From: Balneolaceae bacterium
GTDB taxonomy: Bacteria > Bacteroidota > Rhodothermia > Balneolales > Balneolaceae
Length of the DNA: 64,000 nucleotides
NCBI GenBank assembly: GCA_017795005.1
Contig: CP051242.1
Span: 2,752,976 to 2,816,975 of the forward strand
Direction: 5' to 3'
Shown here: positions 1 to 64,000 of the stretch, one piece after another
Numbering within the stretch: position 1 is the first letter of the stretch
Layout: each line of letters begins with the position of its first letter
Translations under genes and position numbers: made by a program
Notes under the pieces: model-generated
What the model saw: the letters and a program-made list of their open reading frames with translations, nothing else
Told to the model about the DNA's origin: nothing
Database searches by the model: none

Positions 1-1832
1 TCAATTCCTTTTAATACATTTTCTCCATCCATTTTTCCAACAAACGCTGCTGATACATTCTGAGCTAAAAGTGATCCCAGTTTTAAAAGATCATAGTTGT
101 CGAAATCCAGAGACGCATCATCTGCAATTTGAAGTTTTAAATTTTTCTCCGTGTTATAGCTACTTGTTAATGTAAAAGCTAATTCTTTAAGAGTATTTGG
201 ATTAGTTTTGTCAAAATGCGTTTGAGTAGCTGAACTTGAAGTTTTATCGGAAGTCCCATAAGTAAGCTGGCCACCCGCTGTGGCACTACTTGTTTGAACC
301 CAATATCCTTGCCAAGGTTCAATAATTAAGTCACTGGAAATACTTGCAGTGGTATATGATCCAGCTGCATCGTCCCAAAATGACATATTACTTGAAATGG
401 AAATATTAGCAGAAACATTGGCAAGATTAACTCTGGCCGCAAAAGGATTTCCAACTAATGTATAGCGCCCACTTGCTCCGCTGTACAAATCCACAACAAC
501 ATCACTTGTTGGTTCAGCTCCGGATGCATCTAAAGTGACGGGTAATTCTACACTACCAGCATTAGTGTTATCAAAGAAATACATCGCAAATCCCAAACCA
601 TCACCCCATGCCGTTGAAACATTAGTTGGTTCTTCGAACGCTCCATCCGAATCATAAATAATGAAATTCTCAGTGTCTGAGGTATTATCTCCTCCTGTAA
701 TTCCCTGAACCGGTGAATCATCAGAAACATCTGCTACCGTACCTCCGGTTTTTGGAAGAGAAAGTAATCTCCATCCAGCATCACCGGTAATTTGTCTTTC
801 CATATTTATATTTCCGGAAAAGGTCCCACCAGTCTGATAAAATGTACCACCACTAGATACTGTAACTCCGTTATTTGTTGTCAATGTACCCGAGGAAAAA
901 GTCACTGTATTTACAGTAGTAGTTCCTGAACCAGAAAGTGTTAGTGTTCCTCCACTCACTGTAATGTTATCAGCACTTGCTGTAGAACTTGTAGAATTAA
1001 AATTCACGGTACCATCAGCAATTACTAAATCATTTTCAATAGTCCAATTATTAGATGCAGCACTGTTTCTTGTTATTGTAGAACCACTAGAATTCATTGT
1101 AAAGTCATAAACTGAGATTGTACCAAAATCAGTAATATCAGATGAAGAATTAAATACATAACTATCTTGAGAAAATGGCTTTGTTGCTGAACCGTCAGTT
1201 GTACTAGACACCAAAAAATATCTTCCATACCGTGAACTTGTACCTATATTTCCCCCATCATTTGCACTTGGAACTTCATTATAAACAAAACCACCTGATG
1301 AAGTAACATATCCAAAAAAAGCGAATGAAGAAGGGATTCCACCAACAACTGACCAAGGAATTGAATACTCTCGAAGATCGCTTCCGTTATCAGAATAACT
1401 CCCAAAGCCACTCGTTTGTGAAGACCATCCATTAGAACCATCACTAGTTCTATATTCTCGATAATCGTTTTTCACATAGAATACAGCCCTAGCTCTAAAT
1501 GGTAAACCAGCAAAACTGGTTCCATCGTAATTAAATCCAACTATTGTGCCATCAGAATTTGAACCTCCATCAATTGGATGATCGGTACGAGTACCCAAGT
1601 AAAGAACTGCTGCCTCAGCTCTATTAGAAGATGTAATTCCTATATATAAGTTTGTAGCATCCCAAGTTATATACCAGTTTCCACTTTTATTTTCACCATC
1701 TGTATGTGTTCCATACTCACTTGACCCAATACTTCCGTCAATAGTTGTAGTAGTGTATTGGCCGTAAATGTTTCCACTCAATATGAGTATTAAGCTAAAT
1801 ATTCCACTCAAGTACCTCGTAGCTTTTTTCAT
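1..1832 (-). CDS. Secreted modular protein, CBM9-like N-terminus (3' end off window)
   Basis: The gene starts at the ATG at 1832 and stays open to base 1, so at least 610 codons are present and the C-terminus is missing. A signal peptide (MKKATRYLSGIF... ending near NIYGQ) precedes a region of about residues 25-190 with the IDG...WYITWDATNLYIGI pattern of CBM9/DOMON-like carbohydrate-binding folds. A Ser/Thr/Gly-rich repetitive beta-strand stretch follows (about 215-345). From residue 348 (ITGDAGWRLLSLPK) it is closely similar to the middle of the T9SS protein encoded at 2699-4834. By that homology the missing end probably carries a T9SS sorting domain. It is probably exported and cell-surface attached or secreted; the ligand is unknown. 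A strong terminator at 2001-2040 separates it from the upstream genes. Confidence 0.8.
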   Translation of the reverse strand, partial: MKKATRYLSGIFSLILILSGNIYGQYTTTTIDGSIGSSEYGTHTDGENKSGNWYITWDATNLYIGITSSNRAEAAVLYLGTRTDHPIDGGSNSDGTIVGFNYDGTSFAGLPFRARAVFYVKNDYREYRTSDGSNGWSSQTSGFGSYSDNGSDLREYSIPWSVVGGIPSSFAFFGYVTSSGGFVYNEVPSANDGGNIGTSSRYGRYFLVSSTTDGSATKPFSQDSYVFNSSSDITDFGTISVYDFTMNSSGSTITRNSAASNNWTIENDLVIADGTVNFNSTSSTASADNITVSGGTLTLSGSGTTTVNTVTFSSGTLTTNNGVTVSSGGTFYQTGGTFSGNINMERQITGDAGWRLLSLPKTGGTVADVSDDSPVQGITGGDNTSDTENFIIYDSDGAFEEPTNVSTAWGDGLGFAMYFFDNTNAGSVELPVTLDASGAEPTSDVVVDLYSGASGRYTLVGNPFAARVNLANVSANISISSNMSFWDDAAGSYTTASISSDLIIEPWQGYWVQTSSATAGGQLTYGTSDKTSSSATQTHFDKTNPNTLKELAFTLTSSYNTEKNLKLQIADDASLDFDNYDLLKLGSLLAQNVSAAFVGKMDGENVLKGI

Positions 1833-2000
1833 AAAATCTGTCTTTTTGTATGTGAAGATTAAACCCGCAGAAAAGCACTTTTCTGTACCCTAAGAGCTTA
1901 TGTAAGCGGTTACATAATTAATGGAATTTCAGGGAATGGTACAAGAGCGAATTTTGCCCATTTCTACTTTTTTTATCGGATTTTTATTTTCGGATAAGCA

Positions 2001-2040
2001 TTAAAAAAGACAGCCAAAAAACTCAGGCTGTCTTTCAATA
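2001..2040 (-). terminator. Rho-independent terminator
   Basis: A perfect 10-bp stem, AAAGACAGCC (2006-2015) with GGCTGTCTTT (2026-2035), encloses a 10-base loop. Read on the minus strand it is followed by a T-run (TTTTTTAA), so it would end transcription from the T9SS and PID-CTERM genes to the right. The A/T-rich flanks make some plus-strand activity possible. Confidence 0.8.
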
Positions 2041-2046
2041 AATTCA

Positions 2047-2108
2047 CGGAGATCGCCGCGTCGAATGGAAATTTGCCCTAATTTTATACTTATGCTCCTC
2101 GCGATGAC
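2047..2108. repeat. Dispersed 'GCGAGGAGC...GGCGATCTCC' intergenic repeat
   Basis: Read on the minus strand this begins GTCATCGCGAGGAGC and ends CGACGCGGCGATCTCC. That pairing of sequences resembles a repeat found widely in intergenic regions of many bacterial phyla. Between the ends lie about 30 AT-rich bases. Assignment is from memory of the motif; the copy number in this genome is not known. Confidence 0.5.
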
Positions 2109-2201
2109 TGAGTAGGTCTTTGCGAGCTGCCTCCTTCTTTTATCATAACGATCCCGGGCGTTCGGGGGAGATATCTAAAGGGTTTCGTGAAAGAGTTCGT
2201 T

Positions 2202-2237
2202 AGATTTCTCACCTCCTTTGGAGGATTCGAAATGACA
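2202..2237. repeat. Intergenic repeat with CCTCC/GGAGG hairpin
   Basis: The stretch AGATTTCTC...TTCGAAATGACA surrounds a small hairpin, CCTCC-TTT-GGAGG. The 'AGATTTCTC ... CGAAATGACA' wording is typical of short dispersed intergenic elements in Bacteroidota-type genomes. Only one copy is seen in this window. Confidence 0.4.
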
Positions 2238-2354
2238 AAATCAAAGTGCGTTCTAAATTAGGAAATACAAGATTGCATCAAAGCCTCCGCTCCTCGCAAA
2301 TGGGTGCATTCACGAGCGAAGCGAAGTGCCCTTCATGTTCTGAATTAGGAGATT

Positions 2355-2378
2355 GCCTGCCTGCCGGCAAAGGCAGGC
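2355..2378. repeat. GC-rich palindromic repeat (GCCTGCC...GGCAGGC)
   Basis: Perfect 7-bp inverted arms GCCTGCC (2355-2361) and GGCAGGC (2372-2378) enclose TGCCGGCAAA. It stands out in AT-rich DNA and resembles palindromic intergenic repeats of related genomes. It lies just downstream of the small gene at 2405-2608, read on the minus strand, and could act as a transcript-end hairpin, although no T-run follows. Confidence 0.5.
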
Positions 2379-2404
2379 TTCGGTGCTTTCCCCCTCGCAA
2401 AGGG

Positions 2405-2608
2405 TTACAGATCGATGTTCTCTTCTTCGTTTTTCTTTTTATCCCGAAGCTTCTTAATAGCGTAGGCTCCTCCTGCTGCTGCAAGTAGTCCTAAGCCTCC
2501 ATCAATGGGAGCCTGAGACGGTGCAGATGGAAGTCCCGGTTGGGCCATAGCAAATTCGGTGATAAATAACGCAAATGCTGTAAGTGTAAATAGTATTCTT
2601 GTTTTCAT
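2405..2608 (-). CDS. Small PID-CTERM-like exported protein
   Basis: This is a 67-residue protein read from the ATG at 2608. A longer frame opens at 2698, but the natural signal peptide MKTRILFTLTAFALF...AMAQ begins at 2608. The mature part is PGLPSAPSQAPIDGG, then a hydrophobic Gly/Ala segment (LGLLAAAGGAYAIKKL) and a basic tail. This order (Pro-Ile-Asp-Gly-Gly, short membrane helix, positive cluster) fits the PID-CTERM class of short Bacteroidota proteins, thought to be handled by an exosortase-like protease. It lies 90 bases downstream of the 711-residue T9SS gene and is separated from it by a strong hairpin. Function is unknown. Confidence 0.7.
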   Translation of the reverse strand: MKTRILFTLTAFALFITEFAMAQPGLPSAPSQAPIDGGLGLLAAAGGAYAIKKLRDKKKNEEENIDL

Positions 2609-2642
2609 AATTGTATGATTAGAAGAAAGGAGAAAGGACGAA

Positions 2643-2685
2643 GGAGAAAGGAGCTTGTGGGTTATATACCCCTGCTCCTTTCTCC
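2643..2685. repeat. Inverted repeat hairpin (GGAGAAAGGAGC arms)
   Basis: A perfect 12-bp stem pairs GGAGAAAGGAGC (2643-2654) with GCTCCTTTCTCC (2674-2685), and the loop contains a further GGG/CCC pairing. It sits in purine-rich 'AAGGAGAAAGG' DNA just after the stop of the T9SS gene on the minus strand, and may serve as its terminator or RNA-stabilising hairpin. A similar element lies at 5871-5940, so it is likely a dispersed intergenic repeat. Confidence 0.6.
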
Positions 2686-2698
2686 CTGTTCCTTTCAC

Positions 2699-4834
2699 CT
2701 ATTTGATTAATGTCATTTTTCGGGTGATGCTTTGTCCGCCTGCTTCCAAACGGTAATAGTACATGCCACTGGCTGCGTTGGCTGCATTCCAGGTCACGTT
2801 ATAGCTTCCGGCAGCTTTACTTTCATTAACCAGCTCCGCTACCTTTTGTCCCATCAAATTGTAAATACTTAAGGTCACAGGACCTGCATTCTCTACTGAA
2901 TAACTTATGGTAGTAGTCGGGTTAAACGGATTCGGATAGTTTTGTGAAAGCGCAAAAATACTCACTTTATCTTCCGTTTCAGTATTTACCGACGTAGTTG
3001 GAGTGATGGTGATGCCAAAACGATTACCCTCCGACTTGGATTTTTGTGCAACAGCTGCAGGTCCGCTTAGCAGCGATAAAGGATTTACTTTTTCGGCAGT
3101 GCCTGCCTGAGAATCGAACGTATATTCCGTTTGGTTTCTTAAATCGATAGCCGAACCAGTTTCATAGTCATGGAAGGTAATTTGCCATTCGGAAGGAATG
3201 GTTTCCAGACCTTTCCAGTCTAGTGTAAATCCTCCGCTAATCTGAACCTGCGTTAATTCCAGTTCAAGTGAAATTTCTTCTTCCAAATTCCATGGAATTG
3301 ATTCCACCGACTTTAATCTGCCCTCTTCATCCTTAAATGCCATGGTAGCATATTCATTAACTAAGGGAGTAAGCTTTGAAGCGTCCGCTCTGTCAAAGCC
3401 CAGAGTTGCGTAATCCCTAACAGCCAATTTAATCGCCTCATCATTGCTGTTTTCCGATCTAAGAGTAAATGCAATATCGCCTCTGTTTGATATAGCTTTA
3501 GAGAAGAATGTGCCAGTAGTTGTAGAAGTGGATTTGCCAGCAGTACCAATAGTAATTCCTGTTACAGATGCATCTGCAGTTTCGACCCAGAATCCCTGCC
3601 ACGGTGCAACAATGTAATTACCTGTTCTATCTTGGGAGGAATACGAACTCGTACCATCGTTCCAGAAACTGATATTGTCAGATATGCTTCCACCAGTAGC
3701 AGAAATGGAGTTAGTATTGTAATTAGAAGCAAATGGATTTCCCACAAGAGTAAATTGATTGGAACTACCTGCATTTAATGTTACTGAAACATCAGTAGCA
3801 GGTTCAGATCCGGAAGCATCTAATGCGATTGGAAGTTCTGAACTGCCGGCAGTTGTATTATCATAGAAATATAACGCGAATCCATATCCATCACCCCAAG
3901 CTGTTGAAACGTTTGTTGGGTCTTCAAAAGAACCGGTATTATCATAGATCTTAAAATTTGAACTAGAACTAGTATTATCACCACCAGTAATTCCCTGAAC
4001 AGGAGTATCGTCTGAAATATCAGAAACGGCACCACTACTTTTTGGTAGAGACAGTAACCTCCAGCCAGCGTCCCCGGAAATAACAACAGATTCGTTTCCA
4101 CTCACAGTAAATGAACAAACAGAACTGGAAGGCTGATTGTTCGAATTATCAGTTGTCCAATTTGACCGGTTATTAATAGCAATTAACAATTCTGCTTGAG
4201 TACCTGATGTAGTGGTACAATTATAAATCATATTATCTAATTCAGATACCGCGTCTCCAAATACAGATACTGCATTGACACCATTAATCAAACGATCTGG
4301 AATTGTTGATTGTTGAGTTCCGGCTACTTCTCCATCTCTTGTCCATTTTGTAGTCGGATCATTGCTCCCTGTTGTAGTTGCTGCACCATCATCACCATGT
4401 AAGGCAGCAATAAATGTAGGCGAATCTGGTCGAACTTCAGATCCGATATATGCTAATATTTGGTCTCCACTTATAAGGGAAAAACCTGAGCCTCGTCTTA
4501 GTGTAACCGTTCCTCCACTTCCGGAAACAGTAAAACCATCGTCTGAGGTCTCTTCAATATGGACAACATTCCCGGCACTTAGTCCAGGAGATATATACTT
4601 TAAATGTTCCTCCCCACTTGATCTCCAGCCTGTAGACCCAGCTGTATCGTCCCATCCTTCATCAGTAAAAAAAATACTGTCTCCACTTGCAATGGAGGTT
4701 AATGCAACAAACGAAAATCCGTCATTGATATCTGTATTGTATCTTACAATTGCAATATCTCCCGGGTCGTATTGTGAAAATCCTGTAGCTACAAAAACCA
4801 AACACATCCCAATTGATAATAATAGTCGTTTCAT
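2699..4834 (-). CDS. T9SS type A sorting-domain secreted protein
   Basis: A 711-residue protein with signal peptide (residues 1-20, ending TGFSQ). Residues about 22-140 form a lamin-tail-like beta domain (YDPGDIAIVRYNTD..., FFTDEGWDD). Residues about 252-600 form a large block beginning ISGDAGWRLLSLPK that is shared with the gene at 1-1832. The C-terminal ~80 residues (SQNYPNPFNPTTTIS ... GMYYYRLEAGG ... MTLIK) are a classic T9SS type A sorting domain, so the protein should cross the outer membrane by the Por/Spr machinery and be surface-anchored or released. No catalytic motif is visible. Ligand and role are unknown; an adhesin or matrix protein is plausible. Confidence 0.88.
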   Translation of the reverse strand: MKRLLLSIGMCLVFVATGFSQYDPGDIAIVRYNTDINDGFSFVALTSIASGDSIFFTDEGWDDTAGSTGWRSSGEEHLKYISPGLSAGNVVHIEETSDDGFTVSGSGGTVTLRRGSGFSLISGDQILAYIGSEVRPDSPTFIAALHGDDGAATTTGSNDPTTKWTRDGEVAGTQQSTIPDRLINGVNAVSVFGDAVSELDNMIYNCTTTSGTQAELLIAINNRSNWTTDNSNNQPSSSVCSFTVSGNESVVISGDAGWRLLSLPKSSGAVSDISDDTPVQGITGGDNTSSSSNFKIYDNTGSFEDPTNVSTAWGDGYGFALYFYDNTTAGSSELPIALDASGSEPATDVSVTLNAGSSNQFTLVGNPFASNYNTNSISATGGSISDNISFWNDGTSSYSSQDRTGNYIVAPWQGFWVETADASVTGITIGTAGKSTSTTTGTFFSKAISNRGDIAFTLRSENSNDEAIKLAVRDYATLGFDRADASKLTPLVNEYATMAFKDEEGRLKSVESIPWNLEEEISLELELTQVQISGGFTLDWKGLETIPSEWQITFHDYETGSAIDLRNQTEYTFDSQAGTAEKVNPLSLLSGPAAVAQKSKSEGNRFGITITPTTSVNTETEDKVSIFALSQNYPNPFNPTTTISYSVENAGPVTLSIYNLMGQKVAELVNESKAAGSYNVTWNAANAASGMYYYRLEAGGQSITRKMTLIK

Positions 4835-4972
4835 ATATTCCTGTTAGTTTATTTCTGAGACAGTAAGCGTAGAGCAGATTTTAAACCATCTAAAATGCTT
4901 ACTTTTAGTTACAAGGGAAGAAAACTGAAACGATTTATAAAATCAACAAAAATGGGAATTCTTTCGAATTTC

Positions 4973-5833
4973 TTAACTATAAGAATAAAACCCTTCCCCT
5001 GTCTTATTTCCTAATTTGCCGGCATCCACCATTTTAATTAGTAAGGGACATGGACGATATTTCGGATCTTTGAATCCGTCGTACAACACATTCAAAATAT
5101 CGAGGCATACATCAAGTCCGATAAAGTCGGCAAGTCTTAACGGGCCCATTGGATGTGCCATACCCAGCATCATCACCTGGTCCACATTTTCAGGAGTTGC
5201 AACTCCTTCATACACCGCAAAAACAGCTTCGTTAATCATGGGCATGAGAACCCTGTTACTAACAAAACCCGGCATATCGTTTACCGGTACTGGTGTTTTA
5301 CCTAATAGTCTGGAAGTCTCTTCAACAACTTTGTAGGTCTCTTCCGAAGTGTCCAGACCATTTACGATTTCTACCAGTTTCATCACCGGAACCGGATTAA
5401 AGAAATGCATTCCTATAAATTTATCCGGCCTTTTGGTTAAGGCAGCCAGTTTAGTAATAGATATGGAAGAAGTATTACTTGCAAAAATGGTATGGGCGTC
5501 AGCAGCTTCATCAACAGCAGTCCAAACAGATTTTTTTATATCCAGATTTTCAGGTACTGCTTCAATCACAAGATCTACTCCCTTCACTCCTTTTCTTAAA
5601 TCCAGGAACACAGAGATGCTATTTAATGCAGCATCTTTGGTTTCAACATCAATTTTCTCTTTAGCTACCATTCTATCCAGATTCTTCTCAATGGTTGCCA
5701 TTGCTCGATCGGCAAACTCCTGTTTTGTTTCAATCAGATTAACCGGAATTCTGTTCATGGCAAATACATGTGCAATTCCGTTACCCATAGTTCCACCGCC
5801 TATTACGGCCACACTTTTTATTTGTACACTCAT
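4973..5833 (-). CDS. 3-hydroxyacyl-CoA (3-hydroxybutyryl-CoA) dehydrogenase
   Basis: A 286-residue single-function enzyme. The N-terminal Rossmann fold carries the NAD-binding GGGTMGNGIAHVFA motif (about residues 12-25). The central part has the family signature HFFNPVPVMKLVEIV, with the catalytic His at its start, and the C-terminal helical domain has PGFVSNRVLMPMINEAV and GPLRLADFIGLDVCLDI. Length matches stand-alone Hbd/FadB2 enzymes, which oxidise (S)-3-hydroxyacyl-CoA with NAD in fatty-acid or amino-acid breakdown or butanoate metabolism. It is cytoplasmic. No other beta-oxidation gene is adjacent, so the precise acyl chain length is open. Confidence 0.93.
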   Translation of the reverse strand: MSVQIKSVAVIGGGTMGNGIAHVFAMNRIPVNLIETKQEFADRAMATIEKNLDRMVAKEKIDVETKDAALNSISVFLDLRKGVKGVDLVIEAVPENLDIKKSVWTAVDEAADAHTIFASNTSSISITKLAALTKRPDKFIGMHFFNPVPVMKLVEIVNGLDTSEETYKVVEETSRLLGKTPVPVNDMPGFVSNRVLMPMINEAVFAVYEGVATPENVDQVMMLGMAHPMGPLRLADFIGLDVCLDILNVLYDGFKDPKYRPCPLLIKMVDAGKLGNKTGEGFYSYS

Positions 5834-5870
5834 AATTTTTTATTCTCCAACATTATTTTAATTCCAAGAT

Positions 5871-5940
5871 AAGGAAAAAGGAGAAAGGTGCAGGGAAAAG
5901 GAATCCCAAAGCACCTTTTTCCTTTCTTCTTTATTCCTTG
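5871..5940. repeat. Purine-rich inverted repeat, second copy type
   Basis: AAGGAAAAAGGAGAAAGGTGC pairs with the pyrimidine-rich GCACCTTTTTCC... segment across 5879-5922 (12 bp with one G-T wobble, extendable outward). It has the same layout as the hairpin at 2643-2685. It lies between divergent start sites (dehydrogenase at 5833, acylase at 5985), so it is unlikely to be a terminator and is better read as a dispersed repeat. Confidence 0.55.
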
Positions 5941-5984
5941 CTCCCCTTAAATTTCTTAAGTTCTGTGATTAAAATGTTACTTCC

Positions 5985-8438
5985 ATGAACACATTCCTAA
6001 AACTCCTGATTTTCTTCTTTATCCTTGCACTTGGCTTTGCCGGTCTTGCCTTCTACTGGACTTTTTATAAACCCCTTCCAAGTTATGATGCAACTATTGA
6101 GTTACCGGGAATCCAACAAGAGGTTGATATCCATTGGGATGAATTTGGTGTCCCCCATATTTATGCAGAGAATGAACAGGATTTATATTATGCATTTGGA
6201 TATGTTCATGCTCAGGATCGTCTTTGGCAAATGACCCTGAGTCAGATTGCAGCGGAAGGTCGGTTTGCTGAATTCTTTGGGGAAGATCTTATCGATTTTG
6301 ATAAGTATCAGCGAACACTTGGTTTTTGGAGAACAGCTGAAAAACTCGAAAAAGAAGTATTAGGAGATCAAGAACGGGCGGTTCTGCAAGCATATTCAAA
6401 TGGTGTGAATGATTTTATTGAAAAGAACAGCAATCGGTTGCCTATTGAATTTGCTCTGACAGGGATCGAACCAATAAAATGGAATCCAACCCGCACACTC
6501 GCGGTAACCCGACTTATGGCCTGGGAATTAAATATGAGTTGGTGGAGCGAGGTAATGTATAACTATCTGAAGTCTTCACTCCCTGATGATCAATTTGAAG
6601 CACTTACTCTTGGCTGGGGTGATGAACTCCCAACTACTCTGGATGATATTGAATCCATCGGACTTACTTCAGCTGCATTAATGCCCATGCTAAAACAGGA
6701 ACTGGAGCGGCGTAAACTTCTTGAAATTGAAGGAACTCATGTGGGAAGTAATGCCTGGGTGGTGGATGCGTCAAAAACAAATACCGGATACCCATTGTTA
6801 GCGGGAGATCCACACCTTGGATTGGATATGCCTGGGAAATGGTATGAAGTACACCTGAACCTGAATAACAAAAATGTATCCGGAGTAACTCTTGCCGGTA
6901 TTCCCGGAATCGTTCTTGGACAGAACGATCAAATGGCCTGGTCGTTCACAAGCATTATGGCTGATGACACTGATTTCTTTCTGGAAAATGTAGATTCAGA
7001 GGATCGTGGAAGATATGTGATTGATTCCACCAGTTCGGGACAAGTTGAATTTCAATCCTTTGAGAAAATACGGGAGATCATCAAAGTTAAAGATGCCGAT
7101 GAACAGTCCCTGGAAATAAGATATACCAAACACGGGCCTGTAATTTCTGACATCTACCCAAATAACGAACTGGTTAAGGACCAGGTTATCAGTTTAAAAT
7201 GGACAGGGCATGAGCTTTCTAACGAGTTCAGAACAATGTATCAGATGAACTGGGCGAATAATTTTCAGGACTTTAAAGATGCTTTAAACCACTATGGTGT
7301 TCCAGGAATGAATTTTATGTATGGAGATACAGAAGGTAATATTGCCATGTACTCAACTGCAAAACTCCCAATAAGAAGTGGTAATAAAGTCACTCTTAGA
7401 AGAGGTTGGGTTCCTGAAGACGACTGGCAGGGATTCATCCCAAGGGAAGAAATGCCTCATATCATCAATCCTGAAAAAGGATGGATTGCAAATGCCAATA
7501 ATAAACTCACAACTGAAAATTACCCTCATTATATAGCTACTTTTTGGGAACCCCCATCAAGAATAGAGAGAATTACAGAGCTCTTAAACTCAAAGGAGAC
7601 ATTTAATTACGAAGATTTTTCCTCTTTCCAGAATGATTCTTATTCCTCTTTCGCTGCCTACATGACTCCATTTATTCTGGATGTAATCCAAAATCAGAAT
7701 ATATATGATTTCTCATTACCCGTTTCGTACCTGGAGAACTGGGATTTCAAATATGAAAAGAATTCAACTGCAGCTTCTATATTCGATGCCTTTTTTATCA
7801 ACTTTACAAAAAATACGCTGAGTGATGAACTGGGAGAAGCGGCTTATGAAAATTTCATTATTCACGAGCTTATTCCGGTAAGAACAATGTCTGATCTTAT
7901 TCAGGATAGCAGTTCTTTTTATGATGATATTAGAACGGAAGAGATAGAAAAAAGAGAAGATATTATTCTTAAAAGTATGCAGGATGCCATCTTTTTCTTA
8001 AGTGATTCTTTAGGTAGTGAACCTTTTGAATGGAGATGGGAACAACTTCATACTGTATCATTTAAACCACCTTTATTTAGTCAGGCTGCAGAAGATCCTT
8101 CAGCGCCGGGTGCGTTAAAACTTATCGTCAATAATGTTTTAAGTAAAGGTCCATATCCTGTTGTAGGTCATGGTATGAGTGTCAACAATGGCCAATACAG
8201 TTGGGATAAACCCTTTGAAATGGTACTTGGACCTTCAGTACGGAGAATCGTGGATTTTTCTGACCTAAGTAAAACAAGATCAGTAATACCAACCGGCCAA
8301 TCCGGAAACCCTCTTTCGTCTCATTTTGGGGATCAGACAGAACTATGGTTGAATGGTCAGTATCGAACTTTTTATCAGGATAGTACTTTCTTTAATCAGG
8401 CAGATTTTGAAACCATGCGTTTAGTCCCTGGAAATTAG
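5985..8438 (+). CDS. Penicillin acylase family protein (Ntn hydrolase)
   Basis: An 817-residue protein with an N-terminal membrane/signal segment (LLIFFFILALGFAGLAFYW). The alpha-subunit part contains DIHWDEFGVPHIYAENEQDLYYAFGYVHAQDR. The autocatalytic cleavage and nucleophile region is HVGSNAWVV, with Ser255 predicted to become the N-terminal nucleophile. GDPHLGLDMPGKWYEVHL and the C-terminal QSGNPLSSHFGDQ complete the family pattern. Family members hydrolyse amide bonds of penicillins, acyl-homoserine lactones, aculeacin or other N-acyl compounds, usually in the periplasm. The natural substrate cannot be told from sequence. Total length is usual for the family. Confidence 0.92.
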   Translation: MNTFLKLLIFFFILALGFAGLAFYWTFYKPLPSYDATIELPGIQQEVDIHWDEFGVPHIYAENEQDLYYAFGYVHAQDRLWQMTLSQIAAEGRFAEFFGEDLIDFDKYQRTLGFWRTAEKLEKEVLGDQERAVLQAYSNGVNDFIEKNSNRLPIEFALTGIEPIKWNPTRTLAVTRLMAWELNMSWWSEVMYNYLKSSLPDDQFEALTLGWGDELPTTLDDIESIGLTSAALMPMLKQELERRKLLEIEGTHVGSNAWVVDASKTNTGYPLLAGDPHLGLDMPGKWYEVHLNLNNKNVSGVTLAGIPGIVLGQNDQMAWSFTSIMADDTDFFLENVDSEDRGRYVIDSTSSGQVEFQSFEKIREIIKVKDADEQSLEIRYTKHGPVISDIYPNNELVKDQVISLKWTGHELSNEFRTMYQMNWANNFQDFKDALNHYGVPGMNFMYGDTEGNIAMYSTAKLPIRSGNKVTLRRGWVPEDDWQGFIPREEMPHIINPEKGWIANANNKLTTENYPHYIATFWEPPSRIERITELLNSKETFNYEDFSSFQNDSYSSFAAYMTPFILDVIQNQNIYDFSLPVSYLENWDFKYEKNSTAASIFDAFFINFTKNTLSDELGEAAYENFIIHELIPVRTMSDLIQDSSSFYDDIRTEEIEKREDIILKSMQDAIFFLSDSLGSEPFEWRWEQLHTVSFKPPLFSQAAEDPSAPGALKLIVNNVLSKGPYPVVGHGMSVNNGQYSWDKPFEMVLGPSVRRIVDFSDLSKTRSVIPTGQSGNPLSSHFGDQTELWLNGQYRTFYQDSTFFNQADFETMRLVPGN

Positions 8439-8535
8439 AGATTGGAAGATGGAGGTTGGAGGCTGGAGGCTGGAGGCTGGATGTTGGAGGTTAGAGGTTA
8501 GAGATTGGAAGTTGGAAGTTGGATGTTGGATTTTT
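8439..8535. repeat. Heptad tandem repeat (GGAGGTT/GGAGGCT/GGAAGTT type)
   Basis: About thirteen degenerate 7-base units (TGGAGGT, TGGAGGC, TAGAGGT, TGGAAGT) run directly after the acylase stop codon and end just before the four-helix-bundle gene. A 23-base stretch at 8483-8505 recurs exactly as its reverse complement at 8939-8961 on the other side of that gene, so the gene sits inside an inverted repeat. Confidence 0.8.
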
Positions 8536-8539
8536 CAAG

Positions 8540-8899
8540 TTATGATTTCCAGTTTTGATGAAGTTTAGTAAGCATTTTTCCTACTGAGTTTACTTTCTCA
8601 AATAGAATTTTTGCTCTTTCTTCAGGTATGTATCCGCATTCTAAACTAAATTTAATCCAGGTTTCAGTTTCAGCAGTCGAACCTAAGGAATAGATCAAAT
8701 GCCTTTTAAACTCATTTTGGTAATGCCTTTTAGCCCATCCTTCTGTAATATTTGCACAAATCGACCTTGAAGAGCGAATTATCTGCGAAGTAAGAGAATA
8801 CATTTCATCTTTGGGGAAAGTTTTAGAAAGTTCAAAAATTTCCATGGCTAAATCGAAAGAAAGAGAATAAACTTCGAGATCTTTATAACTTTTGATCAT
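8540..8899 (-). CDS. Four helix bundle protein (S23/IVS-like)
   Basis: A 119-residue all-helical protein starting MIKSYKDLEVYSLSFDLAMEIFELSKTFP, with SLTSQIIRSSRSICANITEGWAKR in the middle and helices around SLGSTAETETWIKFSLECGYI. This is the pattern of the four-helix-bundle family first seen as proteins encoded inside intervening sequences of 23S rRNA, and related to the accessory proteins of diversity-generating retroelements. Stand-alone copies are common in Bacteroidota-type genomes with no known function; RNA or nucleoprotein binding is suspected. Here the gene is bracketed by inverted heptad repeats, which suggests it is part of a small mobile or structured element. Confidence 0.85.
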   Translation of the reverse strand: MIKSYKDLEVYSLSFDLAMEIFELSKTFPKDEMYSLTSQIIRSSRSICANITEGWAKRHYQNEFKRHLIYSLGSTAETETWIKFSLECGYIPEERAKILFEKVNSVGKMLTKLHQNWKS

Positions 8900-8938
8900 T
8901 GGACTAGTGTTTAAGTTGAATCTAATAAAATTAATTGT

Positions 8939-8985
8939 ATCTCTAACCTCTAACCTCCAACTTCCAACCTATAACCCATACCAAA
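8939..8985. repeat. Inverted partner of the heptad repeat
   Basis: CTCTAACCTCTAACCTCC followed by AACTTCCAACC is the reverse complement of units in the 8439-8535 array. Bases 8939-8961 match 8483-8505 perfectly over 23 bases in inverted orientation. It lies upstream of the four-helix-bundle gene's start and also upstream of the deaminase gene, so it may overlap their promoters. Confidence 0.75.
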
Positions 8986-9022
8986 ATTTAATTACGTAAG
9001 TTTCTGTCTATACTGATCGATT

Positions 9023-9721
9023 ATGAACTTAGAAACGCTAAAAAATCACTCATATACCCCCTATTCAAAAAAACCACGTGTTTGTGTGGTGCAAGGATCT
9101 AAGGGTGGACTTTATCCCGGAGTAAGAATAGAAAATGTCTCATTTCCACTTACTATTTCTGCGATCCAGGCTGCTTGTTGTATTTGTTTAAGTGAAGGTG
9201 AAATACCAAACATACTTTATCTGCAAGATGGAGATTATGCTCAGTCTGATTATTGGAAAAAAGAATTCGATTTAACTATAAAATCCGTTTCTGAACTCAC
9301 TGAAGCTAAATTTCAAAACTACCAAATTGAAACTCCTTCAAATGAAATAACACATCTGAAGTCTCTTTTAGACAATGCCGTTACAACACATTCTGATTTC
9401 CCGGTTTCAGCTTTGTTATATTCAGAATCCGTTTGCTTTGATGGAGTAAATATTGAAGTGAGTGACTGGAGTATGGGGTTATGTGCAGAACGTGTTGCTC
9501 TCGCAAAGGCCATTACTTCAGGTATTAGAAGCTTTACTGAATTAGCTGTACATACTAAATATGGAGATGTCAGTAGCCCATGTGGAGCATGCAGACAAGT
9601 AATTATTGAGCACCTGCCACTCAATAAAATCCGATTACACCATGCTGATCACACTTTATCAGAGCATTTTTCAGTCGATCTACTGCCTTTTAGTTTCACT
9701 TCTAAATCACTCAAGAAGTAG
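9023..9721 (+). CDS. Cytidine deaminase with an N-terminal degenerate domain
   Basis: A 232-residue protein. The C-terminal half holds the zinc-site motifs of cytidine deaminases: CAERVALA (Cys154, catalytic Glu156) and PCGACRQ (Cys187, Cys190). The expected reaction is cytidine or deoxycytidine to uridine in pyrimidine salvage. The N-terminal half (residues about 19-60, PGVRIENVSFPLTISAIQAACC) resembles the catalytically dead second domain of E. coli Cdd but comes first here, so domain order appears swapped. Single-domain bacterial enzymes are about 130 residues, which fits one active plus one inactive unit. It is cytoplasmic and stands alone as a gene. Confidence 0.82.
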   Translation: MNLETLKNHSYTPYSKKPRVCVVQGSKGGLYPGVRIENVSFPLTISAIQAACCICLSEGEIPNILYLQDGDYAQSDYWKKEFDLTIKSVSELTEAKFQNYQIETPSNEITHLKSLLDNAVTTHSDFPVSALLYSESVCFDGVNIEVSDWSMGLCAERVALAKAITSGIRSFTELAVHTKYGDVSSPCGACRQVIIEHLPLNKIRLHHADHTLSEHFSVDLLPFSFTSKSLKK

Positions 9722-9807
9722 TTCTTTGTCGTAATTTTCCTCTTTTATTTACCATGTTTTTGAAAAAGGGGCGAAAAACAGCTAAAAATTGGAAAAAACT
9801 TTAATTA

Positions 9808-9835
9808 TTTGACTAAAAAAGCACTTTTTAATTTG
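9808..9835 (+). promoter_or_regulatory. Candidate Bacteroidota-type promoter for Hc1 gene
   Basis: TTTG (9808-9811) and TAATTTG (9829-9835) are separated by 17 bases, resembling the Bacteroidota TTTG / TAnnTTTG promoter pattern with one base missing in the second box. The same TTTG-N17-TAATTTG arrangement occurs before the T9SS glycosidase gene at 59176-59203. The distance to the start codon at 9917 is plausible. Confidence 0.45.
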
Positions 9836-9916
9836 ACTCAAATGCCGTGAATCGATAGCTTCAACGCAGTTTCTAAAATGAAATTGAATTAAACAAAAAC
9901 ATAACGGAGTTATATA

Positions 9917-10093
9917 ATGAGTAGAGTAAGCGAACTACAATCACTAGTAGAAAGCGTATCAGTTGAAATGGAAAAATTTTACGACAAAGGAAACAAAGCT
10001 GCGGGTACAAGAGCACGTAAAGGGCTACAAGATCTTAAAAAATTAGCTCAGGATATTCGTCTTGAAATCCAGGCTCAAAAGAACGCAGGATAA
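9917..10093 (+). CDS. Histone H1-like protein Hc1
   Basis: This small gene encodes 58 residues: MSRVSELQSLVESVSVEMEK followed by FYDKGNKAAGTRARKGLQDL and KKLAQDIRLEIQAQKNAG. The FYDKGNKAAGTRARKGLQDLKKLAQDIR core matches the short Hc1-type histone family of Bacteroidota and Chlamydiae, lysine/arginine-rich proteins that bind and compact DNA in the nucleoid. A ribosome binding site (GGAG at about 9906) precedes the ATG, and a textbook terminator follows, so it forms a monocistronic unit that is probably highly expressed. Confidence 0.9.
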   Translation: MSRVSELQSLVESVSVEMEKFYDKGNKAAGTRARKGLQDLKKLAQDIRLEIQAQKNAG

Positions 10094-10111
10094 TTCCTTG
10101 TAATGTTTTTG

Positions 10112-10141
10112 AAAAGCCACGTCGAAAGCGTGGCTTTTTTT
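10112..10141 (+). terminator. Rho-independent terminator after Hc1
   Basis: AAAGCCACG pairs with CGTGGCTTT around a TCGAAAG loop and is followed by a run of T (CTTTTTTT). It begins 19 bases after the Hc1 stop codon. The A-run on the other side could also serve the minus-strand NTF2-like gene that ends at 10158. Confidence 0.92.
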
Positions 10142-10157
10142 ATGCCCTTCAGTTAAG

Positions 10158-10616
10158 CTATTCAATGCAATTTGTTCTTCTTCTGGTATCTACGATATAG
10201 ATAATTTTCCATTCCCCGTCTAATTTTGCCAACTGAAAAGAATTCACTCCACAATGGGAGAAATTTTCTCCTACAAAAAACTGATAGGGAGTCCACGCAG
10301 AAGCAAGTTCGCCATCTATCTTAATTTCATATCCCCCAATTTTTTCATCCCATATCTGCTCATGAGGAGTACCAACTGCAGTTAAAAATTGCTGCAGGTT
10401 TCCATCTACCTTAACGATGGTCCCTTCTCTGTTTTGAGTAATGGTTTGCATCACAGCATCTCTTGTAAAAGCAGATGCTACCATAGAGCTATCCCCTGCC
10501 CTCATTCCATCAAAAAGAGTTTCAATTACAGATTGGATTTCACTTTCCGGAGTTTGAGCTTGTGCGCCAGCACCTACGATTGTGAGAATGACTAAACTGA
10601 GAATTATTTTTTTCAT
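10158..10616 (-). CDS. Exported NTF2-like protein
   Basis: A 152-residue protein with a clear signal peptide (MKKIILSLVILTIVGAGAQAQ). The mature part has the NTF2/SnoaL-like layout: helix ESEIQSVIETLFDGMRAGDSSMVASAFTRDAVMQT, then strands ending WTPYQFFVGENFSHCGVNSFQLAKLDGEWKIIYIVDTRR. Such small cone-shaped folds often act as ligand-binding pockets or as DUF4440/lumazine-binding-like periplasmic proteins. No catalytic residue can be assigned. A frameshifted gene with a related kind of fold is present at 33945-34442. Confidence 0.75.
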   Translation of the reverse strand: MKKIILSLVILTIVGAGAQAQTPESEIQSVIETLFDGMRAGDSSMVASAFTRDAVMQTITQNREGTIVKVDGNLQQFLTAVGTPHEQIWDEKIGGYEIKIDGELASAWTPYQFFVGENFSHCGVNSFQLAKLDGEWKIIYIVDTRRRTNCIE

Positions 10617-10783
10617 AGCGATGTATTGTTTGGTTTACAGAATTAATTGAAGTCCTCAATACTTTGTTGCAACAATTTGTAAAGAAAATCCCGTTTATCA
10701 ATCTTCGAAGAACTGGTAACCAGATTGGATTGTTTACAAGGAATTATGGGTTAGTATCACAAAAAATAGTTTTATAAAGCCGC

Positions 10784-11713
10784 ATGAATTCACCTAGTAT
10801 AATTAGCAAATTTCTTCTACTCTATCTAAAAGTATCGGGTTATAAGCATAAATTAAATCATAGTTATTGGCTGAATAATAAAAGTGTTTCATCTCCATCA
10901 AAATATTTTAAGAATAAATTTCAGCTCAGCGATTTTGATAAGGGTGATCATAAAACCTGGAGTATCTCTGCCGAAAATTCTAACGGAAAAAAGGTAATTC
11001 TGTATTTACATGGAGGCGGCTATACAAGGGGGTTAGATAAAGTGCACTGGAAATTTATTGAGAAATTAATCTCTCGTACCGGATTTACATTTTGTGTTCC
11101 CGACTTTCCTCTTTCTCCTAAACATACCGCCACAACAGTATTTGATTTCCTGATTCCTGTTTACAAAAAAGTGTTAGCCGATTATGGTCCGGAAAACATC
11201 ATTTTGATGGGTGACTCATCGGGTGGAGGTATGGCTCTGGGATTAACTCAATTACTTATTCAGAAAAAAATTGACCGACCATCACAGTTAATTCTTCTTT
11301 CGCCCTGGTTAGATCTTACACTTTCTAATCCTAATATTGAGGAAATTGAAGATGCTGATCCATTACTTGATCGTAAGTTACTTCAGAAACTTGGGGAATA
11401 TTATACTGGAGAGCTGGATAATACAAACTTTATGGTGAGTCCTATATATGGCGATATTAAACGAATTCCACCTACCACTTTATTTATTGGTTCTGAAGAA
11501 CTCTTTCTTTCTGATTGTAGAAAACTCAAAATACGAGCAGAGTCTGAGCCAATTATTTTCAATTACCGGGAGTTTAAAGGTTTGGTCCATAACTGGATGT
11601 TCCGAAGAATTCCCGAAGCTTCCATGGCATTAGATATGATTGCAACACAAGTAAAACTTAGACCAGATGACATGGAAGATCCGGTTAATGCAGGTGGAAA
11701 TTTCTGGAGCTGA
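10784..11713 (+). CDS. Alpha/beta hydrolase, HSL-family esterase
   Basis: A 309-residue enzyme. The oxyanion-hole motif HGGGY (residues about 76-80) and the nucleophile elbow GDSSGGG (Ser145) are those of the hormone-sensitive-lipase group. The acid is probably in the DADPLLD or SEELFLSD region, and the His lies in KGLVHNW near residue 288. It probably hydrolyses short- to medium-chain acyl esters. No signal peptide is evident, so it is likely cytoplasmic. Its 3' end lies 2 bases from the convergent FAD/Fe-S gene. Confidence 0.88.
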   Translation: MNSPSIISKFLLLYLKVSGYKHKLNHSYWLNNKSVSSPSKYFKNKFQLSDFDKGDHKTWSISAENSNGKKVILYLHGGGYTRGLDKVHWKFIEKLISRTGFTFCVPDFPLSPKHTATTVFDFLIPVYKKVLADYGPENIILMGDSSGGGMALGLTQLLIQKKIDRPSQLILLSPWLDLTLSNPNIEEIEDADPLLDRKLLQKLGEYYTGELDNTNFMVSPIYGDIKRIPPTTLFIGSEELFLSDCRKLKIRAESEPIIFNYREFKGLVHNWMFRRIPEASMALDMIATQVKLRPDDMEDPVNAGGNFWS

Positions 11714-11715
11714 AA

Positions 11716-14562
11716 TTAAGATTCCGTTAAAGCTTTGCTAATCAGTACTGCCGGATGATGACTTTTCTTATCTGTGCCATCCAAAATCTGATGGCGACAG
11801 CTGAACCCCGGAGCACAAATTAATGAGTCTTCATCTGATTCTTTAATAGCCGGAAATAACCTTAGATCGCCGATATTCATTGATACATCGTAATGATCCT
11901 TTTCGTACCCAAAACTTCCCGCCATTCCACAGCAACCTGTTTTTAATGCTTCTACCTGATATCCTGCTGCTTCTAGTGCTATAACTGTTGATTCGTTACC
12001 AGTTAGAGCCTTTGTATGACAATGACCATGTAACTTTACGTTTGTTTTATTTCCTGATTGGGGAAGTTTGTCAATATGATTTACAACAAACTCTTCAAAT
12101 GTATAAGATCCGGCAGCCAACGAATTAGCCTTACTTAGGTTTTCATCTTCACATAAATCTAAAAATTCATCTCTCAGTGTAAGAATTTCAGAAGGTTCCA
12201 AGCCAATCACCGGGATACCTTTTGCTGTGAATCCTGCCAGCTCTTCTATTGTTTTTTCAGCAATTTTTTTCGCTTCCTTAAGAAAACCTTTCGATAGCTG
12301 AGGTCTGCCTGATTCCATTGTCTCGGCAACAGATACTTTGAATCCCATTAGTTCTAAAACCTTTACAGCTGAAATTGCAATCTCCGGTTCATGATAATTA
12401 GTAAACACATCTACAAATAATACTACCTCACCACCCTGATCAGACGATGTATATTTTGAGAACCATTGCCTGAATGTCTCTTTTGCAAAAGCAGGCATAT
12501 TTCTTCTTGAATCTATTCCAACAACCTTTTCAAGAATTTTCTTAATTGGCTTTAACCGGATAATACTATTTGATAACGAAGGAAAAAGAGAGGCTAATTT
12601 ATGTGTTGATGACGCATTTACGAAGAAACGATCTGAGGCAGAACTACCTTTTCTTTGATGCCAACCATTTAAAAACTCGGCTTTCATCTTTGCCATATCC
12701 ACATTAGCGGGGCATTCACTTTTACATGCCTTACAGCTTAAACACAGGTCTAATGCTTCTTTTAATTCTTCTGATTGAAAAGCATCCGGATTAGCTCCTG
12801 CAAAAACCTGACGAAATACATTTGCCCTTCCTCTTGTTGAATCCTTCTCTTCATTCGTTGCCATATACGAAGGACACATGGTACCTCCACTTTCTGCAAG
12901 TTTTCTGCATACTCCGGCACCATTACATTGCTCGGTTGCATCTCCAAAACTACCTTCTTTTCTAAATTTAAAGATCGTCTCAACATTGGGCTTTATATAC
13001 TTTGGTGAAAACCTAAGATCGGTTTCAATTGATTTAGGGTGTACAATTTTGCCCAGATTAAAAATATTTTCGGGATCCCAAATCTTTTTCACTTCTTCAA
13101 GAACCGGTATCATTTCTTTCCCCAATACTTTTTCTATATATGGGGCTCTTGCTCTTCCATCACCATGCTCGCCTGATAACGAACCTTTATACTTTCTAAC
13201 TAAATCTGCTATTTCTGATGCCATCTGTTTCATGGTATCAACACCCTTTTGGGTAGTTGTATCAATTACAGGCCTTAAATGAAGTTCACCAACTGATGCA
13301 TGAGCATAAAAAACACATTCTGTTTTATGCTTTTTCAGAATCTCCTTAAACTCTTCGACGTAAGCAGGCAGATCCTCTACCCTTACCGCCGTATCCTCAC
13401 TAAAAGCAGGAGACCTTGATTCGGTTCCAAGTCCCATTAGCAACCCAAGTCCCGCTTTCCGTAAATCCCAAACACGGTTCATTTCTTCTTCTTTGGAAAT
13501 AATTGGGTAAGCATAACCAAGATTTTTATTAGATAACTTCTCAGCCAGTTCAATTACTTTTTCATTAAGATCTTCCTTTGAATTCCCTTCAAACTGAGTT
13601 ATTAATATGTATTGTGGGTCTCCTTCTAAAAAAACCCGATTCTTTTTTTGTTCCAGATTTCCTTTAGTTGCTCCCAAAATTATATGATCTACTAACTCAA
13701 CAGCAGCAGGATTTAACTTCACAATTTCAGTTGTGGCCACCATAGCCTCATTTAATGAATTAAATTGTGGAATTATAATAACCCGGTGTTTATCTACTTC
13801 TTTTAGATTTAATTTTGCCGAAGTTGTAATGGCCAATGTGCCTTCACTTCCACATAATAATTCACACATGTTAAATGGTCTGCCACCTTTTGTGAAAGGC
13901 TCCATCTCCAGTAACCGGTCTATAGCATACCCTGTATTTCTTCGTATTATTTCCGGATGTGGGTAATTCTCAGAAATTTTATCAGAATTTTTTTCAATTA
14001 ATTCAATTATTGATCTATATATATGTCCTTCCAGGTTTTGAAGCTTCTTCTTTTCTCCAACTTCTTCCAAACTAAGAGGTTTAAATGTAGCTATTGAGCC
14101 ATCGCTTAATATAACATCCATCTCCAGAACATGTTCTCTGGTGGTTTTATACTTTATCGAAAAGGAACCGGATGAATTATTTCCAATCATGCCTCCAATC
14201 ATACAACGGTTTGTAGTAGAGGTATCAGGACCAAATAGCAATCCAAATTCACCTGCTCTTCTATTCAGCGAGTCTCTGATTACTCCTGGTTGTACTCTAG
14301 CAAACTGTTCAAGATGATTTATTTCCAGAATCCTATTCATAAATCTGGAAACATCCATTATTACTCCATTACCTGTTGTTTGGCCAGCTAAACTAGTACC
14401 TGCTGTTCGGGGAGTAATTGAAAAACCTTCTTTCTTTGCCCTAAGAACAAGTTGTTGAATGTCTTCTACAGATTCAGGAAATGTGACACCTTTAGGAAGT
14501 TCCTCATACATCGAGGCGTCTGTTGAATAAAGTTGTCGGGTTAAAGAATCTGTTTTGATCAA
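11716..14562 (-). CDS. FAD-binding and (Fe-S)-binding oxidoreductase (GlcD/GlcF-like fusion)
   Basis: A 948-residue multidomain enzyme. The N-terminal FAD-binding type 4 domain has TPRTAGTSLAGQTTGNG and MIGGMIGNNSSGSFS (about 50-140). The FAD-oxidase C-terminal domain runs to about 520 and ends LSGEHGDGRARAPYIEKVLG. A two-cluster 4Fe-4S domain follows, with CNGAGVCRKL...CPSYMAT and CLSCKACKSECPANVDM. The C-terminal CCG-type heterodisulfide-reductase-like region includes GHCHTKAL and TGCCGMAGSFGYEK. This is the single-chain equivalent of glycolate/D-lactate dehydrogenase subunits, oxidising a 2-hydroxy acid such as D-lactate or D-2-hydroxyglutarate and passing electrons to the respiratory chain. 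The exact substrate is not determinable. Confidence 0.92.
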   Translation of the reverse strand: MIKTDSLTRQLYSTDASMYEELPKGVTFPESVEDIQQLVLRAKKEGFSITPRTAGTSLAGQTTGNGVIMDVSRFMNRILEINHLEQFARVQPGVIRDSLNRRAGEFGLLFGPDTSTTNRCMIGGMIGNNSSGSFSIKYKTTREHVLEMDVILSDGSIATFKPLSLEEVGEKKKLQNLEGHIYRSIIELIEKNSDKISENYPHPEIIRRNTGYAIDRLLEMEPFTKGGRPFNMCELLCGSEGTLAITTSAKLNLKEVDKHRVIIIPQFNSLNEAMVATTEIVKLNPAAVELVDHIILGATKGNLEQKKNRVFLEGDPQYILITQFEGNSKEDLNEKVIELAEKLSNKNLGYAYPIISKEEEMNRVWDLRKAGLGLLMGLGTESRSPAFSEDTAVRVEDLPAYVEEFKEILKKHKTECVFYAHASVGELHLRPVIDTTTQKGVDTMKQMASEIADLVRKYKGSLSGEHGDGRARAPYIEKVLGKEMIPVLEEVKKIWDPENIFNLGKIVHPKSIETDLRFSPKYIKPNVETIFKFRKEGSFGDATEQCNGAGVCRKLAESGGTMCPSYMATNEEKDSTRGRANVFRQVFAGANPDAFQSEELKEALDLCLSCKACKSECPANVDMAKMKAEFLNGWHQRKGSSASDRFFVNASSTHKLASLFPSLSNSIIRLKPIKKILEKVVGIDSRRNMPAFAKETFRQWFSKYTSSDQGGEVVLFVDVFTNYHEPEIAISAVKVLELMGFKVSVAETMESGRPQLSKGFLKEAKKIAEKTIEELAGFTAKGIPVIGLEPSEILTLRDEFLDLCEDENLSKANSLAAGSYTFEEFVVNHIDKLPQSGNKTNVKLHGHCHTKALTGNESTVIALEAAGYQVEALKTGCCGMAGSFGYEKDHYDVSMNIGDLRLFPAIKESDEDSLICAPGFSCRHQILDGTDKKSHHPAVLISKALTES

Positions 14563-14716
14563 AGCAAATGTAAATTTCAGTTCAACAATTTTTAATATAG
14601 AATTATTTGAGAACTATAGCCGATCGAGATGGAAGTATTCCTTTCGTAATGATTCTGATTTGAATCACATTTAAATTAAACCAGATAAATGCCCTGATAT
14701 CAGGAATTTTGAAGAG

Positions 14717-15418
14717 CTAATTTTTGATTGGCTTGAAAACTGTACTATCTCCATTATCCAGTTTTTTGGAGTACTCATCCTCATCAAATTTATATAAGAA
14801 AGCACCTTTTTTAGAGTAATTCTTTTGCTTTTCTTTGGTATTAACCAACACTCCCATGGATAAAACTCTTCTCCTGAAATTTCTTTTATCCAAATCTGTA
14901 TTGTAAATACTTTCGTACAGCTTCTGAAGCTGTGGAAGCGTGAATTTATCCGGCAGTAATTCAAAACCAACCGGTTCATGAGCTGCTTTATGGCGAAGGC
15001 GCTTAAGAGCAGCCTCAACCATTTGCTGATGATCGAATATCAATTCAGGAAGATCGTGAATCGAAAACCATGAAGCTGAGTGTTGTTTTACTAATTCTTT
15101 ATCATGAGAGTTGACATCGATTAATGCATAATAGGCAATCGAAATCGTTCGCTCTTCAGGGTCTCGGTTAACCTCACCAAATGCATGAAGTTGCTCAAGA
15201 AAAATATCTTTGATTCCTGTAAGGTTATTCAGGATTCTTCCGGCAGCTGTGTCCAGGCTTTCTTTTTTCTGTAAAAAGCCCCCCATTAATGACCAGTTTC
15301 CTCTTTCCGGCTCGAAATCTCTTTTAATCAAAAGCAGTTTTAATTCTTCCCCATCAAAGCCAAAAATGATACAATCCAATGCGACTAAAAAATGATCCTG
15401 ATCCTGATAATGCTGCAT
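14717..15418 (-). CDS. Nudix-domain transcriptional regulator (NrtR/AraR-like)
   Basis: A 233-residue protein. The N-terminal Nudix fold (FLVALDCIIFGFDGEELKLLLIKR...GNWSLMGGFLQKKESLDTAAGRILNNLTGI) is followed by a winged-helix domain (about 155-225: FTLPQLQKLYESIYNTDLDKRNFRRRVLSMGVLV). This pairing is that of NrtR-type regulators, including sugar regulators of Bacteroidota such as AraR. The Nudix box lacks the catalytic REXXEE (GRILNNL instead), so it should bind a ligand rather than hydrolyse one. It lies 77 bases downstream of the aldose epimerase gene and reads in the same direction, which supports a sugar-linked role. Confidence 0.83.
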   Translation of the reverse strand: MQHYQDQDHFLVALDCIIFGFDGEELKLLLIKRDFEPERGNWSLMGGFLQKKESLDTAAGRILNNLTGIKDIFLEQLHAFGEVNRDPEERTISIAYYALIDVNSHDKELVKQHSASWFSIHDLPELIFDHQQMVEAALKRLRHKAAHEPVGFELLPDKFTLPQLQKLYESIYNTDLDKRNFRRRVLSMGVLVNTKEKQKNYSKKGAFLYKFDEDEYSKKLDNGDSTVFKPIKN

Positions 15419-15495
15419 TCGCTACTTAGGATAATTAATTTGTAATTACCCCATTAAAATAAGGATTTATTAGCGGACAATGAACTACTGAATTA

Positions 15496-16641
15496 CTAAC
15501 CGGATACCTTAAACCTATAGATTGTGGTTGTAGTATATTCCTCTCCCGGATTAAGGATTGTTGAAGGAAACTCAGGTTTGTTTGGGGAGTCCGGAAAATG
15601 CTGAGTTTCTAAACATAAAGCAGCATGTTTATTAAATACGGTTCCATCTGAATCTGTTATACTTCCGTCCAGAAAATTCCCGGAATAAAACTGGAGTCCC
15701 GGTTCTGAAGTTAATACTTCCATCACTCTGCCTGACTCCTGATCTGTTAGTGTTGCAACAACAGGAAGCTCTTCTTCAAATTCTTTAAGCACAAAATTAT
15801 GATCATACCCTCCAGGCACATTATCAATTCTTTCACCAATAGATTTTGGTTCCATAAAATTAAACGGAGTTTCTGCAACTGTGGCGATTTCTCCGGTAGG
15901 AATCAGACCTTCATCAACAGGAGTATAATGATTAGCCTCAATTTGTAGAATATGGTCCAAAATTAGGGATTCAGGATCACCTGAAAGGTTGAAATAACTG
16001 TGGTTGGTAAGATTAACCGGCGTTGCTTTATCAGTCGTAGCCTTATAATCTATCCTAAGTTCATTTTCTTCTGTGAGCGTGTATACAACTTCAATCTTAA
16101 GATTTCCGGGGTATCCTTCTTCTCCATCTTTACTTAGGTAACTCATTTTCAAAACGTTATTAGGAAGAGTTTCTGCCTCCCAAAACACTTTATCAAAACC
16201 TATTTCCCCACCATGTAAATGGTTTCTCCCATTGTTTGTTGCAAGCTGATACTTTTCATCGTTAAGCTCGAACTCTCCGTTTGAAATACGGTTGCCATAT
16301 CTTCCAATAATTGCCCCAAAATAAGGTGTTCCCTCCAGATATTTTTCCAGCGAATTAAAGCCAAGAACCACATTTTCAAAATTACCATCTTTATCAGGTG
16401 TTTTTATTGAGGTAACAATACCGCCATAATTGATAATTTTTACTTCCATTCCCGAGGAATTGCTAAGTGTATATTCCATTATTTTTTTTCCATCTTCCAT
16501 CATCCCAAACTCCCCTACATTAATTTTACTTGATGTTCGATCCTGAACTAAACAACCGGATATTACAAAGAGCACAAGAAATGTTATTACTAAACTCGTA
16601 TTAATTCTTAAACTTTTGAACGCCATAGTGTTTGATTTCAT
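15496..16641 (-). CDS. Aldose 1-epimerase (galactose mutarotase), lipoprotein
   Basis: The frame opens at a TTG at 16650, but the ATG at 16641 (MKSNTMAFKSL) gives a better start. A hydrophobic segment ends in the lipobox VISGC, so the enzyme is probably a lipid-anchored periplasmic protein. The body has the GalM landmarks YGGIVTSIKTPDKDG, YFGAIIGRYGNRIS, NGRNHLHGG (active-site His), VNLTNHSYFNLSG (second His) and GLQFYSGNF with the catalytic Glu near the C-terminal LETQHFPDSPN. The family interconverts alpha and beta anomers of aldoses. An inverted-repeat site lies just upstream, and a Nudix-type regulator follows. Confidence 0.93.
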   Translation of the reverse strand: MKSNTMAFKSLRINTSLVITFLVLFVISGCLVQDRTSSKINVGEFGMMEDGKKIMEYTLSNSSGMEVKIINYGGIVTSIKTPDKDGNFENVVLGFNSLEKYLEGTPYFGAIIGRYGNRISNGEFELNDEKYQLATNNGRNHLHGGEIGFDKVFWEAETLPNNVLKMSYLSKDGEEGYPGNLKIEVVYTLTEENELRIDYKATTDKATPVNLTNHSYFNLSGDPESLILDHILQIEANHYTPVDEGLIPTGEIATVAETPFNFMEPKSIGERIDNVPGGYDHNFVLKEFEEELPVVATLTDQESGRVMEVLTSEPGLQFYSGNFLDGSITDSDGTVFNKHAALCLETQHFPDSPNKPEFPSTILNPGEEYTTTTIYRFKVSG

Positions 16642-16670
16642 ATATGCCAAAATAATTGGTGTAGGATTAA

Positions 16671-16701
16671 CACTTTAAAGTGAGAAGAATTTCACTTTAA
16701 A
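16671..16701. promoter_or_regulatory. Palindromic operator-like site upstream of aldose epimerase
   Basis: The perfect palindrome CACTTTAAAGTG (16671-16682) is followed ten bases later by CACTTTAAA (16693-16701), giving TTTAAAGTG-N10-CACTTTAAA as a 9-bp inverted repeat. It lies 20-60 bases upstream of the epimerase start. The adjacent Nudix-type regulator or the LuxR-type protein could bind it; no direct evidence decides between them. Confidence 0.45.
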
Positions 16702-16758
16702 ACAAAAGAAACCTGCAAAACCGAGCTGTTCCAGAAATAGAAGTTAATCTGAAAATTC

Positions 16759-17340
16759 CTAGCTATTCAGAAAATCAAAAAGGTCAGCTTCCGGGTCGAG
16801 ACCGAGTTTTTTCCTGAATCTGGACCTGTTTATATAAATACTGGAAGGTTTAATATTTAACAGGTTAGCAATCTCTTTCGAATCCAGTCCCATTTTGATA
16901 TAGGCACTTAACCTCAGATCGTTCACAGTTAAATCGGGGTATTTTTCTTTGAGCTTCTTATAAAATTGTTGATTCAACTCATCAATTTGAATCTCAAAGG
17001 TATCTTCTGTATTGGAGGAAATTGCATCTATCTTCTGAATTACATCATTTACAATTCTTTCAGTTGAATGAGGGCTTTCTTTAATACTTAAAAGCTTATT
17101 CTTTACTTCCTCCAGAACCTGTTTTCTCTCCGTATTCCCCTTGGCAACTTTAGCTAATTCGATTGTTTTTGCTTTTAGCTGAGTTCTTAATTGCTCAGAT
17201 ATCCCTTTTTGTTCTGATAGGTCCGAGTCTATTGAATATTCGGCTTTAGAACTTTCCACATCTTCACCTGGTAAGAACTTCTTTTTAAGTTTGTTTATAG
17301 TTCGTAACTGTATAACTGAAAATAAGAGTGCCAGAACCAA
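16759..17340 (-). CDS. LuxR-type HTH regulator, apparently 5'-truncated
   Basis: The readable part from TTG 17340 is 193 residues: the end of a membrane helix, a basic linker, a coiled-coil-prone segment (about 40-120) and a C-terminal LuxR/GerE-like HTH (LTVNDLRLSAYIKMGLDSKEIANLLNIKPSSIYINRSRFRKKLGL). The same frame stays open upstream to the stop codon of the GH17 gene (17452-17454), adding ...QPWFGISSQLSILLFILL, so the TTG falls inside the membrane helix. No ATG, GTG or TTG exists in that 37-codon extension. Relatives in Bacteroidota have long periplasmic sensor domains ahead of this helix. This copy may be a remnant, or it may be translated from a non-standard start. Its position suggests it once controlled the glucan locus. 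Confidence 0.65.
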   Translation of the reverse strand: MVLALLFSVIQLRTINKLKKKFLPGEDVESSKAEYSIDSDLSEQKGISEQLRTQLKAKTIELAKVAKGNTERKQVLEEVKNKLLSIKESPHSTERIVNDVIQKIDAISSNTEDTFEIQIDELNQQFYKKLKEKYPDLTVNDLRLSAYIKMGLDSKEIANLLNIKPSSIYINRSRFRKKLGLDPEADLFDFLNS

Positions 17341-17451
17341 AAGAATGAATAAAAGAATACTCAGTTGAGAGGATATACCAAACCAGGGCTGATCTTCAGA
17401 GACCGTCTGAATCAGAAAGATATTGATTGCTAAATTATTTATGACTTTGTC

Positions 17452-18357
17452 TTAGAACTTAAGATTGTTATTACTATCCCAAATTCCCCAGTAAGCACCC
17501 ACTTCACCTTCATCACCTACTTTCCAGGCTTCATCAAATGACGAGAAATACATAATCTCAACATCCTCATCTTCTGCCCATAGATTAGCATTGATGAAAT
17601 ATTTCATTGCATTTTCCCGTGATGGTTGGGCTCCACCAAGTCCTTCTCCCTGACTTGGCCATCCGGTTTCTGTGATGATTGCTCTCTTTCCATTTCCTGC
17701 AGCTTTCGCCTGATAGTACATCTGCCGCATATGCTGAAGTGAATCGTTGAAATGAGTTCCTTCCCAATACGGATAGCAATTACAGAGAATTACGTCGCAG
17801 AGGTCGCTTATATCCGGATGAACTGAAAATTCGTAATAGGCATCTACATAGCCTACGGGAATATCTGGCACTTCATTCTTAACTCTTTTGATGTGCTCTA
17901 TTAATTCTTCTTTTGGCAGATCATTTCTGTACAGCACTTCATTACCAACAGCAATGATATCTGCATGACCTTTTTTAGCCACTTCAAGAAGTCCCTGAAT
18001 CTCAATTTCATTTTTTTCTGGGTCATCCCCTAACCATGCTCCGACCATGGTTTTCATTCCATATTCTTTGGCAACTTCCGCAATAAGTTCGTTGCCTTCT
18101 GTACAAGAGAAAGTTCTTACCCAATTCGAATATTTACTGAGAATTTTAATTCTCTTTTCGATTTGTGCTTTAGGAATAATATCGCCCGGCTTTTGACCTT
18201 CTTCATACAGACTGAAACAAAATCCGTGGATTCCTCCATTTAACACTTCATGAAAAAGATTTTTTACTTCGTCAGCAGAAAGTTCTTCAATGTAATTGAG
18301 TTTAGAGATCAACTCAGATCGTTTGAACTTCATAAATGTTTCTTCTCTGTAAGACAT
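17452..18357 (-). CDS. Cytoplasmic GH17 glucan hydrolase
   Basis: A 301-residue TIM-barrel enzyme with no signal peptide. The GH17 acid/base is Glu140 in AVGNEVL and the nucleophile is Glu230 in ITETGWPS. An alternative start at Met9 is possible. It is clearly paralogous to the C-terminal domain of the adjacent transporter fusion (shared GNELI, VGNEVL, YVDAYY, CNCYP(Y/F)WEG, SSFDE(A/S)WKV blocks). GH17 enzymes act on beta-1,3-glucans as endo-hydrolases or transglycosylases. A cytoplasmic location implies it trims imported laminari-oligosaccharides, complementing the phosphorylase encoded upstream. It lies 8 bases after the fusion gene. Confidence 0.87.
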   Translation of the reverse strand: MSYREETFMKFKRSELISKLNYIEELSADEVKNLFHEVLNGGIHGFCFSLYEEGQKPGDIIPKAQIEKRIKILSKYSNWVRTFSCTEGNELIAEVAKEYGMKTMVGAWLGDDPEKNEIEIQGLLEVAKKGHADIIAVGNEVLYRNDLPKEELIEHIKRVKNEVPDIPVGYVDAYYEFSVHPDISDLCDVILCNCYPYWEGTHFNDSLQHMRQMYYQAKAAGNGKRAIITETGWPSQGEGLGGAQPSRENAMKYFINANLWAEDEDVEIMYFSSFDEAWKVGDEGEVGAYWGIWDSNNNLKF

Positions 18358-18365
18358 GCTGTCCT

Positions 18366-20741
18366 TTACTTTTTAATTTTCAATTGTTCATCTTTATTCC
18401 ATAGTCCCCATCGGGCTCCAACATCACCTTCCTGACGAACTTTCCAGGATTCGTCGAAGGATGAAAAATAATGGATTTCTACTTCATTCGCTTTAGCCCA
18501 CTCCTGCAGGTTTATGAAGTATTTCATCATGTTGATTAATGAAGGCTCTGAATCGCCATTTGAACTACCATCTGTAGGCCATCCTGTTTCAGAAATAACC
18601 ACTTTTTTTCCTCCACTGATTGCCTGTACCAATGCATACATCTTCTCGAGTACGCTCATTGATTCTTCTATAAAGAAGCCTTCCCAGAAAGGATAGCAGT
18701 TAATCATAACCACATCACAGTATTCCAGAAGGTCCTGATTATCAAGAAAGATATAATATGCATCCACATAGGTAACCGGAATATTTGGCAATGCTTCTTT
18801 CACTCTTTTCAGGTATTCAATGATTTGAGATTTTTCCAAGTCACCCCTCATGAGAACCTCATTCCCCACAACGGCAACATCCACATCACCACTTTCAGCG
18901 AGCTTTATTAAGCCTTCTATTTCTTTTTCATTTGTTTCCAGATTGGAATCAATCCATGCCCCTGCTACTGCCTTGAGGTCATGTTTTCGTGAAATAGCAG
19001 GTATTAATTCATTTCCTGCAGTTGTTGAGAACGATCGTACCCACTCTACATAAGGCTTAATAATTTCTACTCTTTCTTCAACTTGTGATTCAGTTAGTTG
19101 ATCACCAACATTTTGGTTATCTCTGTACGGGCTAAAACAAATTCCAGAAATTCCACCTTCTAAAACTTCTGAAAATTTCGCCTTCAGCTCTTCCTCACTA
19201 CTGTCCATAAAGATGGAAGTATGTGGATTTTTTACTACAACATTTGAGAAAGAATTAGCTTTACCAATTTCATAGAAGCTGGTATAATGTTGCTTAACTT
19301 CTTTTAGTTTAGTTTTTGTTTTACGGTCTTCCAGCTGTCTTCGAATATCATTGGCTCGCTCTTCATCAATGTCGTACTTCCACATAATTAAGATTGCTCC
19401 TAAAGTTCCCAGAATTGGTAATCCGGAAAAGAAGACTCTTAAACCTGTAATTCCCGGCCAAACTTCTCCAATTGGGATAGGGCCAGGAAGTGCATCTGCA
19501 CTAAATCCTACGATACTTAAAATGATTCCGCTTAATCCACCGGCGATTGCAAAGCCAAACTTTACCATCCACCAGTAAATAGCGCCAAATACTCCTTCTC
19601 TTCTTACACCATAGTTCAATTCATCCAGATCAATAACATCAGCGGTCATCGACATCATTAATGTGAAAAGACTACCAATCCCAAATGAGAAAAATGGAAG
19701 CGCAAAAATAAACATGTATGGCTTCCCTGGAATTAACAAAAACCAGAATAAAATGTACCCGAAAATAGAAAGGCTCTGAGAAAGGATAAATGCCTTTTTC
19801 TTGCCCATTATCTTCGACATTTTAGCCACTATTGGTATTACAATAAATGTGGTTACTATTGCACCAAGGCTTCCAAATAGCGTTGGCCATAGCCCTGCAG
19901 CTGCAGCATCACCTCCAAATAAGTGATATACAATAACAAAGAAGGTGAAGGCTGCAACCGTATTAAAGGCATTAAAAATTAAGAAGGTTGCAATACATAA
20001 TTTTCTGAATGGCTCCGATTTAAATGCCTCTTTAAAACTGTTTATAATGTCTTTGAATCCGGAACCAATATTGGATACTGTGAGAGGCATATAATCATCA
20101 CGGTCTATTGTCGACTCACTCTTAATTACAAGTGCAGGAATCATCGCACAGATCATAAACAAAATCCCAATCCCGATCGCTAATGTTCGAGTAGCAACTT
20201 CTGCAGATTCGAACCAGCTTGGGTCGTACATTATTACCCAAAGCCACGGCGCAAGCACCCAAGCCCACTGTCCAATCCATTGTGCAATAGCCATAATCTG
20301 AGTTCTCTCATGAAAGTCGTCGCTCATCTCGTAGCCCATAGCTACATATGGCACACTAAATACAGTAATCCCGAGGAAGAAAATTACTGACCATAGCATG
20401 AAGTAAGTGAAGTTATACATGATGGTATTATCAGAGTACAACTGCCACATAATGATGAAGCTAATACCCATCATTATTGCCCCAATAAACACATATTGAC
20501 GTCTACGTCCCCACTTAGATCTGGTGTTATCTGAAATAAAACCCATGATTGGGTCAGTAAACGAATCAAAAATACGTGGAAAGAAAAAGATGACACCCCA
20601 CATCCATCCAGGAAAACCTAAATCCTGAACTAATACAACCATGAAAATACTTAAAACGGCCGGGAACATTTGATTGGCAAGCATCCCCATTCCAAATGCC
20701 AGTTTATAAGAATAAGGTACTTTTTTGGTTACGCTGCTCAT
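18366..20741 (-). CDS. GPH-family sugar symporter fused to cytoplasmic GH17
   Basis: A 791-residue fusion. Residues about 10-455 form a 12-helix glycoside-pentoside-hexuronide (MelB-like) major-facilitator transporter, with SKWGRRRQYVFIGAIM after helix 2, PYVAMGYEMS, and MTADVIDLDELNYGVRREG before helix 10-11. After a charged linker (about 456-500), residues 500-790 form a complete GH17 domain with acid/base Glu628 (VVGNEVL) and nucleophile Glu718 (VISETGWPT). Topology places both termini in the cytoplasm, so the hydrolase would meet oligosaccharides as they emerge from the carrier. The likely cargo is laminari- or gentio-oligosaccharides, coupled to a cation. It sits in the operon between GH30 and the stand-alone GH17. 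Confidence 0.93.
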   Translation of the reverse strand: MSSVTKKVPYSYKLAFGMGMLANQMFPAVLSIFMVVLVQDLGFPGWMWGVIFFFPRIFDSFTDPIMGFISDNTRSKWGRRRQYVFIGAIMMGISFIIMWQLYSDNTIMYNFTYFMLWSVIFFLGITVFSVPYVAMGYEMSDDFHERTQIMAIAQWIGQWAWVLAPWLWVIMYDPSWFESAEVATRTLAIGIGILFMICAMIPALVIKSESTIDRDDYMPLTVSNIGSGFKDIINSFKEAFKSEPFRKLCIATFLIFNAFNTVAAFTFFVIVYHLFGGDAAAAGLWPTLFGSLGAIVTTFIVIPIVAKMSKIMGKKKAFILSQSLSIFGYILFWFLLIPGKPYMFIFALPFFSFGIGSLFTLMMSMTADVIDLDELNYGVRREGVFGAIYWWMVKFGFAIAGGLSGIILSIVGFSADALPGPIPIGEVWPGITGLRVFFSGLPILGTLGAILIMWKYDIDEERANDIRRQLEDRKTKTKLKEVKQHYTSFYEIGKANSFSNVVVKNPHTSIFMDSSEEELKAKFSEVLEGGISGICFSPYRDNQNVGDQLTESQVEERVEIIKPYVEWVRSFSTTAGNELIPAISRKHDLKAVAGAWIDSNLETNEKEIEGLIKLAESGDVDVAVVGNEVLMRGDLEKSQIIEYLKRVKEALPNIPVTYVDAYYIFLDNQDLLEYCDVVMINCYPFWEGFFIEESMSVLEKMYALVQAISGGKKVVISETGWPTDGSSNGDSEPSLINMMKYFINLQEWAKANEVEIHYFSSFDESWKVRQEGDVGARWGLWNKDEQLKIKK

Positions 20742-20763
20742 GCTATTCTCCTTTTTCCGATAG

Positions 20764-22266
20764 CTAGTTAAGATTTTTTGGAATCAAAATGGTTTGTAAC
20801 GCTTTCCCTTCAATACCTAAAGAGGCAGAACTACCATTTAGAGAAAGAGTAATGTGTTTCGATTCTTCATTCTGATTCAGAATTACAACAGCTACAGATC
20901 CGTCCGGATTTTCAACTGCAGTTACAAGCAGGTTTTCATCGCTTGTTGTAAAATCTATTCGATGCCCTCCGGGTCTGATAAACCGGCTAAAATGAGTCAT
21001 TACATAATAAAGAGGAGTGAAGTACACTTCATCAGCCTCAGGATCTACAATTACTGGTGCAAGGCACCAATTATTAGCCCAGTTCGGACCTCCCTGCTTG
21101 TCCAATACCATATTCCAATCGACCCATCCGTCCACCCAATTGTTTAAGGTGCCAATCATATCGCGGGCATAACGGTAAACCGGAACATATTTTGGATGTA
21201 AATATTTCTGATCTTCAGGAGCCCAGTCCCATCCCCAATCGGTTGCTTCTTTACTCCAATACCATTCATCGTCTTTCCAGCGGGGGACATCTGCATCTGC
21301 TGTAGCTTCTGTTTGGATCAAATATTTGTTTGGAGCGGCATTATGTGCGTATTGAAGAGCATCTTCAAAAATATCATAAGTACTTGCATACCAATGGATA
21401 GCAGTTCCATCAAAATACTTTGCTGCTTGTTCGTCACCATACATTACATCAATCCACTCTTCCAGATGATCCCTGTTTTGATCGTAACCAAGAAGCACTA
21501 CATCATGACCATCTTCTTCCAGTTTTGGACCCAAATGGTTTATAACAAAGTCATTCATTTCTTCGGGAGAATAATGCATACTTTCCCAGTTTTCCCCATT
21601 ACCCAGCGGCTCGTTTTCTACGGTAATTCCCCAAATATCTATGCCCTGTTCGGCATACGCGTCCAGATATTTAGAAAAGAAAAGAGCCCATGTATCATAA
21701 TATTCGGGGAGTAACTTCCCTCCTTTCCAGGCTTTGTTATCTTTCATCCAGATTGGGGCTGTCCACGGAGAAGAGATAATTTTAAATCCTTCGCTGGATA
21801 CTTCCATGGCGTCTTTAATCATAGGAATGATATCGTCCATGTCCTCTTCAATAGAGAAATTTTCCAATTCCACATCCCCTGCAACAGGTGCATAGGAATA
21901 ATTACCCAATGAGAAATCACTGGAATTAATATGGGTTCTGGTCAATGAATACTTAGCGCCGGAATCACCAAAATAAGCCTCAATGATTTTTTCCCGGTTT
22001 TCCTTACTTAGTTCATTTAATAGATATGCCGAAGATTCAGTAAAAGAGCCGCCAAAACCTGTTATTTTCTGAAATTTCTTCTCTGGATGTAAGGTGATTT
22101 CAACTTCATTATTTCTGCTATTTTCAATAATGAAAATATCTGCTTTCTCAAATTTTTTTCCTGATGCTGAAGTTTCATAAACTTCAATGTTTAAAGAATC
22201 ACTCTGGGCACATCCCATTATGGCTAAAATTGAAAATACTGTTATATGTTTTTTGAGGACTGACAA
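20764..22266 (-). CDS. GH30 beta-glucanase/glucosidase lipoprotein
   Basis: A 500-residue protein with lipobox AIMGC (Cys19), hence probably lipid-anchored in the cell envelope. The family pattern KITGFGGSFTESSAYLL (near 67-83) opens the TIM barrel. Glu219 in TVENEPLG is the acid/base and Glu320 in YLIQTEATAD the nucleophile. A C-terminal beta-sandwich (VTAVENPDGSVAVVILNQNE...) is usual for GH30. GH30 includes glucosylceramidases and endo-beta-1,6-glucanases; in a locus with GH16 and GH17, removing beta-1,6 branches of laminarin is the best guess. It overlaps no neighbour and lies 4 bases from the GH17 lipoprotein gene. Confidence 0.9.
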   Translation of the reverse strand: MSVLKKHITVFSILAIMGCAQSDSLNIEVYETSASGKKFEKADIFIIENSRNNEVEITLHPEKKFQKITGFGGSFTESSAYLLNELSKENREKIIEAYFGDSGAKYSLTRTHINSSDFSLGNYSYAPVAGDVELENFSIEEDMDDIIPMIKDAMEVSSEGFKIISSPWTAPIWMKDNKAWKGGKLLPEYYDTWALFFSKYLDAYAEQGIDIWGITVENEPLGNGENWESMHYSPEEMNDFVINHLGPKLEEDGHDVVLLGYDQNRDHLEEWIDVMYGDEQAAKYFDGTAIHWYASTYDIFEDALQYAHNAAPNKYLIQTEATADADVPRWKDDEWYWSKEATDWGWDWAPEDQKYLHPKYVPVYRYARDMIGTLNNWVDGWVDWNMVLDKQGGPNWANNWCLAPVIVDPEADEVYFTPLYYVMTHFSRFIRPGGHRIDFTTSDENLLVTAVENPDGSVAVVILNQNEESKHITLSLNGSSASLGIEGKALQTILIPKNLN

Positions 22267-22270
22267 AATC

Positions 22271-23551
22271 CTATCTGGCCATTATCTCTTCATGTGTTGG
22301 TGGAACCAGAACCGTTTCCATCATCGCATCATAATCCCCATTAAATGTCTTAGTGATAACCTGGCCGTCTCGGGTTAGACCTTCAAACATTCCTGCATCA
22401 ACCAAATCCCAGATAGCATATTTAGCTTCTCCTTTAAGATTTATAAGTCCAAAATGATTTTCGGAGCCCATTTGATTCTGAGCATCTTTCCATTTTTCGT
22501 CAAAAGCTTCGAAATAGAAAACAGAAATACCTTCTTCATTAGACCAATCACGAATTTGATTGTAATACGTACCTGATTTGTACTCATCAATCGCCCGGGC
22601 TCCACCTTTTCCATAAAACTCATTTGAAATAGTGGCCCAACCTGTTTCGCCGATATGCACTGGTTTATCTACTCCAAGGCTATTCATGTACTCTACTACA
22701 CTATTGTACTGGTCGATTGAGTAATTAAGAGCTCGTTCCATTGCCTTATCTACTTTTTCTACATCAGATAAATCTGTTTCATCGTCTCTAACTCCCCAGA
22801 ACTCAGGATTGTAATGAGTATCATGCATCGGATAGGTATGAACAGATAAATAATCCACTGCTTTTATAAGCTTCTCGAGGTCTTCTACATGATAAGATTC
22901 ATCACCTCCACCCCATGAAGCAAAATTATCAGAGCTGGTAATCCATAAATCTTTCGGAAGTTTGCCTTCTTTTTTCAGGTTTTGCAGGTGGTTAACCCAT
23001 TTCAGAATAATGGAGGGTTCTACATAATACTCTGTAGCCCAGTTTACCATTGCCTCATTTCCAACTGCAATGATTTTTATTATGTCTGGATATTCATTGG
23101 CAAGTCTGACAGCTTCAGCTATTTCACTTTCGTTTCTGATACCGTCTTTATCCCGGATACGTACCGGATTATTGGTCCATGAATGTAACGCATCAATCCA
23201 GGCACCCAACATCACATACATTTCAAATTCGGAATCTTCATCCTTCAGTTCTTTAATTGCAGCCAGTACATTTGATGCGTGATCAAGATGCACATTATAG
23301 GTTCTTATGATTTTAATCCCCATCGCCGATAAGATTTTCATGTCTTCTTTTAACTGGGCAACGGTTGGTTGGATTTCACGTGTGATCTCCCGGTATCCTC
23401 CATAAGAAATCGCCTGGTATTCAGGATTGCCAAGGATATCAGCTGCTGTAATGTTTTTGCTGCTATTCATTTTTTGATTTGATCGATTTTCACAATTTGT
23501 TAATAGTCCGAGTGCCAGAATTGGTAATACTAATTTTAATGATATTCTCAT
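22271..23551 (-). CDS. GH17 beta-1,3-glucanase-like lipoprotein
   Basis: A 426-residue protein with lipobox LLTNC (Cys20). The GH17 fold is shown by the first strand AISYGGYR, Glu166 in AVGNEAM (acid/base) and Glu302 in HIGETGWAT (nucleophile). Other landmarks are IIRTYNVHLDHASNVLAAI and YLSVHTYPMHDTHYN. It is only distantly similar to the two cytoplasmic GH17 domains of the same locus, so it represents a separate branch that probably works in the periplasm or on the surface on beta-1,3-glucan. A C-terminal extension (about 380-426, ending PPTHEEIMAR) has no obvious function. Confidence 0.9.
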   Translation of the reverse strand: MRISLKLVLPILALGLLTNCENRSNQKMNSSKNITAADILGNPEYQAISYGGYREITREIQPTVAQLKEDMKILSAMGIKIIRTYNVHLDHASNVLAAIKELKDEDSEFEMYVMLGAWIDALHSWTNNPVRIRDKDGIRNESEIAEAVRLANEYPDIIKIIAVGNEAMVNWATEYYVEPSIILKWVNHLQNLKKEGKLPKDLWITSSDNFASWGGGDESYHVEDLEKLIKAVDYLSVHTYPMHDTHYNPEFWGVRDDETDLSDVEKVDKAMERALNYSIDQYNSVVEYMNSLGVDKPVHIGETGWATISNEFYGKGGARAIDEYKSGTYYNQIRDWSNEEGISVFYFEAFDEKWKDAQNQMGSENHFGLINLKGEAKYAIWDLVDAGMFEGLTRDGQVITKTFNGDYDAMMETVLVPPTHEEIMAR

Positions 23552-23567
23552 AGTTTTACTTTCACCG

Positions 23568-26500
23568 TTATATTAAGCGTTCGCGGTTTAATGATACTTT
23601 TACCAGACTTACTAATCCTGATCTGGTAAATAGCTCATCGGATGTATCAGCATCCAGTTGTAAAGAGTCATTAGATTTTGTTTCTCCATTACTGTATTCT
23701 ACCGATATACCTTCTGTATCTGAAAGCTGATACACTACCGGAACCTGACAAACAGTAAAGCATAGTGCATTTTCCGGGATATTAAGTTGATATTTCATTC
23801 CTTCAAGAGAAATCAATTCTACCTGTTTTGACTCTGAAAGAAATTCATCTTTTGATAGTAATGTCGGAGAAAACTCAAGAACTCCATTACTTACAGTTAA
23901 TCCCAGTTCTCCATATCTGGCTAAAATATCTTCCTTAACCTGCCCTGTCATACCAGGTTGTTGAGCACCTCTGTGAAATGGAGTATGCGAATATGGGTCG
24001 GTAGGGAATGCACCATAGAGCTCTGCTGATTTATGCACTCCAATACCTTCTCCGATTTCATGGAATTTATCTGCTAATTCTCCAAGTATTTCCGATTCAG
24101 CATTAGCTGCTTCCACTCCGACTTCCATAGTAGCCAGGTAAAGTTTGGAAACCATATGCCAGTAAATGGACCCTAGTCCTTCAAATGCATAAAAAGTACC
24201 CGAACGACCGGTAAATGCCTTATGGTTGAATACCTTCTCAAAAATTGAAAGGATTAATTTTCTTTCCGATTTGGGTAATCCTGAATATTCGGATTCTTCA
24301 ATTTCATCTAAAGCCTCGGCCAGGAAGGAAGCATTTTTAAAAGATCCATGGAAATGATACCCTCCATTAACATCTTTCGAAATAATTCTTCGATCATTAT
24401 TCGAAACCATTTTCTTAAGAAGCTCAGACTGCATTACTAAAGACTCTGGTACAGAATTCCGTTCTAAAAATCCTGGGAGTTCCTTATTCGGATACAATAT
24501 GTAACTCATTTGGTCTTCTCGATACAGGCTACTGCTTCGTAGGGCATCAAGAACTTTGAGTGATTCCGCAGCATTTAAATTACCGGAACTAAGTACAGCT
24601 ACCTGACCTTCCAACATTTCATCCAAATAAGAAATAGAGATGCCATCTCCTTCCACACTCATGATATTATAGGCGTGATAAAGATCATCTTCCCTTTTAT
24701 TAGCCTCTATGGAGTGTTCTAAAAACTTAGAAGCTAGGCTAAACAATGAATGTACAGATTGTAACGAAAGTGATACTTTCTTACCGCTGAAGCCTTGATC
24801 ATAAATTGTATTACGAAATGAGCTTCCGGCTATGCCTAAACCGTCTGTAATATCTTTTCGGAGAGAATCATTTATAGGACCTGATAAAGCTTCGGAATGA
24901 CTTTCGAGTACCGAATGAATACTGTTAAAGAACTCGGCTACTTCTTCTGATACCTGAATTTCTTTACCATTTGAAGTAGAAAGAAGTGGCTCAAAGAATT
25001 TCAGGAATCTACGCAAATAGTACAGTGTTACCATCGAAACACCATTTCCTACCAAGGCGTTATTTGCGTCATTCCACTCCGGCCGTTGGGTATTCATCCA
25101 GATTCCACCTTCCGGAATGAAATTTGAAATCTTGGACAATGAAGTCGCCAGTATTTTCTCAATAAAATTAACCCGGTGAATAGAATCTGTTTTATTGGAT
25201 CGAAGTGCTCCGTCAGCACCAATCTCATCAACTAAATCACGAATTTCAGTATCTGATTCGTGATCGAAATCGATAGTGTCTTTCGGGTTTTCTACAATCT
25301 TCTCATACGATTTGATTCGGTATGGTACATTTGCGTACACAAATACATCTGTTGAGTACAACTCTTCGAAAGCTTCTGGTTTATGATCGTAGTAAAACTC
25401 CAGGAATTTGAGCAAGTAAATAATCTGATGGTCACCCCAATATCCAATATAAGACCAGGGATCATCCGGCTCGATAACTTCCCAGTCGAAACCACCTTTC
25501 GTAACCCTATATGGGTTGTATCCATCAAACGTAGTCGCATTGAGAAATTTAAAAATCATGCCCTCGATAAATCCGGGGTATGAGTGAACAAGTGCTTCCC
25601 AATTCTGGAAAATATCTCTCCAGTTTCCTTCATAATCCAGCACCTTAGAACCATCATGCTCATCTCTGGTATTAATAGAAAACTTGTTCCAAGGACGACT
25701 TGGATCTCCGTGTCTGCGGCTAAATTTAAGAGGTAAATACTCTTTAGTTAATCTAATGAGGTCGGGATCGTCAGACTCTGCTAGTTTTTCATCTAACTCA
25801 AATTTATCAAACTCTGCCGGGAGATCTGCGAATAATTCCTTGCTCGAATTAAATACTTCTTTGTTCGCATTTTTGAGGTATTTCAGAAAATCAGGTTTCT
25901 CAATTTGATAGTTATTATCAAAAATTCCACCTCTCATAATGTTAAATAACACATTGGAATAGTGACGGGCGTCTCTGAGTTCATCAGCCGTAAACTGAAA
26001 TCCATCTGAAGCAGCAATAAGTTTTTTCAGATTCTCGGTTCCATTGTCGATATCCTTTTGAATGGCATCCTTAAGATCATTGGAATCTTTAATTATCTCA
26101 TTAAGCTGAATAACAGCCGAGTGATCCAGATTGGTATTTGCAACCATCCACCATTCTGTATCAGAATTACCAGAAAGGTTAATTTCCGATTTTAGAAAAT
26201 AAGCTCCTTTTTCTCCTTTCACATCTGTTTCTTCTTTTACAGATACCAGATTTCTGAAATTATCCAGCTGAAGGGAAGAAAGCAGATAAGTAGGTGAACT
26301 CATTCCCAAAGACCACACTACATTCGCTTTTAAAGCTTCACTTGGTTCAGCCTTATCAACCGGAATGGCGCTTAATGCATAGATGCCTAACCCGGTACTT
26401 CTTTCAAGTTCGTTTCTTTTGTAAGCATCTAACAAGTTGCTCGATCTGTTTTGAAGATCGCTGTTTGTACTTGCCGGCAAAATATTTTGAACCCCATCAA

Positions 26501-27005
26501 TAAGTACGAACGATAATTCGCTACCTGAATTATTTACAAGGGTTGATTTTCGAACAAAGCCGAATAGATCACTTGAATTCCATTCATATCTGAAGGTAGC
26601 GTCAAGATCATTATTTACTTCTTCGAAAATGATCTTATTCCCGAATTTATTTTTGTACAGGTTTCGGGTGATGTCATGTTTAATGGCATTTTTTTCACAA
26701 TAAGGCTCCCAAACTTCCGCGCCATTCGAACCATGAACCTGAATAATTGTTTTGCTGCCTGTTATATGGGCCAGATCCGTAATTTTATCATCGGTGATAT
26801 AAGGAAAGAGTGAAAATTCAGCGTTTTTCCTTCCTGCTGTAAGTCCGCCGTTACTTGAAATAAACATCCAGTGATCCGAATCACTTACCACACTCATAAA
26901 AAATGGTCTTATTGATTCCAGATCTGAAACTTTAAAAAAGGTTTCACCCTTTATTATTACTGATTCCAACATATCCTTTTTTTCCGCTACTGCTTCAGCT
27001 GCCAA
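23568..27005 (-). CDS. GH149-like beta-1,3-oligoglucan phosphorylase
   Basis: A 1145-residue cytoplasmic protein (no signal peptide). Its TTG start at 27005 has a good upstream GGGAG; the next ATG is at 26972. The architecture is that of the large inverting disaccharide-phosphorylase group related to GH94: an N-terminal beta-sandwich (FMSVVSDSDHWMFISSNGGLTAGR ... FSLFPYITDDKITD), then an (alpha/alpha)6 barrel with WRDIFQNWEALVHSYPGFIEGMI, DPWSYIGYWGDHQIIYLLKFLE and GGIWMNTQRPEWNDANNALVGNG. Length and these motifs fit GH149, whose known members phosphorolyse beta-1,3-glucan oligomers to glucose 1-phosphate. GH94 or GH161 are alternatives. Context (GH16, GH17, GH30, transporter) strongly supports laminari-oligosaccharide use. 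Confidence 0.8.
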   Translation of the reverse strand: MAAEAVAEKKDMLESVIIKGETFFKVSDLESIRPFFMSVVSDSDHWMFISSNGGLTAGRKNAEFSLFPYITDDKITDLAHITGSKTIIQVHGSNGAEVWEPYCEKNAIKHDITRNLYKNKFGNKIIFEEVNNDLDATFRYEWNSSDLFGFVRKSTLVNNSGSELSFVLIDGVQNILPASTNSDLQNRSSNLLDAYKRNELERSTGLGIYALSAIPVDKAEPSEALKANVVWSLGMSSPTYLLSSLQLDNFRNLVSVKEETDVKGEKGAYFLKSEINLSGNSDTEWWMVANTNLDHSAVIQLNEIIKDSNDLKDAIQKDIDNGTENLKKLIAASDGFQFTADELRDARHYSNVLFNIMRGGIFDNNYQIEKPDFLKYLKNANKEVFNSSKELFADLPAEFDKFELDEKLAESDDPDLIRLTKEYLPLKFSRRHGDPSRPWNKFSINTRDEHDGSKVLDYEGNWRDIFQNWEALVHSYPGFIEGMIFKFLNATTFDGYNPYRVTKGGFDWEVIEPDDPWSYIGYWGDHQIIYLLKFLEFYYDHKPEAFEELYSTDVFVYANVPYRIKSYEKIVENPKDTIDFDHESDTEIRDLVDEIGADGALRSNKTDSIHRVNFIEKILATSLSKISNFIPEGGIWMNTQRPEWNDANNALVGNGVSMVTLYYLRRFLKFFEPLLSTSNGKEIQVSEEVAEFFNSIHSVLESHSEALSGPINDSLRKDITDGLGIAGSSFRNTIYDQGFSGKKVSLSLQSVHSLFSLASKFLEHSIEANKREDDLYHAYNIMSVEGDGISISYLDEMLEGQVAVLSSGNLNAAESLKVLDALRSSSLYREDQMSYILYPNKELPGFLERNSVPESLVMQSELLKKMVSNNDRRIISKDVNGGYHFHGSFKNASFLAEALDEIEESEYSGLPKSERKLILSIFEKVFNHKAFTGRSGTFYAFEGLGSIYWHMVSKLYLATMEVGVEAANAESEILGELADKFHEIGEGIGVHKSAELYGAFPTDPYSHTPFHRGAQQPGMTGQVKEDILARYGELGLTVSNGVLEFSPTLLSKDEFLSESKQVELISLEGMKYQLNIPENALCFTVCQVPVVYQLSDTEGISVEYSNGETKSNDSLQLDADTSDELFTRSGLVSLVKVSLNRERLI

Positions 27006-27034
27006 TACTTTCTCCCGAAAAGTGTTAGTTAGTT

Positions 27035-27874
27035 TTAGTTATCCATTTCATATACCCGCACATAATCAACGAGCATGGTTTGTGGAAATGGAGTGTTATC
27101 GTTAGGAAATCCTGCAAACCAACCACCAACAGCTACATTTAGAATGATGTAAAAGGAATTATCATTAAAAACCCATTCATCACTACCAACATCTTCTGGT
27201 GTAATGGTATTATACAAGACGTCATCTACATAAAAATCTATAAAGTCCGGACCCCATTCTATTGCAAATACGTGGAATTCGGTATCAAATCTGCCGGAAG
27301 ATAACACATATTTATCGGTGATTGCCTCTCCGGCCGAGTAACCCGGACCATGAATGGTTCCATGCACTTCCGTAGGTTGTTGTCCCCTATACTCCATGAT
27401 ATCTATTTCACCAATCTGAGGCCAGATTTCCATACCATCTGAATCATCCCCTAATAACCAGAATGCCGGCCAGATTCCTTGTCCAAATGGAAGTTGAATA
27501 CTAGCTTCAAAACGGCCAAAAGTCCATTCCTCTAATCCTCTGGTTAATATTTTGGCTGAAGTATAACCCGAATTTTGAAATGATTCTTCACGGGCTGTGA
27601 TTTCCAGCATTCCGTTTCTTACTCGGATATTCTCGCTTCTGTTGGTGTAATATTGAAGCTCATTATTTCCCCAACCGGGTTGACCGAAGATTTCCTCTCC
27701 GGTTCCAATATCAAAAATCCAGTTTTCACTGCTTGGTGAGTCACCCGAATTAAATTCGTCTGACCACACCAAGGTTGTGAAACTGTTATCAGGCTCACTG
27801 TTATTATCAGTGCAAGTGGTAATACATACTAATACTGTTACTAATAAGAATGAATGTAAAAATGTAGGATTCAT
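27035..27874 (-). CDS. GH16 laminarinase (endo-beta-1,3-glucanase) lipoprotein
   Basis: A 279-residue protein with an N-terminal hydrophobic segment ending ITTC (Cys21), so probably a lipoprotein. It is a concanavalin-like jelly-roll enzyme starting LVWSDEFN. The catalytic motif GEIDIMEY gives nucleophile Glu156, Asp158 and acid/base Glu161 (ExDxxE form, typical of laminarinases). Aromatic residues WPAFWLLGDD and WFAGFPNDNTPFPQTM line the groove. It cleaves internal beta-1,3 links in laminarin-like glucans outside the cell or in the periplasm. Length is that of the bare catalytic domain, with no extra binding module; the neighbouring lipoprotein may supply binding. Confidence 0.94.
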   Translation of the reverse strand: MNPTFLHSFLLVTVLVCITTCTDNNSEPDNSFTTLVWSDEFNSGDSPSSENWIFDIGTGEEIFGQPGWGNNELQYYTNRSENIRVRNGMLEITAREESFQNSGYTSAKILTRGLEEWTFGRFEASIQLPFGQGIWPAFWLLGDDSDGMEIWPQIGEIDIMEYRGQQPTEVHGTIHGPGYSAGEAITDKYVLSSGRFDTEFHVFAIEWGPDFIDFYVDDVLYNTITPEDVGSDEWVFNDNSFYIILNVAVGGWFAGFPNDNTPFPQTMLVDYVRVYEMDN

Positions 27875-27897
27875 TTAACTGTGAGCGAATTTTTGAT

Positions 27898-30399
27898 TTA
27901 CTGTTGTATGATATTATCGATATAGAATGTTCCTGAGGTAGTGCCCGGACCATCTATAAAGATCGTTACCCTTGGGAAAGCAGCACTGGAACTGAAATTG
28001 AATGTGAGTTCTTCCCATCCAGAACCCCCATGAGTCTGAGCAACTTCTACAAAATTACTACCTCCATCTTCAATTTTCAGTAGTACAGGAACAGAGGTTG
28101 TAGAGTATACATCCATGGTGATGGTAGTTCCGTCATTGAAGTCAAGATTGGATTCAAGATTGAAATAAATACCTTCAAACTGTGCCCCAATATTGGTAAT
28201 TGAACCAACATTGGAAGCGGTGTTATTGGAACCTGAAACCTGAGGGTTCGCTATTACTTCATAGCTTGCGCCATTAAATGTAGTAGCTGCGTAACTCACC
28301 TCTGAGTCATCAAAAGTAATTGGCAATGTTGGAGCTGGCAGAGCTTCAATTACTTCGCCACTATCATAATAGTACACATTGTCAACATAGATATCTGAAA
28401 TAGTTCCATCCGAAATGAAGAATATCAATCCTACTTCATCGTACGCGTCCAAACCAAAATTAACTAAAGGTATGTCTATACTGGTCCATTCACCTTGGGT
28501 TAAATCTGCAGTAGGTACTCGTACTGTATTCCCATTGTTTTCATTTCCTTGCTCAACAGCATTTACTAATCGTAGATCTATATAATCTCCACCATCAAGG
28601 GCTTCATTTATATATATATCTGCATGAATATGAGTCATGTTTGTTACATCAATTGGACTAACATCCTGGAAGGTTCCAATTCCAACAAAATTCAGTGAGG
28701 TATAATTAATAACACCATTACTAGTATCACTATCGATCTTGAAATCTGCCCCCGGAGGCCCTCCCGCGTAACCAGTTCCTCCTTGAGTAGTTGAAAATTC
28801 AAAGAACCCGTTGAAGTAATCAACGTTCACATTAGTATATGTATCGCTGAATATAGAAATCACACTGTCAGAATCTGCAGTAGGAGTCGGAGCCGGATTG
28901 ATATCTACGGTTGGAGGTCCGCTTACGATATCAGAACCATCTGTGTAATAATAGATATTATCTACATAAATATTGGAAACGGTCTCATCCGAAATAAAGA
29001 AGATTAACCCAAGTTGTGAGCGATCTACTAAACCGAACTGAGACAGAGGAATATCAAGACTCACCCATTCATTCTCCATAAGGGTATTCGAATCTATTGT
29101 AACTACTCCAGACGTTTCATTTGAAGTTTGAACACCATTTAAGAGCTGGATTCTGATGAAATCACCGGCGTCTACCGCTTCCTGGACATTTATATCAACA
29201 TGTAAATGAGTCATATCAGAAGCATCAATTGGAGATACATCCAGAAATGTTCCGATACCAACAAAGTTTAGATTTGTATAATTGATAATACCATCACCAT
29301 CAACTACGATATCGGCACCAGGAGGACCTCCATCAAAACCGGTTCCACCTTCTGTTGTCTGTCCATCCGGAATAAAGAATCCATTATAGTAATCCACCGG
29401 TACATTAGTATAAGCGTCCGAGAAGATTGAGATTACACTATCAGGATCAACGGTCGGTACGGGAGCAGTTTGGAAAGCAGCTCCTACGGTAACATCTAAT
29501 GATCCTTCAGCTTGTACACCATCTACAGTTGCAGTAATAGTCGCCATTCCTTCTCCAACCATAGTTATAACACCAAACTGATTTACCGTAGCCACGCTTG
29601 AATTTGAAGAGACAAAGTCGAAATAACTTGGAGCTAACTCGACCGTTACATCTCGGCTTGTTGTCGTACCGTCTGGTAATTCCACGATGGTATTAGAAGT
29701 GTATGAAAAACCAGTTATAGTTTCTGTAAGGTTCACAGAACTTACAATTTGTTGATCCACTCCCCCATTTATGACTGGTCTAGGCTGTGCAATATTTCCT
29801 AGTTTTTCAAATTTCAATTCATCAATCCAAAAGCTATATCCATCACCATCCTCAGGATTTTCTGCAAACCAGAATAATCCGCTTTCGGCAGTTAATTTAG
29901 ATGGGTTGGGGATTGGTATTGTAATCTTTTGCCAATAGGTTGCGATTCTTAAACTATCAACCTTTACCTGATAGTTTGAATTTTGGTCATTTTGGCCAAA
30001 TCCAATCTGGTTAATTCGTGCAGCTTTTGATCCACGTGCATAAAAAGTTAAAGCATCATATCCACTAAGATCTCTTCCTCCATTTATGTCGCGAAAAAGA
30101 GCTCCAGCGTATACTCCGGTTGGATCTTCCGGATTTGGCACATCGATTCTCATAGATGATCCGGCACCATCGAATGTGACATCAGAATCAACCTGAAAGG
30201 CATCTAATTTTGCAAATCCATCTGTATATGGAAAATATTCTAAACCAGCGCTGAATCCGTCCACAAAAACTTCTGGATTATTTGTTAACGTTGGCTCACT
30301 TAAGCCACTAACTGATCGTTCACATCCTGCAAAGATGATCAGGGATGCAAAAGCAGTAAAAACAATTCGGGTAGTATTTTTCATCATATTCATTTTCAT
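27898..30399 (-). CDS. Multi-module glycan-binding lipoprotein
   Basis: An open frame begins at 30429, but GGGAG lies 8 bases before the ATG at 30399 (MKMNMMKNTTRI), which is the preferred start and removes an overlap with the upstream gene. A lipoprotein signal ends IFAGC. Modules in order: a CBM-like beta-sandwich (SMRIDVPNPED...GYDALTFYARGS...FWIDELKFEKL), a bacterial Ig-like Big_2 domain (VATVNQFGVITMVGEGMATITATVDG), two tandem copies of a ~165-residue module (DSVISIFSD(A/T)YTN...IYVDN(I/V)YYY), and a final beta-sandwich (GIYFNLESNLDFNDGTTITMDVYS...FYIDNI). No catalytic motif is seen. It probably captures beta-glucan at the cell surface, replacing a SusE-type binding protein. Flavobacterial laminarinases carry similar repeat modules. 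Confidence 0.82.
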   Translation of the reverse strand: MKMNMMKNTTRIVFTAFASLIIFAGCERSVSGLSEPTLTNNPEVFVDGFSAGLEYFPYTDGFAKLDAFQVDSDVTFDGAGSSMRIDVPNPEDPTGVYAGALFRDINGGRDLSGYDALTFYARGSKAARINQIGFGQNDQNSNYQVKVDSLRIATYWQKITIPIPNPSKLTAESGLFWFAENPEDGDGYSFWIDELKFEKLGNIAQPRPVINGGVDQQIVSSVNLTETITGFSYTSNTIVELPDGTTTSRDVTVELAPSYFDFVSSNSSVATVNQFGVITMVGEGMATITATVDGVQAEGSLDVTVGAAFQTAPVPTVDPDSVISIFSDAYTNVPVDYYNGFFIPDGQTTEGGTGFDGGPPGADIVVDGDGIINYTNLNFVGIGTFLDVSPIDASDMTHLHVDINVQEAVDAGDFIRIQLLNGVQTSNETSGVVTIDSNTLMENEWVSLDIPLSQFGLVDRSQLGLIFFISDETVSNIYVDNIYYYTDGSDIVSGPPTVDINPAPTPTADSDSVISIFSDTYTNVNVDYFNGFFEFSTTQGGTGYAGGPPGADFKIDSDTSNGVINYTSLNFVGIGTFQDVSPIDVTNMTHIHADIYINEALDGGDYIDLRLVNAVEQGNENNGNTVRVPTADLTQGEWTSIDIPLVNFGLDAYDEVGLIFFISDGTISDIYVDNVYYYDSGEVIEALPAPTLPITFDDSEVSYAATTFNGASYEVIANPQVSGSNNTASNVGSITNIGAQFEGIYFNLESNLDFNDGTTITMDVYSTTSVPVLLKIEDGGSNFVEVAQTHGGSGWEELTFNFSSSAAFPRVTIFIDGPGTTSGTFYIDNIIQQ
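28360..28885 (-). repeat. Second copy of the internal binding module
   Basis: This encodes SVISIFSDTYTNVNVDYFNGFF...SIDIPLVNFGLDAYDEVGLIFFISDGTISDIYVDNVYYY. It is clearly homologous to the copy encoded immediately upstream (28935-29460) within the same gene. Protein-level similarity is high, but many third positions differ, so the duplication is not recent. Confidence 0.75.
28935..29460 (-). repeat. First copy of the internal binding module
   Basis: This encodes SVISIFSDAYTNVPVDYYNGFF...SLDIPLSQFGLVDRSQLGLIFFISDETVSNIYVDNIYYY, the tandem partner of the module at 28360-28885. The module ends in a strand with aromatic residues, typical of carbohydrate-binding beta-sandwiches. Confidence 0.75.
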
Positions 30400-30412
30400 G
30401 TTCTTATCTCCC

Positions 30413-33400
30413 TTAATTTCTAATGTCAATTTGGATGTAGGTTCTTATCTCCCATTCTGAACCATTTTCCAGAGAAGTAACACCAGGTGCAGGAGTAATT
30501 GCTCCAGTACTTTCATCCACGGTAACCTGAGAATATCTTGGAGAATATTTATCCAATGTTCGGTACGTACCTCTTATTCCTAATCTGGTAGTAGGTAAAT
30601 CGAACCAATCTGGTTTTCCAAGTGTAGTAGAAAAATCAGCCATTAATTGCATTGGATAGGTTTGGTTGAAATCACGATGATAATCAAATGGTCCCCAGTC
30701 GTTGATCCTCACAAATGAATTCAGTTTCATATTTTTGTAGATCATTCTTAGGTCTGTTCCGAATCTGGTAATTTTTCTTGGGTCACTTCCGCTTGCCTGT
30801 CCGTCACCACCATATATAAGTGCAACAAATCCTAAATCCCTACTGATTTTAGAAACAACACGGGCGTTGATTTCTAATAAATCTTCCGCGGGAGCTGACC
30901 CATTAAATGGAAATGTACTTCTACCGTCAGGGAAGATACCTATCGCAGCATCCTGAACAGTTGGAAGATGTCGATAAACAACTCCTAAACTGATTGCTAA
31001 TTCTGCATCTTCTGATCGGTCACTATCCCAGTTATACATCCACGTTCCAGGGGTAGGATCCCATGTAAATACTACCTCTCCCGCTACCTGCTCTCTGTTT
31101 GATCGAACAGCAAAAGGATCATCGATAATATTTCTGGGACGAGCCGGAGCATCTAAACCTGCAGGTATCGGTCCTTCAATTGGTTTCTGCCATAAAAAGT
31201 TTGGCGCTACCTGGAGATTTCCAATAGTATAAGTAAGACCCGAAAGCACATTGTATTGGTTTCCACTTCCTGTGTCTTTTAATCTCCAACCTGTATATGT
31301 AATCGTCTGATCAAATCCACCGTTGGCTACGAGTCCCATGACAGCACCCTGCCCATACCAGTTAAATTTACCGCCCGTATAAGTCAGTTTTAATTTACCA
31401 CCCCAGTTATCAATCGGTTTGATTTCATCTACATATACATCATATGATTCATCCGATTGTTCTCTCACTAACTGGAATTCTCTTCCATTTAACGGTTGAC
31501 CCGCCCAGATACCGCCAGCTTCAACAGCAAACTTTCCGAATTCTCTGTGACCGTACAGTGTAAATCTACGCGTTTTAGGTTGAGGAATTGCAAAAGAGCT
31601 CTCTATAGATCCCTGACGTTCAAGATCCTCATGATAAATTCCCGTGAAGTCGATCTTTCCAATTCTTCGATCATACTTTAACAGAATAGCAGGGTTTGCT
31701 CCCCACCATAATTCCGGACCAAATGCTGCTTTAAACCCATCAAATTGCTTTCGGCCTTCCACTTCAAAACCGAAAGGAGCTGTCCCATTATAGATATCGA
31801 TATTTGGGCCATAGTTAGCTTCAGGATATAGACCAAAGAAATCTCCTTCGTATCCCCAGTGATAATGACCCGTTCTGTAAAAACCTTCTAACTGAAAGTA
31901 TGGGTTTGTCCAGGTATAGCTTGCGCTGTAAACCGCCAACCTGTTTACATCATTTAGAGTAACATCTTCATATTGCCCTTCCAAATCGACTGGTCTGCCC
32001 CGGTTTTCATAAAATATTTCGTCTATAGGATTTCCGGGAACATTCCCTAAAACACTAAATTCAATATTTCCACGGATAGTTGGTGCCGGATTTGCTTCGA
32101 TTCCAATAAAAAAGGATTCCATATGGTCAAATCCAAGTTGACTCGGATAATCTCTTGGACCCTCAGCCGGTTCATCAGGAGTCGTTATTAAATCACCACC
32201 TGTACTGTAGGTTCTGAAATCTGCGGTAAATCTGCTTAATTTTATGATATCAGCAGAGGCACCTTGCAGAGCCGCTTTATCTCCCCTTGCTCTTAATACC
32301 GCCCCTTCAATATTAATATTATTGAAGTACGCTTCTAATTCTGATAACGAAGCGCTATTAGAATATACATCGTACCGATGTGCTTCCTGAATCACATAAT
32401 ATGCTGCCCGTGGAAACAATTCATAAAACCCTAATGGATCTGTTGGTCCTTTTGCAGTGATTCCGAACCACTCCTCATTCATGTTATTTTCACCCTCTTC
32501 GAAATCGTACTGATAACCACCATTCGCCCATGATGCATTAATATCATGAACATCTAAATTTTCGGTCTGACCATACTTCCACCATCCATCACTGAACTGG
32601 AAAGTAAACCCTCCAATTGAGTTATCAGCTTTACCTAAACCTGCTGCATTTGCATAGATATCTTTCCAGTTTTCCTTTTGAATATATGCCTGATCAGCCT
32701 GTGCTTCAGTTAATGTTCTCGCATTAAATGCATCTACTCCAAATTCAGTTAACAATACCGGCTTATCATATTCGGCAGCTGCAACATCAAATAAATCAGT
32801 GAATGTAGCTCCACGGTAAGTGTTTACTCCTAAGATATCCACATCCGGAGCCAGGTCAACAATGTGTTCCAGAAACAGTACATCTCCATTACAAATAGCT
32901 ACAGGACGGGATGAGTCAATGGTCTTCATAGCAACTGCGGCATCATTCATAAGTTTATACATAGGTCTTCCACGCTCTTGCCCTACAAACGCACGCTCTG
33001 AATCGTCATCGGGAAAATCTTCTGTTTCGGCGCCAGCCCAGAAAAGACCATAATTATTTTCATTCCCTAATAAGTAAAGTAACAGTCCCGGAGTGCCTTC
33101 ATATTCATCTACCATGGTAGTCACTTCATCAAGAAGTAGTTCCATAGTTGCGGGATCATCATACTCTGTGACAGGCGTCCAAACTCCATTAATTGTTAAT
33201 CCATATCTACCGAATGAATGATTAAGCATCGTGTAAATGCCATAATTTTCATAAATGTATTCAATCCATTCTGGCTGTATTCCGGTATACACTCGAATTA
33301 CATTTACTCCCATATTTTTGAGTAATCCCATTTCGTAATCCAATGCACGTTTAATGAAATCAGGAGATTGGTTCCATAAACTATAGGAATAGTTAGTTCC

Positions 33401-33562
33401 TATTGGGAAATAATCCCAGTTCATACCGTTAACCATAAAGGGTTCGCCATCGACCATTAGCTTCCATCCTTCTGCAGATTTTTCGACAGAAACGTCATTT
33501 TGTCCAAAAGCTGATACTGAGAGGAAAGCGAGAATGATCAGAGATAAGAAAAAATTCTTCAT
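30413..33562 (-). CDS. TIM-barrel glycosidase fused to outer-membrane beta-barrel
   Basis: A 1049-residue protein with signal peptide (to about residue 20, VSAFGQ). Residues about 25-430 are a clan GH-A TIM barrel of GH2/GH5 type: GWKLMVDGEPFMVNGMNWDYFP, VNVIRVYTGI, acid/base Glu168 in LLGNENN and nucleophile Glu273 in LLTEFG. From about residue 440 to the end the sequence alternates polar and aromatic residues in long strands (ASYTWTNPYFQLEGFYRTGHYHWGYEG, KLKLTYTGGKFNWYGQGAVMG, TRLGIRGTYRT, WEIRTYIQIDI), as in a transmembrane beta-barrel. It would be a glycosidase tethered by its own outer-membrane barrel. It heads the glucan operon. The substrate is inferred to be beta-1,3-glucan; the barrel could be an anchor or a pore. 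Confidence 0.78.
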   Translation of the reverse strand: MKNFFLSLIILAFLSVSAFGQNDVSVEKSAEGWKLMVDGEPFMVNGMNWDYFPIGTNYSYSLWNQSPDFIKRALDYEMGLLKNMGVNVIRVYTGIQPEWIEYIYENYGIYTMLNHSFGRYGLTINGVWTPVTEYDDPATMELLLDEVTTMVDEYEGTPGLLLYLLGNENNYGLFWAGAETEDFPDDDSERAFVGQERGRPMYKLMNDAAVAMKTIDSSRPVAICNGDVLFLEHIVDLAPDVDILGVNTYRGATFTDLFDVAAAEYDKPVLLTEFGVDAFNARTLTEAQADQAYIQKENWKDIYANAAGLGKADNSIGGFTFQFSDGWWKYGQTENLDVHDINASWANGGYQYDFEEGENNMNEEWFGITAKGPTDPLGFYELFPRAAYYVIQEAHRYDVYSNSASLSELEAYFNNINIEGAVLRARGDKAALQGASADIIKLSRFTADFRTYSTGGDLITTPDEPAEGPRDYPSQLGFDHMESFFIGIEANPAPTIRGNIEFSVLGNVPGNPIDEIFYENRGRPVDLEGQYEDVTLNDVNRLAVYSASYTWTNPYFQLEGFYRTGHYHWGYEGDFFGLYPEANYGPNIDIYNGTAPFGFEVEGRKQFDGFKAAFGPELWWGANPAILLKYDRRIGKIDFTGIYHEDLERQGSIESSFAIPQPKTRRFTLYGHREFGKFAVEAGGIWAGQPLNGREFQLVREQSDESYDVYVDEIKPIDNWGGKLKLTYTGGKFNWYGQGAVMGLVANGGFDQTITYTGWRLKDTGSGNQYNVLSGLTYTIGNLQVAPNFLWQKPIEGPIPAGLDAPARPRNIIDDPFAVRSNREQVAGEVVFTWDPTPGTWMYNWDSDRSEDAELAISLGVVYRHLPTVQDAAIGIFPDGRSTFPFNGSAPAEDLLEINARVVSKISRDLGFVALIYGGDGQASGSDPRKITRFGTDLRMIYKNMKLNSFVRINDWGPFDYHRDFNQTYPMQLMADFSTTLGKPDWFDLPTTRLGIRGTYRTLDKYSPRYSQVTVDESTGAITPAPGVTSLENGSEWEIRTYIQIDIRN

Positions 33563-33944
33563 ATTCAGTAGTTAGGTTAGTAATTATTTACCGAGGAGCA
33601 ACGACTCTTTTACTCAACATTTAATATGAGAGAATAATTTTGAATAGGGAGAAATTCAATATAAACATCATATATACAATGCACAGAAAACCGCTTTTTT
33701 GATCATAAAAAGCTGCTCCCCAATTAATTAACTGAGATAAAAGCCGGATAAAATTTTTTCTTTTTTTACAAGATATTTTGGCTTGTATATACTTTTTAAA
33801 GATAAATCAGAGCAAGCCTGAATAATTCTAAAGAATTTATGAGACCTTTTGAGCTGGGATTTTTAATCCCAACTTTACTCAGGATTGCACATTTTCGTTA
33901 AACTCAAGTCAGACACCTAACTTAAAACCTTTATTTCATCTAAC
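33563..33944. other. Upstream region of the glucan operon
   Basis: These 382 bases hold no gene. They contain the leader of the operon starting at 33562, an inverted repeat GCTTTTT-N7-AAAAAGC at 33693-33713 (centre TGATCAT) and a stem-loop TGGGATT-TTT-AATCCCA at 33855-33871. The first inverted repeat lies about 130 bases before the operon's start codon and may be an operator or a terminator-like hairpin. Confidence 0.5.
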
Positions 33945-34442
33945 ATGAGCCCAATGAAAAGAATACCTCATCTAATATTCACCTCAGTCTTTTAATTGGC
34001 TTGACCCGATTTTCTTATTCACAACAATCCGGGAATCTCTACCATAAGATTGCCGAAATAGACAGTTTGTATTTCTCTGCTCAGAATGAATGTGATCTTG
34101 AAATATATGAATACTATCTGTCAGAAGATTTTGAGTTTTATCATGATAAAAGTGGATACATAGCCTCTAAAGATGGTGAGATGAAAGGCATGTCTATTTT
34201 TTTGTGGGTAAAAACAACGTTCGAGAGAACCATAAGGAAGAGAAGGTAAACTGCTAAGAGTTTCTGATATCATTGATGGGAACGTCGTGTGGTCTAAAGA
34301 ACTATTGCCAGAAGCGGAGAATACATTTTATCCGAATTATGAAAATGTGGTGTATGAATTTCTGAAAGATGGCTCCAAAGTTACCAGTGTCAACATTTAT
34401 GAAAGTGGAAATCTCATGGGAACAGGGAAAAGAATGAAATAG
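33945..34442 (+). pseudogene. Frameshifted exported NTF2-like (DUF4440-type) gene
   Basis: Three reading frames must be joined to read one protein. The ATG at 33945 opens a signal peptide (MSPMKRIPHLIFTSVF) that stops at 33993. Continuing in another frame gives LLIGLTRFSYSQQSGNLYHKIAEIDSLYFSAQNECDLEIYEYYLSEDFEFYHDKSGY. After a T-run near 34197-34204 a third frame gives RVSDIIDGNVVWSKELLPEAENTFYPNYENVVYEF and ends with TAG at 34440. The helix-then-strand pattern (ALYxxxLSEDFEFYHDKSG) is that of small DUF4440/SnoaL-like proteins. Two frameshifts, both at homopolymer T tracts, indicate decay or assembly error. Confidence 0.75.
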
Positions 34443-34455
34443 ATTGAAAAGATAA

Positions 34456-35439
34456 TTATTCAGGATATGTCTTCTCAACCAACTTTTTTGTCGCAATAAT
34501 CCCCTCTTCCTCCGTCATCCCATTTCCTTCATATTCTATACAGATGTATTTTTCAAAACCTGAGTCTTTGACAATTTTCATCATTCTGGTATAATCAATA
34601 GTGGTTTCAAATCCCTGAATATCAAACGCATGAGTTTTTGCACTTACTGATTTAGCATAGGGCATCAGTTTTTCCACACCTATATATCGGTTATAAATAT
34701 CACCATCCCCCCAAATAAAGTCCTCTGAAAAAGTAAAGTTATCGAAGTCTACCACGGTGCCTAATAAGTTATGATCTGCAAGTTCCAGAGTTTCAACCAA
34801 CCAATCTGCGTTACTGGACATCCCACCATGATTTTCAACTAACACATATAGGTTAAACTCTTTTGCTTTTTCAGCAAGTCGGATTAATCCTTCGGCTGCG
34901 AGTTTCTTTTGCTCATCTGCCGGTCCCATACTAAATGCATTTACCCGAATAAATGGACAATCAAGAAAGGCGCACGCCTCCATCCATTTAAAATGATTTT
35001 CTATGGCTTTGGTTCTTTCAGATGAATCCGGGTGACCTATATACCCTTCCTCATCCACCATAATGAGAATGTTTTTAATTCCTTCTGAATCCGTTCTTTT
35101 TTTTAACTCACCAAGAAATATGTTGTCCGTTGCATGACCAAAAATCAAAGAATTCACATATTCAACTGCATTAAAGCCCAATTCTTTGGCTCTTTTTGGG
35201 AAATCTAATGGATGTAATTCTCCCTGCCAGAGTTTATCCGGATCGGAATGTAATAATCGTATCCACTCCTGATAGTTATCTCTGGAAGCACCAAAAATAG
35301 CCCGATGTAAAGCCCATTGAGAAAGTGATAGTTTGAGGTTCTGACTTTTCCTTGAATCTACAGAACCCCAGTCATTTGAGACCACAACCGATGAAGCTAA
35401 GGCCAACGATGAATTCTTAAGAAATTCTTTTCTATCCAT
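34456..35439 (-). CDS. Sugar phosphate isomerase/epimerase-like TIM-barrel protein
   Basis: A 327-residue protein with a Tat-like leader (MDRKEFLKNSSLALASS; the twin Arg is Arg-Lys, so export is uncertain). The body matches the xylose-isomerase-like TIM-barrel family: KLSLSQWALHRAIFG, GFNAVEYVNSL, ILIMVDEEGYIGH, LVENHGGMSSN (metal-ligand Glu), LGTVVDFDNF (Asp), SAKTHAFD (His) and ICIEYEGNG (final Glu). Members isomerise or epimerise free or oxidised sugars, or act in sugar-derivative breakdown. It closes the mannan operon, 2 bases from GH26, so it likely handles a product of mannan degradation, though the reaction is unknown. Confidence 0.82.
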   Translation of the reverse strand: MDRKEFLKNSSLALASSVVVSNDWGSVDSRKSQNLKLSLSQWALHRAIFGASRDNYQEWIRLLHSDPDKLWQGELHPLDFPKRAKELGFNAVEYVNSLIFGHATDNIFLGELKKRTDSEGIKNILIMVDEEGYIGHPDSSERTKAIENHFKWMEACAFLDCPFIRVNAFSMGPADEQKKLAAEGLIRLAEKAKEFNLYVLVENHGGMSSNADWLVETLELADHNLLGTVVDFDNFTFSEDFIWGDGDIYNRYIGVEKLMPYAKSVSAKTHAFDIQGFETTIDYTRMMKIVKDSGFEKYICIEYEGNGMTEEEGIIATKKLVEKTYPE

Positions 35440-35441
35440 TA

Positions 35442-36599
35442 TCAGTTCGAATTCTTAATGGTGTATAAATCCGGTAGTTCATCTTCGAACATGATCAAAT
35501 CAGTATCCCTGAATTCTTTCATATTTGGAGCACTGGCATGATCAGGATGTGAGGCATAGAAATGATCTCTGTTTTCACGCTCCTTGTTGGCGTTTCTCCA
35601 GGTAAGAATATAAGCCACCCCTTTTGCCTTAGGGTTACTTTCAAAAGCAGGGAGTACCTGACCAGTCCACCAGCTTGGGTTTGGAATACTCTCCACTCCT
35701 GTCTCTGAAAGAGCGGCTATTTTGCCTCTTTTGTTTGCTTCTTCAACTAACCATGCGAGTTCATCGCTAAACTCGGCAGGATCACGTTGATCCATGCTTC
35801 CGTAATCGTCCATCCCCAGAATATCCACATACTCATCTCCGGGATATTTTTTCATATAGTTTTCAAATTCTCTTCCAGCCTGATTATCAGGGGAATATGC
35901 CCATAGTAAATTATGAACCCCTTTTTCATCACGAAGATATTCTACTGTGAACCTCCAAAGAATGATGTATTCTTCCACACTCGTCTGCTCCTCGCCCCAC
36001 CAAAACCAGGAGCCAGTATGCTCATGATAAGGACGAAAAATGACTGGGATTAATTCACCTTCTTCTCCTATTAAATCCTGAGTAAAGTCGGCAAACGTAT
36101 CTAACCAGGTTTTAAACTTCTCATGCTGCTCTCCTCCGGGAATAATAGCAGCAACAGCCGGAGTACGATCCCAGGTATTTCCGTCTGTTACCGGGTGATT
36201 CATGTGCCAGCTAATGGTTATAATTCCTCCTCGTGAATACCCCTCTTTAATCCAACCCTTCATATTTTCCCATTCAATATTATCGAGATTGGTGGTTTTA
36301 TCTTCCTGTCGGATATCACCTAAATCCCAACCATATACCGCAGGGTATGAACCTGTAGTTTCTTTAACATCTGATCTTCCCGGTTCTGCCCACCAGGAAT
36401 ACCCATAGGCTAAATCGTCCTGATGACCATAAAGTACATTCGTCTTTGCCAGCTCTTTAAGATTATGAAACAGCGCTTTGGTTTCTTCTGTGGCATTTTT
36501 GTCAATTGGTAAGCTTACTTCTTTTAAACCAGATTCTTCTGATCGGTCACATGCTGCTAAAAAGAAAATACAGAGAAATAATAGGGAAGTTTTTTTCAT
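35442..36599 (-). CDS. GH26 beta-mannanase lipoprotein
   Basis: The frame opens earlier (TTG 36614, ATG 36611), but MKKTSLLFLCIFFLAAC from the ATG at 36599 is a complete lipoprotein signal with lipobox LAAC. The catalytic domain shows GH26 landmarks: NVLYGHQDDLAYGY, ISWHMNHPVTDG, acid/base Glu in FRPYHEHTGSWFWWG (residue 193 from this start) and nucleophile Glu299 in LSETGVE. GH26 enzymes are mainly endo- or exo-beta-1,4-mannanases; those acting at the bacterial cell envelope often release mannobiose. That product would feed the epimerase and phosphorylase encoded just upstream in the same operon. It lies 21 bases after GH5. Confidence 0.93.
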   Translation of the reverse strand: MKKTSLLFLCIFFLAACDRSEESGLKEVSLPIDKNATEETKALFHNLKELAKTNVLYGHQDDLAYGYSWWAEPGRSDVKETTGSYPAVYGWDLGDIRQEDKTTNLDNIEWENMKGWIKEGYSRGGIITISWHMNHPVTDGNTWDRTPAVAAIIPGGEQHEKFKTWLDTFADFTQDLIGEEGELIPVIFRPYHEHTGSWFWWGEEQTSVEEYIILWRFTVEYLRDEKGVHNLLWAYSPDNQAGREFENYMKKYPGDEYVDILGMDDYGSMDQRDPAEFSDELAWLVEEANKRGKIAALSETGVESIPNPSWWTGQVLPAFESNPKAKGVAYILTWRNANKERENRDHFYASHPDHASAPNMKEFRDTDLIMFEDELPDLYTIKNSN

Positions 36600-36620
36600 A
36601 ATTAGTACCATCAAAATGGT

Positions 36621-37721
36621 TTAGTTTTTAATATTGATTTCATCACCGTATTTATTTGTCATCTCTTTCATCAATGGAAGAGCATTTAACCAGCTTTGGG
36701 CATGACCTCCATTTGTTCTTTTGCCGTACCAGTCTATCCATTGCCAAACCAATGCCCCGGCATAACCGGTGTCATACAATTTTTGATAAAGTTCTGTCCC
36801 TGGAATTCCAAATAATGAATCGGAAGGTACCTCAAACTCAGCGACCACCAGATCTTTATCCTCCAGTTCCCAGTGATCTTTTGGGTGATGAAATGGCGAT
36901 AATTCTGTTCCACCCCATGGGTAATAGTGGACCATATAGAAATCCAGTGTACCAAGGCTATCCCCTCCTGCAGCAATCAATTCTTCATCCGAATAATAAT
37001 TCTTTGCATGAGGGTGTCCGGTTCCATCCCACAAAACATGAAAACTCCATGCTCCGTTAGAAACTACTGCTTTTGGATTTGTTCTGTGTATAGCTCCTGA
37101 TGTTTGATTAACAAATCTTTGAATATCAGCCATTGCCACATGCCTATTAAAATCCCATCCAAATTCTTCGCTCATACCTTCCGCTTCATTAAAAATTTCC
37201 CAGGCTATAATGGCAGGGTGATCCCCAAGTTGTTCCACCATTGGAATAAGTGCATTGTCTATGTATCGCTGGGTTAGTACAGAACTTTCAAGTAAAGCCT
37301 TAGCCCGATCAGTGATTAGTTCACCATTTCGAGCACGAAGCATATCAAAAGACCACAAACAAAGAATAAGACCAACGTCATTTTTCCAGGCTTCGTCCAA
37401 AATTGCACGCAGATCTTCAATAGTTCCTTCGCCTGGACTAACCACTTCAAATCCGTCGAATTCCGGACTAACTGCTCCGGTTGTATGCAGCCAGAGTCGC
37501 ATCGCATTCCCACCATGTTCCCGAACATTAGTGTACATATCTCCAAATGCATCCAACCTTGTCTCTCCCGGGCCAATATCACGAGCAAAATTTACCCAGG
37601 CGACATTTCCTCCGTTTAACCATAACTCTTGTCCGTTAAAACTAATCCGGTCGTTCGTTTGCGCCATAGAAGCAGAAGCCGTAAAAAATAATACTGTTAA
37701 TATTCGCAATGGATATTTCAT
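36621..37721 (-). CDS. GH5 family glycosidase, probable beta-mannanase
   Basis: A 366-residue secreted enzyme (signal peptide to about residue 20, ASASMAQ). Clan GH-A motifs: GGNAMRLWLHT early, acid/base Glu179 in AWEIFNEAEG, HYYPWGG, and nucleophile Glu295 in LVVAEFEVPS. The fold is a single TIM barrel with no extra modules. GH5 covers cellulases, mannanases and other activities; the position between GH26 and the epimerase points to endo-beta-1,4-mannanase or glucomannanase activity. It is probably periplasmic, since no lipobox or sorting domain is present. Confidence 0.86.
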   Translation of the reverse strand: MKYPLRILTVLFFTASASMAQTNDRISFNGQELWLNGGNVAWVNFARDIGPGETRLDAFGDMYTNVREHGGNAMRLWLHTTGAVSPEFDGFEVVSPGEGTIEDLRAILDEAWKNDVGLILCLWSFDMLRARNGELITDRAKALLESSVLTQRYIDNALIPMVEQLGDHPAIIAWEIFNEAEGMSEEFGWDFNRHVAMADIQRFVNQTSGAIHRTNPKAVVSNGAWSFHVLWDGTGHPHAKNYYSDEELIAAGGDSLGTLDFYMVHYYPWGGTELSPFHHPKDHWELEDKDLVVAEFEVPSDSLFGIPGTELYQKLYDTGYAGALVWQWIDWYGKRTNGGHAQSWLNALPLMKEMTNKYGDEINIKN

Positions 37722-37747
37722 ACAGTTTTATTGATTTTCAGGTTCAA

Positions 37748-38992
37748 TCAGTTCAGTTTTTCTTCTACGAAAACCAGTTTCTTTTCCGAAAGTCGCTCTA
37801 CTCTTGTTTTTACTTCCAGCACTGCCCGTGTATTATGATATGGTCCTTTCCATAACCTAACCTTATCCAGAGTATCATATGGAACACCCTCTCTTGAGAC
37901 TTTTTCGAACCACTCTCCATATTTCCGGTCTATCATAAATTCTTTGATAAACCCCCAACTATTAAGTGCTGCGTTAAGGAATCTTGTATCTCCTGAGAGT
38001 TCATATGCGTTTAAAAACCCGATAATTGCTTCCGCCTGAGGCCACCAATCTTTATCAGAATCTGTTATTCCCGATGGATTAGCTTCATTTATTAATCCCC
38101 CATCTTTATCTATTCCTTCATCAAGCACTGCATAAGCTATGGAAAGAGCATACTTTCTTGTTTTATGAAGTAAATGTTCATCACCAAGAGCTTCTGCTGC
38201 CTCAACCAAGAGCCATGAAGTTTCAATATCATGCCCAAATGAAATTTCCTCAGACTTGGGAGACCAATCAACATCCAGGAAAGTGACTAGATGAGTTTTC
38301 TCTTTATTTATGATATAATCACAAAAGTATTCGATTAAGGATTGAAGTCTGTTCCCTAGCTCTTTATTTGGTGCGTGTTTGTATAAGCTGGAATACGCTT
38401 CGAGAACATGAAGATGAGTATTCATGCTTTTGGGCTCATTTTCATCTTTTTCACTTAAACGAACATCATCACATAGTTTCCAATCTCTGGTATAAGCTTC
38501 AAAATATCCGCCATAGGTATCATCAGTAGCATGCTTTTCGATTAACGAATAAATATTATAGGCTAGTTTCAAGGCTTCCTGATCCCCAAGTGCAGAGTAG
38601 TACTCAACTAAACCATAGACTCCAAATGCCTGAGTATAAATATGTTTTTTATCGTCAATACTTTTCCCTTCTGAATCCAGCATCCAAAAAAAGCCACCAT
38701 AGTTAGTATCTATAAAAAACTCTTTAAAATAATGGTATGCGCGATGAGCTGCTTTCTCAAGATCCTGGGTTTTAAAAATTTTATATCCAGCCGAAAAAGC
38801 CCAAAGCAGACGAGCATTCAGAATCCCACCTTTGTCGGCATCATAAACTTTTTGATTGTCAGAAGTAACCCGACCAATAAACCCCCCATTCTTCTCATCT
38901 ATAACAAATTCAGTCCAGTATGGAAGCAGGTTTTCATGAAACTCCAGTTCCATTTCTTTACTGAGAATATGAAGTGCTTCAGAATCAGACAT
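37748..38992 (-). CDS. AGE-family cellobiose/mannobiose 2-epimerase
   Basis: A 414-residue (alpha/alpha)6-barrel protein without signal peptide. Family motifs include ENLLPYWTEFVIDEKNGGF, GGILNARLLWAFSAGY, FGVYGLVEYY, SFGHDIETSWLLVEAAEAL (active-site His), DKDWWPQAEAIIGFLNAYEL and WKGPYHNTRAVLEV (second His). Cellobiose 2-epimerases convert the reducing-end sugar of beta-1,4-disaccharides between glucose and mannose. Next to GH130 it is expected to turn mannobiose into mannosyl-glucose in the cytoplasm. Only 3 bases separate it from the phosphorylase gene, a sign of coupled translation. Confidence 0.92.
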   Translation of the reverse strand: MSDSEALHILSKEMELEFHENLLPYWTEFVIDEKNGGFIGRVTSDNQKVYDADKGGILNARLLWAFSAGYKIFKTQDLEKAAHRAYHYFKEFFIDTNYGGFFWMLDSEGKSIDDKKHIYTQAFGVYGLVEYYSALGDQEALKLAYNIYSLIEKHATDDTYGGYFEAYTRDWKLCDDVRLSEKDENEPKSMNTHLHVLEAYSSLYKHAPNKELGNRLQSLIEYFCDYIINKEKTHLVTFLDVDWSPKSEEISFGHDIETSWLLVEAAEALGDEHLLHKTRKYALSIAYAVLDEGIDKDGGLINEANPSGITDSDKDWWPQAEAIIGFLNAYELSGDTRFLNAALNSWGFIKEFMIDRKYGEWFEKVSREGVPYDTLDKVRLWKGPYHNTRAVLEVKTRVERLSEKKLVFVEEKLN

Positions 38993-38995
38993 CTT

Positions 38996-40174
38996 TTATC
39001 CCAGTATTCCCTTATTAGCCTGAATTATTCTGTTGATGGTTTCAACACTAGTATAGGATCTGAATCCATCTTCAGGAGTATGTGTCACATAATCCAAAAG
39101 CTGAGCAATACTTGTTTCTGCCACATGCATTCTTGTATCAGAAGAAGCGTAATACACATACACTTTATCATCTTCGTCTCTTATCCATCCATTTGCGAAA
39201 GTAACATTAGACACATCACCCACACGTTCTTCCCCTTTAGGAGCAATAAAATGTCCACCGGGTTGATGAATTACCTTCCATGGTTCATGAAGCGAAGTCA
39301 TAAACATATACAGCACGTATCGTAAACCAGCTGCTGTATTCCGCACCCCATGTGCAAGATGTAACCATCCCTTTTCGGTTTTTAATGGTGCAGGACCTTG
39401 CCCATTCTTCACTTCCTTAATCGTGTGATAGATTCGTTGATCCATAACTATCTCTTTATCAACGATCGCAGTTTCCATAGAATCAGTTAACGCCCAACCT
39501 ATACCGCCACCTGAACCTGCATCTATAAACCCATCCTGAGGACGTGTATATAATGCGTATTTTCCATCTACAAATTCGGGATGTAAAACCACATTCCTTT
39601 GCTGTTCTGAATTTGTTTTTAAATCGGGAAGCCGTTCCCATTTCTCAAGATCCTTTGTCCGAACTATCCCTGCCTGAGCGATTGCACTACTGGTATCACT
39701 TGCAGGTACTCTATAGTCTTTTCTTTCCGTACAAAAAATCCCATAAATCCATCCATCCTCATGTTGTGTAAGGCGCATGTCGTACACATTAGTATCAGGA
39801 TTTTCGGTTTCTTCTATGGTGATGGGATATTCTCTGAAAGCAAAACCTTCCGTAGGAGAGTCACTTTCTGCGATTGCAAAGAAAGATTTCCGGTCATTCC
39901 CCTCAACCCGAACAACCATTACATACTTCCCTTTAAATTTAATTGCTCCTGCATTGAAAGCAGCATTTATTCCAAACCTTTCCATCAGAAATGGATTAGA
40001 ATCCGGGTTAAAATCATATCGCCAGGACAAAGGTATATGATCTGCGGTTACAACCGGATTTTGATAGCGTTTATAAATTCCATTACCGAGCTTTTCAGGT
40101 GAGTTTTTTTTGCTCAATAGTTCTGAGTGTTGCTCTAATAACTCCTTCTTTCTATGAGTGAATAAATCTGACAT
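38996..40174 (-). CDS. GH130 4-O-beta-D-mannosyl-D-glucose phosphorylase
   Basis: A 392-residue cytoplasmic five-bladed beta-propeller enzyme. Recognisable GH130 segments are [44 protein letters not shown] and [15 protein letters not shown], where Asp132 matches the general acid of characterised mannosylglucose phosphorylases, plus [21 protein letters not shown]. It should split mannosyl-beta-1,4-glucose with phosphate into mannose 1-phosphate and glucose. Together with the 2-epimerase this reproduces the mannobiose pathway first described in Bacteroides fragilis. The symporter encoded 20 bases upstream probably imports the disaccharide. Confidence 0.93.
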
Positions 40175-40194
40175 TCAGCTTTTTAATTTTCAGA

Positions 40195-42021
40195 TTAGGC
40201 CGGTAATTTTTCGAACCAGGTCTTTTTGAGTACATAGGTAGTAACAGCGGCAATACCAATACTTATAGCCAGTGGAACCACTTCCATTAGTACCAGATAA
40301 ATCGGGAAAACTACTAATGCCGTTTGCCAGATAATTCCGATTACTACATTGAACATATCGCTCCTGAACCCGGTATTCTTTTCGAAAGTCGGGTCTTCAG
40401 CTACTACTTTGTCATGTATTGGTTTCCAGAATCCCCAAGGACGAACTGTCTTATAAAATTTCTTTAGTACTTCTTCATCTACTGGTGGAGCTGAGTAGGT
40501 TCCAATCAAACAGGCGATGACTGATACTAATAGCATCAGAGGAAAGGTGTAGGTATCTAAAACGCCTTCAAATATAAACCGGAATGTAAGAGCGGGAATT
40601 AATCCACCTACCATGCCCCAGAAAAATCCGTTTCCATTGAAGCGCCACCAATACCATTTTAATACGTTTGCTGCTACGTAACTTCCATACAATCCACCTA
40701 CTATCCATTGGAGTACATCATTTACATCTTTAGCATAAAAGCCCAGCACTATACTGATTACAACCATACCCAAACCTGCTACGTAATTCATACTCTGAAT
40801 CTTGGCATTTTCAGCTTTTGGGTTGATGTATTTGAGATAAATATCGTTTACTAAATAAGCTTGTGCGGCATTTAAGGTTCCGGCAAATGTGGACATAAAT
40901 GCTGCTAATAAACCAGCAAGTAAAAGCCCTAATAATCCCATCGGCACAAACTGGTTAATTGCTGACGGAAGGATTTGCTCGAAATCGAGGCCTCTACCTG
41001 GTACCATCAAATCAAGCTCTTCATAGAACAAGAGTCCCAGAACCGCAAAACCCGCAATCATAAAATATCTGATAGGCATCAGTATCAGTGAAACGGAGCC
41101 ACTCATTAACGCAGCTTCTCTTTCGGAGCGGGTAGAAAGAATTTTCTGCATATCGTAATTGGGAGCTGGTCCTGCTAAACTTACCAAAATCCCTTTGAAG
41201 ATCATCATCATAAATAAGACGGAGAATAACCCAAATCCATCGTCTCTTATTTTCTGATTTACTTCGGGGATAATTCCCGCCCAGTCCATATTCAGTTCCC
41301 ATCCAAAGAAGGGGCTCATCCAACCGTCAGGGACTACTAGTGTACTATTCGCGAGCGCCGACATTGCAATTATTCCAATCACAATCCCGGAAACAGCCAT
41401 AATGATAAACTGGACCAAATCTGCCCATACAATACTCATCATTCCACCTAACAAAGAATAGAATATGGCAAAACAGGTAAATACGATCCCATAAAAATGA
41501 GCCACATATTCATCCGGAATATCGAAAGGTACATAGACGCTTAGGAATTCCCATGGAACAAAAATCTCTACAAATTTGCCTAATCCGATGAATCCATATG
41601 TGAGATATCCGAGCCCCATTATCAGTGCAAAAATGACTACGATTATATGTGATTTTTGAGCTCCACCTTTAAAGCCAAAACGGGTCCCTATCCATTCAGC
41701 ACCGGTAGAAACATTCGATCTCCTCAGCCACATGGAAAGAAATACCATTAAAAAGATTTGATTAAATACAGGCCACAACCAGGGAAGCCAGATACTTTTA
41801 ATACCATATACAAATAGAATGGTAACTAACCATACTGTTCCTGATATATCGAACATACCAGAAGCATTTGAAAGCCCAAGCATATACCATGGGAGTTGAT
41901 TCCCGCCCAGCATGTAAGAGTTTTTAGATTGCTGTGCCTTTTTTTTCAGGGCAAATCCAATTACTACCGTAATTAGTAAATAGGCAAGAACAATAAGAGC
42001 GTCAACTAAATGTAATTTCAT
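40195..42021 (-). CDS. Sodium:solute symporter (SSS family)
   Basis: A 608-residue inner-membrane transporter with about 14 hydrophobic helices. SSS features include the opening helix LVDALIVLAYLLITVVIGFALKKK, SYMLGGNQLPWYMLGLSNASGMFDISG (cation-site region), FYSLLGGMMSIVWADLVQFIIM, and GLLGLLLAGLLAAFMSTFAGTLNAAQAYLVNDIY. The family couples Na+ to sugars and related solutes. By position ahead of GH130 and the epimerase it is inferred to import mannobiose or short manno-oligosaccharides. A terminator-like hairpin upstream suggests it starts, or is partly insulated as, its own transcription unit. Confidence 0.93.
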   Translation of the reverse strand: MKLHLVDALIVLAYLLITVVIGFALKKKAQQSKNSYMLGGNQLPWYMLGLSNASGMFDISGTVWLVTILFVYGIKSIWLPWLWPVFNQIFLMVFLSMWLRRSNVSTGAEWIGTRFGFKGGAQKSHIIVVIFALIMGLGYLTYGFIGLGKFVEIFVPWEFLSVYVPFDIPDEYVAHFYGIVFTCFAIFYSLLGGMMSIVWADLVQFIIMAVSGIVIGIIAMSALANSTLVVPDGWMSPFFGWELNMDWAGIIPEVNQKIRDDGFGLFSVLFMMMIFKGILVSLAGPAPNYDMQKILSTRSEREAALMSGSVSLILMPIRYFMIAGFAVLGLLFYEELDLMVPGRGLDFEQILPSAINQFVPMGLLGLLLAGLLAAFMSTFAGTLNAAQAYLVNDIYLKYINPKAENAKIQSMNYVAGLGMVVISIVLGFYAKDVNDVLQWIVGGLYGSYVAANVLKWYWWRFNGNGFFWGMVGGLIPALTFRFIFEGVLDTYTFPLMLLVSVIACLIGTYSAPPVDEEVLKKFYKTVRPWGFWKPIHDKVVAEDPTFEKNTGFRSDMFNVVIGIIWQTALVVFPIYLVLMEVVPLAISIGIAAVTTYVLKKTWFEKLPA

Positions 42022-42080
42022 TTATAAAAGGGTGAGTTTCCGAAAAAGATGTAATTAAGAAAGTTGAACTCATGGAACAA

Positions 42081-42114
42081 ATTAAAAAGAAGGTGGCGGT
42101 GTCATCCGCCACCT
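42081..42114 (-). terminator. Terminator or attenuator between beta-helix gene and symporter
   Basis: A perfect 9-bp stem AGGTGGCGG (42091-42099) / CCGCCACCT (42106-42114) has a 6-base loop; read on the minus strand it is followed by TTCTTTTTAATT. It lies after the beta-helix gene and about 60 bases before the symporter start, so it would lower or end transcription into the enzyme operon. Confidence 0.8.
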
Positions 42115-42138
42115 AATTAAGATAGTTTTTGACTAAAG

Positions 42139-44772
42139 CTACTTAATCAAAGTCATTCTTCTTTGCAGTGTGAAATCACCTGCTTGAAGTTGATAGAAGT
42201 AAACGCCTGAAGCCAGATTACGTGCATTAAATTGCACTGTATGTGCTCCAGCTCTCATACGTCCATCGATGAGTGTTGCGACTTTTTGACCCAATAAATT
42301 ATAAACAGTCAATGTTGCGTTACTTGCGGCAGGCAACGTGAAGTTTATATTTGTTGTAGGGTTGAATGGATTCGGATAGTTTTGAGAAAGTTTAAACCCT
42401 TCCGGTCCATTAGGATCGTTTTCATTTGAAACGATAGTAGTAATTTTCAGTAATTGAACGTAATCAATTGAAACCGCTCCTGTAGAAACTACACTGATCA
42501 TATTTGTGCCAGTTGTTGCTATCTCAAACTGACTGGATACAAAATCAAAGCTTTCGCCATCGGCTCCTGAAGCAGATTCTGTAGCAACAGTCGCTCCTCC
42601 TAGGGTAATATCTAAACTTTGAGCGCTTCCATTAATTTGACCAAATACTCTTAATTGATAAGTACCTGCTTCTGCTACTTCAAAACCAAATGTAGTGGAT
42701 CCACCAGACTCACCTAAACTGGCAAGTTTGAAACCACTTGGGCAATAATCGGCTTCTTCTCCTTCCATTCCACAACCTTCAGTAACCAAGGTAGTCACAG
42801 CATCAGGAGCTCGTAATTCAACAACAGCTGCGTCATCTCCTGAGCCTTCAGGGAGGATATCGATTCCCGCAAAGTTCTGGAAACCCCATGAAGATTCTAT
42901 TCTGATTACATTTTCACCCGCAGGTAAAACAAGACCATTGGTGGTTGATGAATGAAGGTCTGCATTGTTAATTCTGGTCCAAACCCAAGCATCAGTAGCC
43001 ATTCCAACATGAGGATTTACTCCTCCGCCCTGACCACCTTCAGCATCCCAAATATATTCACCATAATTCAGGGTATCTTTGATACTGGTACCATTAACAA
43101 TGATTCTTTGACCACGAACACCATTATTTCTCATGTGAGTCCAAACGTTCAAGTCGTAAGTCCCGGCAGATTCGAGATTGAATGTCCATTCGATAGTACC
43201 ATTATCCATATTCCAGTAGGTAAATCCGTCCACGGTAGTAACCTCACCACCAGCAATTGTTGCGTCTTCCGCTTCTGCAATACCTTCAACAGTGATTACT
43301 TTTCTAGGACCAGCTGCTTCTTCAATTGCTGAAACATATGCTTCTTTATTTGCTTTGAAAGTTTCGTAAGCTGAAGGGAACCAGTTCAAATCACCAATAG
43401 GTAATTGATCGGTACCTGCTGCCTGTAAACTTGCATCAGTGTAAGAAAAATCTTCCGGCATTGGCCAGACATTAAGTACAAAATTATCCTGGTCTCTGCC
43501 CGGATCCCATCGATAGTATTCTGTAGTAACACCGTTTCTGATTCCAACAATGTAACTGGTCATTTCAGATAAATTATCAGGATATGTTGAAATAGCCGGA
43601 TATGGAGAAGCTCCATCGTTGATGAAATTCTCCTGTACTTTAATAGTCTCATAAGTATTTACAAAGTACATAGAACTATCTGCGATTAATGGCTGAACTC
43701 GAATACTGTCTGCTCCATATGTCTTGAATGTTGGATCCATCCAATGGGTATTCTTAGCAAAATAAATACGACGACCATCATTAGTACCAAAATCAGATGG
43801 AAGGTCAGCAATACTGAAGAATCCAGTGTACTCTGTTTCTCTATCCGGGTTATTGTATTCAGATGGCTGCTCACCATGCCAGAATGGATTTATGAACACG
43901 TTATTTGTGATATAAGCTTCTTTCCATAAAGCACCTGCGGAAAAGTTTCTACCAATATTTACAAACGTATTGTGGTTTGCACGGAAATATTCGATAGGAA
44001 GTGCTTCAGACTGGAAAGGAGTAAATCCAGTGTTGAAAAATGTGTTGTTTTCGAAAACAACAGTATCAGCACCATTTTCGAAACGCACCCCAATTCCTTC
44101 CCACTGCTGAGTAGGACCGTGATTATTTCTAAATCTGGAATTAGTAACATACATGCTAATTCCATCCGAATTTGGTCCTAAAAAGTGCCAGTCACTTTGA
44201 TCAAAAATTACATTATCAATAGTATAGATAGAATTATTGGCATCTAATTGGATGGGCTCATAGGCACTTGAATTACCCGTATTGTCTTGCCCCATTAACC
44301 AGATATTTCTTAGGGTTACATCAGTGTTAGACCCACTATTTACGATAAGTTGACCTGGTGCATTCCCGTCAATATTAGTGATTCTTTGAATAATTGCAGG
44401 ACCGCAATCTTCAGTGCCATCGCCACAGACATTATCAGCAGGATCAGCCTCATCAGCTGTTTGACCTAAAAGATATAAATGGAAACCATTTGCTGAAATT
44501 GGATCCGTGTTATGGTAAAACCCTCCTCTTTTAAGGACATAAATCCTGTCAGCTCGTTTTCTTTCACCATTTAAGGTATCGTTTAAAACAGTATTTCTAA
44601 GCGCGTTTGGAATTGCCTCGAATGATCTTGGCTCTGCTGGGACTTCCCATTCCACCACACACTCTGCTTCATCTGCCGGACAAACGGTAAAATCCTGTGC
44701 AAAAACGTCACCAGGAAAAGCCATTATGCCTAAAAGCAGAGACAACGTCCAGTATTTGTAGTTTTGTTTCAT
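42139..44772 (-). CDS. T9SS-exported right-handed beta-helix protein with CBM6-like modules
   Basis: An 877-residue protein with signal peptide (ending GDVFAQ). Residues about 50-480 form a parallel beta-helix (repeating GFHLYLLGQ, DVTLRNIWLMGQD, YTIDNVIFDQSDWHF, MYVTNSRFRNNHG, DTVVFENNTFFN, AYITNNVFINP) like those of pectate-lyase or alginate-epimerase folds. Two CBM6/35-like segments follow (VEGIAEAEDATIAGGEV... and FKLASLGESGGSTTFGFEVAEAGTYQLRVFG). The C-terminus (SQNYPNPFNPTTNINF...RRMTLIK) is a T9SS sorting domain. No lyase active site is evident. Being directly downstream of the TonB receptor, it may be a surface glycan-binding or glycan-modifying partner that stands in for SusD. Confidence 0.85.
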   Translation of the reverse strand: MKQNYKYWTLSLLLGIMAFPGDVFAQDFTVCPADEAECVVEWEVPAEPRSFEAIPNALRNTVLNDTLNGERKRADRIYVLKRGGFYHNTDPISANGFHLYLLGQTADEADPADNVCGDGTEDCGPAIIQRITNIDGNAPGQLIVNSGSNTDVTLRNIWLMGQDNTGNSSAYEPIQLDANNSIYTIDNVIFDQSDWHFLGPNSDGISMYVTNSRFRNNHGPTQQWEGIGVRFENGADTVVFENNTFFNTGFTPFQSEALPIEYFRANHNTFVNIGRNFSAGALWKEAYITNNVFINPFWHGEQPSEYNNPDRETEYTGFFSIADLPSDFGTNDGRRIYFAKNTHWMDPTFKTYGADSIRVQPLIADSSMYFVNTYETIKVQENFINDGASPYPAISTYPDNLSEMTSYIVGIRNGVTTEYYRWDPGRDQDNFVLNVWPMPEDFSYTDASLQAAGTDQLPIGDLNWFPSAYETFKANKEAYVSAIEEAAGPRKVITVEGIAEAEDATIAGGEVTTVDGFTYWNMDNGTIEWTFNLESAGTYDLNVWTHMRNNGVRGQRIIVNGTSIKDTLNYGEYIWDAEGGQGGGVNPHVGMATDAWVWTRINNADLHSSTTNGLVLPAGENVIRIESSWGFQNFAGIDILPEGSGDDAAVVELRAPDAVTTLVTEGCGMEGEEADYCPSGFKLASLGESGGSTTFGFEVAEAGTYQLRVFGQINGSAQSLDITLGGATVATESASGADGESFDFVSSQFEIATTGTNMISVVSTGAVSIDYVQLLKITTIVSNENDPNGPEGFKLSQNYPNPFNPTTNINFTLPAASNATLTVYNLLGQKVATLIDGRMRAGAHTVQFNARNLASGVYFYQLQAGDFTLQRRMTLIK

Positions 44773-44845
44773 GTTTATTTCTCCAATTAGAAATTGTAAG
44801 GTTATTAGGTTTATATGATTTCACCAGAATTAATCCGGTAAATTT

Positions 44846-47800
44846 TTAAAAATTGTATCTAAAACCGACATCACCAGTAAAGCCATAATACTCAGTGTAT
44901 GTGGGTCTGTCATTATTATTTGGCCGAGCCTCGAAACTCCGGTCTGCTCTGGAATTCAAGTTGTTCAAATTTAGAAAGACCTCAAGACCTTCAATTAATT
45001 TTTGTCGGGCAGTTAAATCCAATCTGAAATAATCACCTGTATATGTGCTCTGAACTGTTTGTTGCGCATTCACACTAATAGTTATGTCACTTTGGTATAA
45101 ACCTGAAAGCTTGATTGAAAAGCCCTTGTAGTCATATCCTATTGTCACGTTTGCTATAGTACCGGGTTGGTCCTGAATACGGTCTGTAAAGGTTGTATCT
45201 TTGATCGTCTGAAAGTATGTTCGTGGACGTAGTGTCTTTACTGAGTCACTATCTACGATCTCATACCTTAAGTAATCTGTTTCTGAGTCAATAAGTGTTA
45301 GATTTGCACTAAAAACTAACCCTTTCAAAAATGACGGCAAATACCAGAATGAAGTTTGCCAGTCTATTTCAATTCCGGTGTATTTTGATTCAAATGGACT
45401 GTTCCAAAAAGTACCTCCGGATGGAGAAGTACTGTACCAACTTTCAGGGATGTTAGCTCCTGCTGGGGGAGTAACTCCAAGAGCAAGAAAATCAGGACTA
45501 ATATTAAATTGACGGTAGTATATTAAATCTTCAATATTTTTATGAAATCCTGATACCGTTAAAAGTCCTAGTTTATTTTCATAAAATGAAATAGAGGCAT
45601 CATAATTGGTAGAAACTGCAGGCTTTAATAAGGTATTTGCCGCCTGATAATTTTGCCTCATATTAGTCAGTTGGGTGTTTGGGGCATACTGAATAAAATC
45701 CGGTCTAGTCAATGTTTCAGTTCTTGCAAGTCTAATTTTAATCCAGTCCACTGGCTCATATTGCAAATGCACCATCGGTAAAAAGAAGCTATGGTTTCTT
45801 TTTACTGTTAGAGGTGTTAGTTCTTGAGGCGGAGCTTCAACAAGTCCCGATGTTTGTTGTATAAAGCTTTGTCCATTGTATTTAGAATATTCTCTTTCAT
45901 ATCTGAAACCAGGGATAAAAGTTATTTTATTGCCAAAATTTATCTCTGCCATTACGTAACCCGCCTGATAACGCTCAACCCCATCATAATCACTACCTAT
46001 TGAGCCAATTGAGTATTCTCTTAAAAGTGGAAATCCGCATTCATCACTTTGAGCTGCGGCTGCTAAATCGCGTAGTACATCATCTCTTGGAATAAATCCA
46101 AGATTATATTCCCCATCTAAAAAATTTGATCGTGTATATTGACTATCTAAGACATAAGAAATAGGAATGTTTTCTTCTCTCTCCACAGACATTATAGAGT
46201 CAGCATTAATGGTTGTCATCAAATCTGTAGCGCATTTTAGCACAGATCTTGATCCACCATACTGTAGACCACCTCTACCGTATTGGTTTTGATCATTGAA
46301 TCGATCAAGCCACCTAAATTTTGTCCCCGTTTTTATTGTACCTAAAATGGATTCATTTATCTGAAATGGAAATTCTAAATTTAACTGAGCAGAATAAGTA
46401 TTTTCTTCTCTTTCATTCTCAAAAATGAAAAATTGACTTAAACTAGTTAACGAAGAATCATTAGTGGCTCCCTGAAGAATGAAATCTGGTGACAATGTAT
46501 CTGCAACCGTAGGATCAAATCTATCTGAAGGGAAAACAAAAGCCCCACCTTCTCTAGAGAATTGCCATTGTAAATTATTTGGAGATTCTGATCTGGATCT
46601 TGTCCCCGAAACACTCCCATCAACTACTACAAACCCAAAATCCTGTTCGAATCCTAAAGAACCTGTATAAATAGATGTTTTATCTTTGAATAAATCAACC
46701 TGATAATAATGCCTGTTTGCTCCACCATTCATATCATTAATTCGAAAAGCACCTTCATTATTCAATTCAGTGAAGAATCCATTTGCGGTTATCTTTCCAG
46801 TATTAGATAGTTTATAATCAAGAAACATACTTCCACCAAACCTTCCCCTTACTACTGCATCTTCTCTGAGGTTTACTGAATTTGGAGTAGTTAAAAATTC
46901 TAACCCTCCATCTTCTGTTGTTCTGCTTGTTAATATGTATCCTGCTGAAAATTTATCAGCAGTTCTATCATATTCATCTGTATTTACACTTGCGATTACT
47001 CCCAATTTATTGTTCAAAAAACGGGAACTCCCACCTATACTAAAACGATAATTTCCATAGTAATCCTGTACCTGATTATATCCTCCTTGTGCAGAAACAT
47101 TAAAAGTCGGGTCTTCTGGAGCTTCACGTAATCGCAAGTCAATAGAACCTCCCAAAGCATCTGCATCCATATCTGGGGTGTTTGCCTTTTTTACTTCAAT
47201 TCCGTCAAGCATATTGGAAGAGATCAACGACAAATCCACACTACGATCATTAGCATCAGTAGAAGGCAAGCGTACTCCATTAACTGTAACCGCATTGTAT
47301 TTTGGGGATAATCCACGTATTGCAACTTTTGTTGCTTCTCCACCTGAACGCTGAATAGAAACGCCGGGTAATCGCCCAATAGACTCTGCGGCATTAACAT
47401 CCGGTAACTCCTTTATTCTATCACCGGAAACAATATTGGATATTGTATTGGACTGAAGCTGCTGATTTATTGCTGCAACCTGCCCCCTTGCCTGAGCTGT
47501 TATTGTTACTTCATCCCCTTCAACTCCTTCCCATTCTAATACTACTTCCAGCTCTATTATCTGACCGTCAACAATTTCTACATCAATTTCTTTTGCCTGA
47601 AAACCGAGATATGATACCACTAAGGTCTGGAAACCAGCTTCAATCCCTCGTATTAAAAAAGCTCCATCAACATCAGTCGCTACACCCTTCAAAGTACCTT
47701 TCACTACTACATTGGCACCAATAAGTGGTTCATCACTTCCAACTTCTTTTACTACTCCCCTTACCCCACCATCTAACACATTATTTTTACCCTTTCCAGA

Positions 47801-47941
47801 AAGAAGCGCTTCCACTCCAGAAAGAAGCGCTTCCACATTTTCGTTTAAAAAAACACCTGAAAAATTTGGTGCTGCATTTGAATTTGTAACTGATAAGGAT
47901 AGGACAAGGATCAAGAATGAAAGACTGTATCTGTATATCAT
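44846..47941 (-). CDS. TonB-dependent outer-membrane receptor
   Basis: A 1031-residue receptor with signal peptide (SLSVTNSNA). It has an N-terminal carboxypeptidase-regulatory-like domain (GGVRGVVKEVGSDEPLIGANVVVKGTLKGVATDVDGAF), a plug (NTISNIVSGDRIKELPDVNAAESIGRLPGVSIQRSGGEATKVAIRGLSPKYNAVTVNG) and a 22-strand barrel ending VGFRYNF, with the C-terminal Phe needed for BAM. The plug matches the receptors named for sucrose/chitin-oligosaccharide uptake rather than the SusC type, and no susD lies nearby. It should import manno-oligosaccharides using the proton gradient. It is divergent from the ROK regulator, with an operator-like palindrome between them. Confidence 0.94.
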   Translation of the reverse strand: MIYRYSLSFLILVLSLSVTNSNAAPNFSGVFLNENVEALLSGVEALLSGKGKNNVLDGGVRGVVKEVGSDEPLIGANVVVKGTLKGVATDVDGAFLIRGIEAGFQTLVVSYLGFQAKEIDVEIVDGQIIELEVVLEWEGVEGDEVTITAQARGQVAAINQQLQSNTISNIVSGDRIKELPDVNAAESIGRLPGVSIQRSGGEATKVAIRGLSPKYNAVTVNGVRLPSTDANDRSVDLSLISSNMLDGIEVKKANTPDMDADALGGSIDLRLREAPEDPTFNVSAQGGYNQVQDYYGNYRFSIGGSSRFLNNKLGVIASVNTDEYDRTADKFSAGYILTSRTTEDGGLEFLTTPNSVNLREDAVVRGRFGGSMFLDYKLSNTGKITANGFFTELNNEGAFRINDMNGGANRHYYQVDLFKDKTSIYTGSLGFEQDFGFVVVDGSVSGTRSRSESPNNLQWQFSREGGAFVFPSDRFDPTVADTLSPDFILQGATNDSSLTSLSQFFIFENEREENTYSAQLNLEFPFQINESILGTIKTGTKFRWLDRFNDQNQYGRGGLQYGGSRSVLKCATDLMTTINADSIMSVEREENIPISYVLDSQYTRSNFLDGEYNLGFIPRDDVLRDLAAAAQSDECGFPLLREYSIGSIGSDYDGVERYQAGYVMAEINFGNKITFIPGFRYEREYSKYNGQSFIQQTSGLVEAPPQELTPLTVKRNHSFFLPMVHLQYEPVDWIKIRLARTETLTRPDFIQYAPNTQLTNMRQNYQAANTLLKPAVSTNYDASISFYENKLGLLTVSGFHKNIEDLIYYRQFNISPDFLALGVTPPAGANIPESWYSTSPSGGTFWNSPFESKYTGIEIDWQTSFWYLPSFLKGLVFSANLTLIDSETDYLRYEIVDSDSVKTLRPRTYFQTIKDTTFTDRIQDQPGTIANVTIGYDYKGFSIKLSGLYQSDITISVNAQQTVQSTYTGDYFRLDLTARQKLIEGLEVFLNLNNLNSRADRSFEARPNNNDRPTYTEYYGFTGDVGFRYNF
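47795..47836. repeat. Perfect 21-bp tandem duplication in receptor 5' end
   Basis: Two identical adjacent copies (47795-47815 and 47816-47836) each contain the palindrome GAAGCGCTTC. In the protein this gives VEALLSG twice, just before the regulatory-like domain. The perfect identity implies a recent or slippage-prone event that keeps the frame. Confidence 0.85.
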
Positions 47942-48040
47942 ATGTTGAATTATTTACTTGGGACGGCTTAAGCCTTTTTTTGATTAACCAAACAACATTT
48001 TTCACAACGTAAAACCAGTAATCTGGTCTTCATCGAAAGA

Positions 48041-48061
48041 TTAATCAATTCATTTGATTAA
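48041..48061. promoter_or_regulatory. Operator-like palindrome between TonB receptor and ROK gene
   Basis: TTAATCAA (48041-48048), spacer TTCAT, TTGATTAA (48054-48061) is a perfect 8-bp inverted repeat. It lies 100 bases upstream of the receptor start and 160 bases upstream of the ROK start. The same 8-5-8 pattern is found at 59188-59208 and, imperfectly, at 50841-50861. It is the best candidate for the ROK protein's binding site. Confidence 0.7.
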
Positions 48062-48100
48062 ACCAAAAAATAGTTTTGATTTATTTTAAGTACACTTTTT

Positions 48101-48136
48101 ATTGATTTATGGTGCTTTTATACACAATAAATCAAT
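48101..48136. promoter_or_regulatory. Second inverted repeat upstream of ROK gene
   Basis: ATTGATTTAT (48101-48110) and ATAAATCAAT (48127-48136) are perfect 10-bp inverted arms 16 bases apart, each containing a TTGAT half-site like that of the main palindrome. It may be an extra operator or autoregulatory site 85-120 bases before the ROK start codon. Confidence 0.5.
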
Positions 48137-48220
48137 TAAGTAGAGTAATTATGGATTTAAGCGTACCATTTTCTCTAAAAAAAATGATTACATTAGGTCG
48201 AATTTTATGGAGCTTAATCT

Positions 48221-49426
48221 ATGTTGACGGGTACAAATCTTACTTATACTAAAGCCTACAATTTCAGAATTGTATTTGAGACAATCAGACTACATGGACC
48301 CATTTCAAGAGCGGACATTGCAAGGAGAACGAATTTAACTGCCCAAACAGTCTCCAATATTGTGAACCGACTTCTTGAGCGTAAGTTTGTTAAGGAAGGT
48401 CGAAAACTCCAAAAAAAGCGAGGAGCTCCATCAACTACTTTAGAAGTAAATCCATCAGGTGCCTACTCGGTTGGGCTAGATTTTAACAGAGACCATTTAA
48501 CCGGTATTTTAGTCGATCTGGCAGGGGCTGTTAAAACTAAAATCTTTTATGAAATTGATTCCCCTTCTCCCAAAAAAGGTATTGAGTTAATGGTTTCCAC
48601 TATCAATCAGCTCACCTCTTCCGATGAAGTTAAATCTGCTTATTTTTGCGGGGTAGGTATTGGACTCCCGGGACCTCTTGAAATCAATAAGAATAATGAA
48701 GTTAGCAATACCATTAATCCAAAGGCGTTCCCAAAGTGGAAACACGTACCTGTAGGAGACTTACTTGCTGAACATGTTGATTCCCCAATTTTTATTGAAA
48801 ACAATGCATCAGCAGCTACCATTGGAGAGCGTTGGTATGGTGCCGGGAAAAATATCTCGAATTTTGTTTATGCTTTTTTTGGAGCAGGACTAGGGGGCGG
48901 ACTTGTGTTAAATGGAAACCTGTACGAAGGGCATAATCAGAATGCAGGTGAATTCGGTTATTTCCCATTTCTCTCTGATAAAAGCCCTTTGAGTTATTCC
49001 GAACAGCCTCATATTGGTGAACATTTTAACCTCAATGAACTTTATGGCTGGCTTAGAGAAGATGATATTATTGTAAACCGTCCTGAGGATCTCGGAAATC
49101 TATTTCTTGAAAAAAATAAGAGATTTATGGAGTGGCTTGATTTAGCTAAAAGATATCTGGCTTCTGCATTTATGTTTACAGAGTATCTTATTGATATTGA
49201 AGTAATCATCCTTGGAGGGAGACTTCCTCATGTTATTATCGAAGATATTGCAAAAGATATACCTGAATTAATTAGTGAGTTAAGGAGTGAAGTAAAAACC
49301 TCAGGTCCAAGGTTTGTATGCGGAACTGCAGGTGTTGATGCAGCGGCTTTAGGTGCTGCCATTCTGCCAATGTTTGATCTTTTTTCCGTCACAAAAGATG
49401 TATTACTAAAAAATGGAACCAATTAA
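48221..49426 (+). CDS. ROK-family transcriptional regulator
   Basis: A 401-residue protein. The N-terminal winged helix (NFRIVFETIRLHGPISRADIARRTNLTAQTVSNIVNRLLERKFV, about 12-58) is followed by a sugar-kinase-like ROK domain (SVGLDFNRDHLTGILVDLAG, GVGIGLPGP, FIENNASAATIGERWYG, FFGAGLGGGLVLNG, NAGEFGYF). The ROK Cys-rich zinc motif after GEFG is absent, and the usual catalytic NDA is NNA, so it should sense but not phosphorylate sugar. Such XylR/NagC-like proteins usually repress, and are released by a sugar ligand. It is divergent from the receptor and convergent with GH1, overlapping it by 4 bases. Confidence 0.9.
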   Translation: MLTGTNLTYTKAYNFRIVFETIRLHGPISRADIARRTNLTAQTVSNIVNRLLERKFVKEGRKLQKKRGAPSTTLEVNPSGAYSVGLDFNRDHLTGILVDLAGAVKTKIFYEIDSPSPKKGIELMVSTINQLTSSDEVKSAYFCGVGIGLPGPLEINKNNEVSNTINPKAFPKWKHVPVGDLLAEHVDSPIFIENNASAATIGERWYGAGKNISNFVYAFFGAGLGGGLVLNGNLYEGHNQNAGEFGYFPFLSDKSPLSYSEQPHIGEHFNLNELYGWLREDDIIVNRPEDLGNLFLEKNKRFMEWLDLAKRYLASAFMFTEYLIDIEVIILGGRLPHVIIEDIAKDIPELISELRSEVKTSGPRFVCGTAGVDAAALGAAILPMFDLFSVTKDVLLKNGTN

Positions 49427-50799
49427 CTGGATTGTTCTGCCAGGAACTTTTTGAACCACTTAGCTGAAGCTTTAGGTATCCTTTCGAGAGTTTCAAAATC
49501 GACATAATAGATTCCAAAACGTTTACTATAACCTGAATTCCATTCGAAATTATCCAGAAAAGACCATGCGAAGTATCCTTTAAGATTTACCCCTTCTGAA
49601 ATAGCTTCTTCACAAGCAGCTAAATAGGTCCTGAAATATTCTACTCTTTCTGAATCATTGATCTGACCATCTACGACTTCGTCATCATAAGCGCAACCAT
49701 TTTCCGTGATATAGATTTCAGGATTATCATACCGATCAGCAATCCACTTCAGCAACTTCTTACAGCCCCAGGGAACCACTGCCCAGTTCATCTTTGTAAG
49801 TTTCCAATCTTTTTTAACCGAAAGAGAAACTCCCTGATCTTTTGAAATTCCCCCATTTCCATGAACATCTTCATTTTCATCGACACTATCGGTATGAGCT
49901 GCATTCATGGTGGTGTAATGATTCAACCCAAAAAAGTCAGAACTACCTTTAAGCAATTCTTTCTCTTTCTCTGAAAATCTTGGGAGCTTATCTCCTATTC
50001 GCTCTTTCATTACTTCCGGGTAATCTCCGAAATAGACGGGATCTGCAAACCAGCCGAGGAAGAACTCTAATGCACGTTGAGCCGCCTCAATATCAGCTTG
50101 GGAGTTCGTAAGCGACTCCCTCCAATCACAGTTATTCGTTATCCCAATTTTACCATCTTGTGAAGAATATCTAGACTTATAATGATTAACCGTTTTAGCA
50201 TGAGCTAATAAAAGATTATGGGCGACCTGATAAGGTTCTACCTCAGAAACTCTTCCAGGGGCAAATACTCCATGACCATGACTTAAGATAGCAACTACCC
50301 ATGGTTCATTTAAAGTAATCCAGTGTTTAACCCGATCTCCGAATCGATTGAAACAAACATCTGCATATTCCACAAAATAATCTATAATTGATTCACCCAA
50401 CCAGCCATCATCTTCTAATTGAAGTGCGAGCGGCAAGTCCCAGTGATATAAAGTTACCCAGGGTGTGATGTCGTTTTTTATTAGTTCATCAATAATTTCG
50501 TTGTAGAACCTAACTCCCTCTTCATTAACTGCACCTTTACCTTCCGGCATAATCCTTGACCAGGATATCGACAATCGATAAGAGTTAACTCCAAGCTCTT
50601 TTAACAGTTTGATATCATCTTTAAATCTGTGGAAATGATCACAGGCAACATTACCGGTATCCCCATTCTTAATTTTACCCGGAATAGTACAGAATGAATC
50701 CCAGATTGAAGGACCCTTCCCATTTTCCAAATACCCACCCTCTATTTGATAGGCAGAAGTAGCCGTACCCCAAACAAAGTCTTTTCCAAATTTTCCCAT
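49423..50799 (-). CDS. GH1 beta-glucosidase
   Basis: A 458-residue cytoplasmic enzyme. GH1 signatures: FVWGTATSAYQIEGG at the N-terminus, YRLSISWSRIMPEG, TLNEPW with acid/base Glu165, ITENGCAYDDE with nucleophile Glu366, and GYFAWSFLDNFEWNSGYSKRFG near the end. It hydrolyses terminal beta-linked glucose, or related hexoses, from cellobiose-, laminaribiose- or mannosyl-type oligosaccharides. An imperfect copy of the ROK operator lies 42 bases upstream of the start, so it is probably coregulated with the mannan locus and may process glucomannan-derived disaccharides. Confidence 0.95.
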   Translation of the reverse strand: MGKFGKDFVWGTATSAYQIEGGYLENGKGPSIWDSFCTIPGKIKNGDTGNVACDHFHRFKDDIKLLKELGVNSYRLSISWSRIMPEGKGAVNEEGVRFYNEIIDELIKNDITPWVTLYHWDLPLALQLEDDGWLGESIIDYFVEYADVCFNRFGDRVKHWITLNEPWVVAILSHGHGVFAPGRVSEVEPYQVAHNLLLAHAKTVNHYKSRYSSQDGKIGITNNCDWRESLTNSQADIEAAQRALEFFLGWFADPVYFGDYPEVMKERIGDKLPRFSEKEKELLKGSSDFFGLNHYTTMNAAHTDSVDENEDVHGNGGISKDQGVSLSVKKDWKLTKMNWAVVPWGCKKLLKWIADRYDNPEIYITENGCAYDDEVVDGQINDSERVEYFRTYLAACEEAISEGVNLKGYFAWSFLDNFEWNSGYSKRFGIYYVDFETLERIPKASAKWFKKFLAEQSS

Positions 50800-50840
50800 A
50801 TCCGCCTTAAAAAATGATTCCTTTTTCCCTAAGGTAGTAT

Positions 50841-50861
50841 TTTGTCAAATGAATTGACTAA
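50841..50861. promoter_or_regulatory. Imperfect ROK-type operator upstream of GH1
   Basis: On the minus strand this reads TTAGTCAA-TTCAT-TTGACAAA. It has the same 8-5-8 layout and identical spacer as the palindrome at 48041-48061, with three base changes in 21. Position 42-62 bases upstream of the GH1 start is typical for a repressor site. Confidence 0.55.
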
Positions 50862-51334
50862 TTTATTTTTTTGGTATTGAAATCTAAGAAATCAGATCTG
50901 GCTTTTTCAAAAAAAACTAGGTCTTTAATTGATGTTCCGCCTTTTTTGTTAATATTTCTCCGATGTTTTTTTAAAGACCAAGCTATTCTCACAACTACAG
51001 TCAGAGAAATTATTTGAACAACCATAAAAAATAAGTCATCAAGATCGGCATTTGGAAGAGTACTTAACAACCCTAGTAAAGCTATAATTGCAGCAAAAGT
51101 ATTTGCCCATTTGTTTGGCATGGGTTTTAATATTCTTGATAATACAATCATTAATAACGGAATTTCTGCTACTATACCAAATACTAACATAGCTTCTTCG
51201 GATATACTCATTTCCATCATTTCCTGTATGTATCCGATATGGAGAAATTGGTGTAAGTCTCTGATAATCATATTCAACAAAATGAAAACCCACATAGTTG
51301 AAAGAAGAACAGGTTTTTTTATTGATTCTAACAT
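50858..51334 (-). CDS. Four-helix membrane protein, DUF6326-like
   Basis: A 158-residue protein with four hydrophobic helices (VLLSTMWVFILLNMIIRDL; EEAMLVFGIVAEIPLLMIVLSRIL; WANTFAAIIALLGLLSTL; LFFMVVQIISLTVVVRIAWSL) followed by a basic cytoplasmic tail. Length and layout resemble the DUF6326 family of unknown function; I cannot confirm membership. Its start overlaps the end of the preceding small gene, so the two are probably translated together. Its 3' end overlaps the operator-like site of the GH1 gene. Confidence 0.7.
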   Translation of the reverse strand: MLESIKKPVLLSTMWVFILLNMIIRDLHQFLHIGYIQEMMEMSISEEAMLVFGIVAEIPLLMIVLSRILKPMPNKWANTFAAIIALLGLLSTLPNADLDDLFFMVVQIISLTVVVRIAWSLKKHRRNINKKGGTSIKDLVFFEKARSDFLDFNTKKIN

Positions 51335-51546
51335 GTTACTACCTCTAAATCTAAATTATATAAATCTATAAGAGACGTAATTTTTGTTGAGTCAATATTG
51401 TCCTGAGCTTCAACTTTTAGTTTTTCGCTGGTTGAATCAGAAACAAGATGCCAGTTCTTTACTTCAGGTACTCTGGATATCAGTAAGACCAGGAATTTTA
51501 ATTCTGAATTATTTTCAGTCAGACTTTTTATGAAAAATACATTCAT
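51328..51546 (-). CDS. Small HMA-fold-like protein of unknown function
   Basis: The frame opens at 51576 but the ATG at 51546 (MNVFFIKSLTENNSEL) is the likely start, giving 72 residues. The sequence LISRVPEVKNWHLVSDSTSEKLKVEAQDNIDSTKITSLIDLYNLDLEVV follows the beta-alpha-beta pattern of small Bacteroidota HMA-like proteins (EVKNW...LKVE...), but the metal-binding Cys pair is absent. It overlaps the membrane protein gene by 7 bases and lies 67 bases downstream of the Crp/Fnr gene, all in one direction. Role unknown. Confidence 0.55.
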   Translation of the reverse strand: MNVFFIKSLTENNSELKFLVLLISRVPEVKNWHLVSDSTSEKLKVEAQDNIDSTKITSLIDLYNLDLEVVTC

Positions 51547-51613
51547 AGTTTTGTGATAGTTAAAAATTGCTACCAAAATTATGACTACGAATATTTCAAC
51601 TCATTGACTTGGA

Positions 51614-52201
51614 TCAAGAAATGCCAGATGTGTTCAATAATTTTTTTCGGATTCTGGAGAGGGTTTCTGGTTTGATCCCCAAGTAACTGGCTAAATGGTA
51701 CTGCTTCACTCGTTGGATAAGTTCGGGACGAGTTTCTATTAGTTTTTGGTAACGTTCTACTGGGGAAAGACTTTTGAAATCAATCATCTGTAATTGCTGC
51801 TTGGCCATTAGGTCACTTCCTATTAAATGTGCCATTTCTCCAAGTCTGGGCATCTTAAGCAACATCTCTTGTGTTTTTTCCATTGAACCAAGTGATAAGA
51901 CACAATCTTCTTCACAAACAACCGATATTTTTGAAGGTTCTCTGGTGATGTAACTAGCCGGAGTAAATGGGTGGTTTTCAGTATAAATTTCAGTAGTCTC
52001 TTCATTCCCATCTTTAACATGGTACGCTCTTATACACCCTTTTAACACCATATAGCATTCATTAGCAACTTCTCCTTGTCTTAAAAGAACCGTTCCTTTT
52101 GAGTATTCTTTTACCAGACTATGAGTTTTCACTAACTCTTGCTCTTCCTTAGTAAGAGTGAGATACTGATTTAAAAAATCTATGATTGATTGATAAGACA
52201 T
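51614..52201 (-). CDS. Crp/Fnr-family transcriptional regulator
   Basis: A 195-residue protein with an N-terminal cyclic-nucleotide-binding beta-roll (about 20-125: LVKEYSKGTVLLRQGEVANECYMVLKGCIRAYHVKDGNEETTEIYTENHPFTP) and a short C-terminal HTH (about 165-190: QYHLASYLGIKPETLSRIRKKL). It lacks the Fnr iron-sulfur cysteines. This short type is common in Bacteroidota, often beside the small gene it controls; here the downstream HMA-like and membrane protein genes are candidates. The ligand is unknown. Confidence 0.88.
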   Translation of the reverse strand: MSYQSIIDFLNQYLTLTKEEQELVKTHSLVKEYSKGTVLLRQGEVANECYMVLKGCIRAYHVKDGNEETTEIYTENHPFTPASYITREPSKISVVCEEDCVLSLGSMEKTQEMLLKMPRLGEMAHLIGSDLMAKQQLQMIDFKSLSPVERYQKLIETRPELIQRVKQYHLASYLGIKPETLSRIRKKLLNTSGIS

Positions 52202-52212
52202 GAGTTTAAAAT

Positions 52213-52249
52213 AAAAAAGGCTAACCAGAAATTCTGATTAGCCTTTTAT
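52213..52249 (-). terminator. Terminator after tRNA-Asn (bidirectional)
   Basis: GGCTAACCAGAA pairs with TTCTGATTAGCC (one mismatch) between an A-run and a T-run, so it can act on both strands. On the minus strand it directly follows the tRNA gene and ends with AGCCTTTTTTATTTT, just before the Crp/Fnr start. Confidence 0.85.
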
Positions 52250-52253
52250 GTCG

Positions 52254-52325
52254 CTCCCCGGGTTGGATTCGAACCAACGACCGATCGGTTAACAGCCGAT
52301 TGCTCTGCCACTGAGCTACCGAGGA
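52254..52325 (-). tRNA. tRNA-Asn (anticodon GTT)
   Basis: On the minus strand the gene begins TCCTCGGTAGCTCAGTGGCA and ends with acceptor strand CCGGGGA plus discriminator G. The acceptor stem pairs throughout (one T-G wobble), the D-loop has AGCTCAGTGGCAGAGC, the anticodon loop is CTGTTAACC (GTT = Asn) and the T-arm is GTTGGTTCGAATCCAAC. CCA is not encoded (the sequence continues CGAC), so it must be added after transcription. Confidence 0.95.
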
Positions 52326-52407
52326 ATATGACAGGTATCTTCCATTTTGGAAGAGCGACAAATATAAAAAGAATGTACTCCGACAGTCAATATTAATTTC
52401 AGTTTTT

Positions 52408-53136
52408 TTAATAAAAAACATTAGAAAGCACTAAACCTTTAGCCGGTGCTGTGAATGTCTGAATATCAGCTTCCGGATTTTGAAGCTTTTCTTTAAAGTC
52501 ATGTACAGAAAGTTTCCCCTTTCCTACCTCTACCATTGTCCCAATTAGTCTTCGCACCATATTCCTCAGAAAACGGTTTGCTCTTATTTTTACAACCAGC
52601 TTTTCTTCGTCTTCAATCAATTCTGAATTAATTACTGTACATATGGTAGTATAGTTTTCTTCATTAAATTTGGAGAAGCCGCTAAAATCAAATTCTCCTT
52701 TTAATAATTGAATACAATTATGAATCACTTGATAATCCACATTTCGACCTGGCCACCAGGTAATTCGCTCATACAGTGGGGAAGCCTTCTTTAACAAAGT
52801 GTATTCATACTCTCTTGAAATTGCATCGAAACGGGCATGAAATTCAGAATGGACTTCCTCTACAGTATGAATATAGATTTCATTACCTGTTAAGCCGTTT
52901 ATTCCAAATTGAAGCTTTTCTAAATCAATAGATTCAGGTAAATCAAAATGTGCAATTTGTCTTTTTGCATGCACGCCTGCATCCGTTCTACCCTGACCAA
53001 TAATATCTACCGGAGTCTGAAAAATAGTGTTTAGTGCCTTCTCGATTTCTTCCTCAACCGTTCTTGCATCAGGTTGGATCTGCCAACCAGAGAAATTAGT
53101 ACCATCGTATTCTATGGTGATTTTATATCTGATCAT
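52408..53136 (-). CDS. truA: tRNA pseudouridine(38-40) synthase TruA
   Basis: A 242-residue enzyme converting uridines 38-40 in the tRNA anticodon arm to pseudouridine. Landmarks are IEYDGTNFSGWQIQPDARTVEEEIE at the N-terminus, the catalytic GQGRTDAGVHA (Asp52), FHARFDAISREYEYTL, and FLRNMVRRLIGTMVEVGKGKL near the end. Length is normal. It is followed 83 bases downstream by the tRNA-Asn gene in the same direction, a fitting but possibly chance association. Confidence 0.96.
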   Translation of the reverse strand: MIRYKITIEYDGTNFSGWQIQPDARTVEEEIEKALNTIFQTPVDIIGQGRTDAGVHAKRQIAHFDLPESIDLEKLQFGINGLTGNEIYIHTVEEVHSEFHARFDAISREYEYTLLKKASPLYERITWWPGRNVDYQVIHNCIQLLKGEFDFSGFSKFNEENYTTICTVINSELIEDEEKLVVKIRANRFLRNMVRRLIGTMVEVGKGKLSVHDFKEKLQNPEADIQTFTAPAKGLVLSNVFY

Positions 53137-53230
53137 ACAGGCTTCACTTTAATACTCCATTCTATAATTATCTTTTGCTCTTTAACCTCAGCAGGAATAT
53201 ACTCCTACTGAAATAAACGAGGGGAATAAA

Positions 53231-54550
53231 TTGAGAATTATATACCAAACCAAGTTAATCGTTTTTTTGATATTGATTCTATCAACATCAGGAAGGATTA
53301 CAGCACAACCAGATTATATACCTGCTCCTGAAAATCTTGAAAACAGAGAGTGGTTTCAGGATGCAAAATTCGGACTTTTTATTCATTGGGGGATTTATTC
53401 TGTTCTGGGAGTTCATGAATGGGTGATGGAAACCCAACAAATTGATAAATATACCTATCAAAAAATTGCGCCTTTTTTTAATCCAACTGAATTTGATGCT
53501 GAGGAATGGGTTTTAATGGCAAAAGGTGCCGGAATGAAGTACATCACAATTACGGCAAAGCACCATGATGGTTTTGGAATGTTTAGCTCCAAACTTACCG
53601 ATTGGGATATTACAGATCGTACAGTTTACAAGAAAGACATCATTGCCCAAATGGCTGAAGCATGCCGTAAGCATGGCCTTAAATTGTTTATCTACTATTC
53701 TCAACTCGATTGGTACCAAAATGACTATTACCCAAGAGGAAATACAGGACAACATACCTGGAGACCGGATAGCGGTAATTTCTCAGCTTATATTGATTAT
53801 ATGAATGGCCAGCTTACTGAGCTTCTCACAAACTATGGTGATATAGCCGGGATCTGGTTTGATGGATGGTGGGATAAACCTGATGAAGAATGGAGAATTA
53901 GAGAAACATATGATCTGATACATGAACTCCAACCCGGAGCTTTAATAGGAAGCAATCATCACCTTGCACCTAATCCAGGAGAGGATTTTCAAATGTTTGA
54001 AAAGGATTTACCCGGACAGAATAAAGGTGGTCATTCAGCTAATTCTGTGATTGGTAACTTACCCCTTGAAACTGCCGAAACGATGGCCAGTCGTTGGGGA
54101 TTCTCTTTACAGGACAGAGATTATAAATCGACTGATGACCTTATTCGATATCTGGTTAAGGCAGCAGGATATAACGCCAATTTCCTTCTGAATGTAGGCC
54201 CAATGCCAAACGGTAAAATCCAACCCGAATTTATTAAAACTCTCGGTGAAGTTGGAGAATGGACAGAACTATACGGCGAAACAATTTATGGAACACGTGG
54301 TGGTCCTATTTCTCCACAGGTTTGGGGTGTTACAACTCGGAAAGAGGATAAGATATTCGTCCATATTTTGAACTGGCAGGATAGACATTTTCTTCTCCCT
54401 CCAATTGAACAAGAGATTAAATCTATTAAAAGCTTTATTTCAGGTTCGAATATCAGTTTCGAGGAAACCAACTATGGAACTACTTTTCTACTCCCTGAAG
54501 AGGACCGAGAGTTAGTAGACATTATTCTTGAAATTACTGTAGAAAATTAG
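53231..54550 (+). CDS. GH29 alpha-L-fucosidase, secreted
   Basis: A 439-residue protein whose start is a TTG at 53231, preceded by GAGGGG at about 53219-53224; no ATG gives a full signal peptide (RIIYQTKLIVFLILILSTSGRITAQ). GH29 features: WFQDAKFGLFIHWGIYSVLG, the active-site histidines in TAKHHDGFGMF, and nucleophile Asp211 in IAGIWFDGWWD. The C-terminus is a short beta-sandwich. It removes terminal alpha-L-fucose from glycans such as fucoidan or plant or algal side chains, in the periplasm. It is not part of either PUL operon and has no obvious partner; the 5' neighbour is truA on the other strand. Confidence 0.94.
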   Translation: MRIIYQTKLIVFLILILSTSGRITAQPDYIPAPENLENREWFQDAKFGLFIHWGIYSVLGVHEWVMETQQIDKYTYQKIAPFFNPTEFDAEEWVLMAKGAGMKYITITAKHHDGFGMFSSKLTDWDITDRTVYKKDIIAQMAEACRKHGLKLFIYYSQLDWYQNDYYPRGNTGQHTWRPDSGNFSAYIDYMNGQLTELLTNYGDIAGIWFDGWWDKPDEEWRIRETYDLIHELQPGALIGSNHHLAPNPGEDFQMFEKDLPGQNKGGHSANSVIGNLPLETAETMASRWGFSLQDRDYKSTDDLIRYLVKAAGYNANFLLNVGPMPNGKIQPEFIKTLGEVGEWTELYGETIYGTRGGPISPQVWGVTTRKEDKIFVHILNWQDRHFLLPPIEQEIKSIKSFISGSNISFEETNYGTTFLLPEEDRELVDIILEITVEN

Positions 54551-54555
54551 ACAGA

Positions 54556-55245
54556 CTATAAATCAAACCGAAGATGAGCTGTAATACCGGGTTGACCAAA
54601 TTCATTTACATAAGAAAAGCTTGCCTCAGGTGCATTTTCCCACACTCTTCGGGCATGATTATATGCGCTGATTCCACTTATCACTCTGTTAAGCACCATC
54701 AGGGTGAGAATAGTCGGTAATTGATTTTCATTTTTATCAATTCGCTCTCTCATATCCTGATATCGAAACCGACTTTCTTGCTGATCCCAATTCCACTGGT
54801 TTTCAGGAGTATCGGCAATCAAATTATCCCAGTTTCTGGCTCGTTGTTGATACTCATTATATTCCTGAAGATTATCATAATTAGCTATCGCCAGAACGAA
54901 CTCTCTGTTCCTTCCACTGATATCAGCATTTGCACGCGACATTGCAAAAGTCTCTAACTCAGTTTCCAGATATCCTCCTCTTACTGAAAGTCCGGTATAA
55001 GAAAGAAGCATTACTACATCAGCAGCTAAATGATATTGACCACGAGTCCAGTTTGTTTTATCAACGTAATGATGTCCCCAGCCAGGTACCGCCAACGATC
55101 TCAGAAATGCTGTTCTTGGTGAAGGAAGATTTGCTTCAGATTCGAATTCCTGAGCTTGAACAGAAAGTGGAGCAGACACGATGATCACAAGCAATCCAAA
55201 ATTCATAATTTTGAATTTTAAATTTTGAATAAATTGCTTGTTCAT
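54556..55245 (-). CDS. DUF5683-family exported protein
   Basis: A 229-residue protein. The first 13 residues may be an untranslated extension, since MNFGLLVIIVSAPLSVQAQ at Met14 is a clean signal peptide. The family hallmark is SPRTAFLRSLAVPGWGHHYVDKTNWTRGQYHLAADVVMLLSYTG (about 42-85), followed by a polar helical stretch and LPTILTLMVLNRVISGISAYNHARR. DUF5683 proteins are common in Bacteroidota-type envelopes and have no known function. It lies 15 bases downstream of the ccmF-like gene and may be cotranscribed with it. Confidence 0.85.
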   Translation of the reverse strand: MNKQFIQNLKFKIMNFGLLVIIVSAPLSVQAQEFESEANLPSPRTAFLRSLAVPGWGHHYVDKTNWTRGQYHLAADVVMLLSYTGLSVRGGYLETELETFAMSRANADISGRNREFVLAIANYDNLQEYNEYQQRARNWDNLIADTPENQWNWDQQESRFRYQDMRERIDKNENQLPTILTLMVLNRVISGISAYNHARRVWENAPEASFSYVNEFGQPGITAHLRFDL

Positions 55246-55260
55246 ATCGGAGTATCCTGT

Positions 55261-57768
55261 TTAAGAAATTACTTCAGTTTGTTTACTTCTCTCACGTCCC
55301 CAATGTCGGAAAATGGAGATGCTAAAACCACCCATCAATAAAAAAGTACCCGCCCAAACGACCGAGATGAATGGCTTTTTCTCGGCTACAACGAGTACCC
55401 AGTCGTCTTCGTATACTTCATCCAATCCAAGAATTTCCAACTCGATAGAACTGTCTTCCGGATTTACTTTAGAAAACTGAAAGGAAAGTTCATGACTGGT
55501 AAGATTTACCGGTGGCGACATCACATAATTCTGATCGCCTTCCATAAAGATGGCAAATAAAGGCTCAATAATATTCAACTGACCGCTGGGTTCGTGAAAT
55601 ACCTCCACTCTGGCTCTGATTCCAATACTTGTATTAGGAGGAAGATTTACACTATCAGCCTGAACAAAATCAACAAAACTAAACCGGAAACTACCTACTT
55701 CTTTAGTCTCCCCTTTTTGAAATTTTAAGGTTTGAACCTGTTCTTCTACTTGATCAGATGCCGGTTGCACCGCATTTCTTTTTTCGATTTGTTCATTTCT
55801 ATCCTCAACAAATGAACTACCTGCAACATATAAGTAAATGTCGCTCATCAGCCCTGTTCTAACATCAGGATCTACAGACCAGTTTACATTTTCTGCGTTC
55901 GATGTAGCCAGCATAGGATAAACTTCAGGATACAAGTAATACAAAAACTTACCATCAGTATTATCAAAACGGATTTTATACGTTTGCTGACCAGGACGGT
56001 TTTGGTTGCTCAAATCATATCCTTCATAGGTAACCCAATACTGATTATTGATAAGCTTTGGTTGATTAAGTTTCAGTTCAAGCATATCAATCGTCTGTGA
56101 AACTCTGAAGCCTTGCGGATCTGTTATTTCACCTCTAAGTACTGCTTCGTTATAATCTTCTGTGTTTTTGTCTAACAAAGGGCGATTGTAAGCCGAAGAT
56201 GCCAGAATTCCTACCAATAGAAGTCCAAACCCAACGTGGGTTAAAGAGCCGCCAATCAACTTTGGATTTTGAAGTGATAACCTTCCCAGAACCCATGAAT
56301 TACCAACAATTGCAAAAAAACCCGCAAACAGATATAACATGTAATAAGCATTTCTTACTTCTCCGATAATTACAGAAGCAATCGTAAGAATCGAAGTAAT
56401 CAATAATGGATATACAAGTGCAGTTGCCAAAGTTTCCAGGTCATACTTCTTCCAGAACAGATATTGACCTATCACAGTAAACAATGCCATAACTATGGCA
56501 ATAGGCATACTCCAATCGTTGTAAAAACTAATTTCCGGAGGAGTAGGATTCTCATTAAAAAGAAGTCCCAGTATTGGGGAACTTGTTCCAAGTATAATTA
56601 CCAACCCAAGTACGAACAATAAAACAGCGCCGGTGAAGGTCATAAATTCACGGCTCAGTATTTTTGATTCTTTTTCCGGGGATGGAAGCTCCTTATATCT
56701 CCAGGCAAACATTCCTAATCCAAGGCCAGTAATCACCAACATGAAAATCAAAAGCTGATTGTACAGTCCAAGATCAACAAAACTATGAACCGAAGAATCT
56801 GCAAGGATTCCGGATCGGGTAAGAAAGGTTTCATATACAATAGCTACGTAGGCAAGAATTGCAAAGATCAGTGACGACTTCTGAGCAACCGAACTTTTAC
56901 GCTGAATAATCATGGTATGAATTCCGGCTGTACCTATTAACCAGGGGACTAAAGACGCATTCTCAACCGGATCCCATGCCCAGAATCCTCCAAACGAAAG
57001 AGTTACATATGCCCAATAACCGCCTAAAAAGATGGCAGTCAATAAAGATAGATTTGATCCGAGTGTCCAGGGAAGTGCCGGACTTACCCATTCATTATAT
57101 TTTCGTTTCCATAATGCCGCCATGGCAAAGCAATAAGGAATGGTCATCATGGCAAAACCAACAAATAAAATTGGAGGATGAATCATCATCCACGGACTTT
57201 TAAGTAAATCGTTAAGTCCGGTTCCATCTGCAGGTACGAAATCAGGATTAGCCTGAATAAATGGAGCATTCGGCATTTCTTCAGCAATCGTTCTGAATGG
57301 AGAAGCTCCTAAAGTAAAATCTCCGAATCTCCATCCAACAATCATGGAGATCAGAAAAAATTGAGTTAATCCTAAAAAGAAAAGAACGGGAGCTTTATAG
57401 GGAGCTCTGGTCCATCTCATTAATCCTAATCCGGCTATCCAGGAAAAAAGGATCCAGAGCATGAAACTCCCCTCCTGTCCTCCATAAAAGGCAGAGAACA
57501 AATATTTAGGAGCTAAATCAAGACTAGTGTAGTTAAAAACATAGTAATACTGGAATTGATGTTGAAAAATGAGCATCACCAGAATCGCAGAAGCTGCAAT
57601 CATGAACAGCCCTTTGAAAACAAACATCCAGTTTCCAATTTTTAACTTTTTGTCGTCTTCACCTCTTGCAGCTAAGAAATAATAGATCAGTGATAACAAG
57701 CAAAAAAGAAAGGAAAGAGTAATAAGTACCTTTCCAACAATTCCTGTGACAGGACCAAATTCAGTCAT
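55261..57768 (-). CDS. ccmF: CcmF-type cytochrome c heme lyase subunit
   Basis: An 835-residue polytopic membrane protein. The tryptophan-rich heme-handling motif is GGFWAWDPVENASLVPWL, and histidines occur in MMIHPPILFVGF and nearby loops. About 14 helices are followed by a large periplasmic region (about 570-790) and a final helix. CcmF delivers heme to apocytochromes c at the periplasmic face of the inner membrane. It forms an operon with ccmE, a ccmD-like gene and ccmC, with 1-20 base gaps. CcmG and CcmH genes are not seen here, nor CcmAB. Confidence 0.93.
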   Translation of the reverse strand: MTEFGPVTGIVGKVLITLSFLFCLLSLIYYFLAARGEDDKKLKIGNWMFVFKGLFMIAASAILVMLIFQHQFQYYYVFNYTSLDLAPKYLFSAFYGGQEGSFMLWILFSWIAGLGLMRWTRAPYKAPVLFFLGLTQFFLISMIVGWRFGDFTLGASPFRTIAEEMPNAPFIQANPDFVPADGTGLNDLLKSPWMMIHPPILFVGFAMMTIPYCFAMAALWKRKYNEWVSPALPWTLGSNLSLLTAIFLGGYWAYVTLSFGGFWAWDPVENASLVPWLIGTAGIHTMIIQRKSSVAQKSSLIFAILAYVAIVYETFLTRSGILADSSVHSFVDLGLYNQLLIFMLVITGLGLGMFAWRYKELPSPEKESKILSREFMTFTGAVLLFVLGLVIILGTSSPILGLLFNENPTPPEISFYNDWSMPIAIVMALFTVIGQYLFWKKYDLETLATALVYPLLITSILTIASVIIGEVRNAYYMLYLFAGFFAIVGNSWVLGRLSLQNPKLIGGSLTHVGFGLLLVGILASSAYNRPLLDKNTEDYNEAVLRGEITDPQGFRVSQTIDMLELKLNQPKLINNQYWVTYEGYDLSNQNRPGQQTYKIRFDNTDGKFLYYLYPEVYPMLATSNAENVNWSVDPDVRTGLMSDIYLYVAGSSFVEDRNEQIEKRNAVQPASDQVEEQVQTLKFQKGETKEVGSFRFSFVDFVQADSVNLPPNTSIGIRARVEVFHEPSGQLNIIEPLFAIFMEGDQNYVMSPPVNLTSHELSFQFSKVNPEDSSIELEILGLDEVYEDDWVLVVAEKKPFISVVWAGTFLLMGGFSISIFRHWGRERSKQTEVIS

Positions 57769-57769
57769 G

Positions 57770-58165
57770 TTAGCTCTCTGAGGCTTTTACGTATTCTGAT
57801 GGGTCGGCGTTGTTATATTTTGAAGGGCATTTCATCAACATTTCATTGGCAAAGAATACATCTCCCCTCATCTCTCCAATAACTACTAATCGGTCTGCCT
57901 CTTCAAAATTATTTGGTTTTGGACGTGGATAAATCACTTTTCGGGATTCACCTGATTCATCAATCATGTAAAAAGTGAATTGCATGGTTTCTTTTGAGAA
58001 GCCATAATCTTGACTATTATCCCATGTTCCCGGAACATGAGCGTTAGACATTTCTTTGGCTTTTTCGAAATCAGTATAGGTACTGATACTTTCACCAAAG
58101 TTGTACATGAGTAAAGAGGTGAAAGCTACAATGGCTATAATTCCTAGAATTACTTTTGGTTTCAT
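57770..58165 (-). CDS. ccmE: CcmE heme chaperone, CxxxY variant
   Basis: A 131-residue protein with an N-terminal membrane anchor (VILGIIAIVAFTSLLMYNF) and a periplasmic OB-fold. In most CcmE proteins heme is attached to the His of a KHDENY-like motif; here the aligned segment is NEMLMKCPSKYN, giving Cys-x-x-x-Tyr instead. A natural Cys-type CcmE has been described in Desulfovibrio and some archaea. It overlaps the ccmD-like gene by 4 bases. It receives heme from CcmC and passes it to CcmF. Confidence 0.9.
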   Translation of the reverse strand: MKPKVILGIIAIVAFTSLLMYNFGESISTYTDFEKAKEMSNAHVPGTWDNSQDYGFSKETMQFTFYMIDESGESRKVIYPRPKPNNFEEADRLVVIGEMRGDVFFANEMLMKCPSKYNNADPSEYVKASES

Positions 58166-58404
58166 TCCTGTTCTACAGAGTTAATTTTATCTTCTAATGA
58201 GGAAACTTTGGAATCTACGCGAAACATAAAGAATAGCAGTACTGCCCAAATAATAAGCGTAACTCCAAGCACTACAAATATTAAATCGTTTGAATACATA
58301 AGGCTGATAAAAGCGTTGGTTTGTTCCAATTCCGCTCCGCTCCACTTCTCAGCGTAAGCTTGTGTTAGGGTATCAACGACTGCAACTGAATCTTCTTGCA
58401 TCAA
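58162..58404 (-). CDS. CcmD-like small membrane protein
   Basis: An 80-residue protein with one membrane helix (DLIFVVLGVTLIIWAVLLFFMF) and a charged, coiled-coil-prone cytoplasmic tail (RVDSKVSSLEDKINSVEQE). Size, topology and position between ccmC and ccmE identify it as the CcmD counterpart, which helps release heme-loaded CcmE from CcmC in other bacteria. Its N-terminal extension (about 45 residues, likely periplasmic) is longer than usual for CcmD. Confidence 0.8.
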   Translation of the reverse strand: MMQEDSVAVVDTLTQAYAEKWSGAELEQTNAFISLMYSNDLIFVVLGVTLIIWAVLLFFMFRVDSKVSSLEDKINSVEQE

Positions 58405-58424
58405 ATTCCTCTAGTTGTCCAAAT

Positions 58425-59081
58425 TTACAAATTTTCAATTCGGGATTGAACTGTTTTATAGCGATGAACGATATCATAAATCCAGAAAGCAACAGCAATA
58501 AATCCAATCATTGCGGGATACAAAATAAATCGTAGTTCAGCTGCTGTTATTTCACTGAAAGCAGGATTTCCATCTGCACCGGGGTGAAGACTGGTTAATT
58601 GTCTTGGAACCACATACAACAGAAATGGAATCGTTGTTACTGCGAAAATATTATATACCGCGGAGACCTTAGCCCTCTTTTCTTCGTCATCAAATGCAGA
58701 TCTGAGCACAAAATACGCTACATAAATCATCATTGCTAATGCCGCCAGATTCATTTTCGGTTCAGCAAAAGTCCACCATGTACCCCATGTAAACCGAGCC
58801 CAAAGTGAACCAGTAAGTAAACCACAAATACCAAAAACCATTCCAACTTTTGCTGCGGATTCTGCTTTGATATCAAAGATCAAATCCGGAGAATTCAGAT
58901 TCCTGATGCTATAAATAAAACTTACTGAAAACATGGCAAACATGGCCATCCACATGGGAACATGAAAGAAAATGTTACGGGCAGTTTGCTCCAGAATTGG
59001 AATCTCAGGGATTTGGATAAGTATGCCACCAGCAATAACAAGAGTCATCCAGACAGCAACAACAATTTTCCAGGCTTTCAA
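58425..59081 (-). CDS. ccmC: CcmC heme export/handling protein
   Basis: A 218-residue protein with six predicted helices, starting MKAWKIVVAVWMTLVIAGGI. Heme-ligand histidines are in IFFHVPMWMAMF and LTSLHPGADG. The tryptophan-rich stretch is WGTWWTFAEPKMN, a variant of the classical WGxWWxWD. CcmC attaches heme to CcmE. It is the first gene of the ccmC-D-E-F run; upstream is the regulatory region of the divergent T9SS glycosidase gene. Confidence 0.92.
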   Translation of the reverse strand: MKAWKIVVAVWMTLVIAGGILIQIPEIPILEQTARNIFFHVPMWMAMFAMFSVSFIYSIRNLNSPDLIFDIKAESAAKVGMVFGICGLLTGSLWARFTWGTWWTFAEPKMNLAALAMMIYVAYFVLRSAFDDEEKRAKVSAVYNIFAVTTIPFLLYVVPRQLTSLHPGADGNPAFSEITAAELRFILYPAMIGFIAVAFWIYDIVHRYKTVQSRIENL

Positions 59082-59175
59082 AAATAAATAAGTTTGTTTG
59101 AAATCGACTTAAAAATACAAAAATCCTGACCTATTCTTATATCAAAAAATGCAACTTTTTCGAGCGATAAAAATC

Positions 59176-59210
59176 TTTGATAGAGATTTAATCAAATAAT
59201 TTGATTAAAT
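59176..59210 (+). promoter_or_regulatory. Promoter with overlapping perfect palindromic operator
   Basis: TTTG (59176-59179) and TAATTTG (59197-59203) are 17 bases apart, a Bacteroidota-type promoter pattern. A perfect palindrome with 11-bp arms spans 59186-59210 (centre TAA) and contains the TTAATCAA-N5-TTGATTAA motif at 59188-59208 found beside the ROK gene. The operator covers the downstream promoter box, as expected for repression. The start codon is 78 bases downstream. Confidence 0.65.
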
Positions 59211-59287
59211 CGAAACCTTTTCACTACATTGGATTTACAGCTTAGAAAAGGGCTTTCTATATTAAAATATTTGTTGCGTAAATAATT

Positions 59288-62200
59288 ATGATTATTCGAT
59301 TACTGCTGTTTACAGCCTTTATTGCATTTATTCCATTGACAGTGTCATCGCAAATATTCGGCTTTGTGGATGACTTCGAGGACTCTTCTCTTGATACACT
59401 TTGGGAAGGTGAAACTCATACATTATGGAGTGTTGGGGGGCTAAATACTTATAATCTTACCGAATCTAATGGGGTTCTAGGTATTAGTTATTCAAGGAAT
59501 TCAAACTCTGGATTAAACGACTCTTTTCAATTTACTCCTCCCTCAGGAATAGATGTAACGGATAATCCCAAACTTAGATTTTTCATTAAGTCTGATGTTT
59601 CCACTGACCTTATAATTGAAGCTGTTTATAATCGACGCCCTTCTCTTTCTTTAGAATTGAATACTCAGATTCCGGGAGATGGTGAGTGGAATAGCTATAC
59701 ATTTGATTTAGATTTAAATGAACTTGATGGAAGAAACATTCAATCCCTGAATTTTTATTTTGATAAAGGAAGTGATAACTCAAGTTCAGGAACTATAGAG
59801 TTTGACAATTTTAAAATTGCCGGGTTTGTTATCAATATCACGGACTTTACCGCAACTACTTTAGAAGGTAATAAAGTTCAATTGAACTGGACTTCTTCCG
59901 ACCCTTCAGCAACTGACATTTACCGAATTTATCGAAGCACAACACAAGGTTTTATTCCTTCTCAAAACAATCTTTTAACAGGCACAAGAAATACGAGTTT
60001 TCTTAATCAAGGTCTTGATGTTTATACCTCTTATTTTTACAAAATTGTACCCTCAGATACACTAGGAGAGGTATTCTTCCCCTCAATTGAAGTCAGGGCC
60101 GAAACTTATGAAGAAGGAGTTTTCCCAGAAATCAGTATCACAAAAATTAATAAAACCACTATTGGTAAATATGAAAAATTTGCCATCGACCTTGATCTCT
60201 CTAATGTAGGTATCGCTAACCCTTATGACCCGGACGATATTGATGTACGTGCCTGGTTTAAGTCTCCCTCCGGAGATACAACTCAAATATTTGGTTTCTA
60301 TGATGACTACAGTAACGCTGACCAATGGAGGGTATATTTTTCTCCTTTTGAAACAGGTACCTGGGAATATCAAATTATGGTGAGCGATATTGGTGGTAAA
60401 GATTCAACAGAAATAGCTTCCTTTACTGCTATTGAATCTGAATATGGAGGACCACTTAAGATTTCAGAGTCCAATCCCAATTATCTTGAATACCACAATG
60501 ATTCTCCTTTTTACGGCTATGCAGTTTACTATCCATGGAATATTCAGGAATCGGGACTTAATCGGTTAGAAAATTTTGGTCTTAATATAATTGGTTATTG
60601 GAATGGTACATATGATGGTTCAGGAAATGGAGGCGGAAGATATCTGGTAGAATCGATGGACTCAGGACTTGGCCGATATGATCAACGTAAATTAGGTAGA
60701 ATTGAACAAATCCTCGGCTGGCTTGAAGAGCGTGACATGAAACTCATGTATGCGATTTGGGCCCATCCTTTTTTAAGAGATGGAGCACCTGGTTGGGACC
60801 CAATCGACTGGCCAGGAAATAATCCATATCAGGATATCGTGGAGGCAGTGGATTTTTATACCGACAGTCTAGCCTGGGAGTACCAAAAGAAACAATATCG
60901 CTATTTAATTGCACGACTTGCTCATCATCGATCATTAGGTATTTGGGAAATCATCAACGAAATGCATGGAACCACTGGGTTTGCAAATGATCAAAATTCG
61001 GCAATAGCCTGGGTGGATAAAGTTCATGATTATTTAAAAGAACATGATCCTTATAAAAGACCTACAACTGCATCTTTTGGAAATGCCAATTTATGGAATG
61101 AAAGAGAGATCAAAACAGAGATAGTAAACCGGCATTATTATGAAACTCAGGGGTATCCCCGACCATTTAATGATAATGTTCGTGACGGATTATTTAACGT
61201 GGTTCAAACTTATCAAACTATGAAGCGGTCTGATAACCGTCCCGCCATGTTTGGTGAAGCAGGTTATACTTCTATGTTTTCTTCTTCAAATAGCTTTGAC
61301 TATACACAGGAATTCCACAATGCCTATTGGGTTGGCTTGGTAACCGGAATGGCTTCGACTCCTTTCTGGTGGGATTACACTACTCTTTCAATTTTCCTGG
61401 ATATAAGAATGCAAGTGTATTTGAACTTACAAGGGTTTGAATCCCAACTGGATTTACATAAAACTAACTATGAACCACAATCAAAAGATCAAGGCGGAGC
61501 AAATATATATTTCATGAAAGCTGACTCCTCTTCTTTTGGATGGCTTTGGAGTTACGAAAAATCAGATGCTTCTGAAACTACCTTCAACCTGAAAAATCAT
61601 CCCACAGGAACCTATTCGTTAAGTTGGTATAAAACATGGGATGGCGAAGTAGCAACTGTTGATACAGTAATCGCTGTTGATAATGAGTTAAAATTAACAT
61701 CTCCTGTTGTTCCGGGCTCCAGAAAAGATGTGGCTTACAAAATCCATAAAATCGAGAATAGTGCAAATGCCACTCAACTAAAGCTCATTATTTTAGCCAA
61801 TGAATTAGTAGCTTCACCTGATAGCTCTTACAAAATTTATGCTGCTATTACAGATAACTCAGGTCGACTTGTTAATAACGCAACCAATGAGATAACTTTC
61901 ACTCTTTCGGGAAATGGATCTCTTAATTCCAGCACTTCTATTGCCGAAGGAGGAATTGCCAGCGTTACCTATATCCCTGATACTAATGATTTATCTACTG
62001 TTTCTTTAACTGCCGAAGCTATGGGTTTAACTTCTGCATCATTAACTAACATTATGCTTACGGATACAGAGGATGAATCCACTGAATCAGCTCCAAAACA
62101 ATTTCGATTAGAACAAAATTATCCAAACCCTTTCAATCCAGCCACTACTATTTCATATTCCATTCCTGATAATAGATTGGTTCGTTTGGAAATCTTTGAT

Positions 62201-62359
62201 CAAATGGGAAGAAAAGTGGCAATCCTCGTAAATCAGGTACAAATTTCGGGTAATTATCAAATTAGTTTTAACGCTGAAAGTCTTGCCAGTGGAGTTTATT
62301 TCTATCGATTAGAGGCCGGTTCATTCACAAAAGTGCGGAGTATGTTGCTAATCAAGTAA
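59288..62359 (+). CDS. T9SS-exported modular glycoside hydrolase (DUF5060, clan GH-A)
   Basis: A 1023-residue protein with signal peptide (ending TVSSQ). Modules: a CBM-like beta-sandwich (about 25-180), a fibronectin type III domain (about 185-275), a DUF5060-like beta domain (about 280-385: GKYEKFAIDLDLSN...DVRAWFKSPSGDTTQIFGFY...WEYQIMV), a TIM barrel (about 390-700) with Glu558 in WEIINEMHG and Glu657 in MFGEAGY as likely catalytic pair, a bacterial Ig-like domain (about 840-930), and the T9SS sorting domain (EQNYPNPFNPATTIS...). DUF5060 enzymes act on agar-, porphyran- or mannan-type polysaccharides; the shared operator suggests a mannan link. Confidence 0.86.
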   Translation: MIIRLLLFTAFIAFIPLTVSSQIFGFVDDFEDSSLDTLWEGETHTLWSVGGLNTYNLTESNGVLGISYSRNSNSGLNDSFQFTPPSGIDVTDNPKLRFFIKSDVSTDLIIEAVYNRRPSLSLELNTQIPGDGEWNSYTFDLDLNELDGRNIQSLNFYFDKGSDNSSSGTIEFDNFKIAGFVINITDFTATTLEGNKVQLNWTSSDPSATDIYRIYRSTTQGFIPSQNNLLTGTRNTSFLNQGLDVYTSYFYKIVPSDTLGEVFFPSIEVRAETYEEGVFPEISITKINKTTIGKYEKFAIDLDLSNVGIANPYDPDDIDVRAWFKSPSGDTTQIFGFYDDYSNADQWRVYFSPFETGTWEYQIMVSDIGGKDSTEIASFTAIESEYGGPLKISESNPNYLEYHNDSPFYGYAVYYPWNIQESGLNRLENFGLNIIGYWNGTYDGSGNGGGRYLVESMDSGLGRYDQRKLGRIEQILGWLEERDMKLMYAIWAHPFLRDGAPGWDPIDWPGNNPYQDIVEAVDFYTDSLAWEYQKKQYRYLIARLAHHRSLGIWEIINEMHGTTGFANDQNSAIAWVDKVHDYLKEHDPYKRPTTASFGNANLWNEREIKTEIVNRHYYETQGYPRPFNDNVRDGLFNVVQTYQTMKRSDNRPAMFGEAGYTSMFSSSNSFDYTQEFHNAYWVGLVTGMASTPFWWDYTTLSIFLDIRMQVYLNLQGFESQLDLHKTNYEPQSKDQGGANIYFMKADSSSFGWLWSYEKSDASETTFNLKNHPTGTYSLSWYKTWDGEVATVDTVIAVDNELKLTSPVVPGSRKDVAYKIHKIENSANATQLKLIILANELVASPDSSYKIYAAITDNSGRLVNNATNEITFTLSGNGSLNSSTSIAEGGIASVTYIPDTNDLSTVSLTAEAMGLTSASLTNIMLTDTEDESTESAPKQFRLEQNYPNPFNPATTISYSIPDNRLVRLEIFDQMGRKVAILVNQVQISGNYQISFNAESLASGVYFYRLEAGSFTKVRSMLLIK

Positions 62360-62461
62360 CAATAGAAACTCTTTGGAATTCTGTTTTTGAAAATCACTCG
62401 CTTTCTTGTTTTCTAAACCCTATTTCTGTTAATTGATCTGAGTATTAGTAATCACTGAATA

Positions 62462-64000
62462 ATGAAATATTCATTTACAATAATCTTTTCTTTTATTTTT
62501 CTGATTGTTTTGAATAGCGAAAATGCGTTGGGGCAAAATTCTGCATTCTATACATCTGATTTTGAGTCTTCGGTTCTTTGGGACCAAGGATGGAGTCTTG
62601 CAGGACAAGGAGAGTTTTCTCAAACATCAGATAAAGCCTTCAGCGGGTTTGAAAGTGCTCTTATTGAGTTTGAAGATGAAGCAGGTTTATTGGATTTTCA
62701 GTTTTTTGTAAATCCGGACGCTATTCAGCGAAATTTTGATATTCTCAATACATGGGTTCTGATTCCCGAAAATATTTCTACGCTTGATAGTATTTCTTTA
62801 TATGCAGACTTAACATTGAACGGGGAAGAAAACGGAATTAGAGTAATAAAATCATATTCTCCCGAAGAGCTGCAGACTAATACATGGAATAAGCTTTCCA
62901 TTGATATTCCTTCTCATGACAGTCTTAAATTTTTTGGACTGCTTATTTCTACGAAAACAGGGATAGACAAGCCGGACTATTATGTAGACCTTTTTACTTC
63001 CAGTCCAAATTATATAGGGGTTGCTTCATTCGGCACCGTTCAAAACTTGGAAACTGATTCCATTGGTACAACTTATGCGGCGTTCAGCTGGGAGGCTCCA
63101 TCGGGAGAAGCACCTGAGCGCTACCTGATAATGAGACATGATAATTACAAGGGCAATTTCAACCCGATAGATACTACATCAAACCTATTCTATTATGATT
63201 CTGAACTTTTAAGCTCTACAGCCTATTTTTACGGCGTTTTTGCTCTGGACTCTCTGAATAGAAGAGCACCGCTTTACGAAAGTCTATTATTAAATACCCC
63301 TGCTTTTGATACCATTAAAACCTGGGACTTCGAAAATGGTGCAGAAAACTGGAAAACAGAATCGGCAGCATTAATTCAAAATAATACTGAAAAGGCCTTC
63401 AGCAACCGAAATTCGGTAAAGGTAAATAGTGATATTGAATCGTCTGAACTTTCTTTCTTTAAAGACGATTCGGAATTAAGTATGCTAATTCCAGGACAAA
63501 CAATCTTTTTTCACTTCTTTATTGATGAAATTTCTTTAAATCTAATCGATGAGATTTCCGCATACTCTGAAAGAAATGACCAATCCATCATAAATCAGAA
63601 GATTTTTAACGCAACTTCCATCATACCTAATGCCTGGAATGAAATTTCTGTAAAAATACCAGAAGACCTACCTATAGACTCGTTATCAAAAATTGGAATC
63701 CAAATTCAAAAAAAAGAACCGATAAATGCCATTTCATTCTTTGTTGATTTAATAACCACCGATCCATATGAGGAAGGTGACGTCACAATCTCTCCTCCCA
63801 GTAATTTAAAAGCCACTGTTGGTTATTATGATGCTACACTTAACTGGTCCCCTTCTGTTGGTACTGGTAAAATAGAATACTATGTTACTGCTTCCAGACC
63901 AGATTTTGGAATATTTCCTGCAGAAGTTGCCACCACTGACACTACATATACAATAAATGGTTTAGAACCCGGAATCGGGTACAAATTTTCTGTTGTTGCA
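62462..64000 (+). CDS. Secreted multi-module protein with FnIII domains (3' end off window)
   Basis: From the ATG at 62462 the frame is open for 513 codons to the window edge. A signal peptide (MKYSFTIIFSFIFLIVLNSENALGQ) leads to a jelly-roll module (FYTSDFESSVLWDQGWSLAGQGEFS..., to about 180), a fibronectin type III domain (GTTYAAFSWEAPSGEAPERYLIMRHD..., about 195-275), a second jelly-roll module (TWDFENGAENWKT..., about 285-435) and a second FnIII (PSNLKATVGYYDATLNWSPS...). This alternation resembles the N-terminus of the upstream T9SS glycosidase, so a catalytic and a sorting domain may follow outside the window. It starts 103 bases after its neighbour and is probably cotranscribed. Confidence 0.8.
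   Translation, partial: MKYSFTIIFSFIFLIVLNSENALGQNSAFYTSDFESSVLWDQGWSLAGQGEFSQTSDKAFSGFESALIEFEDEAGLLDFQFFVNPDAIQRNFDILNTWVLIPENISTLDSISLYADLTLNGEENGIRVIKSYSPEELQTNTWNKLSIDIPSHDSLKFFGLLISTKTGIDKPDYYVDLFTSSPNYIGVASFGTVQNLETDSIGTTYAAFSWEAPSGEAPERYLIMRHDNYKGNFNPIDTTSNLFYYDSELLSSTAYFYGVFALDSLNRRAPLYESLLLNTPAFDTIKTWDFENGAENWKTESAALIQNNTEKAFSNRNSVKVNSDIESSELSFFKDDSELSMLIPGQTIFFHFFIDEISLNLIDEISAYSERNDQSIINQKIFNATSIIPNAWNEISVKIPEDLPIDSLSKIGIQIQKKEPINAISFFVDLITTDPYEEGDVTISPPSNLKATVGYYDATLNWSPSVGTGKIEYYVTASRPDFGIFPAEVATTDTTYTINGLEPGIGYKFSVVA

Follow-up and report, generated by a model that had tools for sequence, protein, structure and literature searches.

A transporter–GH17 fusion in a laminarin-type operon of a Balneolaceae bacterium and its free GH17 neighbour

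Laminarin represents one of the major carbon pools in the sea. A single chain in which a transporter precedes a GH17 enzyme has been described for FbGH17B of Formosa sp. Hel1_33_131 (FORMB_24740, AOR29491.1), which consists of an N-terminal 12-helix MFS domain and a C-terminal GH17 domain (Unfried et al. 2018, PMC6246565). Exo-β-1,3-glucosidase activity on oligosaccharides was measured for this protein, with release of glucose, hydrolysis coupled to uptake was proposed, and the MFS–GH17 fusion was stated to be common among marine Flavobacteriia (PMC6246565). MlGH17B from Muricauda lutaonensis is reported to be a transglycosylase, with Tyr136, Trp191 and Glu192 indicated as the residues needed for transfer; FbGH17B has a Met at the position of Tyr136 and keeps the Trp and the Glu (PMC11005184). 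Laminarin loci with a gene content matching the one presented here have been reported from Muricauda and Formosa (PMC13188888, PMC6246565). A literature search for other reports of transporter–hydrolase fusions found no further relevant paper. The fusion type has been known since 2018 and the gene analysed here is a further case, its reading as a novel architecture being ruled out by the description of FbGH17B (PMC6246565). What appears to be new, judging from sequence comparison, is the wider host range, the pairing of fused and free GH17 enzymes, their division by one residue and the exchangeability of the enzyme tail.

The window, i.e. the whole stretch of 64,000 nucleotides of contig CP051242.1 that was analysed, holds the fusion gene within a run of genes that all lie on the minus strand (Table 1). 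The original prediction of a continuous frame that encodes a 12-helix GPH transporter followed by a full GH17 domain is borne out by Pfam, phmmer, AlphaFold2 and Foldseek alike, and its coordinates are exact; it had left the strand unstated. PF13347 (MFS_2) matches residues 16–460 of the fusion (E = 6e-66) and PF00332 (GH17) matches residues 697–788 (E = 2e-11), the GH17 part being widened to residues 552–784 by phmmer on PDB entry 4wtp (E = 4e-31). The structure prediction of the full chain that had been called for was made with AlphaFold2, with 45 aligned fused proteins as input. The model (mean pLDDT 83.9) contains 12 long membrane helices, a C-terminal helix 460–479, a poorly ordered linker around residues 478–488 and a complete barrel from about residue 516. 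The transporter half matches MelB with a Foldseek TM score of 0.84 by target, and the GH17 half matches RmBgt17A (PDB entries 4wtr and 4wtp) with a TM score of 0.86. Both catalytic glutamates are located in the (β/α)8 barrel at the positions that had been predicted. The order of the domains in the open frame, GPH/MFS first and GH17 second, is that of FbGH17B.

Table 1. Features of the fusion gene and of the surrounding operon (positions in the window).
Feature	Position	Strand	Remarks
MFS(GPH)–GH17 fusion gene	18366..20741	−	ATG start, 791 aa, single open frame without internal stop
GPH/MFS transporter domain, residues 1–476	19314..20741	−	PF13347; phmmer versus MelB 4m64; fold match
Linker, residues 477–514	19200..19313	−	Low model confidence 478–488; variable in alignment
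GH17 (β/α)8 domain, residues 515–789	18375..19199	−	Acid/base E628, nucleophile E718, Met631
GH2-like TIM-barrel protein	30413–33562	−	Same run as fusion
843-aa protein with Big_2 domain	27898–30429	−	Same run as fusion
GH16 lipoprotein-like endoglucanase	27035..27874	−	PF00722
GH149 β-1,3-glucan phosphorylase, no signal peptide	23568..27005	−	NF058639, 1721 bits, cutoff 1150
Second GH17 type, lipoprotein-like signal	22271..23551	−	Weak PF00332
GH30 enzyme, lipoprotein-like signal	20764..22266	−	PF02055; operon member
Free cytoplasmic GH17, 301 aa	17452..18357	−	49% identical to fused domain; Tyr present (GNEVLYR)

The fusion is the second-last gene of the run and is followed, 8 bp beyond its stop codon, by the free GH17, in which no signal peptide is recognisable. 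GH16, GH149, GH17A-type and GH30 genes adjoin the fusion on the same strand, and together with homology they back the β-1,3-glucan role that the original prediction had assigned to it. The second GH17 occupies the operon position of FbGH17A and MlGH17A when the gene order is compared with that in PMC13188888. No SusC/SusD pair belonging to the locus was recognised adjoining the fusion. The earlier reading recognised the fusion; it overlooked the adjacent free paralogue and the 2018 description of the same architecture. Its statement that GH17 enzymes are normally secreted and a cytoplasmic form is unusual does not stand, signal-less enzymes such as MlGH17B and the free GH17 of the window being routine beside this transporter. 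Directly downstream of the operon, 16759–17340 encodes a short protein that weakly matches a LuxR-type HTH and also resembles, again weakly, the BT3442 family. The upstream neighbour cluster (34456–47941) is mannan-like, with GH26, GH130, a GlcNAc 2-epimerase-like protein, an SSF (sodium:solute) symporter and a TonB receptor.

In the phmmer alignment to MelB (PDB entry 4m64), Asp55 and Asp59 of MelB align with Asp59 and Asp63 of the fusion, while Asp19 and Asp124 are replaced by Gln24 and Ser129, respectively. The first pair belongs to the cation site of MelB, the second to its sugar-binding residues. The retained aspartate pair together with the 12 helices of the model identifies the domain structurally as a GPH symporter; TIGR00792 matches over the full length with 184 bits, below its cutoff of 231. 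Since the Asp pair is kept and the sugar-site residues are replaced, the alignment favours cation-driven import of a sugar other than that of MelB, and MelB is therefore no guide to which sugar is transported. The operon and the relationship to FbGH17B suggest laminari-oligosaccharides. In the MelB family the C-terminus is cytoplasmic, and by homology the GH17 domain of the fusion is likely to face the cytoplasm as well. Topology from charge counts alone was discarded: a simple hydropathy scan saw 11 of the 12 helices and the charge bias gave no clear orientation, and MelB homology and the model were used in its place.

We propose, with a probability of about 0.78, that the fusion is the inner-membrane step of a laminarin/β-1,3-glucan degradation operon, where it would combine cation-coupled import with cytoplasmic, end-on hydrolysis. 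The GH16, GH30 and GH17A-type enzymes would debranch and shorten the glucan at the surface or in the periplasm, and the GPH transporter would then carry short laminari-oligosaccharides together with a cation across the inner membrane. At the cytoplasmic C-terminus, near the exit of the carrier, the Met-bearing FbGH17B-type domain would hydrolyse them from the chain end to glucose. Other chains would be shortened to glucose 1-phosphate by the cytosolic GH149 phosphorylase, and the free Tyr-bearing GH17 may rearrange chains through transglycosylation. The fused enzyme might act on oligosaccharides during their entry, as was also put forward by Unfried et al., and tethering may bring a functional gain.

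The active site is where this proposal meets its most serious competitor. Met631 occupies the position of the transglycosylase Tyr in the fusion of the window, which hence carries Met–Trp–Glu (Trp686 and Glu687 being kept) in place of the Tyr–Trp–Glu set of MlGH17B. The free paralogue has the complete set and, as it keeps the Tyr, it resembles the transglycosylase MlGH17B. Both catalytic Glu residues and the Trp–Glu part of the set are invariant across 93 fused and 97 free domains. The Tyr is replaced in 90 of the 93 fused domains and retained in 80 of the 97 free ones, counts that mostly go back to one old split in the GH17 tree and so are not to be read as many independent events. The main activity of the fused GH17 could nevertheless be transglycosylation rather than hydrolysis, by which oligosaccharides entering the cell would be lengthened or branched and thereby retained there. 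In favour of this, its nearest solved structure, RmBgt17A, is a glucanosyltransferase, transglycosylases are known among the free relatives (MlGH17B, for example), and Trp686 and Glu687 are retained. We consider this unlikely given the absence of the Tyr, here and in nearly all fused domains, and the release of glucose by FbGH17B, which has the same Met. Residual transglycosylation by the fused enzyme is possible, because the closest solved structure (4wtp) is that of a glucanosyltransferase and because Trp686 and Glu687 remain. A third, more distant GH17 type (G3, about 310–345 aa) with a Val at the Tyr position is next in line in about 25 relatives (e.g. L050:8184–9221); a search of the genome of the window with the fusion as query did not find it.

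The history of the tail bears on a second alternative, in which the GH17 domain is a tether or a substrate-sensing or regulatory domain of the transporter and catalysis carries little weight. Unfused members (e.g. L020, L029, L116 and L119) are dispersed within the fused clade of the transporter tree, a pattern which implies that the tail was lost more than once; in L020 the unfused transporter lies about 28 bp ahead of a free GH17. The tail is dispensable in that it was repeatedly lost while the transporter remained. We nonetheless regard a non-catalytic role as very improbable, as Glu628, Glu718 and the residues of the −1 and +1 subsites show no variation among the 93 fused domains and FbGH17B is active. 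In two members of the genus of the window (L029 and L031) a tail-less transporter is found, and a free GH17 is encoded on the other strand.

The tail also appears to have been replaced. A weakly supported branch of the GH17 tree has all fused domains on one of its sides, apart from that of L007. This relative, from the family of the window, groups among free GH17 enzymes of Balneolaceae; its GH17 domain is at most 58% identical to fused domains and reaches 72% identity with free ones. At this locus (L007:1495–3957, minus strand) the transporter is joined to a free-type, Tyr-bearing GH17 and the free gene's own start is visible in the linker, which leads into NMSFREERFLNFK and matches the start of the free GH17 protein of the window, MSYREETFMKFK. 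No free GH17 adjoins the L007 fusion. In the simplest reading a deletion likely took out the old tail and thereby fused the transporter to the following gene. A separate origin of L007 was not accepted from the tree alone, since constraining all fused domains together is not formally rejected (AU p = 0.08); the linker is the stronger evidence. Fused-type GH17 domains are also found on another transporter subfamily, about 45% identical and with insertions, in L042:1498–3993 (minus strand, 831 aa) and L043:295–2862 (plus strand, 855 aa).

A search for the same fusion, which had been suggested for other Balneolota along with the original prediction, was made across a wider range of relatives and gave more than 90 homologues overall. 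Within the order of the window, 16 of 129 genomes (including that of the window) carry an unbroken fusion, and in one further genome it is split at contig ends. Among the matches listed, at least 80 loci that set a lower limit to its range, it is found in Flavobacteriaceae, Cyclobacteriaceae, Flammeovirgaceae, Microscillaceae, Saprospiria and Balneolaceae, and also in Burkholderiales (Rubrivivax, Hydrogenophaga and Rhodoferax); the closest relatives among them are Balneolaceae MAGs with about 80% identity over the full length, in support of the gene's origin in Balneolota. Although MFS and GH17 are separate neighbouring genes in some relatives, an assembly or frameshift artefact that fused two genes is effectively ruled out, because the genome is a single contig and more than 90 independent homologues, full-length and open, carry the same fusion in many independent assemblies.

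The fusion is usually accompanied by an adjoining free cytoplasmic GH17. This is the next gene on the same strand after 70 of 91 complete fused genes, often with a gap of 2–3 bp, and in eight Betaproteobacteria it lies just upstream of the fused gene. More tentatively, the fused and free enzymes may make up a conserved cassette of two enzymes that divide the work, in which a hydrolase tethered at the mouth of the importer would be complemented by a soluble transglycosylase rebuilding branched glucans as a transient store in the cytosol; the tail would be an exchangeable module that can be lost, swapped (L007) or placed on another transporter subfamily (L042 and L043). The fusion clearly exemplifies the union of uptake and hydrolysis in a single protein. 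Through the survey an observation from one strain becomes a pattern that can be tested, namely a widespread pair of fused and free GH17 enzymes divided by one active-site residue, and the natural variants with lost or swapped tails, together with this pair, make a direct test of the importance of tethering possible.

Compared with FbGH17B, represented in the sequence comparison by a proxy, the Formosa MAG L060, the protein of the window shares the 12-helix MFS and GH17 domains in one gene, a laminarin locus with GH30 and GH17A, and a Met in place of Tyr136, the Trp and the Glu being retained. Unlike FbGH17B, its host belongs to another phylum, Balneolota, and a free GH17 follows 8 bp downstream. 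The latter enzyme is like MlGH17B, a free cytoplasmic GH17 with Tyr–Trp–Glu in the same place beside an MFS gene; in Muricauda, however, MFS and GH17B are described as separate genes, whereas the transporter of the window bears a GH17 of its own. RmBgt17A of Rhizomucor miehei (PDB entries 4wtp, 4wtr and 4wts) shares the GH17 barrel (30% identity by structural matching) and both catalytic Glu residues, but it is a free-standing fungal glucanosyltransferase with Tyr102 and no transporter. The melibiose symporter MelB (PDB entries 4m64, 7l16 and 9old) resembles the transporter half over its entire length and in its fold and cation-site Asp pair; it differs in sequence (about 17% identity), in the sugar-site residues Asp19 and Asp124, which are replaced in the fusion, and in having no enzyme tail.
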